From Isoalcanivorax pacificus W11-5 (GTDB taxonomy: Bacteria; Pseudomonadota; Gammaproteobacteria; Pseudomonadales; Alcanivoracaceae): a DNA stretch of 64,000 nucleotides. Both the position numbers and the translations under genes were made by a program. Of the stretch, positions 1 to 64,000 are shown piece after piece (within the stretch, counting starts at the first letter, position 1; the number at the start of each line of letters is the position of its first letter). The DNA lies in assembly GCF_000299335.2 (NCBI RefSeq), contig NZ_CP004387.1:1426001-1490000 (forward strand), written 5' to 3'. The notes beneath the pieces are model-generated. The model was not told the DNA's origin. It saw only the letters and a program-made list of their open reading frames with translations, and did not search any database.

Positions 1-93
1 CGGGAGCGCGTAACGGCCGCGTTCCAGCAGGCCCGCGACATTGGCGGCTCAACCGGGATCGTCGAAGCCGTGAAAAACAGGAACTGTATATGA
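1..93 (+). CDS. 3' end of an unidentified upstream gene (partial)
   Basis: An open frame runs from the first base to a TGA at 91-93 and encodes the last 30 residues of a protein ending in VKNRNCI. The stop overlaps the ATG of the next gene (ATGA at 90-93), so it is probably the preceding member of the same operon. Too little is present to name the family. In related bacteria a short-chain dehydrogenase often precedes this FAD oxidoreductase/DUF1365/CFA set, but nothing in these 30 residues proves that. Confidence 0.55.
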   Translation, partial: RERVTAAFQQARDIGGSTGIVEAVKNRNCI

Positions 94-1352
94 GCCGACG
101 TATTGCCGTAATTGGTGCCGGTATCAGCGGCCTGACCGCTGCCTGGCTGCTGGGCCGCCGCCATGCTGTGACGTTGTTCGAAGCGGCACCTGTGCTCGGC
201 GGCCACACCTGCACCGTGCCGGTGTCGCGTGACCACGGTGAGTACCGCATCGACGTGGGGTTTATTGTCTTCAATAACCGGACCTATCCTCATTTCAACA
301 CGCTGCTGTCGCAGATCGGTGTCGGCCGCCAGGCGGCGTCGATGGGCTTTGCGGTGAGCTGCCCGCACACCGGGGTGGAATATTCCGGCGCGGGTCTCAA
401 GGGGGTATTCGCTCAGCGGCGTAACCTGGTATCTCCGGCGCACTGGCGCATGCTGCGCGATATCCTGCGTTTCAACCGAGAAGCGCCGGCGCTGCTCCAC
501 GATGAAGCGGGCGAATTGCCGTTGGGTGAATACCTGCGCCGCGCCGGCTACGGTGAACGGTTCATGACGCACTATATCCTGCCCATGGGCGGTGCCATCT
601 GGTCGTGCAGCGAGCAGACCATGGCGGATTTTCCGGCGAAGTTCTTTATCCGTTTTTTCGAGAACCACGGCCTGCTGAGTCTTCGCAACCGGCCGCAATG
701 GTATGTGGTGCCCGGTGGTTCTGCCCGTTATCTGGATGCGCTGGTGCCGCAGATCCGGGCCGACATTCGCACAGACAGCCCTGTGCTGGCGGTGCGGCGG
801 GAAACGCAGGGGATAATCGTCAGCACGGCGGCCTGCGGCAATGAACACTTTGACGAGGTGGTGCTGGCCTGCCACAGCGACCAGGCGCTGGCGTTGCTGC
901 AGGACGCGGACGCGGACGAGCAGCAATGTCTGGCAGACATTCCCTACCAGGAAAATGATGTGGTGCTGCATACCGATACCCGTCTGCTGCCGCGCCGCCG
1001 CGCGGTCTGGTCAAGCTGGAATGCGCTGTTGCCTGAAGGCGGCACGCGGCCAGATGGCGCGCCGATCCAGGTCACCTACAACATGAATATCCTGCAGGGC
1101 ATCCAGGCCCCGGAAACCTTCTGTGTCACGCTCAATGCCACGGACCGGATTGCACCGGACAAGGTCATCAGCCGGCACCGTTTTTTTCACCCCGTGTTCA
1201 CCACGCGCGGCCTAGCGTCGAGACAGAAAATCGGTGAGATCAACGGTCGCCGCCACACCTGGTTCTGTGGAGCCTGGTGCAGGAACGGCTTTCATGAGGA
1301 TGGCGTCGTGTCTGCACTGCGTGTCGCCGAGGCCTTCGGAGAAAAGCTGTGA
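90..1352 (+). CDS. FAD/NAD(P)-binding amine-oxidase-like oxidoreductase
   Basis: The 420-residue protein opens with a Rossmann dinucleotide-binding motif (VIGAGISGLTAAWLL, residues 6-20) followed by an acidic FEAAPVLGGHT stretch, the usual FAD-binding start of flavin amine oxidase/desaturase-like proteins. A second FAD-contacting segment lies near the C-terminus (WFCGAWCRNGFHEDGVVSALRVAE). It is probably cytosolic or membrane-peripheral. The gene overlaps its downstream neighbour by 4 bases (1349-1352) and belongs to an operon with a DUF1365 protein and a cyclopropane-fatty-acid-synthase-like methyltransferase. This set is widespread in proteobacteria and is inferred to modify membrane fatty acids. 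The precise reaction is not known from the sequence. Confidence 0.85.
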   Translation: MSRRIAVIGAGISGLTAAWLLGRRHAVTLFEAAPVLGGHTCTVPVSRDHGEYRIDVGFIVFNNRTYPHFNTLLSQIGVGRQAASMGFAVSCPHTGVEYSGAGLKGVFAQRRNLVSPAHWRMLRDILRFNREAPALLHDEAGELPLGEYLRRAGYGERFMTHYILPMGGAIWSCSEQTMADFPAKFFIRFFENHGLLSLRNRPQWYVVPGGSARYLDALVPQIRADIRTDSPVLAVRRETQGIIVSTAACGNEHFDEVVLACHSDQALALLQDADADEQQCLADIPYQENDVVLHTDTRLLPRRRAVWSSWNALLPEGGTRPDGAPIQVTYNMNILQGIQAPETFCVTLNATDRIAPDKVISRHRFFHPVFTTRGLASRQKIGEINGRRHTWFCGAWCRNGFHEDGVVSALRVAEAFGEKL

Positions 1353-2134
1353 ACCATGCCTTGTGCCAGGGCGCTGTCTGGCACCAGCGGCAGACGCCGG
1401 TGCAGCATCGTTTCAGTTATCCGCTGTGGTTGCTGCGGGTCGATCTTGAGGACATCGACGGCCTGTTGGCGCGGCACTGGAGCTGGGGCCGCCGCTGGCG
1501 ACCGTTAACGGTGCGTGAGCAGGACTACCTGACACCCCCTGTGCCGGGTGATGCGCGTCCGTTGCATGCCCGCGTGCGCGAGAAGGCAGCGAGCCTCGGG
1601 CTGGACTGGCGAGAAGGGCGTGTATTGATGCTTGCGCAGCCGCGATGCCTGGGCTGGTTGTTCAATCCGCTGGTGCTGTACTGGCATATCCCGCCCGGCG
1701 CCACGCAGGCTGGCAGCGTGTTGGCGGAAGTCAGTAACACACCCTGGCATGAGCGCCACTGGTATGCGCTGGTGGCAGATGGCGACGGCACGTTTTCTGT
1801 CCAGCACGACAAGGCGTTTCATGTCTCCCCGTTCATGGACATGGCTATGCAGTACCGTTGGCGGCTGGCAATGAATGACGCCAGCATCACGGTGCGTATT
1901 GAAAACTGGTCGGCGGATGAGCGGGTGTTTGTGGCGGGCATGCGTCTGAAATGCCAGCCCGCGCACCCTGAACAGCTTGGCAGCGTACTGCGCCGGTTTG
2001 GCTGGCAGACACTGCGGGTGAGTGCGGCCATCTACGTCCAGGCGTTGCGTTTGTGGCGCAAGGGCGTGCCGTTCCATCCGCACCCGGCGAAAGCGGGCAG
2101 TGCGGATGCGCGTCAGTCATCAATGGAGAAATGA
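1349..2134 (+). CDS. DUF1365 family protein
   Basis: A 261-residue protein that starts with GTG at 1349, overlapping the stop of the oxidoreductase gene. Its features match DUF1365: an N-terminal HxRxxPxxHxF-like segment (WHQRQTPVQHRFSYPLW), the internal FNPLVLYW segment, and KAFHVSPFMDM towards the middle. The biochemical function of DUF1365 is not established. Its persistent position between an FAD oxidoreductase and a CFA-synthase-like methyltransferase suggests a role in lipid modification. The 3' end overlaps no neighbour: the methyltransferase ATG lies 4 bases after the stop, so translation is probably coupled. Confidence 0.85.
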   Translation: MNHALCQGAVWHQRQTPVQHRFSYPLWLLRVDLEDIDGLLARHWSWGRRWRPLTVREQDYLTPPVPGDARPLHARVREKAASLGLDWREGRVLMLAQPRCLGWLFNPLVLYWHIPPGATQAGSVLAEVSNTPWHERHWYALVADGDGTFSVQHDKAFHVSPFMDMAMQYRWRLAMNDASITVRIENWSADERVFVAGMRLKCQPAHPEQLGSVLRRFGWQTLRVSAAIYVQALRLWRKGVPFHPHPAKAGSADARQSSMEK

Positions 2135-2138
2135 TGGT

Positions 2139-3395
2139 ATGGGCATGCTGAGATTCCAGAGCCAGGCGGGAACAGACCAGATGAGTGCACTGGATCGTCT
2201 GGCCCGTCGCTTTGTGTTGCGCACACTGGCGCGGTTTCCGGTTGGCCGTCTGCAATTGGTGGAGCCAGACGGTAACCGTCTGCTGATCGGCGAAGGCCAT
2301 CCGGCCGCCGCGTTGCGCATCCTCGACTGGCGTGCCTATCGCATGTTGTTTACCGGCGGTGCGCTTGGTGCTGGCGAAGGCTGGATGGAAGAGCTCTGGG
2401 ACAGCGACGACCTGGTCGGTGTGGTGCGTTTTTTCGCCGCCAACATCGAACCGATGCAGGCGCTGGAGGGCGGTGCCGCGCGCATGCTGCAACCGCTGCG
2501 CAGCATGTTGCACAGCTTCAACCGGAATTCCATTACCGGCTCCAGGCGCAACATCGCTGCGCATTATGATCTTGGCAACGATTTCTTCAGGCTGTTTCTC
2601 GACCCGACCATGATGTATTCCAGCGCCATCTATGCCCGCGAGGATATGACGCTGGAAGAGGCTGCCTTGCACAAACTGGATGTGATCTGCCGGAAGCTTC
2701 AGCTCGGCCCGGACAACCATCTGCTTGAGATCGGTACCGGCTGGGGTGGCCTGGCATTGCACGCTGCGCGTCACTATGGCTGCCGTGTGACCACTACCAC
2801 CATCTCTGCCGAACAGTACGCCTACGCATGCGCACGGGTGTCGGAGGCGGGGCTGGCGGACCGCGTCACGGTGCTGGACCAGGATTATCGTCAGTTGACG
2901 GGGCGTTACGACCGCATCGTCTCGGTGGAAATGATCGAGGCAGTGGGGCACCAGTACCTGCCGGGATACTTCGCCAGGCTCAATGACCTGCTCACCGACG
3001 ATGGGCTGCTGCTGTTGCAGGCCATCACCATCCCCGATCAGCGTTACCACTACGCACTGCGTCAGGTGGATTTCATCAAGCGTTATATTTTCCCCGGCGG
3101 CTTCCTGCCGTCACTGCGGGTGATCTGCAGTGGTCTGGGCCGTCATACCCGCCTGCAACCGGAGCAGGTGGATGACATCGGGCTGGATTATGCCCGCACC
3201 CTGGCCGACTGGCGCAGCCGTTTCCTGGCGGCACGTCAGCAGGTGGCTGCCCTGGGCTTTGATGAGCGCTTTCGCCGCATGTGGGATTACTACCTGTGCT
3301 ACTGCGAAGGGGCATTTCGCGAGGGCGCCATCAGCACGGTGCAGCTGCTGGCGGCCGGCCCCGCCCGCCGTGGCCGGCCGGCCGCGCAGGGGTGA
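2139..3395 (+). CDS. Cyclopropane-fatty-acyl-phospholipid synthase-like SAM methyltransferase
   Basis: A 418-residue protein of the CFA synthase family, which transfers a methylene group from S-adenosylmethionine to cis double bonds of membrane phospholipid acyl chains. Visible hallmarks are the HYDLGNDFF segment before the catalytic domain, the SAM-binding glycine motif LEIGTGWGG near residue 195, SVEMIEAVG at the catalytic glutamate region, and the C-terminal YYLCYCEGAFREG signature. I chose ATG 2139 because GGAGAA lies 8 bases upstream and the frame follows directly after the DUF1365 stop; an in-frame ATG at 2181 is an alternative. An open frame extends further upstream inside the DUF1365 gene but encodes only low-complexity arginine-rich sequence. 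It is the last gene of the lipid operon. Confidence 0.88.
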   Translation: MGMLRFQSQAGTDQMSALDRLARRFVLRTLARFPVGRLQLVEPDGNRLLIGEGHPAAALRILDWRAYRMLFTGGALGAGEGWMEELWDSDDLVGVVRFFAANIEPMQALEGGAARMLQPLRSMLHSFNRNSITGSRRNIAAHYDLGNDFFRLFLDPTMMYSSAIYAREDMTLEEAALHKLDVICRKLQLGPDNHLLEIGTGWGGLALHAARHYGCRVTTTTISAEQYAYACARVSEAGLADRVTVLDQDYRQLTGRYDRIVSVEMIEAVGHQYLPGYFARLNDLLTDDGLLLLQAITIPDQRYHYALRQVDFIKRYIFPGGFLPSLRVICSGLGRHTRLQPEQVDDIGLDYARTLADWRSRFLAARQQVAALGFDERFRRMWDYYLCYCEGAFREGAISTVQLLAAGPARRGRPAAQG

Positions 3396-3477
3396 ACGTC
3401 GCCGCTACCTGTACCCGGGCGGTTTTGTGCTATCATGCGCGTTGAAACTGCCTAACAGGCGTTCACTAACTTGTTGA

Positions 3478-3498
3478 AAGGGAAGCAAAACTTCCCTT
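3478..3498 (+). promoter_or_regulatory. Small hairpin immediately 5' of nadA
   Basis: The 8-bp arms AAGGGAAG (3478-3485) and CTTCCCTT (3491-3498) pair perfectly around a CAAAA loop and end 3 bases before the nadA ATG. The only Shine-Dalgarno-like purine tract lies inside the left arm, about 18 bases from the start codon, so folding would either hide it or bring it closer. A possible -10 (TATCAT, 3430-3435) lies upstream without a convincing -35. Confidence 0.5.
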
Positions 3499-3501
3499 CT
3501 G

Positions 3502-4557
3502 ATGCCGATGACAGCACAGGCTATCGAGCTGGTGCGCGAGCACCTCGACCGCATTCAGGCCACTGATGAACTGGATGCCGTGCAGCGGGAAGCATACCGC
3601 CGCCGCATCAAGGAATTGTTACAGGCACGCAATGCCGTGCTGGTGGCCCACTATTACACCGACCCGGAAATCCAGGCGCTGGCGGAAGCAACCGGTGGTT
3701 GTGTCGCCGATTCGCTGGAGATGGCCCGGTTCGGCAAAGAGCACCCTGCGTCCACGTTGATCGTTGCGGGGGTGCGTTTCATGGGCGAGACGGCGAAGAT
3801 TCTCAGCCCGGAAAAGCGCGTGTTCATGCCGACCCTGGAAGCGACCTGTTCGCTGGATCTGGGCTGCCCGGTGGATGAATTTTCGGCCTACTGTGACCAG
3901 CACCCGGACCGTACCGTGGTGGTGTATGCCAACACCTCCGCTGCGGTGAAGGCGCGCGCTGACTGGGTGGTGACGTCCAGCATCGCGGTGGAACTGATCG
4001 AGCATCTGGACCGCCAGGGTGAAAAAATCCTGTGGGCGCCGGATCGCCACCTGGGCGATTACGTGGCCCGCCAGACCGGCGCCGATGTGCTGTGCTGGGA
4101 CAGTGCCTGCATCGTGCACGAAGAATTCAAGGCGCGTGGCGTGCTGGACCTGAAAAAAGCCTGGCCGGATGCCGCAGTGCTGGTGCACCCCGAATCGCCG
4201 GCGTCGGTGGTGGATATCGCCGATGTGGTGGGCTCCACCTCGCAGCTGATCAAGGCGGCCTGTGAGTTGCCGAACCAGACCCTGATCGTCGCCACCGACC
4301 GCGGCATCTTCTACAAGATGCAGCAACTGGCGCCGCACAAGACGTTCATTGAAGCGCCCACCGCCGGCAGCGGTGCCACCTGTCGCAGTTGTGCGCACTG
4401 CCCGTGGATGGCCATGAATGGCCTGGAGAACATGTGCCGTGTGCTGGAAGATGCGGACGGCGCAGGGCAGGAAATCTTTGTTGATCCGGCGATTGCCGAA
4501 CAGGCCATGATTCCGCTGAACCGGATGCTGGATTTCGGTAAATCACTGCAGCGCTGA
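3502..4557 (+). CDS. nadA: Quinolinate synthase A
   Basis: NadA condenses iminoaspartate with dihydroxyacetone phosphate to give quinolinate in de novo NAD synthesis; it is a cytosolic [4Fe-4S] enzyme. The 351-residue length fits the family. Cluster-ligand cysteines are visible in ATCSLDLGC near residue 115, CWDSAC near residue 200 and [10 protein letters not shown] near residue 295. The substrate segments [10 protein letters not shown] and VHPESP are also present. ATG 3502 is followed by a second in-frame ATG at 3508, and either could be used. The gene stands alone between the lipid operon and a convergent rhlE-like helicase, and a hairpin sits just ahead of its start. Confidence 0.96.
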
Positions 4558-4588
4558 GCGCGACGGATCACTCCACACCAGCAAAACG

Positions 4589-4620
4589 AGAGAACCCGCC
4601 AGATGGCGGGTTCTCTTGTT
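4589..4620. terminator. Bidirectional terminator between nadA and rhlE
   Basis: Perfect 12-bp arms AGAGAACCCGCC (4589-4600) and GGCGGGTTCTCT (4605-4616) surround the loop AGAT. T-rich sequence follows on the plus strand (TGTTGT) and CGTTTTGC on the minus strand. It lies between the convergent stops of nadA (4557) and the helicase (4625) and can serve both. Confidence 0.85.
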
Positions 4621-4624
4621 GTCG

Positions 4625-5983
4625 TCAGGCTGTTGCAGCCGCCGGGCGCCGCCGGCGACGACGACGGCGCTGGGCATCGCCTTTGGCATCGTTGCTGACG
4701 CCACTGGCGGCGACCTTCGGCCGTTCGCCACGGGGCTGCTGACGTGGTGCGGCGTTGCGTGGATTACGCGGTGCGGCATGGCCGCCGCCGTTGCCACGCG
4801 GTGCAGCGCCGCGGTTGCGGCCGTTGGGAATCGGTTCCGGCTTGATGCTCGGGTCCGGTTCGAAGCCTGGCAGGGTGGCTTTCGGCAGCGCGCGGCCGAT
4901 CAGTTTCTCGATGCCGCCGAGCAGTTTCTTTTCATCCACGCACACCAGCGAAATGGCTTCGCCCTCGGCGCCGGCGCGGCCGGTACGACCGATGCGGTGC
5001 ACGTAGTCTTCGGCCACGTTCGGCAGTTCGAAATTCACCACATGCGGCAGTTCGCTGATATCGATACCGCGTGCAGCGATGTCCGTGGCTACCAGCACCT
5101 GCAGTGCCCCGGCCTTGAATTCCGACAGGGCGCGGGTGCGTGCCGACTGGCTCTTGTTGCCATGGATCGCCATCGCGGTGATGCCCTGTTTGCCGAGCTG
5201 CTCTGCCAGCCGGTTGGCGCCGTGCTTGGTGCGGGTGAACACCAGCACCTGATACCAGTTATGACGGGTGATCAGTTCGGCCAGCAGTTCGCGCTTACGT
5301 TCGCGGTCGACCAGATAGATTTTCTGCGCCACGGTTTCAGCGGTGGCGTTGCGACGCGCCACTTCGATCAGTGCCGGCTTGTCCAGCAGCCCTTCTGCCA
5401 GTGCCTTGATCTCATCGGAGAAGGTGGCAGAGAACAGCAGGTTCTGGCGTTTCGACGGCAGCAGTTTCAGTACCCGGCGAATGTCGTGGATAAAGCCCAT
5501 GTCGAGCATGCGGTCGGCTTCATCCAGCACCAGGATTTCGACACCGGAGAGATCCACCGTGCCCTGGCCGGCGTGATCCAGCAGGCGGCCGGGGCAGGCG
5601 ACCAGAATATCCAGCGGCTTTCTCAGGCGATCCACCTGCGGCTGCATGCCGACACCGCCGAACATGACCATGGAGCTGAGTTTCAGATAACGGCTGTAGA
5701 CGCGCACGGACTCTTCCACCTGCGCGGCCAGCTCCCGGGTGGGTGCCAGGATCAGCGTGCGGATGCGGCCGGGTTTGCGCGCCGGTGTGTCGATCAATCG
5801 TTGCAGGATCGGCAGGGTGAAGCCTGCCGTCTTGCCGGTGCCGGTTTGTGCACCGGCCAGCAGATCACCGCCGTCGAGAACGGCGGGGATCGCCTGGCGC
5901 TGGATCGGGGTAGGTGTTTCATAGCCCTGCTCGCGCACAGCGCGCAGGATGGCTTCATGCAAGCCCAGTTCGGAAAACGACAT
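4625..5983 (-). CDS. rhlE: DEAD-box ATP-dependent RNA helicase, RhlE-like
   Basis: A 452-residue DEAD-box helicase that unwinds RNA during ribosome assembly or mRNA decay. Motifs in order are the Q motif ([11 protein letters not shown]), Walker A (AQTGTGKT), PTRELA, DEAD ([12 protein letters not shown]), SAT (FSATFS), and in the second RecA lobe ARGIDI and [10 protein letters not shown]. The C-terminal tail is basic and disordered, rich in G, P and N, and ends with a run of eight arginines, a likely RNA-binding extension. I chose the ATG at 5983 (MSFSELGL) because GGAGAC stands 5 bases upstream and RhlE proteins begin this way; the frame stays open further upstream without homologous sequence. 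The assignment within the RhlE/SrmB group is by overall resemblance. Confidence 0.9.
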
Positions 5984-6134
5984 CAAGTCTCCGGAAATAT
6001 GGTGGCCTGTCGCCAGTGTCATGGCGCCAGTCTCAGGCGGGTTGGGGGGTGTTCGGTGAAGGCGGGTTGTCGCTGACTGGGGGCGACAAGGGGCGCCCAT
6101 GGTACAGGGCAAACGGGCGCGCGGCCAGTGCAGG

Positions 6135-7577
6135 TCAGAATTCTTCGTTGGCGAGCTGTTCCATGGTGCGTAATCGGGCCCGGAGCTGGGTGTGCAGGGC
6201 GAACTGCTCGCGGCTCTGTTCCAGCGCGAAGCGCATCTGTTCAATGCCGCGTTTCTCCTGGCCCATGGCAAACAGGTATTCGCCGCGTGCCTGATGGGTG
6301 CGGGCCCGGTCGCCTTCCTTGCCCCAGGCTTCGGCAAGCATGCGGTAGAGCAGCGGGTCCTGGCGTTTCAGCAGCAGTTGGTCGAGCACCTGGCGGGCCT
6401 GGGCAGGTTCGTTGATCGCCAGCAGGTTGTCGGCCAGCAGCACCGAGGCCGCGTAGTTGCCGGGAATCACGTCCAGTACTTCGCGCAGCATCCGCACCGC
6501 CTGTTGCGGGTCGCCGCGCTTCTGCGCCACCTCGGCCAGCGCGGTACGGAACCAGAATTGATCCGGAGACTGTTCGGCCAGTGTGCGCAGCGTGCGTTCA
6601 GCCAGATCGAAATCGCGGGTGCGCAGCGCACTCATGGCCAGGCCAAAGCCGGCGGCCTGTTGGCTGATGCTGCTGCCGCCTTCGTATTGGTTGCGGAAGT
6701 AGTTCAACCCCTGCTGCGGGTCGCTATAGAAACCGGCCTGCACACGTGCGCGGATCAGATTGAAATCCGGGCTCATGCGCAGGCGGGGCCGGGCCAGCCC
6801 TTCGGCGCGGCTGCGGCTGTCGGCGACGCGGTCTTCGGTCACCGGGTGGCTGAGGACGAATTCCGGCGGGTTGCCGGCGTACTGGCGGCTGCGCAGCATG
6901 CGCTCGAAAAAGCGCGGCATGGCATAGGGGTCCATGCCGGCGTTGACCATGGTCTGCATGCCGACACGGTCGGCTTCACGTTCGTGGTGGCGCGAATAGG
7001 CCAGCTGCGACTGGATCGCGGCGGCCTGGGTGGTGGCGATGCCGGCCATGCCGGCCTGGGCGTCGCCGGCAATGGCCACCGCCATGCTGGCCAGCATGGC
7101 GGCCAGCATGGTGTAGTTCATGCGCTTGCTGTCGGCATAGCGACGGGTGAAGTGGCGCTGGCTGACGTGTGCGATCTCGTGCGCGATCACGGCCGCGACC
7201 TCGTCTTCACTCTCGGCATTGAGAAACAGGCCGGCGTTTAGGCCGATCACGCCGCCGGGTACGGCAAACGCATTGATATCGCGGTTATTGACCACCACGA
7301 TGGCGAGGTCCGGTTCGGCCAGGTCGCTGTAGGAGGCGAGACGGTAAACCAGATGCTCAACGTAATCCTGTACCAGCGGGTCTTCCAGCAGCGGCGCCTG
7401 TCCGCGCAGACTGCGCAGCCAGCCACGGCCGAGGCGGTATTCCTGCTCCGGAGTCAGCAGTGTGCCGCTGGGGTCACCCAGATCCGGCAGATTCTGTGTG
7501 TTGGCGTAGCCCGTCACTGGCGGCATCACGAGTGCCAATACCAGCAGAGGAAGGCAAAACACCCGCAGGTATGCCAA
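6135..7577 (-). CDS. bepA: BepA-like periplasmic M48 metalloprotease with TPR repeats
   Basis: A 480-residue secreted protease/chaperone related to E. coli BepA (YfgC), which helps assemble or degrade outer-membrane proteins such as LptD. It has a Sec signal ([22 protein letters not shown]), the zinc motif HEIAH with the third ligand in HEREADRVG, and a C-terminal half of TPR-type helices. The start is unusual. No ATG fits the signal peptide, but a TTG at 7577 has AGGAG 6 bases upstream and places the hydrophobic segment correctly. The upstream ATGs would add a non-homologous extension. It diverges from tusA, with 109 bases between the two starts. Confidence 0.9.
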
Positions 7578-7686
7578 AGTCGTCTCCTGAAAGCTTCGCG
7601 GGCCAGTATAATGCAGAGCCTTGGTGCCGGGGCATTGCTGTCGCACCCGGTTTTTTTGGCCCTGAACTGTAAAGCTGTGTTGAACC

Positions 7687-7947
7687 ATGCCTGAGAAAAC
7701 CCTGTCCGAGGACGCGTTCGAGGAGCTGGATGCCACCGGCCTGCGTTGTCCGCTGCCACTGCTGAAGACCCGCCAGGCGCTGCGCACGCTGTTACCGGGC
7801 CAGTTGTTGCGGGTGCGCGCCACGGACACCGGCGCTCGTCGTGACATACCCGCCTACCTCAGACAGTCGGGCCATGAACTGGTTCGCCTGACTGAACAGG
7901 GTGGTGAATTGCAGTTTATTATTCGCGTCGCTGAACACGCCGCCTGA
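7687..7947 (+). CDS. TusA-family sulfurtransferase
   Basis: An 86-residue protein with the TusA/SirA fold. The conserved CPxP motif is seen as LRCPLPLLKTRQAL near residue 19 and is the persulfide-carrying cysteine site. These small proteins relay sulfur for tRNA thiolation, molybdenum cofactor synthesis or other pathways. This copy is one of several possible paralogues, so I do not assign it to the tRNA 2-thiouridine relay. The stop is 12 bases before the permease ATG, indicating an operon with it. The same pairing of a TusA-like gene with a PerM/AI-2E permease is common in pseudomonads and relatives. Confidence 0.88.
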   Translation: MPEKTLSEDAFEELDATGLRCPLPLLKTRQALRTLLPGQLLRVRATDTGARRDIPAYLRQSGHELVRLTEQGGELQFIIRVAEHAA

Positions 7948-7959
7948 CAGGAGCAGTAC

Positions 7960-9042
7960 ATGCTTGAGGTGTTACGGAACTGGTACCACGCCTACTTCTC
8001 CGACGAAGAAGCGGTCTACCTGCTGTTTATCCTGGCAGCCGGGCTGGTACTGATCCTGTTGCTGGGCAAGATGCTTGCCCCGGCGCTGACGGCGCTGGTG
8101 GTGGCGTATCTGCTGCAAGGGCTGGTGGCGCGGCTGACCCGGTTCGGCGTGCCGGAGCGGGTGGCGGTCTGGATCGTGTTCCTGCTGTTCCTGACGGCCC
8201 TGGTGGTGACGCTGATGCTGCTGATGCCGGTGATCTGGAAGCAGACCCTGAACCTGGTGCAGGACCAGCTGCCACGCCTGCTCAACGCGGGCGAGCGCTG
8301 GCTGCGTGCTCTACCGGCGGAGTACCCGGAGGTCATTTCCATTCATCAGGTCAACGCGATTGTCGATCTGGCCCAGCGAGAGCTGGCGCATGCCGGGCAG
8401 ATGTTCCTGACGCTGTCGCTGTCGTCGATTCCTGGCCTGATGGACGTGCTGATCTTCCTGGTGCTGGTCCCGCTGCTGGTGTTTTTCTTCATGGCCGACC
8501 GCAAGCAACTGGTGGACTGGGCGACGTCTTTTCTGCCGGACCGACGCCGCGTGCTGGCAAACGTGTGGGCGGAAATGGACCAGCAGATCGCCAACTATGT
8601 GCGTGGCAAGGCGGTGGAAATCCTGATCGTCGGCATCGCCACCTATATCGTCTTCGTGATCCTTGGGCTGAATTATGCGCTGCTGTTGGCCGTGGTGGTG
8701 GGGCTGTCGGTGCTGATTCCCTACATCGGCGCCACGGCCGCGACGATTCCTGTGGCGGCGGTGGCCTACGTGCAGTTTGGCTGGGGCGGTGACCTGGCGC
8801 TGGTGCTGGTGGCCTACGGCATCATCCAGTTCATCGACGGCAACATTCTGGTGCCGTTCCTGTTCTCCGAGGCGGTCAACCTGCACCCGGTGGCGATCAT
8901 CATCGCCATCCTGCTGTTCGGTGGTTTGTGGGGATTCTGGGGCGTGTTTTTCGCCATTCCGCTGGCGACGCTGGCGAAGGCCGTGATCTACGCCTGGCCG
9001 AAGCACCAGCGCGCGGTGGTGGTTGAGCCACCGGTGCAGTGA
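7960..9042 (+). CDS. AI-2E/PerM family membrane permease
   Basis: A 360-residue polytopic inner-membrane protein with about eight hydrophobic segments. An N-terminal pair lies near residues 20-90, and a cluster from about residue 150 onwards includes VLIFLVLVPLLVFFFMADR. A soluble stretch at roughly 95-145 separates them. Conserved family sequences include YLLQGLVARL and GLSVLIPYIGA. Members have been linked to autoinducer-2 export or sodium/proton antiport, so the transported species cannot be read from sequence. AGGAG precedes the ATG. The gene converges on bcp. Confidence 0.88.
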   Translation: MLEVLRNWYHAYFSDEEAVYLLFILAAGLVLILLLGKMLAPALTALVVAYLLQGLVARLTRFGVPERVAVWIVFLLFLTALVVTLMLLMPVIWKQTLNLVQDQLPRLLNAGERWLRALPAEYPEVISIHQVNAIVDLAQRELAHAGQMFLTLSLSSIPGLMDVLIFLVLVPLLVFFFMADRKQLVDWATSFLPDRRRVLANVWAEMDQQIANYVRGKAVEILIVGIATYIVFVILGLNYALLLAVVVGLSVLIPYIGATAATIPVAAVAYVQFGWGGDLALVLVAYGIIQFIDGNILVPFLFSEAVNLHPVAIIIAILLFGGLWGFWGVFFAIPLATLAKAVIYAWPKHQRAVVVEPPVQ

Positions 9043-9045
9043 TCA

Positions 9046-9073
9046 GCGGGCCGCGCCTGCCGGTGCGGCCCGC
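9046..9073. terminator. Hairpin between perM-like gene and bcp
   Basis: Perfect 9-bp arms GCGGGCCGC (9046-9054) and GCGGCCCGC (9065-9073) with a 10-base loop lie between two converging stop codons. There is no T tract, so termination strength is uncertain. Confidence 0.55.
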
Positions 9074-9079
9074 AGCGGA

Positions 9080-9550
9080 TCAAAGTGCCCTGGCGGCCGC
9101 CAGCACTTCTTCTGCGTGGCCGGCCACTTTGACCTTGCGCCATTCCTGCCGCAGCTTGCCGCTGGCATCGATCAGGAAGGTGCTGCGCTCAATGCCCTCG
9201 AATTCGCGGCCGTACATTTTCTTCAGCTTGATCACGTCGAACAGGCGGCACAGGGTTTCGTCCTCGTCCACCAGCAGTTCAAACGGGAAGCCGAGTTTGG
9301 CCTTGAAGTTCTCGTGGCTTTTCAGACTGTCCTTGGAGACGCCGAAAATCTCGCAGTCGGCTTTCTGAAACTCCCGGTAGAGATCGCGGAAGTCCGAGCC
9401 TTCGGTAGTGCAGCCGGGGGTGTTGTCTTTCGGGTAGAAATAGATCACCACCTTCCGGCCTTTCAATGCAGAAGAACGGATGGTCTGGTCGCCGGTGGCC
9501 TGGGCCGAGAATGCCGGTACCGGTTTGCCGACGGTGACAGTCTTGCTCAT
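9080..9550 (-). CDS. bcp: Bcp-type thiol peroxidase (peroxiredoxin)
   Basis: A 156-residue cytosolic peroxiredoxin that reduces hydroperoxides using thioredoxin-type donors. The peroxidatic cysteine lies in YPKDNTPGCTTEG near residue 44. The position five residues later, where many Bcp enzymes carry a resolving cysteine, is occupied by another residue, while a second cysteine occurs in ADCEIFGVS, an arrangement seen in another Bcp subgroup. I chose ATG 9550 (MSKTVTVG) over ATG 9556 because GGAG is 7 bases upstream of the former and only 2 from the latter. It follows gcvR on the same strand and is probably co-transcribed with it. Confidence 0.92.
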   Translation of the reverse strand: MSKTVTVGKPVPAFSAQATGDQTIRSSALKGRKVVIYFYPKDNTPGCTTEGSDFRDLYREFQKADCEIFGVSKDSLKSHENFKAKLGFPFELLVDEDETLCRLFDVIKLKKMYGREFEGIERSTFLIDASGKLRQEWRKVKVAGHAEEVLAAARAL

Positions 9551-9577
9551 GGTCATGCTCCGTGGTGAAACGAAAGA

Positions 9578-10108
9578 TCAGCGACGACGCGGCTGCAATG
9601 TGGCATCCAGGTTGCGCGCCTCGCAGAAATCCAGGAACTGCTCGCGCAGACGGCCGAGGGATTCCTGGGCTGGCACGCTCAGGGTCAGGTGCAGGCTGAA
9701 CATGCGTGTGCCGGTATGCGGTGCCGCGTACGTGCCGGTGGTGAGGTCATCGATATTGATGCCGCGTCCGGAAAAGAAGCCGGCGATTTCGTGCACGATG
9801 CCAGGGTGGTCCATGGACACCACCTCCACCAGATAGGGCAGTGCGCTGGGCCGTTCACCGGGTGTGCGGGTGCGCTTCAGCGTCAGGGTCAGGTCCAGTG
9901 CCTGTTCCAGGTCGGCACGGGCACTTTCCAGCGCCGCCAGGGTCTGTTCCGTGCCGGACACCAGCATCAGCACGGCAAATTCGCCGCCGAGCACGGTCAT
10001 GCGGGAGTCGAGAATGTTGCCTTCGCGTTCGAGTACCGCGCCGGTGAGCGCCTGCACGATGCCGGGGCGGTCGGAACCCAGCGCGGAAATGACGATCAGT
10101 TGTTCCAT
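9578..10108 (-). CDS. gcvR: Glycine cleavage system repressor-like ACT protein
   Basis: A 176-residue protein made of two ACT domains. The first begins [18 protein letters not shown], and the second, near residue 95, contains [19 protein letters not shown]. GcvR-type proteins bind glycine and modulate the activator GcvA in E. coli. In pseudomonads and relatives this gene typically precedes bcp, as here (27 bases from its stop to the bcp start), and neighbours dapA divergently. DNA-binding sequence is absent, so any regulation would be through protein contact. Confidence 0.85.
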
Positions 10109-10362
10109 GATCCGGAATCCTCGGGCTGTGCGCCCGCGCGAGCGGGCGATGGGCAGTCTGGTGCGGCGGGCGTGAGCGCCTGGTCAAGGCCCGGCCGCCG
10201 CGTGAAGACATCTTACCGGCCGGGGCCGGCGCTGTCCCGCCGCTCGCCTTGTCGCCAACTATGCCGGCAAGTACCATTAGCCGCTTGCCACGGCAGCATG
10301 CCGGGCAGGCATGAGTCCCCGAGACAGACTGAGCATCAACTGAGAGACAAGCCGGAGAGAAC

Positions 10363-11250
10363 GTGGATATTCGCGGCAGTATTGTAGCCCTGGTCACCCC
10401 CATGCACGCAGACGGTTCCGTGGACTGGGAGCGGCTGCGAAAGCTGGTCGACTGGCACGTCGCGCAGGGCACCGATGCGATCGTCGCCGTGGGCACCACC
10501 GGCGAGTCGGCCACGCTCGGTTTTGAAGAACACGACCTGGTGATCCGCGAGATCATCTCTGCCGCGGGCGGCCGTATCCCGATCATTGCCGGTACCGGGG
10601 CCAACTCCACCGAAGAGGCCATCCGGCTGACCCGCGACGCCCAGCGCGCCGGTGCCGATGCCTGCCTTCTGGTGACGCCGTACTACAACAAGCCGACCCA
10701 GGAAGGCCTGTACCAGCACTACCTGGCCATCGCCCGCGAAGTGGACATCCCGCAGATCCTCTACAACGTGCCGGGCCGCACCGCCTGCGACATGCTGCCG
10801 GAAACCGTGGTGCGCCTGAGCAAAGTACCGAACATCGTCGGCATCAAGGAAGCCACCGGCAACCTGGAGCGTGCCCGCGAACTGCTGGAGCGTTGCGACG
10901 ACGGCTTCATGGTCTATTCCGGTGACGACGCGACCGCCATCGAGTTCATCCTGCTCGGTGGCCAGGGCAACATTTCCGTGACCGCCAACGTGATGCCCGG
11001 GCAGATGGCGAAAGCCTGCGCCGCAGCGCTGAGCGGCGATGCAGACGGCGCCCGTGCCCTGGATGCCGACATGAGCGCGCTGCACCGCGACCTGTTTATC
11101 GAATCCAACCCGATCCCGGTGAAATGGGCCCTGTATGAAATGGGCCTGATCGACCGGGGTATCCGCCTGCCACTGACGCCGTTATCGGCGCCGGCGCAGG
11201 ATCGTTTGCGGCAGACCCTGCGTGAAGCGGGCCTGCTGGAGGTGCAATGA
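10363..11250 (+). CDS. dapA: 4-hydroxy-tetrahydrodipicolinate synthase
   Basis: DapA condenses pyruvate with aspartate semialdehyde, the committed step of lysine and diaminopimelate synthesis. At 295 residues it fits the family. The GTTGES substrate motif (residues about 43-48), the tyrosine of LYNVPGRT near 133 and the Schiff-base lysine in GIKEATGN near 161 are all present. The start is GTG at 10363 with GGAGAG upstream, and the resulting N-terminus MDIRGSIVALVTPM is typical. It heads an operon dapA-bamC-MBL hydrolase-purC, with a 4-base overlap into bamC. Confidence 0.97.
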   Translation: MDIRGSIVALVTPMHADGSVDWERLRKLVDWHVAQGTDAIVAVGTTGESATLGFEEHDLVIREIISAAGGRIPIIAGTGANSTEEAIRLTRDAQRAGADACLLVTPYYNKPTQEGLYQHYLAIAREVDIPQILYNVPGRTACDMLPETVVRLSKVPNIVGIKEATGNLERARELLERCDDGFMVYSGDDATAIEFILLGGQGNISVTANVMPGQMAKACAAALSGDADGARALDADMSALHRDLFIESNPIPVKWALYEMGLIDRGIRLPLTPLSAPAQDRLRQTLREAGLLEVQ

Positions 11251-11855
11251 ACAGAACATGCCTGACGGTGGTACTGCTGCCGGTATTGATCACGGGTTGC
11301 AGTTGGGTGCCGGACCGGACCCTGGTGTATCAGGAGGCACAGACCGGCAAACGCATGGACGTACCCGAGGGGATGTGGTTCAGCGGTTTCGACGACCGCT
11401 ATCCGATACCGGATGTCGAGAACCGCATCCAGATCGAGGATTCATCCGACGAGCGCTTTGTTGTGCCCGAGCCGCCGCAACTGGTGGTGCTGGGGCAGGC
11501 TGCCGCCCCCGAGGAGGCGAGCACGCCACGCCCGGACAATCCGGGTGCGATCCTCGGCCGTGACGGCAACGGCTACCCGATCATCATGCTGAGCACCCAG
11601 TTTGTCTGGGCGTGGGAGTATGTTGGCCAGGCGGTCGCCAAGACCGACCTGCGTGTGGACGACCGGGATCGGGAATCCGGCATCCTCTATGTGCGTGTGC
11701 CGTCGGAATACGGCCTCACGGAGCGCCAGGCGCAGCTCAAGCTGAGCCAGACCGTGAACGGAATCCAGGTGGCGGTGCTCAACCAGACCGGCACCAGCCT
11801 GGTGGATCGGGAGCCGGGGCAGGCCATTCTGCAACGCCTGTACAACGAACTGTGA
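11247..11855 (+). CDS. bamC: BamC-like outer-membrane assembly lipoprotein (short form)
   Basis: A 202-residue lipoprotein with signal peptide and lipobox (LPVLITGC, lipidated cysteine about residue 18). BamC/NlpB is an accessory part of the beta-barrel assembly machine at the inner face of the outer membrane. The position directly after dapA is the classic nlpB location. The protein is much shorter than E. coli BamC (344 residues) and seems to hold the unstructured N-terminal lasso plus one helix-grip-type domain, lacking the second. Its ATG overlaps the dapA stop, and its own stop overlaps the GTG of the next gene. Confidence 0.82.
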   Translation: MNRTCLTVVLLPVLITGCSWVPDRTLVYQEAQTGKRMDVPEGMWFSGFDDRYPIPDVENRIQIEDSSDERFVVPEPPQLVVLGQAAAPEEASTPRPDNPGAILGRDGNGYPIIMLSTQFVWAWEYVGQAVAKTDLRVDDRDRESGILYVRVPSEYGLTERQAQLKLSQTVNGIQVAVLNQTGTSLVDREPGQAILQRLYNEL

Positions 11856-12631
11856 GGCTCGCCTCGCTCGGCAGCGGCAGCAAGGGCAACGCCACGCTGA
11901 TCCGGGCCGGGGATACGCTGGTGCTGGTGGACTGCGGCTTTGCCGTGCGTGAGACCTGCGAGCGGCTGGCGCGGCTGGGGTTGTCGCCGGCGGACCTGAG
12001 CGCGGTGGTGGTGACCCACGAGCACGGTGACCATATCCGCGGCGTGCTGCCTCTGGCGCGCCGATATCACTTGCCGGTCCACATGACCTTCGGTACCTTG
12101 CGCGCCATCAGCGCACCGAACAGCCGCCATAGCCTGGAAGGCGTCACGGTGCAGGAAGTACGGCCGGGCCGCGCGTTTTCTGTGGGTGACCTGGCGGTGA
12201 TGCCGGTGCCTGTCCCGCACGATGCCCGCGAACCGTGCCAGTACGTGTTTGAAAGCGGTGGCCGCCGCACCGGGGTGCTCACCGATCTGGGCTCGATCAC
12301 GACGCACGTGACCGAAGCCTACAGCGCCTGCGACGCGCTGTTGCTGGAGTGCAACCATGATCCGGCGATGCTGGCCGCCGGGCCGTATCCGTTTTCGCTG
12401 AAGCGGCGCGTGGGCGGTGACCTGGGCCACCTGAGCAATCAGCAGGCCGGCTCGCTGGTGCGGGTGCTGGAACAGCACCGGCTGCAGCATCTGGTGCTCT
12501 CGCACCTGAGCGAACAGAACAATACTCCGGCGCATGCGCTGGAGGCCATTGCCGCTGCCGGGCTGGATGATGCCGCCCGGGTCCGGGTGGCCTGCCAGCA
12601 GCAGGGTTTTGACTGGCTGGAAGTGAATTGA
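11852..12631 (+). CDS. MBL-fold metallo-hydrolase
   Basis: A 259-residue metallo-beta-lactamase-fold hydrolase with the metal motif THEHGDHIRG near residue 55 and a further ligand region at LLECNHD. The N-terminus VRLASLGSGSKGNATLI is the conserved start of the YycJ-like group. I chose GTG 11852, which overlaps the bamC stop by 4 bases and gives exactly that start; the frame remains open upstream inside bamC. The substrate is unknown; relatives are phosphodiesterases or nucleases acting on DNA ends. Its place between bamC and purC is conserved in pseudomonads. Confidence 0.87.
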   Translation: MRLASLGSGSKGNATLIRAGDTLVLVDCGFAVRETCERLARLGLSPADLSAVVVTHEHGDHIRGVLPLARRYHLPVHMTFGTLRAISAPNSRHSLEGVTVQEVRPGRAFSVGDLAVMPVPVPHDAREPCQYVFESGGRRTGVLTDLGSITTHVTEAYSACDALLLECNHDPAMLAAGPYPFSLKRRVGGDLGHLSNQQAGSLVRVLEQHRLQHLVLSHLSEQNNTPAHALEAIAAAGLDDAARVRVACQQQGFDWLEVN

Positions 12632-12670
12632 CGGGCTGCCCGGTGCAGCATGAGCGACAAGGTGAGGGCA

Positions 12671-13387
12671 ATGGAAAAACGTACAGAGCTTTATTCCGGC
12701 AAGGCGAAATCGGTATTCACCACCGACGACGAACAGCGCATGGTGATGTGGTTCCGCGATGACACCTCGGCGTTCGACGGCAAGAAAAAGGAAAAGCTCG
12801 AACGCAAGGGTGCGGTCAACAACCAGTTCAATGCCTTCATCATGCAGAAGCTGGCTGCCGCCGGTATTCCGACCCACTTCGAGAAGCTGCTGTCGCCGCA
12901 GGAATCGCTGGTCAAGCGCCTGACAATGATCCCGGTGGAATGTGTGGTGCGCAACATCAGCGCCGGCAGCATCTGCCGTCGTCTGGGGGTGGAAGAAGGG
13001 CTGGCGCTGAACCCGCCGACGTTCGAGATGTTCCTGAAGAACGACGCCCTCGGCGACCCGATGATCAACGAGTACCACGTGCGCAGCTTCGGCTGGGCCG
13101 AGCCGGAACACATCGAGAAAATGAAGGCACTGACCTTCCAGGTCAACGATGTGCTCAAGGCGCTGTTCCTCGACGGCAACATGCTGCTGGTGGACTACAA
13201 ACTGGAATTCGGCCTGTTCAATGGCGAAGTGATGCTGGGTGATGAATTCTCCCCGGACGGCTGTCGCCTGTGGGATAAAGACACCCGCGAAAAACTCGAC
13301 AAGGACCGCTTCCGTCAGGGGCTCGGCAGCGTGGTCGAAGCCTACGAAGAAGTGGGCCGCCGCCTGGGCATGACATTCGAATACTGA
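12671..13387 (+). CDS. purC: SAICAR synthase
   Basis: PurC ligates aspartate to CAIR in an ATP-dependent step of de novo purine synthesis. ATG 12671 gives 238 residues and the canonical start [15 protein letters not shown]; an upstream in-frame ATG at 12650 would add seven residues without family support. Characteristic stretches are [28 protein letters not shown] and the [12 protein letters not shown] metal/substrate region. It ends the dapA operon. Confidence 0.96.
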
Positions 13388-13457
13388 TCCCGCCGCGTGC
13401 CGGACAGCCGCGCGGCTGTCCGGTGCCGCCTTGCCATTTCCTGCCCGCTGTACTTCA

Positions 13458-13494
13458 ATGCCTTGGTGATTCTGTCATAACAAAAACAAGGCAT
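13458..13494. promoter_or_regulatory. Inverted repeat upstream of small lipoprotein gene
   Basis: ATGCCTTG (13458-13465) and CAAGGCAT (13487-13494) are perfect reverse complements with a 21-base spacer. The right arm ends 5 bases before the lipoprotein ATG at 13500, so it could be a repressor dyad or an mRNA hairpin that occludes the start. Function unproven. Confidence 0.4.
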
Positions 13495-13499
13495 GTCTT

Positions 13500-13733
13500 A
13501 TGAAAACCCTCGTTCGTATTTCCCTCCTGGCCGTGCTCGTGGGGACACTGTCCGGCTGCTTCCTGACCAAACTCGTGACCACGCCCGTACGCCTGGTCGG
13601 TTCCGCCGGCACTGTGGTGGGCTCGGCCCTGTCGATCCTGCCGGTGGTGGGCAACCCGATCAACGACACTTTCCGTGAAGCCAATGGCGCCATCGACAAG
13701 GTCATGGACGGTGTCGACGATATTCCGATCTGA
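13500..13733 (+). CDS. Small lipoprotein, NF038104-like
   Basis: A 77-residue protein with a signal peptide and lipobox (LLAVLVGTLSGC, cysteine at about residue 20). A short mature region follows in which hydrophobic VGSALSILPVVGNPI and an acidic, amphipathic C-terminus alternate. It resembles the small lipoproteins catalogued as NF038104 in Alcanivorax and pseudomonads, none of which has a known role. It stands alone between purC and the dehydrogenase gene, with a perfect inverted repeat just ahead of its start. Confidence 0.75.
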   Translation: MKTLVRISLLAVLVGTLSGCFLTKLVTTPVRLVGSAGTVVGSALSILPVVGNPINDTFREANGAIDKVMDGVDDIPI

Positions 13734-13774
13734 TCCACCCATGCATGGCCGGCTGGCCGGCCAGGGAGCTGCGC

Positions 13775-14950
13775 ATGTTCCACATCCAGACCCTGAACCA
13801 GATCGCTGTCTGCGGGCTCGAACGCTTTCCCCGTGAACGCTACGAAGTGGCCAGCGAATTCAGCCAGCCAGACGCCATCCTGCTGCGCAGCCACCGGCTT
13901 GGTGCAGAGGCGCTGCACCCCGGCCTCAAGGCGGTGGCCCGGGCCGGGGCCGGCGTCAATAACATCACCGTACCTGCCTTTACGGCGGCCGGCGTGCCCG
14001 TGTTCAACACACCCGGCGCGAACGCCAACGCGGTAAAGGAACTGGTGCTGGCGGCACTGCTGCTGGGCTCGCGCGGCATCCTGCCCGGTATCGACTGGGT
14101 GCGTTCGCTCACGGCGCTGGACGAGCAGGCCATGCACGCCACCATTGAGGCCGAGAAAAAGCGCTTTCGCGGGCAGGAACTGACCGGCCGCACACTGGGC
14201 GTGGTTGGCCTGGGCGCGATCGGCTCACGGGTGGCCGAAATGGCCCTCGGGCTGGGCATGCAGGTGATCGGTTTCGATCCGGCGCTGTCCGTGGACGCGG
14301 CCTGGCGGCTGCCCCATCAGGTGCGGCGCATGGAGAGCCTGCCGGCACTGATGGCGCGGGCGGATTATGTGACGTTGCACCTGCCGCTGCTGGAGAGCAC
14401 CCGGCACCTGCTCGGGCGCGAGGCGTTCAGCCAGGCACGGCCGGGGATGCGATTGCTGAATTTTGCCCGCGACGGCATCGTCGATGATGCCGCCGCCCTC
14501 GAGGCGCTGCGCGCCGGGCGGCTGGCGGCCTACCTGACCGATTTCCCGTCCCCGGCGCTGATGCGCGAACCCGGCGTGGTGGCATTGCCGCACCTGGGCG
14601 CCAGTACCGGCGAATCGGAAGAAAACTGCGCACGCATGGCGGCCGACCAGCTGATCGATTTTCTCGAGCACGGCAATATCGTCAACGCGGTGAATTTCCC
14701 GACCCTGGTGCTGGAGCGCAGCGGCGGGCACCGGCTGGCGGTGAGTAACCGCAATGTGCCGAAAATGCTGGGCCAGTTGTTGTCCGTGCTGGCCGACGCC
14801 AACCTCAACGTGCTCGACATGCTCAACCGGAGCCGTGAGGACATCGCCTACAACCTGCTGGATCTGGAGACGGCGCCGGATGCGACGGTGCTCACCCGTC
14901 TGGCGGCTATTGAGGGTGTGGTCGGCGTGCGGCGGCTGCCGCCGGTCTGA
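13775..14950 (+). CDS. serA: D-3-phosphoglycerate dehydrogenase-type 2-hydroxyacid dehydrogenase
   Basis: A 391-residue NAD-dependent 2-hydroxyacid dehydrogenase with the order expected of SerA. A substrate-domain start is followed by the Rossmann motif GVVGLGAIGSRVAE near residue 145, the arginine segment NFARDGIVDD, the catalytic histidine in LPHLGASTGES, and a C-terminal ACT domain (about residues 310-391) for serine feedback. The first step of serine synthesis from 3-phosphoglycerate is the likely reaction. ATG 13775 follows AGGGAG and gives the family start MFHIQTLN; an upstream in-frame ATG at 13745 is less likely. This shorter SerA form differs from the 410-residue E. coli type. Confidence 0.85.
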   Translation: MFHIQTLNQIAVCGLERFPRERYEVASEFSQPDAILLRSHRLGAEALHPGLKAVARAGAGVNNITVPAFTAAGVPVFNTPGANANAVKELVLAALLLGSRGILPGIDWVRSLTALDEQAMHATIEAEKKRFRGQELTGRTLGVVGLGAIGSRVAEMALGLGMQVIGFDPALSVDAAWRLPHQVRRMESLPALMARADYVTLHLPLLESTRHLLGREAFSQARPGMRLLNFARDGIVDDAAALEALRAGRLAAYLTDFPSPALMREPGVVALPHLGASTGESEENCARMAADQLIDFLEHGNIVNAVNFPTLVLERSGGHRLAVSNRNVPKMLGQLLSVLADANLNVLDMLNRSREDIAYNLLDLETAPDATVLTRLAAIEGVVGVRRLPPV

Positions 14951-15126
14951 GTTGTTCCGGCACCGGCGTGCGCTGTTTCAGGCTTGTCATCCCTCCGGGC
15001 GTTGCCCACAATGACGGCTTCCGCCGCTGGCGGATTGATATGTTCTCCGGGGTACTGCTGATCCATGTGATCCATGCCGCGCTCTCCACGCGGCGATAAC
15101 GACAACAACAGAGGTTCTTTCCCGTC

Positions 15127-15579
15127 ATGTTCAAGCGTATCGCGCTGTGCGCGCTCCTGTTGCTGCCCGTCCTGTCGCGGGCCGAGCTGCTGGTGGGTAT
15201 CGGCTACATGAATGGCGTCGTCGGTCCGAACCTGGAATGGGCCTGGCAGCGCAATACTGCGTACGTCCTGCCCGGTGCCCATATGGGCAATCAGGGCCTG
15301 GAAGACGACTTCCGCTGGGTGGCCGGCCTGCGCCACCGCATTGATCGTGGCACTACCGTGACCAGTGGCTTCTTTACCGGCGCCATGGTGGGCGACCTGG
15401 GTGGCGAAAAGCATTACGAGCGCCTGGGTGTCGGCGGCGAGCTGGGCCATCAGTGGGTGGGCAACTTCCTGCGCCTGACGGTCAGCGGGGGCATCGCGCT
15501 GCTGGAAGAGATCAAGGAGGAAGACCTTGATATGGAGCCGCAACTCACCATCGGCGTCACGCTGAGCCTGCGTCGCTGA
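15127..15579 (+). CDS. Secreted protein of unknown function, barrel-like
   Basis: A 150-residue protein with a clear signal peptide (MFKRIALCALLLLPVLSRA). The mature part alternates hydrophobic and polar residues with many glycines (VGIGYMNGVVGPNLEW, GFFTGAMVGDLGG) and ends in a strand-like TIGVTLSLRR. This suggests a small outer-membrane beta barrel or beta-rich periplasmic protein. I do not recognise the family. It follows the serA-like gene by 176 bases and is not obviously part of an operon. Confidence 0.7.
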   Translation: MFKRIALCALLLLPVLSRAELLVGIGYMNGVVGPNLEWAWQRNTAYVLPGAHMGNQGLEDDFRWVAGLRHRIDRGTTVTSGFFTGAMVGDLGGEKHYERLGVGGELGHQWVGNFLRLTVSGGIALLEEIKEEDLDMEPQLTIGVTLSLRR

Positions 15580-16084
15580 GACCCTGCCCCTTCCCCGGGG
15601 GTGATCTGAACCAGACAATCCGGGTCTGAATAGTGGCATTGTGCCTTTGAGCTGCTCCGCTGAGGCGCATCCTGCTCTGCCTATGGCGAAAGTCCGGCAC
15701 TGATACGGGTCAAAACGGCTGAAGTTTTGCACAGCTTTTGAGCATGTTTCAGCTTGATGTCAATATCGTCCGGTAACTTGTTGATTTTCACAGTGCTGTT
15801 AATAACTGATTGAAAATAATGAGTTTTATTTTTTGAATAATTTTTCATCATTTTGACCTCTGGCCCCCTGTCACGGGGGCTGGGGCGGTTTCCCACCCTA
15901 TTACCCACAGAGTTTTCCACAGATTCTGTGGGTAACTCCGGGTTGTTCATAAACTGACCTCTGTGATGGGAAACTGGCCTGTTGACGCGCGTGGACAGTA
16001 CCAGTGGCCATTGCACTTTGTTGTATAGTCGGACAGGATTTTTCTGATTGTCCAACATCGACAGGGAACCGCCGCCAGAGGACG
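15580..16084. other. AT-rich intergenic region with DnaA-box-like words
   Basis: This 505-base gap holds no credible gene. An open frame on the minus strand (15681-16058) lacks a convincing start and resembles nothing. Bases about 15720-15850 are markedly AT-richer than the rest of the window. Words matching or nearly matching the DnaA box TTWTNCACA occur at 15725 (TTTTGCACA), 15784 (ATTTTCACA), 15901 (TTACCCACA), 15913 (TTTTCCACA) and 15927 (reverse TTACCCACA). The last three form a perfect 11-bp inverted repeat (15901-15911 with 15925-15935). The remainder is the promoter region of the GntR gene. Confidence 0.5.
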
Positions 16085-16783
16085 ATGCCCGTGAGTTTCA
16101 AGGCCAACGACAGTCTTTCCGAACAGATCGCCCAGCATCTGGGGCGCCAGATCATCCGTGGCGAGATGCTGGCGGGGGATCGTATCCAGGAATTGCGTAT
16201 TGCTGCCGAGCTGGAAGTGAGCCGGGGCTCGGTGCGCGAGTCGCTGCTGATCCTGCAACGCCGCCACCTGATCGACATCCTGCCGCGCCGTGGTGCGGTG
16301 GTGAAGGACATGTCCGAATCCCATGTCCGCAGCCTCTATGAAGTGATGCAGGTGCTGCTGGGCCTGGTGGTGCGCAAGGCCATCAAGGTGATGCAGGAGG
16401 ATGATCTCGACCGCTTCATCGAACTGATCCACTTGCTTCAACAGCAGGTGGACGAGCGTGATACCGGCGCCTTCTTCGATCACAGCTTCCTGTTCTTCGA
16501 ACTGCTGTATCCCTATGCCCGCAATACGTTCGTCGAAGACATCCTCGACAACCTGCAACCGGCCATCCAGCGTGCCTACTACATGGCGCTGCACATCGAG
16601 CAGGACGAGATGAAAGAGTGCCTGACATTCTTCAAGGCCATCATCGAGACGATCTTCCGCCGCGATATCCGCTCAGCGCTCGAGATTATCCGGGAGTTTG
16701 CCGAGCATCAGTCGTCGCTGGTGCAGGAATCGATCGTGCGTGCCCGCCAGATCGAGGCGGCGTGGGGGCGGCGCAAGAAGTAA
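16085..16783 (+). CDS. GntR-family regulator with FCD ligand domain
   Basis: A 232-residue regulator with an N-terminal winged helix (QIAQHLGRQIIRGEMLAGDRI through SRGSVRESLLILQRRHLI, residues about 10-75) and a helical C-terminal domain of the FCD/FadR type. I chose ATG 16085 because GAGG lies just upstream. An inverted pair GGACA (16031-16035) / TGTCC (16049-16053) in the leader may be an autoregulatory operator. In pseudomonads a GntR gene precedes smc-zipA-ligA; here several accessory genes intervene. The effector is unknown. Confidence 0.88.
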   Translation: MPVSFKANDSLSEQIAQHLGRQIIRGEMLAGDRIQELRIAAELEVSRGSVRESLLILQRRHLIDILPRRGAVVKDMSESHVRSLYEVMQVLLGLVVRKAIKVMQEDDLDRFIELIHLLQQQVDERDTGAFFDHSFLFFELLYPYARNTFVEDILDNLQPAIQRAYYMALHIEQDEMKECLTFFKAIIETIFRRDIRSALEIIREFAEHQSSLVQESIVRARQIEAAWGRRKK

Positions 16784-16804
16784 ACCGCCACGCTGCTGCG
16801 CTGT

Positions 16805-17236
16805 TCATTTTCTCGCCGGTGCCAGCCGTGCCGGGTTTGCCAGGCGCCCGGATGCGGCCGCGCGGAGGATGCGGCGAAAAGTCGGACACTCCAGATGGCT
16901 CGGTGCCGGGCAGGCCGCGGCATGACGCAGGCCGTCGCGCATGGCACTGAGCTGGCGGATGGTGGCGTCCAGTTCATCCGCCTTGGCGGAGAGCATGTTG
17001 CGGTCGATGTCCGGCTGACCATCCGGCGCAAACATCCGGGCGATCTCGTCCAGAGAGAATCCCGCCGCACGTCCGGCAGCAATCAGCGCCAGTTGCTCCA
17101 GCACGTGCCCCGGGAACACGCGCCGCAGGCCGTGCCGGCCAATCGAGGCAATCAATCCTTTCTCCTCATAGAACCTCAGCGTCGAGGCGGGCACGCCGCT
17201 GCGTTGTGCCGCCTCTGCGATATCCAGTGCCTTCAT
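16805..17236 (-). CDS. MerR-family regulator with CueR-like cysteine spacing
   Basis: A 143-residue MerR protein. The winged helix-turn-helix starts MKALDIAEAAQRSGVPASTLRFYEEKGLI, and a dimerisation coiled coil spans about residues 75-115. Near the C-terminus ACPAPSHLECP places two cysteines seven residues apart and the second before proline, the spacing of the metal-binding loop in CueR-type sensors. Whether it binds metal is not shown by sequence alone. It diverges from a DUF2938 membrane protein gene whose promoter carries a MerR-type 19-bp spacer with a dyad, so the two probably form a regulator-target pair. Confidence 0.88.
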   Translation of the reverse strand: MKALDIAEAAQRSGVPASTLRFYEEKGLIASIGRHGLRRVFPGHVLEQLALIAAGRAAGFSLDEIARMFAPDGQPDIDRNMLSAKADELDATIRQLSAMRDGLRHAAACPAPSHLECPTFRRILRAAASGRLANPARLAPARK

Positions 17237-17240
17237 GGGC

Positions 17241-17271
17241 TTGACCTCAAGTCAGCTTGAATTGGCATAGT
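17241..17271 (+). promoter_or_regulatory. MerR-type promoter with 19-bp spacer and operator dyad
   Basis: The -35 TTGACC (17241-17246) and -10 CATAGT (17266-17271) are separated by 19 bp, the over-long spacing typical of promoters activated by MerR proteins through DNA untwisting. Within the spacer TCAAG (17247-17251) and CTTGA (17256-17260) form a dyad, similar to SoxR-like operators. It points at the DUF2938 gene and lies 5 bases from the merR-like start codon. Confidence 0.72.
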
Positions 17272-17394
17272 CCTGTTTTGCGATGGTGAAGACAAGGCAC
17301 AGGAGATCAGGGTGAAAAACGGCAATGACAGGGAACGGCTGCAACGCATCCCGGTGGCTGGCGGGCTAATAGATGGGCAAAGAGGAGGCAGACC

Positions 17395-17916
17395 ATGACG
17401 GAGCTGATGTGGGGGCTGGCCGCGGCGGTACTCGTCGGCAGTGGCGCGACGCTGGTGATGGACGTCTGGGGGCTGGTGCGGCAACACCTGCTCGGTGTGG
17501 CGCCGCTGAACTATGCACTGGTGGGGCGCTGGGTGCTGTATCTGGGCCGGGGGCGGCTGCGCCACCATCCGATCGCGGCGACACCGGCGGTGGCGGGTGA
17601 ACGCTGGGTGGGCTGGGCGGTGCATTACCTGACCGGAGTGCTTTTCGCCATCGCGCTGCTGGCGATCTGGGGCACCGACTGGCTTTGCCGGCCAAGCCTG
17701 GGACCGGCGCTGATCGTGGGGCTGGTGACGGTGCTGGCGCCTTTTCTCATCATGCAGCCAGCCATGGGGGCGGGACTGGCGGCGCGTCGCACGCCCAGGC
17801 CTGGCCAGGCGCGCGTGCAGAGCCTGATCACCCATGCCGTATTCGGCCTGGGCCTGTACCTGGCCGGCCTGGTGACGGCGCAACTGGCCGGTTGGCTGGG
17901 TTGGGGGTCTTGCTAG
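17395..17916 (+). CDS. DUF2938 family membrane protein
   Basis: A 173-residue inner-membrane protein with about four hydrophobic helices (near residues 5-25, 77-95, 100-122 and 145-168). The MTELMWGLAAAVLVGSGATLVMDVWG start and the VGWAVHYLTGVLFA and LIMQPAMGAGLAARRTP segments fit DUF2938, whose function is unknown. The divergent MerR-type regulator and the intervening 19-bp-spacer promoter suggest induction by a small molecule or metal. A possible ribosome site, AGAGGAG, lies about 10 bases before ATG 17395. Confidence 0.85.
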   Translation: MTELMWGLAAAVLVGSGATLVMDVWGLVRQHLLGVAPLNYALVGRWVLYLGRGRLRHHPIAATPAVAGERWVGWAVHYLTGVLFAIALLAIWGTDWLCRPSLGPALIVGLVTVLAPFLIMQPAMGAGLAARRTPRPGQARVQSLITHAVFGLGLYLAGLVTAQLAGWLGWGSC

Positions 17917-18033
17917 CATTCACCTCCACGCTGTAGTCCAAGGAACGCCAGGCAAGGTGACGGGGGTTTCGGGCGGACCCAACGGGTTTCGGAGCGCGGC
18001 ATGGCGCTCCTGAGGGTGATGCAGGAGAGGGGG

Positions 18034-19286
18034 TCAGTCGTTGAAAAGGTCTTCGGGGCATCTGGCATCCAGAACGCGCAGGGTCCAGGCTTCCAGCGTA
18101 GCGACATCGGCTTCTTGCAGCTGTGCTTCCACCTCAGGTGAAACGGGACCAAAGCGGTGTGTCAGCAGACCCAGCAGGATACGACGGGCTTCGTCGCAGC
18201 GGCCTTTTTCCATGCCTTGCGCCATGCCTTTCCGCATACCGTCCTGCAGCCCTTTGCGTTCGTACTCGGCGTACCATTCCTGGACCCGTTCAGCGAGCAT
18301 GTCATCCACCTCCTGCAATTCCTGCATGGCCGGTATTGTGATATCTGGCAAGCGGCCCGGCAACAGTACCCGCCGGAGCCATTCGGTAAAGCTGCGGCGC
18401 AGGCCCGCCTGCTGGGGGGCGTGCAGCCAGTCTGTCAAATGCCGCAGTATCCGCTGAATGGCGGCGGCGTCACGGCTGTTCTCCAGCCGGAACAGGGCGG
18501 CCACTAGGTTCTGCAGCGGTGCTAGGGAACCTCTGAATAACTCCCCGGTGGTTCTGGCTTTCTGGGCGGCGCCTGATCAAGGCGCGACTTCGAAGGCATA
18601 GCGGGCTACGTCGAGAAGTCGTAACGCGGAGCAGGTGCCGCCCGGAAAGCCCCGCAGGGCGGGCGCTACAGCACGCATTAGCCGCGTTGCGTCGCTTGGC
18701 AAGGGCGATGCCATTGCCGGCGCGCCGCGCCTTGCTACTGCATGCTGTAGCGCCCGCAGAACCACCGGGGAGTTATTCAGAGGTTCCCTGGATCCTGGTC
18801 CTGAAAGCGGCCCTCGTCCAGCAGCAGATAGCGCAGCCGGGGCTGGTACCTGGCCAGTTCACCATGGACGGGGAAGACCAGGTCGCTGATATCGGTGGCC
18901 GCCTGCCAGCGCGGCCGGCCGTTGTAGAGCACCAATGGCACGATGGGGGGCAGGTGGCCGGTCTCGCCCAGTTGGCGGGTGCGGATCAGGTCCTGATAGA
19001 GCAGGGCGGCATAGTCCATGATGCGGACGGCCATATACGGGTCCACGGAGGACTGGAATTCCAGCAGCAGGTAGAGATAGAGCCAGTGTTCGCCCCATCG
19101 GACCCGCCAGATGACATCGGCACAGCGGCTGCGCAGATCGTCCGTGACGTAGCTGCCGTTTACTTTTTCGAGAGTGTCCAGGTCCAGTTCGGCCACCCAG
19201 CTCTCCGGCACAAAGCCGGTGAGCAGGTCGCGGACCATCTCCGGGTGGGAGAACAGCAGTCGGTAGCCGGTATCGTGGTCGTCCAT
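18034..19286 (-). pseudogene. Rpn-family recombination-promoting nuclease gene split by an inserted element
   Basis: Two in-frame halves of one gene flank a 262-bp element. The 5' half (19286 down to 18792) starts MDDHDTGYRLLFSHPEMV and carries the PD-(D/E)XK-type core DVIWRVRW...LLLEFQSS. It reads into the element and stops at a TGA in its terminal repeat. The 3' half (18521 down to 18034) continues LAPLQNLVAALFRLENS, then a glutamate/lysine-rich coil, and ends with a DUF4351-like domain (LLTHRFGPVSPEVEAQL). Removing the element and one 4-base target copy (266 bases) rejoins the frame as QDQD-LAPLQN and gives 328 residues. Rpn proteins are DNA endonucleases related to transposase_31. The 3' half might restart from GTG 18504. 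The start ATG 19286 has GGAG upstream. Confidence 0.9.
18526..18787. mobile_element. MITE-like palindromic element, 262 bp, no ORF
   Basis: The ends are perfect inverted repeats of 31 bp (18526-18556 and 18757-18787) starting GGAACCTCTGAATAACTCC. They are flanked by CTAG (18522-18525) and CTGG (18788-18791), a 4-bp target duplication with one change. Inside are two further long stems: 18558-18573 with 18634-18649 (14 of 16 pairs), enclosing a smaller stem 18585-18591/18615-18621, and 18661-18673 with 18743-18755 (13 of 13). It encodes no transposase, so it would have been moved in trans. The 4-bp duplication would suit an IS5-type transposase, but this is a guess. Confidence 0.88.
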
Positions 19287-19392
19287 GGCATGCTCCGGTG
19301 ACACCGGCGCCTTCCCTGGCAGCGGCTGCGGAGCAGTATTCCATGGTCGGGCGGGTCGGCGTGTCAGCCATCGCCACCAAAGCGTGTAGGTG

Positions 19393-20211
19393 TCAGCCGA
19401 CGTGGGCTGCCGGCGCAGGCGTACGTACCGGCGCGGGGGCGGGGCGCACACTGCCTTTTTCCAGCCAGAACAGGGTGCCGGCCACCACCGCGACCGGCAT
19501 GATCACCAGGTTCACCAGTGGCAGCATGGTCAGGGCCAGGATCAGGCTGCCGAGGGCGGTCACCAGAATGCGCTGCTGGCGCAGTTGCCCCAGCATTTCT
19601 TCGAAGCTCACCAGGCGGGTGTCGGCGCCATAGTCGATGTACTGGATGGCCAGCATCCAGCCGGACCAGATAAACCAGATCACCGGCGCCAGCAGGTTCA
19701 CCACCGGGATAAAGGACAGGATGCCGACCAGGATCAGCAACAGCACCGCGCGCCACAGCCAGTACCAGGTCTTGCGAAGCTCGCGCTTGAGAGTGCGCCA
19801 GATCATCGACGGGATGCTTTCCTCCGGCTGCGCGGGGAAGCCCAGCGGGGGCGCCACGCGGTTGTCCACCTGGGCAGCCAGAAAGCCCATGAACGGCGCG
19901 GCCACCAGTTGCACCACATAGGTGAATACGCTGGCCATCAGTGCCAGCAGCAGCACCCAGATCAGCAACTGTAGCAGGCCGGTGAACAGCCCGATGACCG
20001 GGTTCAGGAACGCCAGCCAGCCTTCCAGGGCCCAGCCGGCGGTCAGCGCACCCAGCAGACCGGTAAGCCAGCTGCCGGTAAACCAGTAGGCGCTACCGAA
20101 CAGCAGGCTGTTGAACAGGATCGGGACAATCACCCACGGGCGGATGCCTGGCCCGAAGGCGAGGCGGGCGGCACGGCGGAGGTAGTGGATGGCTTCGGCA
20201 ATGGGGGGCAT
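19393..20211 (-). CDS. cysZ: CysZ-like sulfate transporter (EI24 family)
   Basis: A 272-residue inner-membrane protein of the CysZ/EI24 family, which takes up sulfate for cysteine synthesis. Four strongly hydrophobic stretches (about 25-50, 65-105, 155-185 and 212-240) and the conserved IDYGADTRLVSFEEML-type segment support this. I chose ATG 20211 (MPPIAEAIHYLRRA), matching the family start. It diverges from smc, with 310 bases between starts. The C-terminal tail is proline/alanine rich and probably disordered. Confidence 0.88.
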   Translation of the reverse strand: MPPIAEAIHYLRRAARLAFGPGIRPWVIVPILFNSLLFGSAYWFTGSWLTGLLGALTAGWALEGWLAFLNPVIGLFTGLLQLLIWVLLLALMASVFTYVVQLVAAPFMGFLAAQVDNRVAPPLGFPAQPEESIPSMIWRTLKRELRKTWYWLWRAVLLLILVGILSFIPVVNLLAPVIWFIWSGWMLAIQYIDYGADTRLVSFEEMLGQLRQQRILVTALGSLILALTMLPLVNLVIMPVAVVAGTLFWLEKGSVRPAPAPVRTPAPAAHVG

Positions 20212-20521
20212 GGCGGGTTGTTCCCTGTGGTGGCACATTCCTGACAGGCGGCCCAGTTTACCTGAGCCGGGGACAGGTGCCAGACCCCCGGCCGGCACTG
20301 GTCGGACAAATAGTGCGGCGCTGGAATTTTCTATACACTAGCCGTTTTTCCGGGGTGGCCCAGAGCGCACTTGCCGGGACCGCGCCGGTGCCGTCTGCCG
20401 GACGCAAGTGTTTGTTATGGCAATGGTTCATCGCCACCGGGCGATCACCGTGGCCGCGTCACCACCAGTTCACAGCCAAGCGCCGCCGGAACGCGGTGCT
20501 CTGACCGGGTCCAGCACAACC
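20212..20521. other. Divergent promoter region between cysZ and smc
   Basis: This 310-base gap holds no gene that I trust; an upstream extension of the smc frame to 20408 is not family-like. A -10-like TATACA occurs at 20332-20337 without a good -35. GCACT (20295-20299) and AGTGC (20312-20316) form a small inverted pair. Otherwise I see nothing definite. Confidence 0.4.
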
Positions 20522-23500
20522 ATGCGACTGAAAAGTATCAAGCTTGCGGGTTTCAAGTCCTTCGTTGACCCCACCACCGCCCTGTTTCCGGAGAACCTCA
20601 CCGCGGTCGTCGGCCCGAACGGCTGCGGCAAGTCCAATATCATCGACGCCGTGCGCTGGGTGATGGGGGAATCCTCCGCCAAGCACCTGCGCGGTGAATC
20701 CATGGCGGACGTCATCTTCAACGGTTCCAATGCCCGCAAGCCGGTCGCGCAGGCCAGCATCGAGCTGGTGTTCGACAATGGCGACGGCAAGATCGGCGGC
20801 GAATACGCCCGCTATGCCGAAATCTCGGTGCGCCGGATGGTGACCCGCGACGGCCAGTCCAACTATTTCCTCAACGGCACCAAGTGTCGCCGCAAGGACA
20901 TCACCGACCTGTTCCTGGGGACGGGGCTGGGCGCACGCAGCTACGCCATCATCGAGCAGGGCATGATCTCGCGCCTGATCGAGGCGCGCCCGGAAGACCT
21001 GCGTGTCTACATCGAAGAAGCGGCGGGTATCTCGCGTTACAAGGAGCGCCGCCGCGAAACCGAAAACCGCATGCGCCGCACGCGCGAGAACCTGGAGCGG
21101 CTGACGGACATCCGCGAAGAACTGGAACGTCAGCTTGAGCGCCTGTCCCGCCAGGCGGCCGCAGCGGAAAAATACAAGCAGTACAAAGAAGAAGAACGCC
21201 TGGTCGGTGCCCAGGTGCGGGCCCTGCGCTGGCGTACGCTGAACACCCAGGTGGAACAGATCGAGCATGTCATGCGCGAGCTGGAAGTGGCCGTGGAAGC
21301 AAAAGTCGCCGAGCAGCGCCATGTGGATGCCGAGCTGGAACGTCTGCGTGACGGCCATACCGACGTACAGGACCGCTTCAACAGCGTGCAGCAGGAATAT
21401 TACGCGCTGGGTGCAGAAGTGGCGCGGCTGGAACAGAGCATCCAGCACCAGCGCGAGCGCAAGCAGCAGTTGAACGAAGAATTGATGCAGGTGGAACAGA
21501 ACTGGCGCGAGGCCAGCGCGCACCTGAGCACCGACGGCGAACGCATTGCTGAACTGGATGAAAAGCTGGCCGAACTGGAACCGGAACTGGCTCTGGTTCG
21601 CGAACAGGAAGCCGAGGCCGTTGAACAACTGGCGATGGCCGAGGAACAGATGCAGACCTGGCAACAGGAGTGGGAAACCTTTAACCACAGCTCCGCCGAA
21701 TCGCGCCGCAAGGCCGAAGTGGAGCAGTCGCGCATCCAGCACCTGGAAACCTCTATCGAACGGCTGTCGGACCGCATCGACCGTCTGAGCAAAGAGCAGG
21801 GCAGCCTCGACGCCGGCCCGCTGTCGGCCGAGATGCGCCAGTTCGAGGAACAGCAGGCGCAACTGCGCGAGCAGGCCGAAGAAGCAGAGATGCGCTCGGA
21901 GAGCGTGCAGGAACAGATCAACAGCATCCGCCGCGACAACGGCGAGCGCGGTCGCCAGCTTGATGAAGACCGCGACCAGTTGCAGAAAATGAAAAGCCGC
22001 CATGCCACCCTGGAAGCATTGCAGAAAGCCGCCCAGGGTGACGATGGCCGGGTGTCGGAGTGGTTCGAGCGGCATCAGTTGCAGCAACGTCCACGGCTGG
22101 CCGAAAAACTGGATGTGCAGCCAGGTTGGGAGCGCGCCGTGGAAGCGGTGCTGGGCGACAGCCTGCAGGGGCTGTGTGTCGAAGGCTTCGATCAGGTGGA
22201 ACAGTGGCTGGGCGACCTGTCCCATGGCCGCGTCTGCCTGCTGGCACCGAGCAACGCTGCCAAAGACGGTGCACACGGCCGGACGCTGGCGGCCCTGGTC
22301 AGTGGTCCGGTGCCGGCGCAGCTTGGCCAGATTTATGCGGTGGAGTCGCTGGCCGACGCGCTGGCACTGCGCGGCCGTCTCAGCGCTGCTGAGTCTGCCG
22401 TGACCCGCGACGGCATCTGGGTCGGCCCGGACTGGCTGCGGGTGGTGCGTGAGCAGGACCAGGAAGCCGGCATTCTGGAGCGGCGTCGTGAACTGGAGCG
22501 GCTGGAAGACCAGATTCCCGAACTCGACGCGCGAGTGGCGGAAAACCGTGCGGCACTGGAGGCCGGCCGCGAACGCGTGCAGGAACTGGAACACGAGCGC
22601 GAAGAAAGCCAGCGCCAGGCGTCGCGCATCAACCGCGATCTGGGCGAGCTGAACGCCCAGATCAGTGCGCGTCAGGTGCGGCTGGAACAGATCACCATGC
22701 GTCGCGAGCGCCTGGGCCGTGAGCTGGACGAAAGCCGCGAGCAGCGCACGCAGGAACAGGAACAACTGAAAGAAGCCCGCTCGGTGCTGACCGAAGCACT
22801 GGACGCCATGGAACAGGACAGCGGCCAGCGCGAAGCGTTGCTGTCACGCCGTGACAGCGCCCGCTCGCAGCTGGACGAAGCCCGCCAGAAAGCCCGTCAG
22901 CAACGTGACCAGTCGCATCAACTGGCGATGGAAGTGCAGGGCGCACGCACCCAGGCAGATTCATTGCGCCAGGGGCTGGTGCGTCTGGATGCGCAGGTCG
23001 CCAGCCTGACCGAGCGCAAGGCGCTGCTGGAACGCCAACTGGACGAAGGCGATGATCCGGGCATTGAACTGAAAGCGCAGCTGGAAGAAAAACTCGGTCT
23101 GCGCCTGGAATCTGAAACCCGCCTGCAGTCGGTGCGTCGCGAACTGGAAACCATCGATCACGAAGTGCGCAACCTGGACGGCCAGCGCCAGCAGTTTGAG
23201 CGTCAGGCACAGGAAGTGCGCAGTGCGCTCGACGGCAAGCGCATGCAGTGGCAGGAAATCAAGGTGCGTCGCAGCACCGTGCAGGAACAACTGGCCGAAC
23301 AGCAGTTCGATCTGCAGACCGTGCTCGAGAACCTGCCCGAAGACGCCGCCGAGGACACCTGGAACCAGGAACTGGAAGCCATTGCCGCACGTATCAGCCG
23401 GCTGGGCCAGATCAACCTGGCCGCGATCGACGAGTACAAGACCCAGGCCGAGCGCAAGGAATACCTGGATCGCCAGAACGCTGACCTGGATGACGCCCTG

Positions 23501-24016
23501 AACACGCTGGAAAATGCCATCCGCAAGATCGATCGCGAAACGCGAACGCGCTTCAAGGAATACTTCGACCGCATCAACAAAGGCCTGCAGGAGCTGTTCC
23601 CGAAAGTGTTTGGCGGTGGGCACGCCTACCTGGAACTGACCGGGGAAGATCTGCTCGACACCGGCGTGGCCATCATGGCGCGTCCACCGGGCAAACGGAA
23701 CAGCACCATCCATCTGCTTTCCGGTGGCGAAAAAGCGCTGACGGCACTGTCGCTGGTTTTCTCAATTTTTCAATTGAACCCGGCGCCGTTCTGTATGCTG
23801 GACGAGGTGGACGCGCCGCTGGATGACGCCAACGTCGGCCGTTTCTGTAACCTGGTGCGCGAGATGTCCGGCGTGGTGCAATTCATTTACATTACCCACA
23901 ACAAGATCGCCATGGAGATGGCCCATGCGCTGATGGGGGTCACCATGCACGAGCCAGGCGTGTCACGGCTGGTATCGGTGGATGTGGACGAGGCTGCAGA
24001 GATGGCCGCGCTGTGA
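20522..24016 (+). CDS. smc: Chromosome segregation ATPase SMC
   Basis: SMC condenses and resolves sister chromosomes together with ScpA and ScpB. The 1164-residue product has Walker A (GPNGCGKS, about 31-38), long coiled coils at about 170-500 and 660-1000, a hinge at about 520-650, the ABC signature (LLSGGEKALTALS, about 1065) and Walker B (CMLDEVDAPLDD, about 1090). ATG 20522 gives the universal MRLKSIKLAGFKSF start; an upstream extension is not conserved. It is followed by zipA and ligA, the standard order in pseudomonads. Note that this lineage uses SMC rather than MukB. A very long open frame on the opposite strand is a compositional shadow. Confidence 0.97.
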   Translation: MRLKSIKLAGFKSFVDPTTALFPENLTAVVGPNGCGKSNIIDAVRWVMGESSAKHLRGESMADVIFNGSNARKPVAQASIELVFDNGDGKIGGEYARYAEISVRRMVTRDGQSNYFLNGTKCRRKDITDLFLGTGLGARSYAIIEQGMISRLIEARPEDLRVYIEEAAGISRYKERRRETENRMRRTRENLERLTDIREELERQLERLSRQAAAAEKYKQYKEEERLVGAQVRALRWRTLNTQVEQIEHVMRELEVAVEAKVAEQRHVDAELERLRDGHTDVQDRFNSVQQEYYALGAEVARLEQSIQHQRERKQQLNEELMQVEQNWREASAHLSTDGERIAELDEKLAELEPELALVREQEAEAVEQLAMAEEQMQTWQQEWETFNHSSAESRRKAEVEQSRIQHLETSIERLSDRIDRLSKEQGSLDAGPLSAEMRQFEEQQAQLREQAEEAEMRSESVQEQINSIRRDNGERGRQLDEDRDQLQKMKSRHATLEALQKAAQGDDGRVSEWFERHQLQQRPRLAEKLDVQPGWERAVEAVLGDSLQGLCVEGFDQVEQWLGDLSHGRVCLLAPSNAAKDGAHGRTLAALVSGPVPAQLGQIYAVESLADALALRGRLSAAESAVTRDGIWVGPDWLRVVREQDQEAGILERRRELERLEDQIPELDARVAENRAALEAGRERVQELEHEREESQRQASRINRDLGELNAQISARQVRLEQITMRRERLGRELDESREQRTQEQEQLKEARSVLTEALDAMEQDSGQREALLSRRDSARSQLDEARQKARQQRDQSHQLAMEVQGARTQADSLRQGLVRLDAQVASLTERKALLERQLDEGDDPGIELKAQLEEKLGLRLESETRLQSVRRELETIDHEVRNLDGQRQQFERQAQEVRSALDGKRMQWQEIKVRRSTVQEQLAEQQFDLQTVLENLPEDAAEDTWNQELEAIAARISRLGQINLAAIDEYKTQAERKEYLDRQNADLDDALNTLENAIRKIDRETRTRFKEYFDRINKGLQELFPKVFGGGHAYLELTGEDLLDTGVAIMARPPGKRNSTIHLLSGGEKALTALSLVFSIFQLNPAPFCMLDEVDAPLDDANVGRFCNLVREMSGVVQFIYITHNKIAMEMAHALMGVTMHEPGVSRLVSVDVDEAAEMAAL

Positions 24017-24074
24017 TCATAGAGGCTGTTTTTTCGGGGTGTTGGGGTAGTACAAACAAGGAAGAGGCAAGGTA

Positions 24075-25025
24075 ATGGGCCTGAATCTGGAAACCCTGGT
24101 AGGCATTCTGGTCATTCTGATCCTGCTCATCATGGCCGATGGGCTGCGCAGAATGCTGCGTGAGCGCAACACCCGGCTGCGCATGAAGATCGAACCACGG
24201 CAGCACCGCGAGGACGCGGAGGCCGGGGGTGGAGATCGCTTCAACCCGGAACTGCCTTCCGGTGGCGCGCGGGTGGTGCAGCGCATTCTGGAGCAGCGTG
24301 CAGCGGCCGAGGAAGAAGCCCGCGAGCGCGAGCAGCCTGAGCGTCCCGCGTTTCGGGCTGCCACCCAGCAGCCGCTGTTCGAGGCCGATGACGAACCGGA
24401 TGACGTGCCTGAGGTGCCGGCCCGCGCCGTGCCGCAGGACGACATCGAAGACGATCTCCCGCCAATGCGGGCCGAACGCGAACCGGCCCCGGTGCGGGAA
24501 CCGGCGCCCGTCCGTGAACCGGCGCCGGCGAAACCGGCCGCGCGCCCGGCAGCCCGCAGGCCCGAGCCACCACCGCGTGCGGAACCGGCATTGCTGGAAG
24601 TGATTGTGGTGCACCTGATCGCCCCGCGCGGCCACCGTTTCGACGGCCGTGAACTGCTGCAGGAATTGCTCGAGAGCGGCATGCGCTTTGGTGAAATGAA
24701 CATTTTCCACTGCCACCGTCAGGAACAGGGCGAAGATGTGTTGCAGTTCAGCATGGCCAATGCCGTAGAGCCGGGCACCTTCGATATTGACGAGATGGAC
24801 CGCGAGCAGTTCGCCGGCACCACATTCTTCCTGAAACTGCCGGGCCCTGGCCGGCCGCTGGCGGCGCTGGACCGGATGCTGGACACCGTGCGCACCCTGG
24901 CCGAACGACTCGGCGGCGAACTCAAGGATGAACAGCGCAGCGTACTGACGCCGCAGAACATGGAGCATATGCGCCAGCGGGTGCAGGAATTCGAGCGTCG
25001 CCTGCACCTGAAAGAACAACACTGA
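24075..25025 (+). CDS. zipA: Cell division protein ZipA
   Basis: ZipA tethers the FtsZ ring to the inner membrane. The 316-residue protein has an N-terminal transmembrane helix (LVGILVILILLIMADGL, residues 7-23) with almost no periplasmic part. A charged segment comes next, then a proline/glutamate/alanine-rich linker (about 60-170) with three tandem REPAPV units, and a C-terminal FtsZ-binding domain (about 172-310). AAGGAAGAGG lies upstream of the ATG. It sits between smc and ligA, as in related genomes. Confidence 0.94.
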   Translation: MGLNLETLVGILVILILLIMADGLRRMLRERNTRLRMKIEPRQHREDAEAGGGDRFNPELPSGGARVVQRILEQRAAAEEEAREREQPERPAFRAATQQPLFEADDEPDDVPEVPARAVPQDDIEDDLPPMRAEREPAPVREPAPVREPAPAKPAARPAARRPEPPPRAEPALLEVIVVHLIAPRGHRFDGRELLQELLESGMRFGEMNIFHCHRQEQGEDVLQFSMANAVEPGTFDIDEMDREQFAGTTFFLKLPGPGRPLAALDRMLDTVRTLAERLGGELKDEQRSVLTPQNMEHMRQRVQEFERRLHLKEQH

Positions 25026-25066
25026 ATGCTTCACGGGCGCGGTCCGCCGCGCCCGCCGCCACATGA

Positions 25067-27993
<2,927 letters not shown>

Positions 27994-28061
27994 CGTTCAG
28001 AACCAATCCGGTGGCCGGACGGGGAAGCCGCCACGGACAGCATCAATCACGGGGGAGGCGA

Positions 28062-28490
28062 ATGGATTCCGAATCCATTGTCTACGGATGTATCAAGCAC
28101 CTGCCGTTCGGCGAGCTGGTGCAGCGCAAGGCGAGCTGCATGCACAACCGCCGCGCGATCCGCCAGTTGCCGCAGGCCGATGAATGGCCGTTCCTGTGCC
28201 GCGAGATGTTCGCCGTGCCGGGCGATGACCTGATGGGCGGCACCTTCCAGACCCAGGTGATCCATTTCGGCATGTCCTACCAGGCGGTGGAATACGAATG
28301 GGAGCACTGGATCCGCAAGTTCGAATCCCTGCTCAGGCAGATGTACTGGGTCAGCGCCGTGGTGCATCTGGAAACCGAACTCTCCGGGCACCATACCTTT
28401 GTCTGGGATGCCACCGACGTGTGCCACGAGCCCAGCGACCAGCCGCTCAGGGTGCGCTGCGAATGGGCCCGAGAGGGGGCCATCGCCTGA
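28062..28490 (+). CDS. Conserved hypothetical protein
   Basis: A 142-residue soluble protein starting MDSESIVYGCIKHLPFGE, with GGGGGAGG 4-5 bases before ATG 28062. The sequence is rich in aromatic residues and histidine (FQTQVIHFGMSYQAVEYEWEHW) and has no signal peptide or membrane segment. I do not recognise the family. It is likely expressed on its own, 68 bases after the transglycosylase-like gene. The codon use is like that of the neighbours, so I believe it is real. Confidence 0.65.
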   Translation: MDSESIVYGCIKHLPFGELVQRKASCMHNRRAIRQLPQADEWPFLCREMFAVPGDDLMGGTFQTQVIHFGMSYQAVEYEWEHWIRKFESLLRQMYWVSAVVHLETELSGHHTFVWDATDVCHEPSDQPLRVRCEWAREGAIA

Positions 28491-28596
28491 TGCAGGTTGT
28501 CGGCTGTTTCGCCCGTCCAGCGGCACGTTTATGGCGTGGGAGGCACAATGCGCCAATCTGTGGCAGGATAGCCCGGCCATGAAGGGAGCCAGTTCT

Positions 28597-28833
28597 ATGC
28601 GATATACCCCCAGCCTGCGGCGCGGGAACACGCCGGGCATGCAGCCGCCGCCACGCGGTGACGCGCTGCAAAGCGAAAGCGCGCTGCTGGAGCGCCTGCT
28701 GGTCAGACGCTTCGGTCCGTTGCCGGAAGCCCTGGCGCTGCGCCTGAAACTGGCGGAATCCATGCAACTGGAAACCTGGGCCCAGCGCATGCTGCAGGCC
28801 GAATGCCTGGAACAGGTGTTTGCCGACGCCTGA
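28597..28833 (+). CDS. Solitary DUF4351-like domain protein
   Basis: A 78-residue protein whose C-terminal half (LLERLLVRRFGPLPEALALR through LETWAQRMLQAE) aligns by eye with the C-terminal end of the disrupted Rpn nuclease 9 kb away. The shared pattern is L..LL..RFG.L, LE.W..R.L.A and a terminal F.D. DUF4351 normally sits at the C-terminus of Rpn/transposase-like nucleases, so this is either a stand-alone domain or the remnant of a lost nuclease gene. AGGGAG stands 8 bases before ATG 28597; ATG 28579 is an alternative. It converges with a lipoprotein gene, 6 bases apart. Confidence 0.6.
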   Translation: MRYTPSLRRGNTPGMQPPPRGDALQSESALLERLLVRRFGPLPEALALRLKLAESMQLETWAQRMLQAECLEQVFADA

Positions 28834-28839
28834 TACCTG

Positions 28840-29451
28840 TTACGGCGCCTTCCCGGGCGCCGCCGTTTCCTCTCCTCCCAGTACATCCCGCAGCCCGTCC
28901 AGCCGGGCGCGTGCCGTGTCGGCGTGCGCCCGCGTCGTCGATTGCCAGTTGTCCGGCTGCTCACGCGCCACGGCCGTGGCCAGGGCCGGTGCGGTCAGCA
29001 GGCCGGCGGCGTCGTGGCAGTGGGCCGCGCCGTCTGGCAGCGCACGGCCTTGCACATAACCGTTCTGGATCGCCTGGGCATCCAGGGTGGGCAATTGGGC
29101 CGGCAGTTCGCGGACGGCATCGAAGTACTCCGTGCAATCGGTGTGACGCAGCGCCACGCTGTCCAGCAACGACAGCGACTGGTCGAGCAGCGCCCGGCTC
29201 AGGGATTCCGCCAGGTCTGGGTTGCCGTCGTTGATGGCGTCCAGCAAGTCGTCGAGGGTGTGCCGGTAGTGTTCGGTGAGGGCCTGACTGTCGGGCAGGG
29301 TCTGTTCTGCCCGGTCGGCAATGGCCGCCGTGTCGGCGCCCGTGTCGCCAGGGTCGTTACAGCCGCCGAGCGGCAGTATCAGCAACGGGAACAGCAGGGC
29401 ATAGCGGGGCAGCGCAGGACTTTTTCCGGGGTTCTCAATCGGGTTCTCCAT
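28840..29451 (-). CDS. Hypothetical lipoprotein, helical
   Basis: A 203-residue protein with hydrophobic RYALLFPLLILPLGGC (lipidated cysteine about residue 31) and an alpha-helical acidic mature part (DTAAIADRAEQTL). A pair of cysteines (TDCTEYF and AHCHDAA) could form a disulfide in the periplasm. I do not recognise the family. The start ATG 29451 has GGAGGAG upstream, and the leader and first codons carry three 12-bp tandem repeats of GAGAACCC. An inverted repeat upstream (29526-29555) may be its operator. Confidence 0.65.
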   Translation of the reverse strand: MENPIENPGKSPALPRYALLFPLLILPLGGCNDPGDTGADTAAIADRAEQTLPDSQALTEHYRHTLDDLLDAINDGNPDLAESLSRALLDQSLSLLDSVALRHTDCTEYFDAVRELPAQLPTLDAQAIQNGYVQGRALPDGAAHCHDAAGLLTAPALATAVAREQPDNWQSTTRAHADTARARLDGLRDVLGGEETAAPGKAP

Positions 29452-29525
29452 GGGGTTCTCCTCCGGCCTGGCCTTGTGGCCGGCCTGTCGCCTGAAGAGC
29501 CCATGCTAGGAACGGGGCGCGGCGC

Positions 29526-29555
29526 TTCACAAATCGCAGGCGTGCTTTTTGTGAA
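29526..29555. promoter_or_regulatory. Inverted repeat TTCACAAA/TTTGTGAA
   Basis: Perfect 8-bp arms at 29526-29533 and 29548-29555 with a 14-base spacer lie between the metE stop and the lipoprotein start. TGTGA-type arms recall CRP/FNR half sites but the spacing does not fit them. It could be an operator for the lipoprotein gene or part of the metE 3' region. Confidence 0.35.
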
Positions 29556-29560
29556 ATGCG

Positions 29561-29585
29561 CCCCGCCGGCACGGGGCCGGCGGGG
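29561..29585 (-). terminator. Hairpin after metE
   Basis: CCCCGCCGGC (29561-29570) and GCCGGCGGGG (29576-29585) are perfect 10-bp arms with loop ACGGG, starting 12 bases after the metE stop. No strong T run follows. Confidence 0.5.
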
Positions 29586-29596
29586 GCAGCCGGCGA

Positions 29597-31888
29597 TCAG
29601 CCGGCGTCGCGCAGGCGGCGGGCAGCCTGCACCATGTTTTCCAGTGCGCTGCGGGTTTCCTCCCAGCCACGGGTCTTCAGCCCGCAATCCGGGTTCACCC
29701 ACAGTCGCTCTGCCGGGAGGTTGGCGGCGGCTTTCTGCATCAGGCCGACAATCCAGTCCACCTCCGGCACGTTTGGCGAGTGGATGTCATAGACCCCGGG
29801 GCCGATGTCGTTCGGGTAGTGGAAATCCTCGAACGCTTTCAACAGTTCCATGTTCGAGCGGGACGTTTCGATGGTGATCACGTCGGCGTCCATGGCGGCG
29901 ATGGATTCGATGATGTCGTTGAATTCCGCGTAGCACATGTGCGTGTGCGTCTGCGTGTCATCGCGCACGGCGCCGGTGCTCAGGCGGAAACAGTCCACTG
30001 CCCAGCCGAGGTAGGCCGGCCAGTCGGCGCGGCGCAGCGGCAGGCCCTCGCGCAGGGCGGGTTCGTCGATCTGGATCACGCGGATGCCGGCGTCTTCCAG
30101 GTCGAGCACTTCCTGTCGCAGTGCCAGCGCAAGCTGCTCACAGGTTTTCTGGCGCGGCTGGTCATCGCGCACGAACGACCATTGCAGGATCGTCACCGGG
30201 CCGGTGAGCATGCCCTTGACCGGCTTGTCGGTCAGCGACTGTGCATAGGCGCTCCAGGCCACCGTCATCGGTTGCGGGCGGCTTACGTCGCCGAAGATCA
30301 CCGGTGGTTTTACGCAGCGCGAGCCGTAGCTTTGCACCCAGCCATTCTGCGTGAAGGCAAAGCCCTCCAGCAGTTCGCCGAAGTATTCCACCATGTCGTT
30401 ACGCTCGGCTTCGCCGTGCACCAGCACATCGATGCCGATTTCTTCCTGATAGCGGATGCACTGTTCGATTTCCCGGCGGATGGCGGCGTCGTAATCGGCC
30501 TCGCTCAGGGCGCCTTTTTTCAGGTCGCGGCGTAGCGCGCGGATTTCCCGGGTCTGCGGGAACGAGCCGATGGTGGTGGTCGGGAACGCCGGCAGTTTCA
30601 GCGCCTGTTGCTGGGCGCTGATGCGCGTCTCGAACGGCGACTGGCGATCACGCGACACGCCATCCAGCACTGCCATGTATGCTTGCACTGCCGGGTTGTG
30701 GATGCGCGGCGAAGTGGCGCGTGCAGCGATGGCGGCGCGTTGGCCGGCCAGTGCTTCGGCCGCCTCCGCCGGTGCATCCAGCGCCTGCGCAAGCAGCGCC
30801 AGCTCGTCCAGTTTCTGCCGGGCAAAACTGAGCCAGCCTTTCAGTTCCGCATCCAGTTTCTGTTCATGCGCCAGGTCCACCGGCACATGCAGCAGTGAGC
30901 AGGACGGTGCCAGCCACAAACGTTCCCCCAGTTGGGCACGGGCCGGCTCGATCAGCGCCAGGGCCTTGTCCAGATCGGTCCGCCATATGTTGCGGCCGTT
31001 GATGACACCGGCAGAGAGGATTTTCTTGTCGCCCAGCCGGGGCAGCACTGCCGCAAGCTGTTCCGGCGCGCGCACCAGATCCAGGTGCAGGCCGGCTACC
31101 GGCAGTGCCAGCGCGGTGAACAGGTTGTCGTTCAGGCCGCCGAAGTAGGTGGCCAGCAGCAGCTTGACCGGGCCGGCGGTGAGCTGGTCATAGACGCGCA
31201 GCAAGGCGCGCTGCCAGGCGTCCGGCAGATCCAGCACCAGAATCGGTTCGTCGATCTGTACCCATTCCACGCCCTGGTCGGCCAGCCGTGCCAAGACCTC
31301 GCGGTACACCGGCACCAGCCGTTCCAGCAGGTCCAGCTTGGCGCTGTCGCCGGCGCTGGTGTAGGCGTCGCCCTTGCCCAGCCACAGCCAGCTCAGCGGG
31401 CCGGGAATGACCGGCTTGGCCTGGTGGCCCTGGGCCTGCGCCTCGGCCACCTGCTCGAACAGGCTGTCGCGGGCGATGCGGTAGGTCTGCGACGGGTGCA
31501 GTTCCGGCACGATGTAGTGGTAGTTGGTATCGAACCACTTGGTCATTTCGCAGGCAGCGGCAGGCGTGCCACTGGGTGCGCGGCCACGGGCCATGCGGAA
31601 CAGGGTGTCCAGGTCCACCGGCTCACCGGCGTCCTGGCCGAAGCGCGGCGGCACGGCGCCGAGCAGGCAGTTCCATTCCAGCATCTGGTCATACCAGGCG
31701 AAATCGCCCACCGGCAGCAGGCTGATGCCCGCCTCGGCCTGGGCAGCCCAGTGCCGGGCGCGCAGTTCGCGGCCCACATGCTCAAGCTCCGAGCGTTGCA
31801 GGGTGCCGGCCCAGTAGGCCTCCTGGGCCTGTTTCAGTTCGCGTCGCGCGCCGATGCGCGGGAAGCCAAGCGTGTGCAGCGTGGTCAT
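29597..31888 (-). CDS. metE: Cobalamin-independent methionine synthase
   Basis: MetE transfers methyl from 5-methyltetrahydropteroyltriglutamate to homocysteine, the last step of methionine synthesis without B12. The 763-residue length and double-barrel layout fit. Zinc and substrate residues are visible in [45 protein letters not shown] and [13 protein letters not shown]. The N-terminus [18 protein letters not shown] is standard. It diverges from a metR-type regulator with 128 bases between starts, and two dyads lie in the gap. Confidence 0.97.
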
Positions 31889-31953
31889 GATCTTGTCCGT
31901 TCGGTGGTGAAAGGGTCTGCGCAGCCACGGCGGCCACGTCCAGTCAGTGGGCT

Positions 31954-32017
31954 ATTGTGACGAGGACACAATGTGAGACAAAATCAAGTTCCGCATATGA
32001 ACTATGAGATTGTCTCA
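31954..32017. promoter_or_regulatory. Operator dyads between metE and metR
   Basis: Three dyads stack here. ATTGTG/CACAAT has a 7-base spacer (31954-31972). TGAGACAA (31974-31981) pairs with TTGTCTCA (32010-32017). AGTTC (31987-31991) and GAACT (31999-32003) are nested in the latter on nearly the same centre. The outer dyad ends on the first base of the metR ATG. LysR-type proteins bind T-N11-A dyads in such divergent regions, so MetR control of metE and of itself is the likely role. Confidence 0.6.
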
Positions 32018-32946
32018 TGTTAGAGCTGCGCCATCTGGAAACCCTCACCGCCATCCGCGAAGGCGGCAGCCTGGTGGAGGCCGCCGAGCGGCTGCATGTC
32101 ACCCAGTCCGCGCTGTCGCACCAGTTGCGCGACCTGGAAGACCGGCTGGGGCTGCAACTGCTGAACCGGCGCACCCGGCCGCTGCGCTTCACCACCGCCG
32201 GGCTGCGGCTGCTGGGGTTGGCGGACGAGGTATTGCCGCGCCTGCGTACCGCCGAGCGCGAACTGCGGCGGCTGGCGGCGGGCCAGACTGGCCGGTTGCA
32301 CCTGGCCATCGAGTGCCATTCCTGCTTCCAGTGGCTGATGCCGGCGCTGGATGTGTTCCGCAGCCAGTGGCCGGACGTGGCGCTGGACCTGTCGGCGGGG
32401 TTTTCCTTTGCCCCGATCCCGGCGCTGGTGCGCGGTGACCTGGACCTGGTGATCACCTCTGACCCGGTGCCGATGGACGCCGTGAGTTATATCCCGCTGT
32501 TCCGCTATGAGCTGGTACTGGCCGTGGCCCGCGACAGCGCGCTGGCGGCGCGTCGTCATCTGGCACCGGATGATCTTGCCGACCAGACTTTGATCACCTA
32601 CCCGGTGGAGCGGGCCCGACTGGATATTTTCACCGCGTTCCTGGACCCCGCCGGCGTCGAACCGGCGGCGCAGCGCACCGCCGAACTGACGCCGATGATG
32701 GCGCAGCTGGTGGCCAGTGGCCGGGGCGTGGCGGCGTTGCCGAACTGGGCGCTGACCGAATACCTCGACCAGGGATTGCTGAAGGCCGTGCCACTCGGTG
32801 CCGAAGGGGTGTGGCGCACACTGTACGCCGCCGTGCGGGTGGAGGAGCAGCACGCACCCTATCTGCAGGATTTTCTCGCCGTGGCGCGGGAGCTGTGTTT
32901 CCGCGACCTGTCCGGCATTCGCATGCCGCGCGGGCAGGGCGCGTAG
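32017..32946 (+). CDS. metR: LysR-family regulator, MetR-like
   Basis: A 309-residue LysR regulator with an N-terminal winged helix (HLETLTAIREGGSLVEAAERLHVTQSALSHQL, residues 4-35) and a periplasmic-binding-like effector domain. MetR activates metE with homocysteine as co-effector in E. coli. Divergent placement next to metE and the AIECHSCFQWLMPALD stretch support this subtype. The ATG lies inside the palindromic region, consistent with autoregulation. Confidence 0.92.
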   Translation: MLELRHLETLTAIREGGSLVEAAERLHVTQSALSHQLRDLEDRLGLQLLNRRTRPLRFTTAGLRLLGLADEVLPRLRTAERELRRLAAGQTGRLHLAIECHSCFQWLMPALDVFRSQWPDVALDLSAGFSFAPIPALVRGDLDLVITSDPVPMDAVSYIPLFRYELVLAVARDSALAARRHLAPDDLADQTLITYPVERARLDIFTAFLDPAGVEPAAQRTAELTPMMAQLVASGRGVAALPNWALTEYLDQGLLKAVPLGAEGVWRTLYAAVRVEEQHAPYLQDFLAVARELCFRDLSGIRMPRGQGA

Positions 32947-33044
32947 CGGCGTAGCGCCAGCATTGCGCAGGCGCCGCAACCTGCCACAGTGAACCCTTTT
33001 CCGCGCCCGCCGGACGCGGGCTGTCAACGAAAAGGGGAAGCACC

Positions 33045-33965
33045 ATGGCCACACTGGAATGTCGCCTGATCCACGCCTCGGTCGCCTGCTACGCGATCCA
33101 CAATGGCAAGCTCGATCCCGCCAATCCCGATCTGCAGGCGCTGGGCCTGCAATCGGGCACCACGCCCACCGTCTTCATCAACGGCCCTGACCATATCAAC
33201 GCCGGCTTTGTTGCCGAAACCTGGGACAACTGGGTGGTGCTCGCGATACGCGGCACGCTGCCGCCGTTCACTGGCGATTTCTGGGCCTGGGTGCGCGACT
33301 GGCTGCAGGATTTCGAAGCCGGCCCCACCGACTGGATCGTCAACGGCCGGCATTTCGGCCGCGTCGAAACCGGCTTTGCCACCGCGCTGCACAGCATCTG
33401 GCCGCAGGTGATGGCGGCACTGGGGCGCATCGACCTCAGCCGCAAGCAGGGCATCCTTATCACTGGCCACTCCAAGGGCGCGGCGATGACGTTCCTGGCG
33501 GCGTCATTGCTGAAGTCGCAGATGCCGCACGTGCTGGTTGAAAACTGCTGCTTCGCTGCGCCGCTGACCTGCGACGCGCACTTCCGCGACAACTACAACG
33601 CCCTGGGCCTGCGGCCGTTCAGCGTGCGTTACCAGAACGAATACGACCTGGTGCCGTACCTGCCCTGGTGGCCCTCACTGGCGCTGCTCGCGCACGCCGA
33701 ACAGCGTGACAGGGGCGCGACGCAGCAACTGGCCAGCGCCAACTGGCCGGCGGCCGGCAACAACCTGTATGTACCGATGGGCATCCTGCGTTATATCGGG
33801 CCGGGTTGTGCCATCGAGTATGGCGACAAGGCCGAGCGCGATGCCTGGGATGCGATGAAGTACGCGCTGGAGCATCTTGAATTCAGCAGGATTGCGGCCG
33901 CGCATTCTGCTGACGGGCGCTACCTGCACTGTGTCTGTCAGGCCGGGACCTGTGCCACGGAGTGA
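33045..33965 (+). CDS. Class 3 lipase-like alpha/beta hydrolase
   Basis: A 306-residue hydrolase with the nucleophile elbow GHSKG (LITGHSKGAAMTF, serine about residue 146). The oxyanion region AIRGTLPPFTGDFWAWVRDW and an RYQNEYDLVPYLPWW segment (probable acid region) are typical of fungal-type lipase_3 proteins. No signal peptide is seen, so it may be cytosolic. AAGGGGAAG precedes the ATG. The 3' end overlaps the convergent kinase gene by 28 bases. Confidence 0.82.
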   Translation: MATLECRLIHASVACYAIHNGKLDPANPDLQALGLQSGTTPTVFINGPDHINAGFVAETWDNWVVLAIRGTLPPFTGDFWAWVRDWLQDFEAGPTDWIVNGRHFGRVETGFATALHSIWPQVMAALGRIDLSRKQGILITGHSKGAAMTFLAASLLKSQMPHVLVENCCFAAPLTCDAHFRDNYNALGLRPFSVRYQNEYDLVPYLPWWPSLALLAHAEQRDRGATQQLASANWPAAGNNLYVPMGILRYIGPGCAIEYGDKAERDAWDAMKYALEHLEFSRIAAAHSADGRYLHCVCQAGTCATE

Positions 33966-35854
33966 GCTGGCAGCGTAAGGGTAAAACGCGTGCCGCCTTC
34001 GGGCCGTGCGGTCCACGCCGCCTGCGCGCCGAGGGCGGCAGCGCGATGACGCATATTGGTCAGCCCGCGCCCGGACGACACCGGTTGTGCGGGCAGGCCG
34101 ATGCCGTTGTCGCTGATCTGCACCTGCACGCTGTCGGCATTCGCACTGGCGCTGAGCCAGAGGGTATCGGCCTGCGCGTGCTTGATGACATTGGTGATTG
34201 CCTCCTGCACAACGCGCAGGACATGCAGTGCGCTGCCCGGTGTCAGCCAGGCCAGCGGAGGCAGTGCCTCAATGTGCCAGCGCACCGACAGGCCGGCCGC
34301 TTCCAGCCGTGGCTGCATGCGAAAGCGCAGGGTGCCGAGCAGTAACCCGAGATCGGCCTCCACGGGCTCCAGCGAATCGATGGTGAGCTTGAGCGCCTCG
34401 ATGCATTCGCGCAGCACTTCGCCGAGATGATCGTTGTTGCACTGGCCGTGCTCGATCATGCGCAGCGCGCCGGTGAGTGAGGCACCGAGGCCGTCGTGCA
34501 TGTCCTGCATCAGCCGCTGGCGTTCGCCGGTGAGCACGTCACGGCGTTCTATTTCGCGCAATTGCCGGTAACTTTCCGCCAGTTCCGCTTCGCGCGCGGC
34601 GAGCGTGCGCGTGAGCAGCAACTGGCCCTGTTCCATCGCCCTGAAACCTTCCTGGAAACGCCGGTTGAGGATGTACCAGAGCAACAGGAAGAACGCCCCC
34701 ACGGAATAGATATGCAGATACAGCCGCTCCAGGCTGAGCTGGTAATTCATCAGCAGGATGTCGTGCACCGCCAGCGGCACACCGGCGATATTCAGGCAGG
34801 CCAGCGCCAGCGCCAGCCGGTCGCGGCCACGCACCGCCGTCCACAGCAGCAGCGGAATGGCGATGGCCGTCATCAGCAGCACCAGGCCGTAACTGAGATT
34901 GGCCAGGGCCGCCGTGGTGGTGGACGACGCCAGCCCCGGCAGGGTGGCCAGCGTGGCGCAGAGCATGCCCAGCAGCATCAGCCGTTCCATCAGGCGATAG
35001 CGCCGCCGGCACAGCCAGAAGTTGAAGACCAGGCTCACCACCACCAGCCAGCCGACACTGTTCACGGTCAGCCAGCCGAACCATGCCGAACTGACCAGCC
35101 GCGTGTCCAGCGGCCCGGTGAAGTGCAGTACCCGCACCAGATAAAGCAGGGAAGCGATAAAGAACAGCGGCGCCAGCCACTCGCTGCGGCCCGGCCGCCA
35201 CAGGCTCAGGCCGAACAGCGCCAGCACCAGATAGACGACCGCGATGGCCGGCGGCAGCAGGTTCTGCAACACCAGGCGAGCGCGGTAGGACCAGATCAGA
35301 TCCTCCTCGCTGCCGACCCAGACGCGGGTGATGCCGCCGCCGAAGCCGGGCGTGCTGTCCATGCGCAGCAACAGAGTGGCCGGGCGCGGGCCACCGTCCA
35401 GCGGGTCCAGCGGCACCCAGACGGGCCGGTTGAAACCGTTCCAGACCGGGTCACCCCGGGAGCGCCAGAGCAGGGAGCCGTCGCCGTAGAGCGCCACCTG
35501 CCCCACGGTCTGCCAGCGTGGCAAATAGAGGAACAGCGGCGTATGCGCCTGTTGCTGGGCTGCGTCGAGTGCAAACCGGTACCAGGTGGTGTAGACACTC
35601 GGGCCGTGTTCCAGTGGCGTCACGTCACGGGGCAGGGAATGGGGCAGGGTGACCGGCGTCCAGCCTGTCTCCGGCAGCGGTGTGTCCAGCCGGGGAGGCG
35701 GCGGCGTGAAGGTGCCGGCCTGCGGTGGCAGCGTCAGTAGTTCGGCGTGGGTCAGGGCACGGGTCAGCGGGCTGGTGGCGGCCGCGCCACAGGCGCCCAG
35801 CAGGCAGGTCAGGGCCAGCAGCGCCAGGTATCTCACTGGTCCGGGCTCAGCCAT
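33938..35854 (-). CDS. Membrane sensor histidine kinase, NarX/DesK type
   Basis: A 638-residue kinase with an N-terminal signal/lipobox-like segment (LLALTCLLGACG) and a periplasmic sensor region (about 25-180). About seven transmembrane helices at roughly 190-390 suggest a 7TMR-DISM architecture. A short coiled coil is followed by a HisKA_3 domain with the phospho-accepting histidine in MQDMHDGLGASL (about 451) and a HATPase_c domain (NVIKHAQA, DNGIGLP, GRGLTNM). It is encoded downstream of, and overlaps by 22 bases, a LuxR-type response regulator. The ligand is unknown. Confidence 0.88.
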   Translation of the reverse strand: MAEPGPVRYLALLALTCLLGACGAAATSPLTRALTHAELLTLPPQAGTFTPPPPRLDTPLPETGWTPVTLPHSLPRDVTPLEHGPSVYTTWYRFALDAAQQQAHTPLFLYLPRWQTVGQVALYGDGSLLWRSRGDPVWNGFNRPVWVPLDPLDGGPRPATLLLRMDSTPGFGGGITRVWVGSEEDLIWSYRARLVLQNLLPPAIAVVYLVLALFGLSLWRPGRSEWLAPLFFIASLLYLVRVLHFTGPLDTRLVSSAWFGWLTVNSVGWLVVVSLVFNFWLCRRRYRLMERLMLLGMLCATLATLPGLASSTTTAALANLSYGLVLLMTAIAIPLLLWTAVRGRDRLALALACLNIAGVPLAVHDILLMNYQLSLERLYLHIYSVGAFFLLLWYILNRRFQEGFRAMEQGQLLLTRTLAAREAELAESYRQLREIERRDVLTGERQRLMQDMHDGLGASLTGALRMIEHGQCNNDHLGEVLRECIEALKLTIDSLEPVEADLGLLLGTLRFRMQPRLEAAGLSVRWHIEALPPLAWLTPGSALHVLRVVQEAITNVIKHAQADTLWLSASANADSVQVQISDNGIGLPAQPVSSGRGLTNMRHRAAALGAQAAWTARPEGGTRFTLTLPAHSVAQVPA

Positions 35855-36483
35855 TGCCGGCGGTAGGCTTCGTGCACCGCCCCGGCGCGGGAATTGACGC
35901 CGAGTTTGGTGTAGAGGCGGCGAATATAGGTTTGCACGGTCCAGGGGGACACCCCCAGTTCGGCGGCGATCTCGTGCATGGCGTAGCCCCGGGCAATGCG
36001 CGACAGCACCTCGGTTTCCCGCGCTGACAGGCTGTTGTCGTCGTCCCGCGCACCGGCCTCCGGTACGGCGGGCAGATAGCGCAGGAGCTGGCGGGCAATG
36101 GCCGGGCTGATCGGGCTGCCGCCGGCGTGCAGGGTACGGATTTCACTGACGATATGTGCGGCGCTGGCGTCCTTGAGCAGGTAGCCGGCGGCGCCGGCGT
36201 GGATCGATTGCAGCACCCGCGCTTCGTCACCGAACAGCGTCGCGACCATGATGCTGCAGGCCGGCCAGGCGTCACGGGCGGCGCGGATCATGTCGATGCC
36301 GGAACCGTCCGGCAGGCCCAGGTCCACCAGCAGGACCTGCGGTGCCGCCTGCGCGAGCAGGGCCAGACCCTGTTGCAGCGTGGCGGCCTCCAGCACAAGA
36401 CGCAGCTCTGCCGTGGCGGCTATGGCTTGCGCCACTGCCGTACGGAACAGTGGATCGTCCTCCACCATTGCCAGCGTGATCAC
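35833..36483 (-). CDS. LuxR/NarL-type response regulator
   Basis: A 216-residue response regulator. The receiver domain (acidic pocket MVEDDPLF, phospho-acceptor in LLVDLGLPDGSG near residue 54) is followed by a LuxR-type HTH (LSARETEVLSRIARGYAMHEIAAEL, about 150-210). I chose GTG 36483, which puts the receiver start where the family expects it; ATG 36468 is the alternative, and the frame is open further upstream without homology. It overlaps the partner kinase by 22 bases. Confidence 0.88.
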   Translation of the reverse strand: MITLAMVEDDPLFRTAVAQAIAATAELRLVLEAATLQQGLALLAQAAPQVLLVDLGLPDGSGIDMIRAARDAWPACSIMVATLFGDEARVLQSIHAGAAGYLLKDASAAHIVSEIRTLHAGGSPISPAIARQLLRYLPAVPEAGARDDDNSLSARETEVLSRIARGYAMHEIAAELGVSPWTVQTYIRRLYTKLGVNSRAGAVHEAYRRQWLSPDQ

Positions 36484-36695
36484 GTCTTGTTTTGCCCCCA
36501 CGGCAGTGTGCGTCCGGCCGGTTATTTTTTGCCAAGCATACGCCGGCAGGGCGCATTTTGCAGGCCTAGCCGGCGCTGTCCTCAGTTTGGGTGACAGACA
36601 GCGCTGAACAGGGCTGTCGATAATGACGCCCTGCGGCGGCGAGCAGGCCGGCGCGTCCACCGGCCATGTCCGGCCAGCCTCAGGGGGCAGGATGC

Positions 36696-37154
36696 GTGAC
36701 ACAGATTCAGCACGATAATCACCGCGCCCGGCGCCTCCGTGACGAGGCGGGGAACGAGCCTGCCAGTGGCAGGGAGAGCTGGGGCGGGCAGCCGCTGGTG
36801 GTGCGGTTGTGGGGAGGCATCAGTGGCCGGCCGCATGACCTGTGGCTCGCCGCCTGCCGCCTGATTGACCTGCAACTGGCACACCCCGGCCTGGATGCGG
36901 CCTTCATCGCCGCACGACTGGGCTGCTCACGGGCCACGCTGTACCGGGCCTTTGCCGATCGGGATCTGGCGGTGGCGGGATATATTCGCGAACAACGCCT
37001 GCAACGGGTGTGGTGTCTGCTGCACAGCCTGCCGGCCTCGGTGCCGATTGCCGAAGTGGCCCGCCGCTGTGGTTTTCTCGACAGCACCAGCTTCAGCCGG
37101 CTGTTCCGCCGCCGCTTCGGGGTACGGGCGCGGGATGTGCGCGCCGGCGGTTGA
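36696..37154 (+). CDS. Small AraC-type DNA-binding protein
   Basis: A 152-residue protein that consists almost entirely of the AraC/XylS double helix-turn-helix (about residues 60-150: FIAARLGCSRATLYRAFA, then VPIAEVARRCGFLDSTSFSRLFRRRFG). No effector domain is present, so it may act as a stand-alone binder like SoxS. I chose GTG 36696 with GGGGGCAGGA upstream; ATG 36666 is an alternative. It diverges from the two-component pair and could be its target or co-regulator. Confidence 0.75.
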   Translation: MTQIQHDNHRARRLRDEAGNEPASGRESWGGQPLVVRLWGGISGRPHDLWLAACRLIDLQLAHPGLDAAFIAARLGCSRATLYRAFADRDLAVAGYIREQRLQRVWCLLHSLPASVPIAEVARRCGFLDSTSFSRLFRRRFGVRARDVRAGG

Positions 37155-37174
37155 GCCACCGGCGCGCTCGGGAC

Positions 37175-37831
37175 TTACTCGCCGCGGACTTTCGCCACGA
37201 ACTGGCTTTCCCGCTCGATCAGCCTGGCGAAGCTCGGCCGCTGGTGCACCTTGGCGATGTGGGCAGCCAGTGCCGGCCAGCGTGCCGGGTCCACCTGTTC
37301 GCCACCGTGCTGGAGGTTCACACACTGGGTGGCGACCGCGATGTCAGCGATGCTGAAAGCGTCGCCTGCAAACCAGTCACGGCCCTCGATCTGCGTTTCC
37401 AGATAGTCGAACAGCGGTGGCAGCTTCTCGGTCAGGGCTTTCTGCACCTTTTCCTCGTCGCAGGGTTTGCCGGCCAGCTTCATCACGATGCGGTTGCGGA
37501 ACACCCCGAAGGTGGCCTGCGGCGCAACCTCGTAATCGGCGTATTTTTCCAGCCACAGCGCGCGGCCGTACTCATAGGCATCGGCCGGGTAGAGCGGCGG
37601 CTCCGGGTAGGCTTTTTCCAGATAGGCACAGATCACACCGGAATCGGCCAGCACCTTGTCCCCGTCTTCCATCGCCGGGATGCGGCGCAGTGGGTTGAGG
37701 GCGCTGTACTCCGCCGGGGAGCTGAACGGGTCGACATGGACGGATTCAAAGGCGAGGCCTTTCTCGGCCAGGGCGACGCGGGTCTTGCGGACAAAAGGCG
37801 AGAGGGCGGCGCCGTGCAGTTTGATGCTCAT
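37175..37831 (-). CDS. Glutathione S-transferase
   Basis: A 218-residue GST with an N-terminal thioredoxin-like domain (MSIKLHGAALSPFVRKTRVAL, with the catalytic serine/tyrosine region near residue 11; NPLRRIPAMEDGDKVLADSGVICAYL binding glutathione) and a helical C-terminal domain with GRDWFAGDAFSIADIAV. It is cytosolic and detoxifying; the substrate is unknown. GGGGAG lies upstream of ATG 37831. It stands alone, 20 bases from the convergent AraC-type gene. Confidence 0.9.
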   Translation of the reverse strand: MSIKLHGAALSPFVRKTRVALAEKGLAFESVHVDPFSSPAEYSALNPLRRIPAMEDGDKVLADSGVICAYLEKAYPEPPLYPADAYEYGRALWLEKYADYEVAPQATFGVFRNRIVMKLAGKPCDEEKVQKALTEKLPPLFDYLETQIEGRDWFAGDAFSIADIAVATQCVNLQHGGEQVDPARWPALAAHIAKVHQRPSFARLIERESQFVAKVRGE

Positions 37832-37974
37832 GGGTTACTCCCCTGGGTCACTTCGGGATCGGATGTCGGGGCCTATCTGAGCAAGCGTCAGCGGCCGGGG
37901 TCAATGACGGAATCGGTCATGCCGGGCAGGGCAGGCGACCCTGCGGCAAATGATGGCATTTTTATTTTTTTCGC

Positions 37975-38002
37975 TTGACGCCCGGCGAGCGCCTGCTAGA
38001 CT
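37975..38002 (+). promoter_or_regulatory. Promoter of the tRNA-Glu/tRNA-Gly unit
   Basis: TTGACG (37975-37980) and TAGACT (37997-38002) are spaced 16 bp and preceded by an AT-rich UP-like run (TTTTTATTTTTTT). GCGCCGC follows the -10, a GC-rich discriminator of the kind linked to stringent control of stable RNA. Confidence 0.8.
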
Positions 38003-38037
38003 TTGCGCCGCTTCCGGATGCTACCGGCAGCCACTGC

Positions 38038-38113
38038 GTCCCTTTCGTCTAGAGGCCTAGGACACCGCCCTTTCACGGCGGTAACAGGGGTTCGAATCCC
38101 CTAAGGGACGCCA
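38038..38113 (+). tRNA. tRNA-Glu (TTC anticodon)
   Basis: The 76-base sequence folds as a cloverleaf. The acceptor GTCCCTT pairs with AAGGGAC, the anticodon stem CCGCC/GGCGG encloses CTTTCAC with anticodon TTC, and the T arm contains GGTTCGAATCC. CCA is encoded at 38111-38113. It is followed 3 bases later by tRNA-Gly in one transcription unit. Confidence 0.96.
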
Positions 38114-38116
38114 TTA

Positions 38117-38192
38117 GCGGGAATAGCTCAGTTGGTAGAGCGCAACCTTGCCAAGGTTGAGGTCGCGAGTTCGAACCTCGTTTCCCGCTCCA
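38117..38192 (+). tRNA. tRNA-Gly (GCC anticodon)
   Basis: The 76-base cloverleaf has acceptor GCGGGAA pairing with TTCCCGC, D arm AGCTCAGTTGGTAGAGC, anticodon loop TTGCCAA (GCC), T arm GAGTTCGAACCTC and encoded CCA at 38190-38192. A strong terminator follows immediately. Confidence 0.96.
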
Positions 38193-38200
38193 GATTAAAA

Positions 38201-38236
38201 AAAGGCCGGTTGTGCAAACAACCGGCCTTTTTGTTT
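38201..38236 (+). terminator. Rho-independent terminator of the tRNA unit
   Basis: AAAGGCCGGTTGT (38201-38213) and ACAACCGGCCTTT (38218-38230) are perfect 13-bp arms with loop GCAA, followed by TTGTTT. Confidence 0.9.
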
Positions 38237-38410
38237 CTCGGGGTGGGTAGTGCCAACGGCGAAACCCGGCACGTCCAGACCAGGATGTCTCCCCGCAACC
38301 CCACCCGGAAATGCCTTGTTGCTCCCTCCCTCGAACCCGTGCCACTGAGGCCATCCCTCTGTGAGGGGCGCTTTTTGTATGTCGATACCGTTCCCGCTGT
38401 ACCCCGTCAT

Positions 38411-38441
38411 CACCGCCCGGGCCGACGAGGCCCGGGCGGTG
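38411..38441 (-). terminator. Hairpin downstream of the peroxidase gene
   Basis: CACCGCCCGGGCC (38411-38423) and GGCCCGGGCGGTG (38429-38441) pair perfectly around GACGA, 16 bases after the peroxidase stop. No T run follows, so it may be a 3' stabiliser as much as a terminator. Confidence 0.6.
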
Positions 38442-38457
38442 TAACCGTGCAGCCAGG

Positions 38458-41205
38458 TCAGCGGTCTTCGTAACGCTGATGCTTGAAGAAAATACCGGTA
38501 TCGCCAAATTGCGACAGGGTGAATGCGGACGTGGTGACCAGCTCACCGATCTTCACCGCGCTGTCGCGCCGCTCACGGGCGTAGCGTTCCGTCACCCAGG
38601 GGAACAGCGAGGTTCTGATCGCCTGGCTGGTGCCGTACACGTCATACACGCGGGTGCCGGCCGGCAGGGTGGTCAGGTCGTCGCGGAAATCGTGTGGCGC
38701 GGTGCTGATGGCGTTGCGCAGGCTGGTGTTCGGCACAAAGTAGATTTGCGTCGGTGCTTTCACACTGCCCACCCCGGAGCCGTCCTGGTTCACCTTTGCC
38801 ATGTCGCTCATCACCAGCAGCGTCGGTTTGGTCGATACCAGCGAGAACAGTGCGGTGGTGCCCAGGGTTTCGTTCACTTCCGGCTGCACGTAGTTGGACA
38901 TTTCGTTGGCAAAGATATTGTGGTTGCTGCCCTGGCCGCTGAGCGTGTACAGCGCGGAAATGTTTTCCGAACGCCGGCCATCGACAAACAGTTTCAGCGC
39001 CAGCCCCGGTGCAAAGCCCCGGTCGGACGGGTCGCCGGTGACCGACAGCCGCAGCAGGCCATGGTCAGCGCCTTTGAACAGGCCGGTGAAGGGGTGCCCG
39101 GCACTGGGCACGAACTGTACTTTGGCCAGTGCGCCGCGCGGGTGGATCGGCTTGCTGTAGCCTGGCGGGGTCACGTCGGTGACGTCGCGCACTTTGGTCC
39201 ACAGCACTGAATTGATCAAACCACCGATGTCGATCGGCTCGATGGCCGGCACGCTGCCGGCGGCATAGCTGGTGCGCAGTGCGCCGTTGACCCACAGGTG
39301 GTCCTGTTTCGCGCCGGCACTCCAGCTCTGGTAGTCCGCCGGCATGTTCAGGCCCCAGGGCTTGAAGGCGTTGTCCATGCCGGCCAGGCTGCTGGCCAGG
39401 GACGGGAAGTGACGGCGGATCACGTCGACCATGGTGTTGTCTTCCACCCAGTCGATGCCGGCGGCGGTGTAGACCGCATCGGTGTAGTCAGTGGTGAAAA
39501 AGCGGTCGGTCATCAGGCGCCGTGAGGCGTTGAGAATGAAAATCTGGAACGAGGTTTCGCCAAAGCCGAAGCCTTCCGGACGGGTTTCTTCCGCCAGTTG
39601 CCCGACCAGGGTATCGATCATTTCGACGTCGTTGCTGTACAGCGTTTTCAGGTTTGCCAGCAGTGTCGGGTCGCTGGTCAGGTCTTCGAAACGGGTGATC
39701 GGCTTCAGGCCGATCTGGCGGCGGAACTCGTTATAGCGCGGTACGCCGCGTTCCCGGTCGCGAAGAATATCAATCGCCGCCATGTCGATATCGCCGACAA
39801 ACGGCAGCGACAGGTTGCGCATGAAATCCGGGTAATTGTTCAGTGTCAGCGCGCCCGGGTGGGTGATGCCGAACGAGTACCACAGGCGGTCTGCGCCAGC
39901 GTCGCCGAGCAGCGCTTCGGCGTTGCTGTCGCGGGTATGCTGGATCGGTATCGATGTGTCGACAATATTGGAACCGATGTCGTAGATATCGACATTGTCG
40001 CGCAGCAGTGGGTGCATGCGGTACACCGACACGAATTCTTCGGTCAGCGTGTAGGGCACGCCGTAGTTGTTCGGCGTGCGCGAGCCGACCAGGCCGGCCA
40101 GGGCGTGTTCAATCGAGCTGGTCGGGTTGTCACCCAGGCCGGTGTCGATGCCGACCAGACTGAACAGGCTGCCGAGTTGCGCCAGGTTATTGTTCAGCGT
40201 GTCCAGGTCGCCCTGGAATCTGTCGCGCGTGTCGCGGTCGCCGCCCAGGCCCCACCAGTTGGCGTACATGGCGCGTTCCAGTACCGGGTTGGCGAGGATC
40301 GCCGGGGTCCATTCCACGGTGTGAATCTTCGCCATCAATGCCGAGTTGATCAGACGTGCCTTGTCGAACAGCCATTGATCAGACTGGCCCGGATTATTGG
40401 CCTTGAGCATGTCGGCGATGGCGTTGTGTTCCAGTGTGAACAGGTGATGCAGCATGCTCAGGCCGACCCACCAGTTTTCGTTGAAGCCGGTGACCGGTTT
40501 GCCGCTGAGAAATTCGGTCGGCAGGCGGCCGTCGGCATCGACTTCCAGTTTGCCGTCAATGAACGAGCGCACGGCGTCGTTGGTGGCCTTGTCACTGCCA
40601 TAGAGTTGTGAGCCGTCCCACCAGTGGGTATTGATGTTTTCATAGGTCACGGTGGTTTCCGTGCCGCTGACCCTCGGGTCCGGGCGCGTGCGCTGCACGG
40701 ACATGGTGCCGCTGCCGAGGGCATCACCCGGTGGCAGCGGAAATTCGATCGGGTTGGCGTCGCTGCGCGGACCGTGATCGAACCAGTCGTGCACCATGAA
40801 CTGGATCCAGGCGGTGGCGATAAAGTTCAGCGTCGTGGCCGGCTTGAAGTCGTCGCCGCGAGACATCAGCAGGTTGCTGACTTCGCGCGGGTTCGGCACC
40901 AGCAGCGTGTCGTTGAGGGTTTCCGCCTGTGCCACGCTCGGATTGACGTTGCGCCCGAAGTTGACGTGGGCGGAGCCTTCGGCGGGGTTTTCCAGAATAT
41001 TGCAGGTGCCGTCCTCGGTACGGGCGGTCAGGCTGCGCTGGTCGCAGACGATGGCGGCATTTCTGCCCGCCCAGTCTTCCTCGTCGAACATGTTGTTATT
41101 GAGCAGGTCTTCACGCTGTCCGGCCAGCACCAGTAACGCACCCATGATGCCCAGGGTGCCGAATTTGGTGAGCGCCGGCCAGGTCACCCAGGGGGTCATG
41201 GCCAT
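38458..41205 (-). CDS. Heme peroxidase of alpha-dioxygenase type with C-terminal catalase-like domain
   Basis: A 915-residue protein. A hydrophobic N-terminal segment (TLGIMGALLVLAG) is followed by an animal-type heme peroxidase domain of about 600 residues. WWDGSQLYG near residue 195, the distal histidine motif LEHNAIADML near 258, the proximal RMHPLLRD near 395 and DRERGVPRYNEFR near 487 are diagnostic of fatty acid alpha-dioxygenases and cyclooxygenases. About 230 further residues (from HPRGALAKVQFVP near 688) contain LLRLSVTGDPSD and RGFAPGLALKLFVDG, which resemble catalase-superfamily core sequence. The protein might oxygenate fatty acids to hydroperoxides. ATG 41205 has GGAGA 6 bases upstream. 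It lies downstream of a MalT-type regulator, its likely activator. Confidence 0.8.
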   Translation of the reverse strand: MAMTPWVTWPALTKFGTLGIMGALLVLAGQREDLLNNNMFDEEDWAGRNAAIVCDQRSLTARTEDGTCNILENPAEGSAHVNFGRNVNPSVAQAETLNDTLLVPNPREVSNLLMSRGDDFKPATTLNFIATAWIQFMVHDWFDHGPRSDANPIEFPLPPGDALGSGTMSVQRTRPDPRVSGTETTVTYENINTHWWDGSQLYGSDKATNDAVRSFIDGKLEVDADGRLPTEFLSGKPVTGFNENWWVGLSMLHHLFTLEHNAIADMLKANNPGQSDQWLFDKARLINSALMAKIHTVEWTPAILANPVLERAMYANWWGLGGDRDTRDRFQGDLDTLNNNLAQLGSLFSLVGIDTGLGDNPTSSIEHALAGLVGSRTPNNYGVPYTLTEEFVSVYRMHPLLRDNVDIYDIGSNIVDTSIPIQHTRDSNAEALLGDAGADRLWYSFGITHPGALTLNNYPDFMRNLSLPFVGDIDMAAIDILRDRERGVPRYNEFRRQIGLKPITRFEDLTSDPTLLANLKTLYSNDVEMIDTLVGQLAEETRPEGFGFGETSFQIFILNASRRLMTDRFFTTDYTDAVYTAAGIDWVEDNTMVDVIRRHFPSLASSLAGMDNAFKPWGLNMPADYQSWSAGAKQDHLWVNGALRTSYAAGSVPAIEPIDIGGLINSVLWTKVRDVTDVTPPGYSKPIHPRGALAKVQFVPSAGHPFTGLFKGADHGLLRLSVTGDPSDRGFAPGLALKLFVDGRRSENISALYTLSGQGSNHNIFANEMSNYVQPEVNETLGTTALFSLVSTKPTLLVMSDMAKVNQDGSGVGSVKAPTQIYFVPNTSLRNAISTAPHDFRDDLTTLPAGTRVYDVYGTSQAIRTSLFPWVTERYARERRDSAVKIGELVTTSAFTLSQFGDTGIFFKHQRYEDR

Positions 41206-41277
41206 GATAGGTCTCCGTCGTTGTTGTTTTGTCGCGGTCTGTCTGATGACAACGGCGGACTCTAGCAATGGTATGAC

Positions 41278-41313
41278 CCCACCCACCCCCTCCGCGGGGA
41301 GGGGGTGGGTGGG
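41278..41313. promoter_or_regulatory. 16-bp perfect hairpin with G-quadruplex-forming arm
   Basis: The arms at 41278-41293 and 41298-41313 are perfect complements around GCGG. The plus-strand arm reads GGGG-A-GGGGG-T-GGG-T-GGG (41296-41313), four G runs with single-base loops, the best G-quadruplex pattern in the window. It lies between the MalT-like stop (41335) and the peroxidase start (41205) and may act as terminator/attenuator or regulatory structure. No T run follows on the minus strand. Confidence 0.65.
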
Positions 41314-41334
41314 AAAATGCCAAGTGGTTCAGAT

Positions 41335-43959
41335 TCAGCGCGGTGGTGTGCGCAGCAATACGTCGGTGCGGCGGGTGATGCCGAGCTTGCTGTAGATGTT
41401 TTTCAGATGCCATTTTGTGGTGGTGATGGAGACGCCGGTGCGTTCGCTGATCTGCGCGTTGCTCAGGCCGTTCTGCAACAGCGTGAAGATTTCCAGTTCT
41501 TTCGGGGTCAGCACGGCGTCCGGATCGGCGTCCAGCGGCGGCTGCGCGGGGGTGGCGGTGAACACCGCCGGGAACAGTTGCGTGTAGCCCTCCGGTAACG
41601 CCAGGGTGCCGTCTGCCCACAACCGGTTCATCAGCGGCGAGAGCCCCGGTGCTTCGTCAAACACGGAGCGGTTGATGTTCATCAGGCCATAGCGGGTGAT
41701 CAGCGCTTCCACGCCGCGCGCCTGCTCCGGCGGCGGCAGGTGCTTTGCTGTCAGTACCAGCAGGTTGGCGTCGATGATGGAGGCGCGGGTGCGGATGCCG
41801 GCTTTTTTGACCACTGCCAGCAGACGCTGCAGCAGGGCGATGGCGTCCTGGCTGCGGCCCCCGGCAACCAGCCAGTAGACGGCGGCCAGCCCGGTGCGCT
41901 CCCAGCTCTGGCTGTAGGGCGGCAGCGGCCCGGCCAGGTTGTCGTGTGCCCAGTCGGCCAGCGCGAAGCGTTCCGCCACGGCATCGAGACGTTGCCACTG
42001 GCCGCCGGTGAGGGCCTGCCGCACCATTTCCAGCACCGTCATGCTGACAAAGCGTTCATAGTTGCCGAGCTGCAGAATACCGAGCAGCTTTTCCAGCATG
42101 CGCCCGGACGCCTGCTGACGGCCTTCCAGATGTTGCAGCCGCGACAGGGTCAGGTAGACGGTGGAGATCATTTCCGTGGCCGAGGCCGAGGACACCATCG
42201 GCAACAGGTCTTCACAGACCTGGCGTGCTTCGTCCAGGCGATTCTGATCGTACAGCACCACCACCATGCCGGTGGCCCACAGCGACCATACGGGGCTGTC
42301 GCGGGCTGTCGTGTGGAAATGTTCGACGATAAACGCCACCGCCTCGCCGATGTGTCCCAGTTGCTGGTTGGCCAGCGCAATGATCAGCCCGGCATAGCCG
42401 GCGGTGTAATGGTGGCCGAGCCGCAACAGGACTTCACGCGCCTGCCAGGCAAACGCCAGCGCGGATTCCAGGCGGCCGTGTTGCAGATGATGGTAGGCGA
42501 CCATGGCCAGGGAAAAAGCGCGAATATCCCGCTGGCCGGCATTTTCCATCAGCAGCGACAGGTCGGCGCCGGCCATGAAATCGGTGTCGTGCTGGAACAG
42601 CTGCAGGTGCAGTTCGAGAAAATCGCGCACGCGGGCAGGGTCGTCGTCATCGCTGGCGGAGGACCGGGGCGTGGCTTTCAGCGCATCCAGGTAATAGCGC
42701 GCACGGAAAAAACGGCGCGACAGCGTCAGCGTGCTGATCAGCGGCGCCGCCAGCCTGTCGTGACGCAGGATCAGTTCATCCGGCAGCGCCTCCGCCCAGC
42801 CGAGAATGTGGCTGGCGTAGCCTTCGCGCAGCCAGTAATCGAAGGCGTTTTCCAGGCAGTCGATGAACAGCGCCTGGTCGCCGCAGCGGTAGGCGTGCCA
42901 GGTGGCCTGGGGGAAATTCTGTGCGCGCACAAAAAAGTGCGTGGCACGGCGATGGATCGGCGCCACGCAGTCGGGCTGCTCGATGGCCAGCCGTGCCTGC
43001 AGCACGTCGCGCAGCAGGGTGTGATAGCGGTACCAGCCCGGCTGGCCGGACACCGGCATCAGAAACAGTTCGCGCGAAGCCAGTTCCTCGATCAGCCTGG
43101 CGGCACGGTCGGTCTGCAGGACGTCGTCGCACAAGGTGGCGTTGAAGGTGTCCAGCAATGCGCTCTGCATGAACAGGGTACGGGCGACTTCCGGCAGGCC
43201 GCTGAGCACCGCGTGGCCAAAATATTCCATGATTTCCGGCTGGCTGGCGTCGAAGCCCTGCAAGGTCTGCATGCCGCTGCGCTGCGAGGCGACGAGCGCG
43301 ATCTTGACGCCGGCGATCCAGCCTTCGGTGATCGTCATCAGCCGTGCAAGCACGTCGTCGGCCAGCGGTTCGCCGCCGAGGCAGTGGCTCAGCCGCTGCA
43401 CCTCCTCGGGCTGGATGCGCAGCGCGTCCATGCCGATCTCCAGTAGCCGGTCGTCGAGCCGCAGACGGCTCAGGTTCAGCCCCGGCGGAGTACGGCTGGC
43501 GATGATCAGGTGCACGTCATCCGGCGGTTGCGCCAGCAACGCGTCGATCACGCTGAGGGTTTCCGGGCTGTGGATGTGCTGGAAGTCATCGAACACGATG
43601 AACAGCGGCGCGGTGACCTGCTGCAGGGCATCAAACAGTGCGTCGGCGATGGAGGCCGGCGGCAGTTCGGCGACATCGAACGGCATGAACCAGGACGTAT
43701 CGAACGCCGGCACGGCGGCGCGGGTCTTTTCGGCGAAGCGGCGCAGAAAGCGCACCGGGTCGTCGTCGGGCGGGTACAGGTTCATGCGCACCACGTACGC
43801 GGGGCCGCTGTGCTCCTGCCATTGATTGAGCAGGGTCGACTTGCCGGCGCCTGCCGGTGCCAGCAGCAGCGTCAGGGGGACCTCGGCACTCTGTGCCAGC
43901 AGGTTGACCAGGCCGGTGCGCAGAAACCGGCCTGGCGCAGGCGTGTCAGGGGTAGCCAT
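41335..43959 (-). CDS. MalT-like LuxR-family ATPase regulator
   Basis: An 874-residue STAND-type regulator. The N-terminal nucleotide-binding domain has Walker A LLLAPAGAGKSTLL (about 31-44) and LFIVFDDFQHI as Walker B. Helical repeats fill the middle (about 350-760), and a LuxR-type HTH (LTPKELEIFTLLQNGLSNAQISERTG) ends the protein at about 820-870. Such proteins are activated by a small inducer and ATP. The inducer is unknown; the neighbouring peroxidase gene is the obvious candidate target, and a G-rich hairpin lies between them. Confidence 0.88.
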   Translation of the reverse strand: MATPDTPAPGRFLRTGLVNLLAQSAEVPLTLLLAPAGAGKSTLLNQWQEHSGPAYVVRMNLYPPDDDPVRFLRRFAEKTRAAVPAFDTSWFMPFDVAELPPASIADALFDALQQVTAPLFIVFDDFQHIHSPETLSVIDALLAQPPDDVHLIIASRTPPGLNLSRLRLDDRLLEIGMDALRIQPEEVQRLSHCLGGEPLADDVLARLMTITEGWIAGVKIALVASQRSGMQTLQGFDASQPEIMEYFGHAVLSGLPEVARTLFMQSALLDTFNATLCDDVLQTDRAARLIEELASRELFLMPVSGQPGWYRYHTLLRDVLQARLAIEQPDCVAPIHRRATHFFVRAQNFPQATWHAYRCGDQALFIDCLENAFDYWLREGYASHILGWAEALPDELILRHDRLAAPLISTLTLSRRFFRARYYLDALKATPRSSASDDDDPARVRDFLELHLQLFQHDTDFMAGADLSLLMENAGQRDIRAFSLAMVAYHHLQHGRLESALAFAWQAREVLLRLGHHYTAGYAGLIIALANQQLGHIGEAVAFIVEHFHTTARDSPVWSLWATGMVVVLYDQNRLDEARQVCEDLLPMVSSASATEMISTVYLTLSRLQHLEGRQQASGRMLEKLLGILQLGNYERFVSMTVLEMVRQALTGGQWQRLDAVAERFALADWAHDNLAGPLPPYSQSWERTGLAAVYWLVAGGRSQDAIALLQRLLAVVKKAGIRTRASIIDANLLVLTAKHLPPPEQARGVEALITRYGLMNINRSVFDEAPGLSPLMNRLWADGTLALPEGYTQLFPAVFTATPAQPPLDADPDAVLTPKELEIFTLLQNGLSNAQISERTGVSITTTKWHLKNIYSKLGITRRTDVLLRTPPR

Positions 43960-44133
43960 CTCGCGTTCGCCCGGCGTGTTGTTATTGTTGTTGTGGCAGG
44001 CCGCAAGCTGATACAGACGGGGTGTCGGGCCTTGTCCTGGCCGGGACGTTAGCGAATCGGTGTGGCCGCTTCAGGGCAGCGGATCACAGTTTGTGGCGCC
44101 GGCACTGACCGGTCATCTGGTGGCGATATGCCA

Positions 44134-44958
44134 TCAGGCCGGTGCCGCGCGCCGGGGTTTACGGTTCGCCAGCACGCTTTGCAATACGTGTCCGAAGCCG
44201 CCCTGTTCGTCGAACAGTTCGGCATGAATGATGCCGGTGCCATGGGGCTGGAACAGATTGCAGGCGCGCATGCCGAGCCATGCCGAGGTGGGGTAGCGAT
44301 ACAGCGACAGGGTGATGTCGGCATTGATGGTGCCCAGCCCCGGCTTCAGGTCCAGGTGTGCGGCGCCGTTGCCCATGTCGGCGATCATGATGGCGTGGAC
44401 CAGTGGTGAACAGGGTGTGTTCGCGACCACCTGCGCCGGCAGGCGCAGCCAGCAATGCCCCTGGCCGGACAGGTTCCAGGGGGAAAACAGGTGCATTTCC
44501 AGCAGGGAGTGAAGGCTGTGCGGCACGTCCGGGCGCCGTGTGCGCATCCAGTCCGCCATCAGGCTCAGGGGCAGGGTGTCGCGGTGCGCAGGCGGTTCTG
44601 GCGGCCTGGGGGCGGTGTCCGGCAGCACCACGTCATCGCAGTGCTGGGCCAGCGCCAGTGCCTGCGTCACCAGCGTGTCACCGGCCAACAGACGCAATTG
44701 CCAGAGTTTCAGCCGGCCGCCGTCGCGCAGTGTGTCGGTCTCCGCGCGCAGCGGCGCGTTCGGCACCGGGCGCATGAAATCCAGCGTCAGGCGGTTGAGC
44801 ATGAATGCCGGGTGCGCGGCCACCTGTGTTTCGGCCAGATGGCCGAACAGCCCGGCGACGGCCGAGCCGTGCAACACGGCGCCGGCCCAGGGGCCGTTGG
44901 CCAGCGGGGTGGGCACAAAGGTGTCGCCGGCCTGGTGGTAGAGAATGTTATTGTCCAT
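44134..44958 (-). CDS. Acyl-CoA thioesterase family protein
   Basis: A 274-residue double hot-dog protein of the TesB-like/thioesterase type (ANGPWAGAVLHGSAVAGLFGH near the start; LTLDFMRPVPNAPL in the first half; a second hot-dog in the C-terminal half with PCSPLVHAIMIADMGNGA). It is probably a cytosolic acyl-CoA hydrolase that releases CoA from dead-end intermediates. It is the last gene of the minus-strand catabolic operon, 6 bases after the acyl-CoA ligase stop. Confidence 0.82.
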   Translation of the reverse strand: MDNNILYHQAGDTFVPTPLANGPWAGAVLHGSAVAGLFGHLAETQVAAHPAFMLNRLTLDFMRPVPNAPLRAETDTLRDGGRLKLWQLRLLAGDTLVTQALALAQHCDDVVLPDTAPRPPEPPAHRDTLPLSLMADWMRTRRPDVPHSLHSLLEMHLFSPWNLSGQGHCWLRLPAQVVANTPCSPLVHAIMIADMGNGAAHLDLKPGLGTINADITLSLYRYPTSAWLGMRACNLFQPHGTGIIHAELFDEQGGFGHVLQSVLANRKPRRAAPA

Positions 44959-44964
44959 GCCGGC

Positions 44965-46551
44965 TCAGACGTCGTTGTCCCAGAAGGGCGCGCGCAGTTC
45001 ACGCTTCATGATCTTGCCGAGCGGGTTGCGCGGCAGTTCATCGCGGAATTCGAGCGCGGACAGGCGCTGGGTTTTGCCCAGGCGTTCATTGGCCCAGTGT
45101 TTCAGATCGTCCGCGCTGATCTGGGCACCGGCTTTCAGCACCACGATGCCGTACGGTGTTTCACCCCAGGCATCGGAGGGCACGGCGATCACGGCCACGT
45201 CGGCGACGGCGTCGTGGCTGGCGAGCACTTTTTCCAGGTCTTCGGCGTAGATGTTGAAGCCGCCGGAAAGAATCATGTCCTTGCGGCGATCCAGCAGATA
45301 GACAAAACCCTGCTCGTCGATGCGCGCCATGTCGCCGGTACGGAAATACACCTGGCCTTCTGCGTCACGCCAGACGATATCCTCGTTCTGGTCCGGGCGC
45401 TTGTAATAGCCGCGCATCATGGTGCCGCCCCGGCCGACCAGTTCGCCGGCGGTGTTCGGTGGCAGGATGTTGCCCTGTTCATCAATCACATGCAGTGTCG
45501 TGCCTTCGCCGGCCTGGCCGACGGAATCCCATTTGTCCGGGAATGCAGTGCAGTTGAGCACGGTGCTGCCACCGCCTTCGGTCATGCCATAGACTTCCAG
45601 CAGCGTGCCGGGCCAGCGCGCGACCAGATCACGGATGACCGGTGACCGCAACGGTGCACCGGATGACATTTTCAGTTTGAAGGACGACAGGTCCGTGCGA
45701 TCAAACGCCTCCTCGGCCAGCAGGCGCTGGTATTGCACCGGGATCAGGATGGTGTGCGTGACGCGGTATTGTTCCGCCAGTGCCAGGTAGCCTGCGGCAT
45801 TGAATTTGCTCATCAGCACCACATGGCCACCGCCCTGCAGCGTCGGCAGCAACGCCACCATGGTGGTGTTGGAATAGATCGGGGTGGCCAGCAGGGTGAC
45901 GCAGCCTGGTACAAAACCCATTTTGACGAAACGATCATACTGGCGCGTGCGCAGGCGGTGGTCGTGCACGATGCCTTTCGGGCGGCCGGTGGTGCCGGAG
46001 CTGTAGATGATATTGAAGGCGTCGTCTTCGGTGAGCTGTATATCGGGTGCGGTGTCGGCGGCGTCGCCGAGCCAGTTCGGCAGGGCAAGGGCGTCATGCG
46101 CGTCGGTATCACTGTCGAGCAGTACGCGATGCCCGTCGGGGATGCCGGGCAGGGGCGGCAGGTTTTCGCCGTAGCTGCGGTCGCAGAACAAAAAGCGGGT
46201 GTCGCAGTCATCAATCATCAGCGCCAGCGTTTCGCCCGTGGCGAGGCCGGATAACGGCACGATGCAGCCACCGGCGGCCAGGGTGCCGGTCAGCAGCGCG
46301 ATATATTCGCGGCTGTTCGCGGCCAGCACGGCCACGGTGTCACCGCGTTGCAGGCCGCAGGCGAGCAGGCGGTGGGCGATGCGATGCGCCTGCGCCATCA
46401 ATTCGCGGCGTGTCCAGGTGCCGTGGTCATCCGTCACCGCCGGTGCGTCCGGCTGCTCAATGGCCAGGCGGCGCATTTTGCCCGGCATGTCTTCGAAAAC
46501 GGTGGCGGTGGGCGCGGCGTAGACCGGCATGTCGGCGATGAGGTGATGCAT
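44965..46551 (-). CDS. AMP-forming acyl-CoA synthetase
   Basis: A 528-residue ANL-superfamily ligase. The core motif YSSGTTGRPKGIVHDH is near residue 180, YGMTEGGG near 305 and TGDMARIDEQG near 405, and the catalytic lysine lies in NPLGKIMKREL near the C-terminus. It activates a carboxylate with ATP and CoA. In this operon it sits between the CitE-like lyase and a thioesterase. As the CoA-transferase of the operon could already activate the main substrate, it may serve a product or a related acid. Confidence 0.92.
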   Translation of the reverse strand: MHHLIADMPVYAAPTATVFEDMPGKMRRLAIEQPDAPAVTDDHGTWTRRELMAQAHRIAHRLLACGLQRGDTVAVLAANSREYIALLTGTLAAGGCIVPLSGLATGETLALMIDDCDTRFLFCDRSYGENLPPLPGIPDGHRVLLDSDTDAHDALALPNWLGDAADTAPDIQLTEDDAFNIIYSSGTTGRPKGIVHDHRLRTRQYDRFVKMGFVPGCVTLLATPIYSNTTMVALLPTLQGGGHVVLMSKFNAAGYLALAEQYRVTHTILIPVQYQRLLAEEAFDRTDLSSFKLKMSSGAPLRSPVIRDLVARWPGTLLEVYGMTEGGGSTVLNCTAFPDKWDSVGQAGEGTTLHVIDEQGNILPPNTAGELVGRGGTMMRGYYKRPDQNEDIVWRDAEGQVYFRTGDMARIDEQGFVYLLDRRKDMILSGGFNIYAEDLEKVLASHDAVADVAVIAVPSDAWGETPYGIVVLKAGAQISADDLKHWANERLGKTQRLSALEFRDELPRNPLGKIMKRELRAPFWDNDV

Positions 46552-46582
46552 GATGGTTTCCTTGTTGTTCTTGATGACGGGT

Positions 46583-47422
46583 TCAGTCGGTGTTGGCGAC
46601 GATGCGCTGTGCGCGCAGAATCACCGGCGCGTCGACCATGCGGCCGTCGAGCTGGAAGGCGGCGCCGTGGTGTTCGGCAGCCATGTCCAGCACGCGGCGT
46701 GCCCAGGCCACATCCGCTGCGTCATAACCAAAGCCGTCATGGGCCGGTGCGATCTGCTTTGGATGAATGCAGAGCATGCCGGCAAAGCCGGAGTCGCGGG
46801 CCAGCCGCGCCACGCGGCGCACGGTGGCGGCGTCGTTGAATTCGGTGCAGACGGTCTCCAGTGGCGCTGGCAGGCCGGCGGCACGGGCATGCACCAGCAG
46901 CTGGTAGCGCACCGCGTCGAGCATGCGGGCGGCGCCATCCGTGCCCGGCGTCAGGCCCAGGTCCACCCCCAGGTCCAGGCCGCCGTAGCTGAGCCGTTCC
47001 ACGCCGTCGGCGCGGACGATCTCTGCCAGCGCGAGCAGGCCGGCGGCGCTTTCGATCAGGGGCCAGACGGGCAGGCCGGCGGTGCGTGCCTGCGTCACCT
47101 GGCGGGCGGATTCGGTTTTCGGCAGGACCACGGCGCGGATGCCCGGGTATGCACGGCACAGTGCCAGGTCGTCGCTGAACCAGGGCGTGTCGCAGCCATT
47201 GACGCGCACGGCGATGCCGCTGTCCGGGTGCTGGCGCAGAAAGGCGGCCAGTGCATCGCGGGCGCTGTTTTTGTCGTCCGTGGCGACGGCATCTTCCAGG
47301 TCCACGATCACGCAGTCTGCACCGCTGGCCAGCGCACGCGGAATCCGTTCCGGGCGGCTGGCGGGGACGAACAGTGCTGAGCGCAGCGGGGGAACGCGGT
47401 TGAGAACCTCGATGTGGGCCAT
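46583..47422 (-). CDS. HpcH/HpaI/CitE-family CoA-ester lyase, probable citramalyl-CoA lyase
   Basis: A 279-residue TIM-barrel lyase. The start LRSALFVPASRPERIPRAL, the metal/substrate segment DCVIVDLEDAVATDDK (acidic metal ligands), VRVNG and VLPKTES, and LIESAAGLLAL all fit the CitE-like family that cleaves malyl- or citramalyl-type CoA esters. By operon order it is the counterpart of Ccl, which splits (S)-citramalyl-CoA to acetyl-CoA and pyruvate in itaconate breakdown. The stop of the upstream CoA-transferase gene lies only 2 bases before its ATG. Specificity is inferred from context. Confidence 0.86.
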   Translation of the reverse strand: MAHIEVLNRVPPLRSALFVPASRPERIPRALASGADCVIVDLEDAVATDDKNSARDALAAFLRQHPDSGIAVRVNGCDTPWFSDDLALCRAYPGIRAVVLPKTESARQVTQARTAGLPVWPLIESAAGLLALAEIVRADGVERLSYGGLDLGVDLGLTPGTDGAARMLDAVRYQLLVHARAAGLPAPLETVCTEFNDAATVRRVARLARDSGFAGMLCIHPKQIAPAHDGFGYDAADVAWARRVLDMAAEHHGAAFQLDGRMVDAPVILRAQRIVANTD

Positions 47423-47424
47423 GA

Positions 47425-48621
47425 TCAGATCACTCCCTTGTCGCGCAGGGCGCGGATGCGGGCGTCGTCGTAGCCCAGGTCGCGGAGAATGTGCTGGTTG
47501 TGCTCGCCCAGACCCGGCACGGGGTCCATGCGTGGTGTCCAGGCATTGCTGGTGCCGGGCGGCAACAGCGCGGGAATGTCGCCGGCGGGGCTGCCGATGG
47601 TGGTCCAGCGCTGGCGTTCGCGCAGTTGCGGGTGCGCCCAGACGCCGTGCATGTCGTTGACGTGGGCATTGGCGATCTGTGCGTCGTCCAGACGGGCGAT
47701 CACCTGCGCTGCCGTCAGCCCGGAAAATGTCTCGTCGATGAGCGCCCGCAAGGCCTCCCGGTTGGCGACGCGCTTTGAATTGCTGCTGAAACGGTCATCG
47801 GTGGTCAGCGCCGCCTGTTGCAGTACTTTTTCGCAGAACAGTGCCCATTCGCGTTCGTTCTGCAAGCCGAGCATGACGGTCTGGCCGTCGCCGGTGCCGA
47901 ACGGGCCGTAGGGATAGATGGTGGCGTGCGCGGCGCCGGTTCGCGGCGGCGGTGAGGCGTTTTCAAAGGCGTAATAGAGCGGGTAGTTCATCCACTCCAC
48001 CAGGCTTTCCAGCATTGATACATCAATGGCGGAGCCTTTGCCGGTCTTGCCGCGCAGCAGCAGGGCGCTGAGGATGCTGGTGTAGGCGTACATGCCGGCG
48101 GCGATGTCGGCAATCGAGTTGCCGGCCTTGGCCATATCGTCCTGGGTGCCGGTGACCGACAGGAAACCGGCCTCGCTCTGGATCAGCAGGTCGTAGGCTT
48201 TCTTGTCCTGATAGGAACCACCCACGCCATAGCCGGAAATATCGCACACGATCAGTTGCGGGAAGCGTTCGTGCAGGGCATCAAAGGAGAGCCCCATCCG
48301 CGCGGCCGCGCCGGGCGCCAGGTTCTGCACCAGCACGTCGGCGTCGGCCAGCAACTGGTCGAGAATGACGGTGGCGTCTCCCTGTTTCAGGTCCAGCGTC
48401 AGGCTTTCTTTAGAGCGGTTGGTCCAGACGAAATGTGACGCCAGGCCGTTGACGCGCTCGTCATAGTTGCGTGCGAAGTCACCCACGCCGGGGCGCTCGA
48501 CCTTGATCACCCGGGCGCCGAGATCGGCCAGCTGACGGGTGCAGAAGGGCGCCGCGATGGCGTGCTCCATGCTGATGACGGTGATGCCGTCCAGTGGTCT
48601 TGGCGCTGTGGCTTGCGACAT
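47425..48621 (-). CDS. CaiB/BaiF CoA-transferase, probable itaconate CoA-transferase
   Basis: A 398-residue class III CoA-transferase (GITVISMEHAIAAPFCTRQLADLGARVIKVERPGVGDFAR start; ISGYGVGGSYQDKKAYDLLIQSEAG, which holds the catalytic aspartate region). The family moves CoA from a donor such as succinyl-CoA to a carboxylate. Its position between a MmgE/PrpD gene and a CitE-like lyase matches Ict of P. aeruginosa (PA0882 type), 402 residues. The substrate is inferred from the cluster, not from active-site residues. Confidence 0.88.
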   Translation of the reverse strand: MSQATAPRPLDGITVISMEHAIAAPFCTRQLADLGARVIKVERPGVGDFARNYDERVNGLASHFVWTNRSKESLTLDLKQGDATVILDQLLADADVLVQNLAPGAAARMGLSFDALHERFPQLIVCDISGYGVGGSYQDKKAYDLLIQSEAGFLSVTGTQDDMAKAGNSIADIAAGMYAYTSILSALLLRGKTGKGSAIDVSMLESLVEWMNYPLYYAFENASPPPRTGAAHATIYPYGPFGTGDGQTVMLGLQNEREWALFCEKVLQQAALTTDDRFSSNSKRVANREALRALIDETFSGLTAAQVIARLDDAQIANAHVNDMHGVWAHPQLRERQRWTTIGSPAGDIPALLPPGTSNAWTPRMDPVPGLGEHNQHILRDLGYDDARIRALRDKGVI

Positions 48622-48642
48622 CGTGTTTCTCCCGGGAAAGCG

Positions 48643-49992
48643 TCAGAACAGAGTGCGCAGGTCGGCCTGCGTGTGCAACGACCAGACGGCGTTGATCCAG
48701 GCATCAACCTGCTGTGCATCACCGGCGTCGGAAAACGCCACCAGCCGGCGGAACTTGTCTTCCAGTTCCGGACGCGTGAGCGTGTTGCCCGGATCGCCTT
48801 TTGGCTCGTCGGTGGCGCCGTGCAGGGTGCGGCCATCTTTTGTCGTCACGGTGACGCGGCCAAGCCAGCGTTGCGGATAGGCGTTGTCCACTTCCGGCTC
48901 CAGCACCATGCTGACGCGCTCGCGGAAGGCGGATACGCGCGGATCAGTCAGCGCGTGGTCGCGGAATTCCACCAGCGAGGCGCTGCCGTAGACGGCGATC
49001 AGACCCAGCACGGCGCCCATGGAAAATTTCGCCTGGTGAATGCTTTGCGGCACGTCCACGCGGCCGAGTACATCAATGGCGCCCTGGTGCACGCGGGCGG
49101 TGACGGTCTCGATGTCATCGGCAGTGAGATGTTCGCGCTGCATCAGGTCCAGCAGCGCGTCCGCTGCCGGGTGGGTATGGCGGCAGGAAGCGTGGAACTT
49201 GAACGAGGTTTCCGTCAGCGCCCAGCGCGTGCCCAGGCCATCGTTGAGCCATTTTGCATCGGCGTCGCTGGACATGCCGGCGGCCAGCCCCTGCGGGCCT
49301 TCGAGAATATTCTGCGCACCGGTCAGGCCGCTTTCGGTCAGATAGGCCGCGAGCAGGCCATCGGCGGCCGCCTTGGCGGTGTGCAGTTGTTTTGAGTCTG
49401 CCGCATCACGCAGGAATTCCCACAGGCCGGCGGCCTGGGTGCCGGCGCTGCCGAGCAGGTGCGTAAAACCGCTGGCGTTGAACTGCATCAGTTTGCCAAC
49501 GGCCACGGCGGCGGCCAGGGTGCCGACCGTCGCGGTGGTGTGGAAAATGCGGTAGTGCGAGCGGCCCAGGAATTCACCGATGCGGATGCCGGCTTCATAG
49601 CCAGCCACCGACGCCAGGATCAGCTCCTGGCCGCTGCTGCCGAGATCCTGTGCGGCGGCCAGCGCCGCCGGAAACACGACCGTGGCCGGGTGCAGGACCG
49701 AGCTGTTGTGCAGGTCATCCTGTTCCACCACGTGCGAGGCAGCGCCATTCACCAGCGCAGCAAAATACGGCGTCGTAAAGCTGCCGTGGTTGATGCGCTT
49801 GCTGCGGCCGTCCGCCGGCCCCATGCGCGTGGCATAGCGTTCGAACAGCGGGATCGGATGCTCGTGCCGGCCGGCCAGCACCGAGGCCAGCCAGTCGAGG
49901 AACAGGTCTTCAGTGCGGGCGATCACAGCGTCCGGCAGGTCGCTGTATTGCAGCCGGGCGAGAAACGCGGTCAGGTCCTGGGTGGCGGTCAT
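48643..49992 (-). CDS. MmgE/PrpD family protein
   Basis: A 449-residue member of the MmgE/PrpD family, which includes 2-methylcitrate dehydratase and cis-aconitate decarboxylase (the itaconate-making enzyme of fungi and macrophages). Visible family segments are INHGSFTTPYFAALVNGAASHVVEQDD, ASVAGYEAGIRIGEFLG and LNDGLGTRWALTETSFKFHASCRHTHPAADALLDL. ATG 49992 has GAGGACGAG upstream. A homologue occurs in the same place of the itaconate cluster in P. aeruginosa (PA0881 type), where its reaction is not settled. Confidence 0.87.
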   Translation of the reverse strand: MTATQDLTAFLARLQYSDLPDAVIARTEDLFLDWLASVLAGRHEHPIPLFERYATRMGPADGRSKRINHGSFTTPYFAALVNGAASHVVEQDDLHNSSVLHPATVVFPAALAAAQDLGSSGQELILASVAGYEAGIRIGEFLGRSHYRIFHTTATVGTLAAAVAVGKLMQFNASGFTHLLGSAGTQAAGLWEFLRDAADSKQLHTAKAAADGLLAAYLTESGLTGAQNILEGPQGLAAGMSSDADAKWLNDGLGTRWALTETSFKFHASCRHTHPAADALLDLMQREHLTADDIETVTARVHQGAIDVLGRVDVPQSIHQAKFSMGAVLGLIAVYGSASLVEFRDHALTDPRVSAFRERVSMVLEPEVDNAYPQRWLGRVTVTTKDGRTLHGATDEPKGDPGNTLTRPELEDKFRRLVAFSDAGDAQQVDAWINAVWSLHTQADLRTLF

Positions 49993-50002
49993 GATCTCGT
50001 CC

Positions 50003-51169
50003 TCAGAACGAACGCGGCAGGCCGAGCAGATGCTCGGACACATACGACAGGATCAGGTTGGTGGAGATGGGGGCCACCTGATACAGCCGCGTTTCACGGA
50101 ACTTGCGCTCGACATCGTATTCGCAGGCAAAACCGAAACCGCCGTGGGTCTGCAGGCACACGTTGGCCGCTTCCCAGGAGGCTTTGGCGGCCAGGTACTT
50201 GGCCATGTTCGCTTCTGCGCCCGCGTTGCGGCCCGCATCGTATTCGGCGCAGGCGCGCCAGCGCATCAGGTCGGCGGCTTCCACTTCGATATGCGCTTCG
50301 GCAATCGGGAACTGTACGCCCTGGTTCTGGCCGATCGGGCGACCGAACACTTCGCGCTCGCGGGCGTAGCGGCTGGCCTTGTCGATAAACCAGCGGCCGT
50401 CGCCGATGCACTCGGCGGCGATCAGGGTGCGCTCGGCATTCAGACCGGAGAGGATGTAGCGGAAGCCCTGGCCTTCTTCGCCGATCAGGCTGTCCGCCGG
50501 GATTTCCAGGTTGTCGAAGAACAGCTCGTTGGTGACGTGGTGCACCATGTTCTCGATCGGCTGCACGGTCATGCCGTTGCCGATGGCCTCGTGCAGGTCG
50601 ACCAGGAAAATCGACATGCCTTCGGTTTTTTTCTTTACCTCAGCCAGCGGGGTGGTGCGTGCCAGCAGGATCATCAGGTCGGAATTCTGGATGCGCGAGA
50701 TCCACACTTTCTGGCCATTGATGACGTACTTGTCACCTTTCTTCACCGCCATGGTCTTGATCTTGGTGGTGTCGGTGCCGGTGGTCGGTTCGGTCACGCC
50801 CATGGATTGCAGGCGCAGTTCACCGCTGGCGAGTTTCGGCAGGAATTTTTGCTTCTGTTCTGCCGAACCGTGCTTGAGCAGCGTGAACATGTTGTACATC
50901 TGGCCGTGAATGGTGCCGGAGTTGCCGCCACACCGGTTCACTTCTTCGAGGATCACCGACGCTTCCGCCAGGCCCAGGCCGGAACCGCCGAATTCTTCCG
51001 GGATCATCGCCGCCAGCCAGCCGGCCTGGGTCATGGCGGAGACGAAATCCACCGGGAACGCGTGCTGCTGGTCGATATCGCGCCAGTAGGCATCGCTGAA
51101 GTTGGCACACAGGCCGCGCACACCTTCGCGGATGCTGTCGAGCGCTTCTTGATCGTGGAACAGGGACAT
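50003..51169 (-). CDS. Acyl-CoA dehydrogenase
   Basis: A 388-residue flavoprotein of the acyl-CoA dehydrogenase family. The substrate/FAD segments MGVTEPTTGTDTTKI, KVWISRIQNSDLM and LQTHGGFGFACEYDVERKFRETRL are typical. It reduces a CoA-bound acyl chain at alpha-beta with electron transfer flavoprotein as acceptor. It follows the hydratase gene in the operon (19 bases) with GGAGG 7 bases before ATG 51169. A gene of this type sits at the same place in the P. aeruginosa itaconate cluster (PA0879 type). Confidence 0.9.
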   Translation of the reverse strand: MSLFHDQEALDSIREGVRGLCANFSDAYWRDIDQQHAFPVDFVSAMTQAGWLAAMIPEEFGGSGLGLAEASVILEEVNRCGGNSGTIHGQMYNMFTLLKHGSAEQKQKFLPKLASGELRLQSMGVTEPTTGTDTTKIKTMAVKKGDKYVINGQKVWISRIQNSDLMILLARTTPLAEVKKKTEGMSIFLVDLHEAIGNGMTVQPIENMVHHVTNELFFDNLEIPADSLIGEEGQGFRYILSGLNAERTLIAAECIGDGRWFIDKASRYAREREVFGRPIGQNQGVQFPIAEAHIEVEAADLMRWRACAEYDAGRNAGAEANMAKYLAAKASWEAANVCLQTHGGFGFACEYDVERKFRETRLYQVAPISTNLILSYVSEHLLGLPRSF

Positions 51170-51188
51170 CGGGTCTTCCTCCGCAAAC

Positions 51189-52016
51189 TTATTCAGTAAA
51201 ACGCAGCACGCCGTGCTGGGCCGGGCCGTGCTCGTTATCGATAAAGATCTCCGCTTCGCCGGGCGCTGTGATGCGGCCCCCGGCACGGAAGGGTGCCGGG
51301 GCGATCATCGGGCGCAGGCCACGGAAGCGCATGTGAGTCGGGGTAGTGTTCGGGTGGGCGCGGTTGAACGCCTGCATCATCAGCGTGGCCAGCAGCGGGC
51401 CGTGTACCACCAGGCCGGGGTAGCCTTCCTCGCCGGTGGTGTAGGGCTGGTCGTAATGAATGCGGTGACCGTTGAAGGTCACTGCGGAATAGCGGAACAG
51501 CAGCACCGGATCGGGGGTGATCTCGTCGTACCAGTCGCAGGCCGGAAGCGGCGTCGGTTCACCGGCACGGGGCGCGGACGGGGCACGGTAGACGATGTCC
51601 TGTTCCTCGCGCAGGCACAGCGTGCCGGCCTGGGTGTATTCGTGCATCAGTGTGACAAACAGCAGCGAGCCGGTGCGCCCATGCTTTTCTTCAATCGCCT
51701 GGATGCGGGTGCGGCGCCGTGCGCGCTGGCCGATGCGCAGCGGCGCCAGGAAATCCACCCGGCTGCCGGCCCACATGCGATGACGGTCGTCTGCCGGCGG
51801 CAGGAAGCCGCCCCGCGCCGGATGGCCATCGATGCCGATCTCGCTGGCGGGCGCCGGGGTCTGGAAGAACGCCCAGTGCCACAGCCAGGGCAAGGGCTCG
51901 CCACCGGCCGGCGCGGGCCGGTCAAAGGTCGCGGCCAGCCGCGTGACCAGGGCGATATCCAGGTTGTCGTCGCAGTGTTCCTCGCGGCCAAGCCATTGAT
52001 CCAGTGGGGCAGACAT
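51189..52016 (-). CDS. MaoC-like hydratase, probable itaconyl-CoA hydratase
   Basis: A 275-residue double hot-dog hydratase of the mesaconyl-C4-CoA/itaconyl-CoA hydratase type. The N-terminal half resembles a FAS1-like dehydratase domain (HPARGGFLPPADDRHRMWAG). The C-terminal half has FNGHRIHYDQPYT and GYPGLVVHGPLLATLMM, the catalytic hot-dog pattern. It adds water to an enoyl-CoA. As first gene of the minus-strand operon, in the same relation to an acyl-CoA dehydrogenase as Ich of P. aeruginosa, itaconyl-CoA to citramalyl-CoA is the likely reaction. ATG 52016 was chosen; the frame is open upstream into the promoter. Its promoter carries two GTATAC palindromes. Confidence 0.88.
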   Translation of the reverse strand: MSAPLDQWLGREEHCDDNLDIALVTRLAATFDRPAPAGGEPLPWLWHWAFFQTPAPASEIGIDGHPARGGFLPPADDRHRMWAGSRVDFLAPLRIGQRARRRTRIQAIEEKHGRTGSLLFVTLMHEYTQAGTLCLREEQDIVYRAPSAPRAGEPTPLPACDWYDEITPDPVLLFRYSAVTFNGHRIHYDQPYTTGEEGYPGLVVHGPLLATLMMQAFNRAHPNTTPTHMRFRGLRPMIAPAPFRAGGRITAPGEAEIFIDNEHGPAQHGVLRFTE

Positions 52017-52045
52017 CAGGATGCTCCGGGTCAGTGATGTTATTC

Positions 52046-52088
52046 GTATACGGTATACATTATGCAGTGGGCGCACTGCCGCGTCACC
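52046..52088 (-). promoter_or_regulatory. Promoter and GntR-type operator of the hydratase operon
   Basis: On the minus strand GTGACG (-35, 52083-52088) and CATAAT (-10, 52060-52065) are spaced 17 bp. Directly downstream, two GTATAC palindromes occur at 52046-52051 and 52053-52058, separated by one base. Sites of the form TNGTNNACNA are typical GntR-family operators. Lying just after the -10, they would block transcription until an inducer releases the repressor. Confidence 0.65.
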
Positions 52089-52110
52089 CCGGACGGCGGC
52101 GGGGCAGGGG

Positions 52111-53274
52111 TCAGACCACTGCCCGCGTGCTGCTCAGATCGTCGATGTCCGCGTCGCTGAGGCCGGCTTCCTTCAGGACCTCGCGGGTATGCTCGCCCGG
52201 CAGCGGCGCATGCCGGCGCAGGCTGAACCGGAACTGGCTCATGCGCACCGGGCAGGCCGCCTGGGTGACCGGGCCGTAGGTCGGGTGCTCGGTCTCCAGC
52301 ACCATGTCACGGGCGCGGAACTGTTCGTGTTGCAGGGCTTCTTCCAGTTTCAGCACCGGCGTCACGCAGCAGTCGTTGTCCTTGAAACGCTCGGCCCAGT
52401 ATTCCTGCTCCTGGCTGGCGAACAGCCCGGTCAGCTCGGCGTGCACGGCGCGGTTCACGGCCTTGTCGTGGCTGCGGTGTTTGTCCTTCAGGTCGGGCCG
52501 TTCGATCAGGTCACAGAAACGGTCCCAGAACTTGCGCTCCAGCGCGCCAACCGCCATAAAGCGGCCGTCGCGGGTGCGGTACAGGCCATAGCAGGGCAGG
52601 CCGCCAGACAGGGTATCGCCCCCCGCCGGATAGGTGTGGCCATGGGTGCCGAGCGTGGCCAGCGGCATGACCGCGTGGGCCAGCACGCCATCGCTGATGG
52701 ACATGTCCACGTAGCGGCCACGGCCACTGCGCTGGGCGTCGAACAGGGCCGCCTGGATGCCCATCAGCGCGGTCAGTGTGCCGCCCATGAGATCGGCCAG
52801 CGGCACATTCGACAGCGCCGGAGACTGGGCATCGAAGCCGATCTGGTCGGCCACGCCGGTGAAGCCGCAATAGTTCAGGTCGTGGCCGGGGGCGTCGCGG
52901 TAGGGGCCGGTCTGGCCATAGCCGCTGATGCTGCAGTAGACCAGTTTCGGGTTCAGTTTCGACAGCACGTCGTAGCTGATGCCAAGACGGTCGGCGACGC
53001 CGGGGCGAAAGCCTTCGATGACAATATCGGCGCTGCGTACCAGGCGCAGGAACACCTCCAGGCCGCTTTGCTGTTTCAGGTCGATGCGGATGCCGCGCTT
53101 GTTGCGGTTGATGATCGCCCGGAGAATCGGTGGCACGTAATCGCCGGCGCCGGTGTCCTCGATCTTGATCACGTCGGCACCGAGGTCGGCCAGGTGCAGG
53201 CTGCACACCGGGCCGGGCAGCAGGCGGGTCAGATCCAGCACGCGCACACCGCGCAGCGGTGAAGTGTCATTCAT
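52111..53274 (-). CDS. CaiB/BaiF CoA-transferase (second)
   Basis: A 387-residue class III CoA-transferase distinct from the one in the hydratase operon. The start GVRVLDLTRLLPGPVCSLHLADLGADVIKIEDTGAGDYVPP and the ISGYGQTGPYRDAPGHDLNYCGFTG segment are typical of the racemase/CaiB subgroup. It might be an alpha-methylacyl-CoA racemase-type or CoA-transferase enzyme; sequence alone does not decide. It is monocistronic, with 94 bases to the hydratase gene. Its promoter carries a CGCCAATG-N15-GCCATTG motif shared with the thiolase operon. ATG 53274 was chosen; GGAG lies about 11 bases upstream. Confidence 0.85.
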   Translation of the reverse strand: MNDTSPLRGVRVLDLTRLLPGPVCSLHLADLGADVIKIEDTGAGDYVPPILRAIINRNKRGIRIDLKQQSGLEVFLRLVRSADIVIEGFRPGVADRLGISYDVLSKLNPKLVYCSISGYGQTGPYRDAPGHDLNYCGFTGVADQIGFDAQSPALSNVPLADLMGGTLTALMGIQAALFDAQRSGRGRYVDMSISDGVLAHAVMPLATLGTHGHTYPAGGDTLSGGLPCYGLYRTRDGRFMAVGALERKFWDRFCDLIERPDLKDKHRSHDKAVNRAVHAELTGLFASQEQEYWAERFKDNDCCVTPVLKLEEALQHEQFRARDMVLETEHPTYGPVTQAACPVRMSQFRFSLRRHAPLPGEHTREVLKEAGLSDADIDDLSSTRAVV

Positions 53275-53746
53275 GGGTACTACTCTCCGGATAACATGGG
53301 TTGCCGGTCTGGGATGCCCGGTTTTTTGCGATCCACGGAGTGTAGAAGCGGCGTTTTTCAGCGCCAATGGCAAAATCTTCGCGAATCATTGGCGTGATGT
53401 ATCAGCAACGCGATGGCATATTCTGTCATCCGATTTTGATGGATATGGCCATTGTTGCCCGCCGCGCACCGGGACAAGCTTGGGCCGGTCTGGACACCCT
53501 TCAGACGTTGACAAGATGGCACGCCGGGGCAGAACCCGCCCGGACGTGTCACCGTTTCGTGACCGGTCAGAGCGGGCAGGCGCCATCCCCGTTCTTCACG
53601 GATACCGTCCGTGGCTGGTCACGGAGATAAAAAAAACAGGAGACTCGCTCTATGCGTTGTGTCATCAGGTCAGTGGCCAGTGTCGTTTTCTTTTCACTGC
53701 ACGAAACTGCCCCTTCCGCCCCGCACGGTCGCCGAGGTGGCCTGCC
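53275..53746. other. Divergent control region between CaiB-2 and tctB
   Basis: This 472-base gap has no credible gene. It holds the bipartite motif at 53365-53394, a half-site GCCATTGTTG at 53448-53457 (repeated in the thiolase promoter), and the ribosome site GAGGTGG (53734-53740) for tctB. The AT content is higher at 53330-53450. It should contain promoters for both directions, but I cannot place them with certainty. Confidence 0.5.
53365..53394 (-). promoter_or_regulatory. Bipartite motif CGCCAATG-N15-GCCATTG (site 1)
   Basis: On the minus strand CGCCAATG (53394 to 53387) is followed after exactly 15 bases by GCCATTG (53371 to 53365). The same two words with the same spacing occur upstream of the thiolase gene at 56994-57022 on the plus strand. 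This copy is also an 8-bp perfect inverted repeat, CGCCAATG/CATTGGCG. Candidate AraC-type operator. Confidence 0.6.
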
Positions 53747-54202
53747 ATGCTGAATACCATGAAAAAACTCAATCTTGTTGAACTCAGCGGTGCGCTGTGC
53801 GTGCTGCTGCTGGGCGTGGCGGTGATGGTCATTGCCCGCGATTATCCCATGGGCTCCCTGAGCCGGATGGGCACCGGGTACTTCCCGATGATTCTGGGCG
53901 CGCTGCTGCTGGTCATCGGCGTGGTACTGGTGTTCGAGGTGGCGCGGAGCACCGAACAGGTGGTGGTGCGGATCCCGTTCCGGCCGATCCTGATGATTGG
54001 CCTGGGGATCATCACCTTTGCCTTCCTGGTCGAGCGGGCCGGGCTGGTGCCGGCAACCTGTGCACTGGTGGTGCTCGGCAGCCTGGCAGAAAGTCCGTTT
54101 CGTCCGGTCACTGTGCTGTGCATTGCTGCGGCCATGTCTGTGATCAGCGTGTTGCTGTTCGTCAAGGCCCTCGGCCTGCCGCTGTCTGCGTTCGGAGGGT
54201 AA
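53747..54202 (+). CDS. tctB: Tripartite tricarboxylate transporter, small subunit TctB
   Basis: A 151-residue membrane protein with four hydrophobic helices (about 12-30, 40-62, 82-100 and 108-140). It is the small subunit of a TTT transporter, which with TctA moves di/tricarboxylates bound by the periplasmic TctC. ATG 53747 follows GAGGTGG by 6 bases; MKKLNLVEL at 53759 is the alternative. The stop is 4 bases before the tctA start. Confidence 0.86.
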   Translation: MLNTMKKLNLVELSGALCVLLLGVAVMVIARDYPMGSLSRMGTGYFPMILGALLLVIGVVLVFEVARSTEQVVVRIPFRPILMIGLGIITFAFLVERAGLVPATCALVVLGSLAESPFRPVTVLCIAAAMSVISVLLFVKALGLPLSAFGG

Positions 54203-54206
54203 GCCG

Positions 54207-55739
54207 GTGGAAATGTTGTCCAATTTCGGCCTTGGTCTGGCCACGGCGGTGACGCCGGAAGCGTTGCTGTTCTGTTTTATCGGTGTCACCGTCGGCACCT
54301 TTGTCGGTGTGCTGCCGGGGGTGGGCGCCATGGCGGCCATTTCGCTGGCGCTGCCGATGACCTACCACCTTGATCCGACCTATGCCCTGATCATGCTGGC
54401 CGGTATTTTCTACGGTTCCCAGTACGGCGGTTCCACTGCTTCCATTCTGCTCAACCTGCCCGGCAGCATCACCAATGCGGTGACCTGCCTGGACGGCTAC
54501 CCGATGGCGCAGAACGGCAAGGCCGGTGTGGCGCTGTTCGTCACCGCCATCGCGTCCTTTATCGGCAGTTCGTTTGCGATTGTCATCGTGATGGGCTTTG
54601 CGCCGATGATTGCGGAAGCGGCGCTGAATTTCAGTTCCTATGAATATTTCGCGGTCATGCTGATGGGGTTGATTGCAGCCTCGACGCTGTCCAGCGGTTC
54701 GCCCATGAAAGGGCTGGCGGCAGTGGTGCTGGGTGTCACCATCGGCATTGCGGGCACGGACGTGACCAGTGGCCAGTATCGCTTCACCTTTGGCCTGCAG
54801 GGCCTGAGTGACGGCGTCAATCTGGTGGCCATCGCCATGGGCCTGTTCGGTATTTCGGAGATCGTCACCAACATCGGCCGGGGTCCCGGCGAGCGTGGCG
54901 TCATCGGCAAGGTGACGCTGCGTTCCATGTTCCCGAGCCGCGAGGAGTGGCGTCGCTTCTGGGGGCCGGCGGGGCGCGGTTCAGTGGTGGGCTCCGCCAT
55001 CGGTGCCCTGCCGGGCATCGGGCCGGTGTTGTCCGCGTTCATGGCCTACCTGCTGGAAAAGAAAGTCTCCCGCGAGCCGTCGAAATTCGGCAAGGGCGCC
55101 ATCGAAGGCATTACCGCACCGGAGGCCGCCAACAACGCGGCAGTACAGGCCGGCTTCATTCCCACCCTGAGCCTGGGTATTCCCGGTGATGCGGTGATGG
55201 CGCTGATGCTGGGTGCCATGATGATCCACGGTATCGTGCCCGGCCCGCTGTTCATGACCGAATACCCGGAAATGTTCTGGGGCCTGATCATGAGTTTCTG
55301 GATCGGCAACATCCTGCTGCTGGTGCTGAACATTCCGCTCAACGGCCTGTGGGTGCGGATGCTGAAAATTCCCTACCATGTGCTGTACCCCGCCATCCTG
55401 GTATTCATCTGCATCGGTGTCTACAGCGCCCGCAACAGCGTGTTTGACATCTATGTCGCGCTGGCCTTCGGCCTGCTCGGCTACCTGATGAACATGATGC
55501 GCTATCCGACCGCGCCGTTGCTGCTGGGTTTTGTGCTGGGCCCGCTGCTGGAGGAACACTTCCGCCGCAGCATGCTGCTTTCGCGCGGCGAATTCGGTGC
55601 CTTCATGGACCGTCCGTTGAGTGCGATCTTCCTGATCGTCACTGCAGGGCTGATGGCCTTTGCCGGTTTCACGCTGCTGCGGCAGATGCGTGCCCGCAAG
55701 CGCCAGCGGGCGCTGGCGGCCAGTGGTGGCAGCGTCTGA
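54207..55739 (+). CDS. tctA: Tripartite tricarboxylate transporter, permease TctA
   Basis: A 510-residue permease with about 11-12 transmembrane helices. Family sequences are GTFVGVLPGVGAMAAISLALP near residue 30, GIFYGSQYGGSTASILLNLPG and the second repeat ALPGIGPVLSAFMAYLLEKK, EAANNAAVQAGFIPTLSLGIPG. I chose GTG 54207 with GGAGGG 7 bases upstream; ATG 54213 is farther from the ribosome site. It works with TctB and a TctC-type binding protein, one of which is encoded 7 kb downstream. Confidence 0.95.
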   Translation: MEMLSNFGLGLATAVTPEALLFCFIGVTVGTFVGVLPGVGAMAAISLALPMTYHLDPTYALIMLAGIFYGSQYGGSTASILLNLPGSITNAVTCLDGYPMAQNGKAGVALFVTAIASFIGSSFAIVIVMGFAPMIAEAALNFSSYEYFAVMLMGLIAASTLSSGSPMKGLAAVVLGVTIGIAGTDVTSGQYRFTFGLQGLSDGVNLVAIAMGLFGISEIVTNIGRGPGERGVIGKVTLRSMFPSREEWRRFWGPAGRGSVVGSAIGALPGIGPVLSAFMAYLLEKKVSREPSKFGKGAIEGITAPEAANNAAVQAGFIPTLSLGIPGDAVMALMLGAMMIHGIVPGPLFMTEYPEMFWGLIMSFWIGNILLLVLNIPLNGLWVRMLKIPYHVLYPAILVFICIGVYSARNSVFDIYVALAFGLLGYLMNMMRYPTAPLLLGFVLGPLLEEHFRRSMLLSRGEFGAFMDRPLSAIFLIVTAGLMAFAGFTLLRQMRARKRQRALAASGGSV

Positions 55740-55753
55740 TGGCAGAATGAAAT

Positions 55754-55777
55754 TGCCCGCTGCTGCCGGAGCGGGCA
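55754..55777 (+). terminator. Hairpin after tctA
   Basis: TGCCCGCT (55754-55761) and AGCGGGCA (55770-55777) pair around an 8-base loop, 14 bases after the tctA stop, followed by TTATCAG. Weak T content. Confidence 0.5.
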
Positions 55778-55800
55778 TTATCAGATTATCGGTTCACCCG

Positions 55801-55829
55801 CACCGGGGCCGGCATTGCCGGCCCCGGTG
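55801..55829. terminator. Strong GC hairpin before the AraC-type gene
   Basis: CACCGGGGCCGGC (55801-55813) and GCCGGCCCCGGTG (55817-55829) are perfect 13-bp arms with loop ATT. It lies about 40 bases before the probable araC-type start. A second terminator for tctA or a leader structure are both possible. Confidence 0.5.
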
Positions 55830-55869
55830 ATATGCCAGGGTGATGTCGTTTCAGCTATCGGGTCAGGCC

Positions 55870-56916
55870 ATGTCAGTGGAACTGGAAAACACCACCACAC
55901 ATCACACCATCCCGATCTATCAGGTCAACGAAATCCTGTTGGGTGCGCGCCAGCAGGGCGTGGATATTCGCGACATCCTGTTGCGCGCGGATATCTCGCC
56001 GGCGCTGCTGGAATCACCGTTGTCCCGGGTGTCGCAACGTCAGTATGCGCGGCTGATCCGCGCCATGCGCTTTCACATGCGTGATGAATTCTTTGGCCTG
56101 TGCAGCCAGCCGGTGCGCATCGGCGCCTTTTCGCACATGTGCAAGAACCTGGTGCAGTGCGGCAGCCTCGGTGAAGCAATCCGCGAGGGTTTCTCGTTCT
56201 ATCACATGATGATCGATGATTTTGTCGCGCGGCTGTCGGTACAGAAGGGCGTGGCACGGGTGCGTATCTGTCACCGTGGCCCGCCGGAAACGATGGGCAA
56301 CTATGCCGAGCGCGTGTTCATCTTTTTTGCCATGGGCATGGCCTCCTGGCTGGTGGCACGGCGGCTGCCGCTGCTGAACGTGTATTACCTGCCTTCAGAG
56401 CGCGACCGCGATGCCTATGTGAAAATGCTGTTCCAGGCGCCGGTCCTGTACGAAGAAGGCGTGCTGGGTTTTGATTTCGAAGCGCGCTGGCTGGAACTGC
56501 CGGTGGTGCAGAACGCGATGAGCGTGCGGGATTTTCTGCATCAGGCGCCGGCCAGCCTGCTGGTGAAATACCGTGACCAGACCAGCCTCACGGAACGGAT
56601 TCGCCGTTTGTTGCGCCGTCACCTGAGCGGCGAAATGCCGACGCTGGAAGAGGTCGGGTCGATCTTCGGCATCACCCCGCAAACCCTGCGCCGTCGCCTG
56701 CGCAACGAAGGGCAGACCTATCAATCGCTGAAAGACAGCCTGCGCTGTGATGCGGCGATTGAACTGTTGAGCCAGCCGGAACTTTCGCTGGTGGACATCG
56801 CCGCCATGGTGGGTTTTTCCGAACCCAGTACCTTCCACCGTGCCTTCAAGAAATGGACCGGGCTGCCGCCCGGCGAGTACCGCAGCCGCCGCCTGCGCGA
56901 AGAAGAATTTTTCTGA
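55870..56916 (+). CDS. AraC-family regulator with arabinose-binding-like N domain
   Basis: A 348-residue regulator. The N-terminal ligand-binding domain (about 20-210) resembles the Arabinose_bd group (NEILLGARQQGVDIRDILLRA, GLCSQPVRIGAFSHMCKNLV), and a C-terminal double HTH (about 245-340: LEEVGSIFGITPQTLRRRLR, LSLVDIAAMVGFSEPSTFHRAFKKWTG) follows. I chose ATG 55870; GTG 55840 and ATG 55843 are in frame upstream. It sits between the transporter and the thiolase operon and is the likely controller of the shared CGCCAATG-N15-GCCATTG motif. Confidence 0.88.
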   Translation: MSVELENTTTHHTIPIYQVNEILLGARQQGVDIRDILLRADISPALLESPLSRVSQRQYARLIRAMRFHMRDEFFGLCSQPVRIGAFSHMCKNLVQCGSLGEAIREGFSFYHMMIDDFVARLSVQKGVARVRICHRGPPETMGNYAERVFIFFAMGMASWLVARRLPLLNVYYLPSERDRDAYVKMLFQAPVLYEEGVLGFDFEARWLELPVVQNAMSVRDFLHQAPASLLVKYRDQTSLTERIRRLLRRHLSGEMPTLEEVGSIFGITPQTLRRRLRNEGQTYQSLKDSLRCDAAIELLSQPELSLVDIAAMVGFSEPSTFHRAFKKWTGLPPGEYRSRRLREEEFF

Positions 56917-56993
56917 CCACCACGCCGGCCGAACCGGGCCGGCGACCAAACCTCTCACCGCCTGCCGCCATGCGTTGTTCTTCTGGCAGCTTT

Positions 56994-57022
56994 CGCCAAT
57001 GCATTTGACCGAATGCGCCATT
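56994..57022 (+). promoter_or_regulatory. Bipartite motif CGCCAATG-N15-GCCATTG (site 2)
   Basis: CGCCAATG (56994-57001) and GCCATTG (57017-57023, core ending at 57022-57023) with 15 intervening bases lie about 130 bases before the thiolase start. GCCATTGTTG is identical to bases 53448-53457. The repeat distance of about two helical turns suits an AraC-type dimer. Confidence 0.6.
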
Positions 57023-57148
57023 GTTGACGATAGCCCCCGGCGCCACTCTATACCCATGATCGAACAATAACGGACCTGACAAGACAGCTTCCGGTTTCTG
57101 ATCCGGTTCAGGTCAGCACAGTGCCGCACAGGTACGGAGGAGAGTCCC

Positions 57149-58339
57149 TTGAGTCGTAAAGTCTACGTTGCCGGTGTCGGCATGATCCCGTTCACCAAGC
57201 CCGGTGCCAGCGATCCTTATCACATCATGGGTGAGCAGGCGGCGCGCATTGCCCTGAAAGACGCCGGCCTGGATTACGACAAGGTGCAACAGGCCTATGT
57301 CGGTTACGTCTACGGTGATTCCACCAGCGGCCAGGCCGCCGTGTACGGTGCGGGCCTGACCGGCATCCCGGTTTTCAACCTGAACAACAACTGCTCGTCC
57401 GGTTCGTCTGCGTTGTTCCTGGCCCGCCAGGCAGTGGAAAGCGGTCAGGTCGAATGCGCGCTGGCACTGGGCTTCGAGCAGATGAATCCGGGCGCGCTGA
57501 AAGGCGCCTATGATGATCGTCCGTCGCCAGTGGCGCGGTTCCAGGAGGCGATGACTCAATTGCAGGGCTACGACAGCCAGGCACCGCGTGCCGCGCAGTT
57601 TTTTGGTGGCGCAGGCCGCGAACACATGAAGCGTTTCGGCACCAAGGCGGAAACCTTTGGCCGCATTTCTGTTAAGGCGCGCCAGCATGCTGCCAACAAC
57701 CCTTACGCTGTTTTCCGCCAGCAGCTTTCGCTGGAAGAAATCATGAGCGCGCCGATGATCTTTGATCCGCTGACGCGCTTCCAGTGCTGCCCGCCAACCT
57801 GCGGCGCGGCTGCCGCCATTGTCTGCTCAGAAGCGTTCGCCAAGCGCCATGGTCTGAACATGGACGTAGTGATTGCAGCGCAGTCGATGACCACGGATTT
57901 TGAATCGACGTTCAACAGCGACGATATGCGTCGCGTGGTCGGCTATGACATGACGGCCGCTGCCGCCAAAGAAGTGTACGAGAAAGCCGGCGTTGGCCCG
58001 GAAGAGGTGAAAGTCGTCGAGCTGCACGACTGCTTTACCGCCAACGAACTGATCACCTACGAAGGCCTGGGCCTGACCCCGGAGGGCACCGCCGAGAAAT
58101 TCATTCTCGACGGCGACAATACCTACGGTGGTCGCGTGGTCACCAACCCGTCCGGCGGCCTGTTGTCGAAAGGGCACCCGCTGGGCGCCACGGGCCTGGC
58201 GCAATGTACCGAGCTGGTCTGGCAACTGCGTGGCACCGCTGACAAACGCCAGGTGGAAGGCGCCCGCGTGGCGCTGCAACACAACCTGGGTCTCGGCGGC
58301 GCCTGCGTGGTGACGCTGTATCAGTCCAGCAAAGGCTGA
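57149..58339 (+). CDS. Thiolase / SCP-X-type acetyl-CoA C-acyltransferase
   Basis: A 396-residue thiolase-fold protein (often named lipid-transfer protein or acetyl-CoA acetyltransferase). The nucleophilic cysteine is in NNNCSSGSSALFLARQAV near residue 88. VELHDCFTANELI and NPSGGLLSKGHPLGATG (histidine near residue 345) complete the thiolase centre. It cleaves 3-ketoacyl-CoA with CoA. The start is TTG 57149 with GGAGGA 7-8 bases upstream, and no better ATG exists. It opens the plus-strand operon. Confidence 0.9.
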   Translation: MSRKVYVAGVGMIPFTKPGASDPYHIMGEQAARIALKDAGLDYDKVQQAYVGYVYGDSTSGQAAVYGAGLTGIPVFNLNNNCSSGSSALFLARQAVESGQVECALALGFEQMNPGALKGAYDDRPSPVARFQEAMTQLQGYDSQAPRAAQFFGGAGREHMKRFGTKAETFGRISVKARQHAANNPYAVFRQQLSLEEIMSAPMIFDPLTRFQCCPPTCGAAAAIVCSEAFAKRHGLNMDVVIAAQSMTTDFESTFNSDDMRRVVGYDMTAAAAKEVYEKAGVGPEEVKVVELHDCFTANELITYEGLGLTPEGTAEKFILDGDNTYGGRVVTNPSGGLLSKGHPLGATGLAQCTELVWQLRGTADKRQVEGARVALQHNLGLGGACVVTLYQSSKG

Positions 58340-58352
58340 GCAGGAGACGAGC

Positions 58353-58796
58353 GTGATAGATACCTCTTTCATTGGCGCGGCACTGCCCGCCTTCAGTGCC
58401 GATGTGGAAGCCGGCCGGCTGCGTTTCTTCGCCAAGGCGATTGGCCAGGCCGATCCGGTCTATCTGGATGAACAGGCGGCCCGTGCCGCCGGCTTCGACG
58501 GCATCCCGGTGCCGCCGACGTTCCTGTTCTGCCTGGAAATGGAATCACCGAACCCGGCTGCGCTGCGGGAAATGCTCAATATCGACATCGGCCGTGTCCT
58601 GCATGGCGAACAGCAGTTCGTCTATCACGCGCCGGCCTACGTCGGCGACCGGCTGACATTTACCCCGACAGTGGCGGATATCTACGCCAAGAAGGGCGGG
58701 GCGCTGGAATTCGTGGTGCGTGATACGCGCGTCACCAACCGGCGCGATGAACTGGTGGCGGAGCTGCGCTGCGTCACGGTGGTACGCAACGGCTGA
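58353..58796 (+). CDS. MaoC-like hot-dog subunit (N-terminal type)
   Basis: A 147-residue hot-dog protein (IGAALPAFSADVEAGRLRFFAKAIGQADPVYLDEQAARAAG then PVPPTFLFCLEME). It lacks the D-x4-H catalytic motif of hydratases and resembles the HadA/HadC-like non-catalytic partner that pairs with a catalytic MaoC subunit such as the next gene. The start is GTG 58353, with AGGAG upstream. Substrate unknown. Confidence 0.85.
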   Translation: MIDTSFIGAALPAFSADVEAGRLRFFAKAIGQADPVYLDEQAARAAGFDGIPVPPTFLFCLEMESPNPAALREMLNIDIGRVLHGEQQFVYHAPAYVGDRLTFTPTVADIYAKKGGALEFVVRDTRVTNRRDELVAELRCVTVVRNG

Positions 58797-58813
58797 GGCG
58801 GCGGAGAAGCGAC

Positions 58814-59236
58814 ATGACAGCAATCAACTACGACAGCCTGAACGTCGGCGATGCACTGCCGGTGCTGGCCACCCGGCCGATCAGCCGGCTCGACCTGGCG
58901 CTGTACTGCGGCGCCTCCGGCGACCACAACCCGATCCATGTGGATATCGACTTTGCCAAAGGCGCCGGCATGCCCGATGTGTTTGCCCACGGCATGCTGT
59001 CGATGGCCTTTCTGGGCCGTTTGCTCACCGACTGGGTGCCACAGCATCAGTTGCGCGAATACAGCGTGCGCTTTGTCGCCATCACCCATGTGGGTGATGC
59101 AATTACCTGCACGGGCGAAGTGGTGGAGAAATTCGAACACAACGGCGAGCGCCGCCTGAAGCTGGTGCTGGCCACGAAGAACCAGAACGACGAAATCAAG
59201 CTGAAGGGTGAAGCCGTGATCGGCTTTCCGGGCTGA
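58814..59236 (+). CDS. MaoC-like enoyl-CoA hydratase (catalytic subunit)
   Basis: A 140-residue hot-dog hydratase with the catalytic GASGDHNPIHVDIDFA motif (aspartate and histidine near residues 37 and 42) and MPDVFAHGMLSM. It probably forms a heterodimer with the preceding subunit and hydrates a trans-enoyl-CoA to the (R)-3-hydroxy form, in the style of HadAB or PhaJ. The gap to the upstream stop is 17 bases. Confidence 0.9.
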   Translation: MTAINYDSLNVGDALPVLATRPISRLDLALYCGASGDHNPIHVDIDFAKGAGMPDVFAHGMLSMAFLGRLLTDWVPQHQLREYSVRFVAITHVGDAITCTGEVVEKFEHNGERRLKLVLATKNQNDEIKLKGEAVIGFPG

Positions 59237-59251
59237 CGGGAGAGAAATTCA

Positions 59252-60073
59252 ATGAGCAAGTTGCAAGGTAAAGTGGCGATCGTATCCGGTTCCGGCCGTG
59301 GCATTGGCCGCGAGATCGCACTGAAGCTGGCCAGCGAAGGCGCGGCCGTGGTGGTGAACGACCTGGACGCCGCCCCGGCGGAAGAGACCGTGGCGGATAT
59401 CATCCGCGCCGGCGGCAAGGCTGTTGCCTGTGTCGGCAGTGTCACGGACGCCGATTTCGCCGACCGTTTCGTCAATACGGCCGTGAACGAGCTCGGTGGC
59501 CTGGACATCATCGTCAACAATGCCGGTTTTACCTGGGACAACGTGATCCAGAAAATGACCGACGAACAGTGGCAGGCGATCATCGATGTGCACCTGACTG
59601 CACCGTTTCGCATTCTGCGTGCCGCCTCTGGTTACATCCGCGAGCAGGCCAAGAAAGAAGCCGGGGAAGGCCGCGAAGTGTTCCGTAAAGTGGTGAACAT
59701 TTCCTCGATTTCCGGGCTGATGGGCAATGCCGGCCAGAGCAACTATTCCGCCGCCAAGGCCGGCATCGTCGGCCTGACCAGGACGCTGGCGAAAGAGTGG
59801 GGCCGCTACAAAGTGAACGTGAACAGCGTGGCCTACGCGCTGATCAGCACCCGCCTGACCCAGGCGACGGAAGAAGAAAAGACCGTGGATATTGAAGGCC
59901 GGCAGATCCGCGTTGGCGTCAAGGCCGCCAACCTGAAGGCCGCCGAAGCCTCGATCCCGCTGGGCCGGGCCGGCACGCCGGAAGAAGCCGCCGGCGCCGT
60001 ATACCTGTTCTGCATTCCTGAATCCAACTATGTGAGCGGCCAGTCACTGATCTGTGGCGGCGGCCGTCCCTGA
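59252..60073 (+). CDS. SDR-family 3-hydroxyacyl-CoA dehydrogenase-like protein
   Basis: A 273-residue short-chain dehydrogenase. The cofactor motif VSGSGRGIGRE (residues 11-21), NNAGFTWD and the S-Y-K triad (NISSISG, then SNYSAAKAGIVGL) are intact. A C-terminal extension before the last strand (TVDIEGRQIRVGVKAANLK) is unusual for FabG-like enzymes. It may oxidise the (R)-hydroxyacyl-CoA made by the preceding MaoC pair. GGGAGAG precedes the ATG. Confidence 0.88.
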   Translation: MSKLQGKVAIVSGSGRGIGREIALKLASEGAAVVVNDLDAAPAEETVADIIRAGGKAVACVGSVTDADFADRFVNTAVNELGGLDIIVNNAGFTWDNVIQKMTDEQWQAIIDVHLTAPFRILRAASGYIREQAKKEAGEGREVFRKVVNISSISGLMGNAGQSNYSAAKAGIVGLTRTLAKEWGRYKVNVNSVAYALISTRLTQATEEEKTVDIEGRQIRVGVKAANLKAAEASIPLGRAGTPEEAAGAVYLFCIPESNYVSGQSLICGGGRP

Positions 60074-60081
60074 GGCGCGAG

Positions 60082-61242
60082 ATGAGCGATATCAAGCACG
60101 CCTGGATGGACGAAGACCTGCTGATTTTCCGGGATGCCACCCGCAAGGTCTTCGAAAATGAATTTGCGCCCCTTGAGGAGCGCTGGGTCAGTCAGAAACG
60201 GACTGACCGCGAAGTCTGGAACATGCTCGGGCAGTACGGGCTGCTGTGCGCCAGTATTCCACAAGAATACGGTGGCGCCGGCGGCACGTTCGCTCACGAG
60301 GTGGTGATCTGCACCGAGCAGTCCAGAGCCCTGGTCAGCAGCTTCAGCCTGAATGTGCACAGCGCCATTGTGGCGCACTACATTCTCAACCACGGCACCG
60401 AGGCGCAGAGGCAGCAGTGGCTGCCGAAGATGGCCTCCGGCGAGATGGTGGCGGCGATCGCCATGAGCGAGCCGGGCACCGGGTCGGACCTGCAAGCGGT
60501 CCGTACCACCGCCCGCCGCGACGGCGATGAATATGTGATCAACGGCTCCAAGACCTTTATCACCAACGGCTACCATGCCGACCTGGTGTGCGTGGTGGCG
60601 AAGACCGATACCCAGGCGCCGGGCGCCCGGGGTATCTCGCTGGTGATGGTGGAAACGAAGGACCTGCCGGGTTTCCGCCGTGGCAAGTTGCTGGAGAAGA
60701 TCGGCCAGCGCGGCCAGGATACTGCCGAGCTGTTCTTTGATGACGTGCGGGTGCCGGTGAGCAACCTGCTTGGCGACGAGGAAGGCAAGGGCTTTCCGCA
60801 GCTGATGAAAGAGCTGCCGCGCGAGCGCCTGCTGATCGCCGTCGGTGCGGTGGCCGTGATGGAGCGTGCCGTCGCAGAGACGGTGGCCTATGTGCAGGCG
60901 CGCAAGGTGTTCGGCAAACGTCTGATGGACATGCAGAATACCCGCTTCACACTGGCCGAGTGCAAGACCCGCGCCACGGCGGCCCGGGTGTTTGTTGACG
61001 ACTGCATCGGCAAGGCCCTGCGTGGCGAGCTGGATGTGGCCACGGCGGCGATGGCCAAGTGGTGGGTCACCGAGACCAACTGCCAGGTGATCGACGAATG
61101 CCTGCAACTGCACGGGGGCTACGGCTACATGCTGGAATACCCGATTGCCCGGATGTACACCGATGCCCGCGTCGGCCGCATCTACGGGGGGTCCAATGAA
61201 ATCATGAAAGAGCTTGTGGCCCGTTCGCTGGACCAGGCCTGA
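60082..61242 (+). CDS. Acyl-CoA dehydrogenase
   Basis: A 386-residue flavoenzyme of the acyl-CoA dehydrogenase family (AMSEPGTGSDLQAVRTTA, GSKTFITNGYHADLV, LQLHGGYGYMLEYPIARMYTDARVGRIYGGSNEIMKEL). The glutamate in GGSNEIM lies in the usual catalytic base region of medium/long-chain types. It starts the oxidation round in the plus-strand operon. The gap to the SDR stop is 8 bases. It is distinct from the acyl-CoA dehydrogenase in the hydratase operon. Confidence 0.92.
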   Translation: MSDIKHAWMDEDLLIFRDATRKVFENEFAPLEERWVSQKRTDREVWNMLGQYGLLCASIPQEYGGAGGTFAHEVVICTEQSRALVSSFSLNVHSAIVAHYILNHGTEAQRQQWLPKMASGEMVAAIAMSEPGTGSDLQAVRTTARRDGDEYVINGSKTFITNGYHADLVCVVAKTDTQAPGARGISLVMVETKDLPGFRRGKLLEKIGQRGQDTAELFFDDVRVPVSNLLGDEEGKGFPQLMKELPRERLLIAVGAVAVMERAVAETVAYVQARKVFGKRLMDMQNTRFTLAECKTRATAARVFVDDCIGKALRGELDVATAAMAKWWVTETNCQVIDECLQLHGGYGYMLEYPIARMYTDARVGRIYGGSNEIMKELVARSLDQA

Positions 61243-61258
61243 CCGCGTGACAACACAG

Positions 61259-61282
61259 CGCCGGCGGCATCTGCCGCCGGCG
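61259..61282 (+). promoter_or_regulatory. Intercistronic GC hairpin
   Basis: CGCCGGCGGCA (61259-61269) and TGCCGCCGGCG (61272-61282) are perfect 11-bp arms. It lies between the acyl-CoA dehydrogenase stop and the ligase start in one operon. Without a T run, it may set mRNA processing or differential expression rather than full termination. Confidence 0.45.
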
Positions 61283-61308
61283 GATAAGTAGAAGAAGCAG
61301 GAGTGGAT

Positions 61309-62988
61309 ATGGGCAACGCACACTACCGTTTCTGGCCGAAAGGGCAGCCGAAGACGCTGCAGGTGCCGGCGACGACACTGTGTCGTAACCTCGAGGACGC
61401 CGCGGCGCGTTACCCGGCACGGCCGGCGGTCATCTATTACGACGGTGTCCTGACCTATGGTCGCTTTGAACAGGAAGTCGGTTATCTGGCCGGCTACCTG
61501 CAACAGCATTGCGGTGTCGCCCGGGGCGACCGCGTGGTGCTGTTCAGCCAGAACTGCCCGCAATTTTTCATTGCCTACTATGCTGTGCTGAAACTGGGCG
61601 CGGCGGTGGTGCCGGTGAATGCCATGAGCACGGCACCGGAGCTGCGCTACTTTGTAGAAGACAGCGGCGCCCGCGTGGCGCTGCTGGGCCAGGAAATGTA
61701 CGAGCGCGCCCGCCCGCTGGTGGACGAGGGGCTGCTGGGGCAACTGATCATCCACACCTATTCCGATTACATCGGCGACGACTGTGAATTTGCCATTCCT
61801 GACTGGGTGATGATGCCGCGTCGCGACATCAACGACCCGGTGGTGACGCACTGGCAGGACATGCTGGCCGCACGTTGCCCGGCATCGCCGGCGCCGTTTG
61901 GTGCAGAGCAGATGAGCATCCTGCCGTACACCTCCGGCACCACCGGCCAGCCAAAAGGCTGTGTCCACAATCACCGCACCCTGATGGCAGCCATCTACGG
62001 CTCGGCCATCTGGCGCGGGCTGCACGCGGAAACCGTGTTCCTGTCCGTGGCGCCACTGTTCCATCTGCTCGGGATGCAGAACGGCATGAACCTGCCGATC
62101 CTGCTCGGCGCCACCGTGGTCATGCTGCCGCGCTGGGATGAAGCCGCAGCGGCGCGGCTGATCGAGAAATACCGGGTCAGTTTCTGGTCGGCGACGCCGG
62201 CCATGCTGGTGGATTTCTTCTCCAATCCGGCGCAGGAAGGCTACGACCTGTCCAGCCTGGCGCTGCTGGCAGGCGGCGGCGCCGCGATGCCGGAAGCGAT
62301 CTCGCTGATGCTGCGTGACAAATACGGCATTTACTTCAATGAAGCCTACGGCCTGACCGAGACGGCGGCATTCCTGCACGGCAACCCGGTGCATCGGGGC
62401 AAGCCGCAGTGCCTGGGTGTGCCCGCCTTCGGTGTGGATTCCCGGGTGGTGGACCCGGACACCCTGGAAGAACTGCCCGACGGTGAAGTGGGCGAACTGA
62501 TCACCAGTGGCGACCAGGTGATGGTCGGCTACTGGAACAACGAGCAGGCCAACCGTGAAGCGTTTATCGAACGCGACGGCAGGCGTTTCTTCCGCACCGG
62601 GGACCTCGCCTCGGTGGACGAGGACGGCTATTTCTTCATGCGTGATCGCCTCAAGCGGATGATCAGCGTGTCCGGCTACAAGGTCTGGCCGGCGGAAGTG
62701 GAAAACGCCATGTACGACAACCCCGACATCCAGGAAGCCTGCATCGTCAGTGTGCCGGACCGGCGCAGCGGCGAAGCGGTGAAAGCCATCGTGGTGCTCA
62801 AGCCCGGCCGGCGCGGCAGCGTCACCGAGCAGGACATCATCGGCTGGGCGCGGGAACGGATGGCCGTGTACAAGGCGCCGCGTCAGGTGGAGTTCCGCAG
62901 CAGTCTGCCGCGCTCCGCCACCGGCAAGATTCTCTGGCGCGAGCTGCAGGAAGAACAGGCCCGCGCCGACCACAAGACCGGCAGTTGA
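61309..62988 (+). CDS. AMP-forming acyl-CoA synthetase (second)
   Basis: A 559-residue ANL ligase (YTSGTTGQPKGCVHNH near residue 207; YGLTETAA near 345; TGDLASVDEDGYF near 430; SATGKILWREL at the C-terminus). It makes an acyl-CoA for the beta-oxidation-like steps of this operon. ATG 61309 has CAGGAG 5 bases upstream; the in-frame GTG 61303 overlaps the ribosome site and is unlikely. An open reading frame of nearly 3 kb on the opposite strand spans this gene and its neighbour but is a compositional shadow. Confidence 0.92.
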   Translation: MGNAHYRFWPKGQPKTLQVPATTLCRNLEDAAARYPARPAVIYYDGVLTYGRFEQEVGYLAGYLQQHCGVARGDRVVLFSQNCPQFFIAYYAVLKLGAAVVPVNAMSTAPELRYFVEDSGARVALLGQEMYERARPLVDEGLLGQLIIHTYSDYIGDDCEFAIPDWVMMPRRDINDPVVTHWQDMLAARCPASPAPFGAEQMSILPYTSGTTGQPKGCVHNHRTLMAAIYGSAIWRGLHAETVFLSVAPLFHLLGMQNGMNLPILLGATVVMLPRWDEAAAARLIEKYRVSFWSATPAMLVDFFSNPAQEGYDLSSLALLAGGGAAMPEAISLMLRDKYGIYFNEAYGLTETAAFLHGNPVHRGKPQCLGVPAFGVDSRVVDPDTLEELPDGEVGELITSGDQVMVGYWNNEQANREAFIERDGRRFFRTGDLASVDEDGYFFMRDRLKRMISVSGYKVWPAEVENAMYDNPDIQEACIVSVPDRRSGEAVKAIVVLKPGRRGSVTEQDIIGWARERMAVYKAPRQVEFRSSLPRSATGKILWRELQEEQARADHKTGS

Positions 62989-63029
62989 ACACTGCCTCGC
63001 TACATAAAAACAAATCGGGAGTACCTGTC

Positions 63030-64000
63030 ATGATCTTGAGATCCCTGAACAGATTTTTCGCCGGCCTGATGGCCGTCACCCTGCTGGGCCTTTCCGGCCA
63101 GACCCTGGCCGAATACCCGGAGCGCACCATCCGCATCGTCGTGCCGTACCCGGCCGGTGGCGCCACCGACACGCTGGCGCGGCAGATTGCCCAGGGGCTG
63201 TCGGATGCCTGGGGTGAGTCCGTGATCGTCGATAACCGGCCGGGTGCCAGCGGTATCACCGGCGCCAATATCGTGGCCCGTGGGCGCAAGGACGGCTACA
63301 CGCTGCTGATGGGCATCACCGCCATGACGCAGTTGCCAGCGCTGTATGCCACGTTGCCGTTCGATGTGGACGATGACTTTGAACCGCTGAACGAAGTGGC
63401 CCGTTCCCAGAACCTGCTGGTGGTGCCGAAATCGATGAACGTGACCACGTTCGAGGAATTCGTTGCGCGCGTGAAGGCCGAGCCGGGTCAGCACAGTTAC
63501 GGCTCCTACGGCAACGGCACCTCGGCCCATATCCACGGCGAACTGCTCAAGCAGCAGACCGGCCTTGACCTGGTGCATGTGCCGTACCGTGGCTCTGCAC
63601 CGCTGATGACTGATGTGCTGGGCGAGCGCCTGAGCCTGGGCATCGTCGATGCCGGTTCGATTCGTCCGCACATGGACTCCGACCGTTTCAATGTCATTGC
63701 TGTCAGCGGTGTGGAACGTTCCGACCTGGTGCCCGAGGTGCCGACTCTGAAAGAACTGGGCCTGACCGGTTTCGAGCCGTATGGCTGGTTCGGCATGTTC
63801 GCACCGAGCGGTGTGCCGGATGACATTCTCGACACACTGTCTGCGGAGATTGCGCGCATCATCGCCACCGAGGAAATGGCTGACGTGATCCGTGGCTTTG
63901 GTCTGCGTCCGGTGGGCAGCGACCGCGATGGCTTCGCCGACACTGTCGACAGCGACCTCAAGGTCTGGACCAGCGTGATTCGCCAGACCGGCATCAAAAT
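63030..64000 (+). CDS. TctC/Bug-type periplasmic binding protein (partial, cut by window end)
   Basis: The frame from ATG 63030 runs to the end of the window without a stop (323 codons seen, close to the usual 320-330). A signal peptide (LMAVTLLGLSGQTLAEYPERT) leads into the Bug fold (IRIVVPYPAGGATDTLARQIA, VDNRPGASGITGANIVAR, LVHVPYRGSAPLM). It binds a carboxylate for a tripartite tricarboxylate transporter, presumably the TctBA encoded 7 kb upstream. CGGGAG precedes the start. Only the last few residues should be missing. Confidence 0.92.
   Translation, partial: MILRSLNRFFAGLMAVTLLGLSGQTLAEYPERTIRIVVPYPAGGATDTLARQIAQGLSDAWGESVIVDNRPGASGITGANIVARGRKDGYTLLMGITAMTQLPALYATLPFDVDDDFEPLNEVARSQNLLVVPKSMNVTTFEEFVARVKAEPGQHSYGSYGNGTSAHIHGELLKQQTGLDLVHVPYRGSAPLMTDVLGERLSLGIVDAGSIRPHMDSDRFNVIAVSGVERSDLVPEVPTLKELGLTGFEPYGWFGMFAPSGVPDDILDTLSAEIARIIATEEMADVIRGFGLRPVGSDRDGFADTVDSDLKVWTSVIRQTGIK

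Follow-up and report, generated by a model that had tools for sequence, protein, structure and literature searches.

Escherichia coli AraC activates transcription as a dimer on a direct repeat, araI1-I2, that spans about two helical turns and has its proximal half over the -35 element. The Pseudomonas aeruginosa regulators GliR/PA3027 and VqsM presumably carry the same N-terminal domain family (PF12625) as the AraC-type protein examined here. An N-terminal domain of this type is also found in CdpR of the same species (PMC4847859), and GliR has one site upstream and another that overlaps -35 (PMC8151288). A metabolic counterpart is the itaconate ict-ich-ccl operon of P. aeruginosa, in which Ich-like, Ccl-like, and CaiB-type genes form one gene run that is paired with a TRAP transporter (IctPQM); the main text of that report does not contain the term "AraC" (PMC12599236).

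The locus described herein lies in a 64,000-nt stretch of DNA (the window) from an Alcanivorax bacterium. The original prediction held that CGCCAATG-N15-GCCATTG occurs at two promoters, upstream of a CaiB-type gene and of a thiolase gene run, with an AraC-type regulator gene between them. Both copies were found exactly there (operators A and B, Table 1), and the regulator ORF does lie between them. A window scan yielded no further exact copy, and A and B are also the sole exact copies in the 4,168,427-base genome, so the random genomic hits that could have refuted the idea did not occur. The sites, with the conservation, position, spacing, promoter-like geometry, and specificity observed here, are very likely switch sites for the regulator encoded between them. 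We estimate a probability of roughly 0.8 that the motif serves a conserved catabolic regulon as its operator and that the PF12625 regulator activates this regulon in the manner of class II activators.

Table 1. Operators, predicted promoters, and genes of the locus, in window numbering
Feature	Position	Strand	Description
Operator A	53365-53394	-	CGCCAATG-N15-GCCATTG, upstream of caiB2
Operator B	56994-57023	+	CGCCAATG-N15-GCCATTG, upstream of thl gene run
Degenerate third operator	53425-53454	+	Upstream of tctB; GCCATTG at 53448-53454; matrix score 16.4
tctC2 site	71008-71037		Outside window; G000:C1:1497008-1497037
Predicted promoter A	53339-53367	-	-35 TTGGCG 53367-53362, 17 bp, -10 TACACT 53344-53339
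Predicted promoter B	57021-57049	+	-35 TTGTTG 57021-57026, 17 bp, -10 CACTCT 57044-57049
AraC-type regulator	55870-56916	+	PF12625 N-terminal domain + HTH_18; ATG 55870, GTG 55840 possible
lig1	44965-46551	-	Acyl-CoA ligase-like
citE	46583-47422	-	Citramalyl-CoA lyase (Ccl/RipC)-like; 8khl, E 2e-75
caiB1	47425-48621	-	CoA-transferase family III-like
prpD	48643-49992	-	MmgE/PrpD-type protein
acad1	50003-51172	-	Acyl-CoA dehydrogenase-like
maoC1	51189-52016	-	Itaconyl-CoA hydratase (Ich)-like; PDB 8khg, E 9e-109
caiB2	52111-53274	-	CoA-transferase family III/alpha-methylacyl-CoA racemase-like; PF02515; first gene after operator A
tctB	53747-54202	+	Small membrane subunit, tripartite tricarboxylate transporter; PF07331
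tctA	54207-55739	+	Large membrane subunit, tripartite tricarboxylate transporter; PF01970
thl	57149-58339	+	SCP2-type thiolase; NF006102 (lipid-transfer protein) over cut-off; first gene after operator B
FAS1_DH-type hydratase, MaoC, SDR, acyl-CoA dehydrogenase genes	58353-61242	+	Following thl
lig2	61303-62988	+	Acyl-CoA ligase-like; NF006181 over cut-off
tctC1	63030-64000	+	Tripartite transporter solute receptor; stop codon at 64007, outside window

The regulator belongs to the PF12625 subgroup of the AraC/XylS family, with matches to PF12625 (N-terminal Arabinose_bd domain; E 6e-31; 108.4 bits, cut-off 27.6) and PF12833 (C-terminal AraC-type double HTH; E 1e-20; 74.2 bits, cut-off 33.6). 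It is neither GliR (NF050186, 150.9 bits versus an equivalog cut-off of 570) nor QhpR (NF049968, 130.3 bits versus 250). Among PDB chains, 5chh is the nearest match (E 7e-15), and we take this structure to be CdpR. The code 5CHH appears once in PMC4847859. Across 35 regulators, including two from loci that have only weaker sites, the recognition helices of the HTH are well conserved. This conservation does not discriminate, however, because it is nearly equal in L035, L020, L022, and Acinetobacter. Like E. coli AraC on araI1-I2, the proposed system would have a dimer on a direct repeat, a proximal half over -35, and activation. It differs from AraC in its N-terminal domain (PF12625), operator sequence, regulon, and repeat period (22-23 bp), and from GliR, VqsM, and CdpR in that its targets form one linked catabolic and transport regulon.

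Comparison of relatives gives a conserved operator of approximately TTnnGCCAATSnnTTTG-n9-GYCATTG, whose architecture is a GCCAWT direct repeat with a period of 22-23 bp. Within CGCCAATG, relatives show little conservation of the outer C and of the G at position eight; a TTTG block within the gap is partly conserved, and the gap length may vary between 15 and 16 bases. When 369 genomes of the class were sampled with a stricter 20-position pattern (matched by site B, although not by site A), this genome alone gave a match. Loose scans with the word pair alone do not discriminate, because the pair is common at two to three mismatches (32 versus 12 for a backwards control in the genome at ≤2 mismatches; 6 versus 5.16 expected in the window at ≤3); the exact form and its context do. 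When genomic places with one to three mismatches (L003-L008, L140-L148) were scored with a matrix, the best reached 18.6 (L147) and 15.9 (L007), and inspection by eye of the ORFs around L004 and L140 revealed nothing belonging to this pathway. The gap-16 form occurs at one mismatch in eleven places (L152-L162). A family-wide search at one mismatch was too loose to be used (46 of 46 genomes among the matches listed).

The half-site GCCATTGTTG at 53448, which had been noted ahead of tctB, is present and closes a degenerate full site on the proximal side. Counterparts score 14.7 in G004, 12.7 in A. limicola, and 24.6, 26.2, and 28.4 in three Alloalcanivorax genomes, and none was found in G002 (best matrix score 6.2). 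The Alcanivorax scores (12.7-16.4) overlap those of unrelated places. Because the two other genomic places noted above score 18.6 and 15.9, the score is insufficient by itself, and it is position and conservation that single out this site. A further site with spacing increased by one precedes a second tctC gene (tctC2), 7 kb past the window.

Conservation of the sites was assessed in 45 fragments around regulator orthologs. These contain 62 sites at ≤1 mismatch, 51 of which share the strand of a cluster gene that starts no more than 300 bp downstream. With up to 100 letter-shuffled patterns, the corresponding means were 2.06 and 0.08 (maxima 12 and 1). Relatives retain the sites together with the cluster: at least one site at ≤1 mismatch is located upstream of a cluster gene in 13 of 15 Alcanivoracaceae fragments and in 24 of 27 loci from other families. 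Counted by genome, 9 of 11 Alcanivoracaceae have such a site, and the remaining two (G008 and G034) have only weaker ones (19.8-26.2). Of 36 Alcanivoracaceae genomes, 11 have the regulator (E≤1e-60), and exactly these 11 have PrpD (E≤1e-100). Operator A has counterparts before caiB2 in A. limicola (gap 16), G002, G004, and five Achromobacter loci; those of operator B precede thl in G004, A. limicola, G002, Alloalcanivorax mobilis, and several Burkholderiales. At the spacing reported here, 18 of the 27 other-family loci have sites no more than 500 bp from the regulator (23 in all), and 8 further sites lie elsewhere in the loci, compared with 0-2 sites near the regulator for each of 16 other spacings. 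No site was found in loci L070 and L097, nor in the examined locus of L035, whose contig carries two sites 33 and 47 kb from the regulator. These main counts leave out 49 of 80 loci (mostly Acinetobacter), in which the motif is hard to make out and the gap more often lacks one base (21 versus 11 near matches at two mismatches), and three order-level regulator-like genes (L020-L022).

Conservation near the regulator is partly a matter of ascertainment because the loci were fetched through the regulator. Two tests ease this concern, though only in part. Among 20 of 23 thiolase relatives unlinked to the regulator, examined with 4 kb of upstream sequence, only one has a one-mismatch site, and this is on the opposite strand 2.6 kb away. 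A genome-wide search of 20 of the 27 genomes with the stricter pattern gave 21 matches in 16 genomes (control, 0) and no match in the other four. Fifteen matches are at the regulator locus, and all six outside the examined loci precede metabolic or transport-like genes. A matrix transferred from clade to clade had its top match no more than 500 bp from the regulator in 18 of 27 loci (1.7 expected) and in 8 of 10 (0.55 expected). We prefer the spacer and shuffle tests over this matrix test because its training sites were chosen by likeness to the window motif.

The TTG of the operator doubles as the start of a -35 element, with a weak -10 element 17 bp further on. A -10-like xAxxxT is present at exactly this distance in 26 of 37 non-redundant sites, whereas 31 other spacings (8 to 39) average 1.3, including 9 at 18 bp. 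Judged from sequence, promoters A and B would have the layout of class II AraC-type promoters: a direct repeat, a proximal half over -35, and a weak -10 approximately 17 bp away. For promoter B, an alternative register 3 bp downstream (TTGACG-N17-TCTATA) is possible. No consensus sigma-70 promoter was found, which fits activation but does not prove it.

These observations bear on other ways to explain the motif. Although the word pair is common at two to three mismatches, its conservation, spacing, position, and promoter geometry, together with the shuffle control, make chance repetition a negligible prospect, as had been predicted. On the opposite strand, site A fits the pattern as well, with two mismatches, which could suggest that the operator is an inverted repeat (CCAATG ... 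CATTGG) for a dimeric regulator from a different family. We reject this very improbable arrangement: the G that the dyad requires after GCCATTG is present in only 8 of 37 non-redundant sites, and the position is not conserved in the matrix.

It is also improbable that the operator serves a different regulator encoded elsewhere, with the AraC gene as a bystander. In some genomes, a long distance indeed separates sites from the regulator gene, or the two are on different contigs. However, sites accompany this gene across families, and of 20 thiolase relatives that are not linked to the regulator, 19 lack a site at one mismatch. Moreover, direct-repeat binding is a trait of few regulators, mostly of the AraC family (PMC9723621). 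A site that overlaps -35 has been reported for GliR, a related protein (PMC8151288). The half-site resembles the reverse complement of the VqsM motif GGATSNNNTYGGCCA quoted in that paper; this motif, when reversed, shares a GGCCRA core. Overlap with -35 would also suit a regulator that represses by covering this element until relieved by an inducer. This seems unlikely, as poor -10 hexamers and the missing sigma-70 consensus are expected for activator-dependent promoters, and the second half-site upstream of -35 is in a class II activator position. The regulator encoded at 55870-56916 probably binds the sites directly and activates rather than represses.

The genes behind the operators suggest what is controlled. 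All three transporter components (TctA, TctB, TctC) exceed their Pfam cut-offs, and the genome's only two TctC matches are both in the cluster, one following lig2 and the other preceded by its own site. CaiB2 resembles racemase chains (E 9e-63). By similarity, Ich-like and Ccl-like genes accompany a CaiB-type CoA-transferase, but the cluster only resembles the ict-ich-ccl operon and is not a member of this group, because CitE falls below the Ccl/RipC equivalog cut-off (NF038242, 135.8 bits versus 375). In contrast to that operon (PMC12599236), the transporter here is of the TctABC type, and an AraC-type regulator and an SCP2-thiolase gene run are present.

In the mechanism that we propose, a regulator dimer would occupy the direct repeat GCCAAT ... 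GCCATTG, with its halves 22-23 bp apart. When inducer is present, the bound protein would bring in RNA polymerase in the manner of a class II activator, since the proximal copy overlaps -35 and a poor -10 follows 17 bp on. Operator A would then control caiB2 and the itaconyl-CoA-type genes, the degenerate site tctBA, operator B thl-hydratases-SDR-acad2-lig2-tctC1, and the site outside the window tctC2. Four transcription units would be switched on jointly, so that uptake and breakdown of one carboxylic acid rise together. We infer these operon extents and the inducer. The regulon would encompass carboxylate uptake by a tripartite system, oxidation of acyl-CoA, and a lower pathway of the itaconyl-CoA type, and the substrate may be a carboxylate, perhaps methyl-branched or a dicarboxylate, that ends in an itaconyl/citramalyl-CoA route. 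This looks like a real regulon of a familiar kind that is apparently undescribed, as had been proposed: a literature search, which covered few subscription papers, found no published description. It is less local than had been proposed, however, given the site before tctC2 and the sites that other genomes have at a distance or on another contig.

A broader reading is tentative and somewhat doubtful. It holds that the direct repeat fused to -35, with a weak -10 at 17 bp, is a portable cassette kept while the genes behind it are reshuffled in Alcanivoracaceae, Burkholderiales, Marinobacter, a Rhodospirillaceae MAG, and an Ectothiorhodospiraceae MAG. The acid that the encoded pathway might import, through a TctABC-type transporter, would be methyl-branched and mono- or dicarboxylic; isoprenoid hydrocarbons are one conceivable source. 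Branched beta-oxidation resembling that of peroxisomes, with racemase-like CaiB2, hydratase 2, and SCP2 thiolase, could then lead via itaconyl-CoA/citramalyl-CoA to acetyl-CoA and pyruvate. If true, this pathway would be one so far undescribed.

Loosely annotated acyl-CoA, CoA-transferase, and transport genes hereby become a single testable regulon. The operator is specific enough to find further members by sequence alone, such as tctC2, and in the Ectothiorhodospiraceae MAG it also pointed to acad2 and lig2, 33 kb and more from the regulator. It provides a defined target for finding the inducer, and hence the substrate, in hydrocarbon-degrading and other environmental bacteria.

The motif CGCCAATG-N15-GCCATTG was noted at two promoters around the gene for an AraC-type regulator, and both copies were verified at the expected positions and strands. 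A scan of the 4,168,427-base genome yields no exact copy beyond these two (sites A and B). When as many as two mismatches are allowed, 32 genome matches are found versus 12 for a backwards control, so that only an exact match to the word pair is specific in itself.

Positions of the predicted operators, promoters and associated genes (window numbering unless a contig is named)
Feature	Position	Strand	Remarks
Site A	53365-53394	-	before caiB2
Site B	56994-57023	+	before thl
tctB half-site	53448
Regulator ORF	55870-56916	+	between sites A and B
tctC1	from 63030 to stop codon at 64007		after lig2
tctC2 operator	71008-71037 (G000:C1:1497008-1497037)		GCCAATGTTTGCTGATACAAACCGCCATTG, gap 16
tctC2	71106		outside window
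tctC2 stretch	71008-72089 (G000:C1:1497008-1498089)		operator plus second TctC gene
Predicted promoter, caiB2	within window		TTGGCG-N17-TACACT
Predicted promoter, thl	within window		TTGTTG-N17-CACTCT; register 3 bp on possible
Predicted promoter, tctC2			TTGTGG-N17-CACTAT
Second SCP2-type thiolase	G000:C1:3653973-3655148
L187 site	G056:C41, 1404	-	1 mismatch
Haem-peroxidase-like ORF	38458-41286	-
MalT/LuxR-type regulator ORF	41335-43959	-

Conservation was examined by taking regulator orthologs from whole genomes and genome contigs and mapping the adjoining genes by tblastn. The pattern GCCAAT-N16/17-GYCATTG, with at most one mismatch, has 62 matches in 45 fragments. Eighteen of the fragments, some of them overlapping, come from 11 Alcanivoracaceae genomes, and one match not of the upstream type enters the count twice; the other 27 are loci of other families. 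Of the 62 matches, 51 have a cluster gene starting within 300 bp downstream on the same strand, and 2 are inside cluster genes. Letter-shuffled patterns (up to 100) average 2.06 matches (maximum 12), with an upstream mean of 0.08 (maximum 1). At least one upstream site is present in 37 of 42 fragments: 13 of 15 from Alcanivoracaceae, with only weaker sites in G008 and G034, and 24 of 27 from other families (exceptions L035, L070 and L097). The first genes behind the 51 sites, named by best tblastn match, are tctC2 (13), thl (11), caiB2 (10), lig1 (6, just 29-31% identical), acad2 (5), lig2 (3) and tctC1 (3).

The half-site noted before tctB is present, and a degenerate full site (matrix score 16.4) ends in it. 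Counterparts exist in the Alcanivoracaceae genome G004 (14.7), A. limicola (12.7) and three Alloalcanivorax (24.6, 26.2, 28.4); none was found in G002. Both TctC matches in the genome are within the cluster, and the operator before tctC2 is the sole exact match of its form. A. limicola and G004 keep it, and G002 has it before each of its two tctC2-like genes, in one case with 1 mismatch. These sites indicate that membrane part and receptors, probably belonging to a single transporter, are spread over different transcription units sharing an operator. Downstream of tctC2 are an acyl-CoA ligase-like ORF (31% to lig1) and then a thioesterase-like ORF, identified by eye. Within the window, a large haem-peroxidase-like ORF adjoins a MalT/LuxR-type regulator ORF, both labels being read from translations.

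The spacing of sites A and B recurs, with 1 mismatch, at 23 sites within 500 bp of the regulator in 18 of the 27 other-family loci, and at 8 sites elsewhere; 16 alternative spacings give 0 to 2 sites each near the regulator. A gap of 16 is seen at tctC2 in Alcanivorax and at caiB2 in A. limicola; it also occurs in Noviherbaspirillum. If the -35 element is set to start at the TTG of GCCATTG, an xAxxxT hexamer follows at exactly 17 bp in 26 of 37 non-redundant sites, compared with a mean of 1.3 for the 31 other spacings between 8 and 39. The 9 sites at 18 bp count towards that mean. The -10 boxes are poor, and a consensus scan of 53200-57200 found no sigma-70 promoter. From this geometry we infer the layout expected of a class II activator.

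Is the operator read by the AraC-type regulator? Regulator and PrpD occur in the identical 11 of 36 Alcanivoracaceae genomes; three order-level genomes carry regulator-like proteins (36-37% identical) without a PrpD match at 1e-100. A stricter operator pattern, applied to 369 sampled genomes of the class, matches W11-5 only, at site B. Whole-genome searches of 20 of the 27 other-family genomes (at most 1 mismatch) gave 21 matches in 16 genomes and none for the control, with 15 at regulator loci already examined and 6 elsewhere. We also fetched 20 of 23 thiolase relatives unlinked to the regulator, each with 4 kb upstream (13 from genomes that lack a regulator match, and 7 that are paralogs in genomes where one exists): 1 has a site at 1 mismatch, six more at 2 mismatches, and 13 none. 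The 1-mismatch site, at locus L187, is 2.6 kb from the thiolase relative on the opposite strand, in a genome that has no regulator match at 1e-60, and probably reflects chance. The second SCP2-type thiolase of W11-5, 69% identical to thl, shows no operator in the preceding 4 kb when 2 mismatches are allowed. Against the assignment, the loci were found via the regulator, and its recognition helices (TPQTLRRRLRDEG and GFSEPSTFHRAFKKWTG), conserved in 35 regulators, are almost as well conserved in relatives that lack a clear site. The AraC-type regulator is predicted to be the probable reader of the operator.

Operator copies also lie away from the regulator. An Ectothiorhodospiraceae MAG has two, 33 and 47 kb off on the regulator's contig, preceding acad2 (66% identity) and lig2 (55%). 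Cupriavidus has two as well, preceding TctC-like genes (about 30%) on contigs other than the regulator's, an arrangement common to two species. Noviherbaspirillum likewise carries two, both on the contig of the regulator, preceding a FabK/nitronate-monooxygenase-like gene (97 bits, under the cut-off of 453, for the one of two genes tested); a divergent CaiB-like gene adjoins it. Another 49 regulator loci, mostly Acinetobacter, were kept separate from the 45-fragment count. In most loci of Acinetobacter and relatives (L051-L102), the regulator ortholog is divergent from a CaiB-like gene, and an alignment of 42 loci shows another conserved block between the two genes, about ACAATG...AGCCATTTACCTTGAT..TTTCGGCAATTT, possibly a diverged operator.

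The regulator is a member of the PF12625 AraC group and falls under the cut-offs of both the GliR and QhpR models. When reverse-complemented, the VqsM motif given in PMC8151288 resembles the half-site TSGCCAATSnnTTTG found here. Searches of the accessible literature found no description of the regulon. The likenesses of maoC1 (itaconyl-CoA hydratase, E 9e-109), citE (Ccl-type lyase, E 2e-75), caiB2 (nearest to alpha-methylacyl-CoA racemases, E 9e-63, and CoA-transferases) and thl (SCP2-type thiolase, NF006102), together with the Tct genes and ligases, suggest that a methyl-branched or dicarboxylic acid is taken up and degraded, although this substrate is a tentative guess. The predicted regulon would be a well-supported, widely conserved yet conventional catabolic one.
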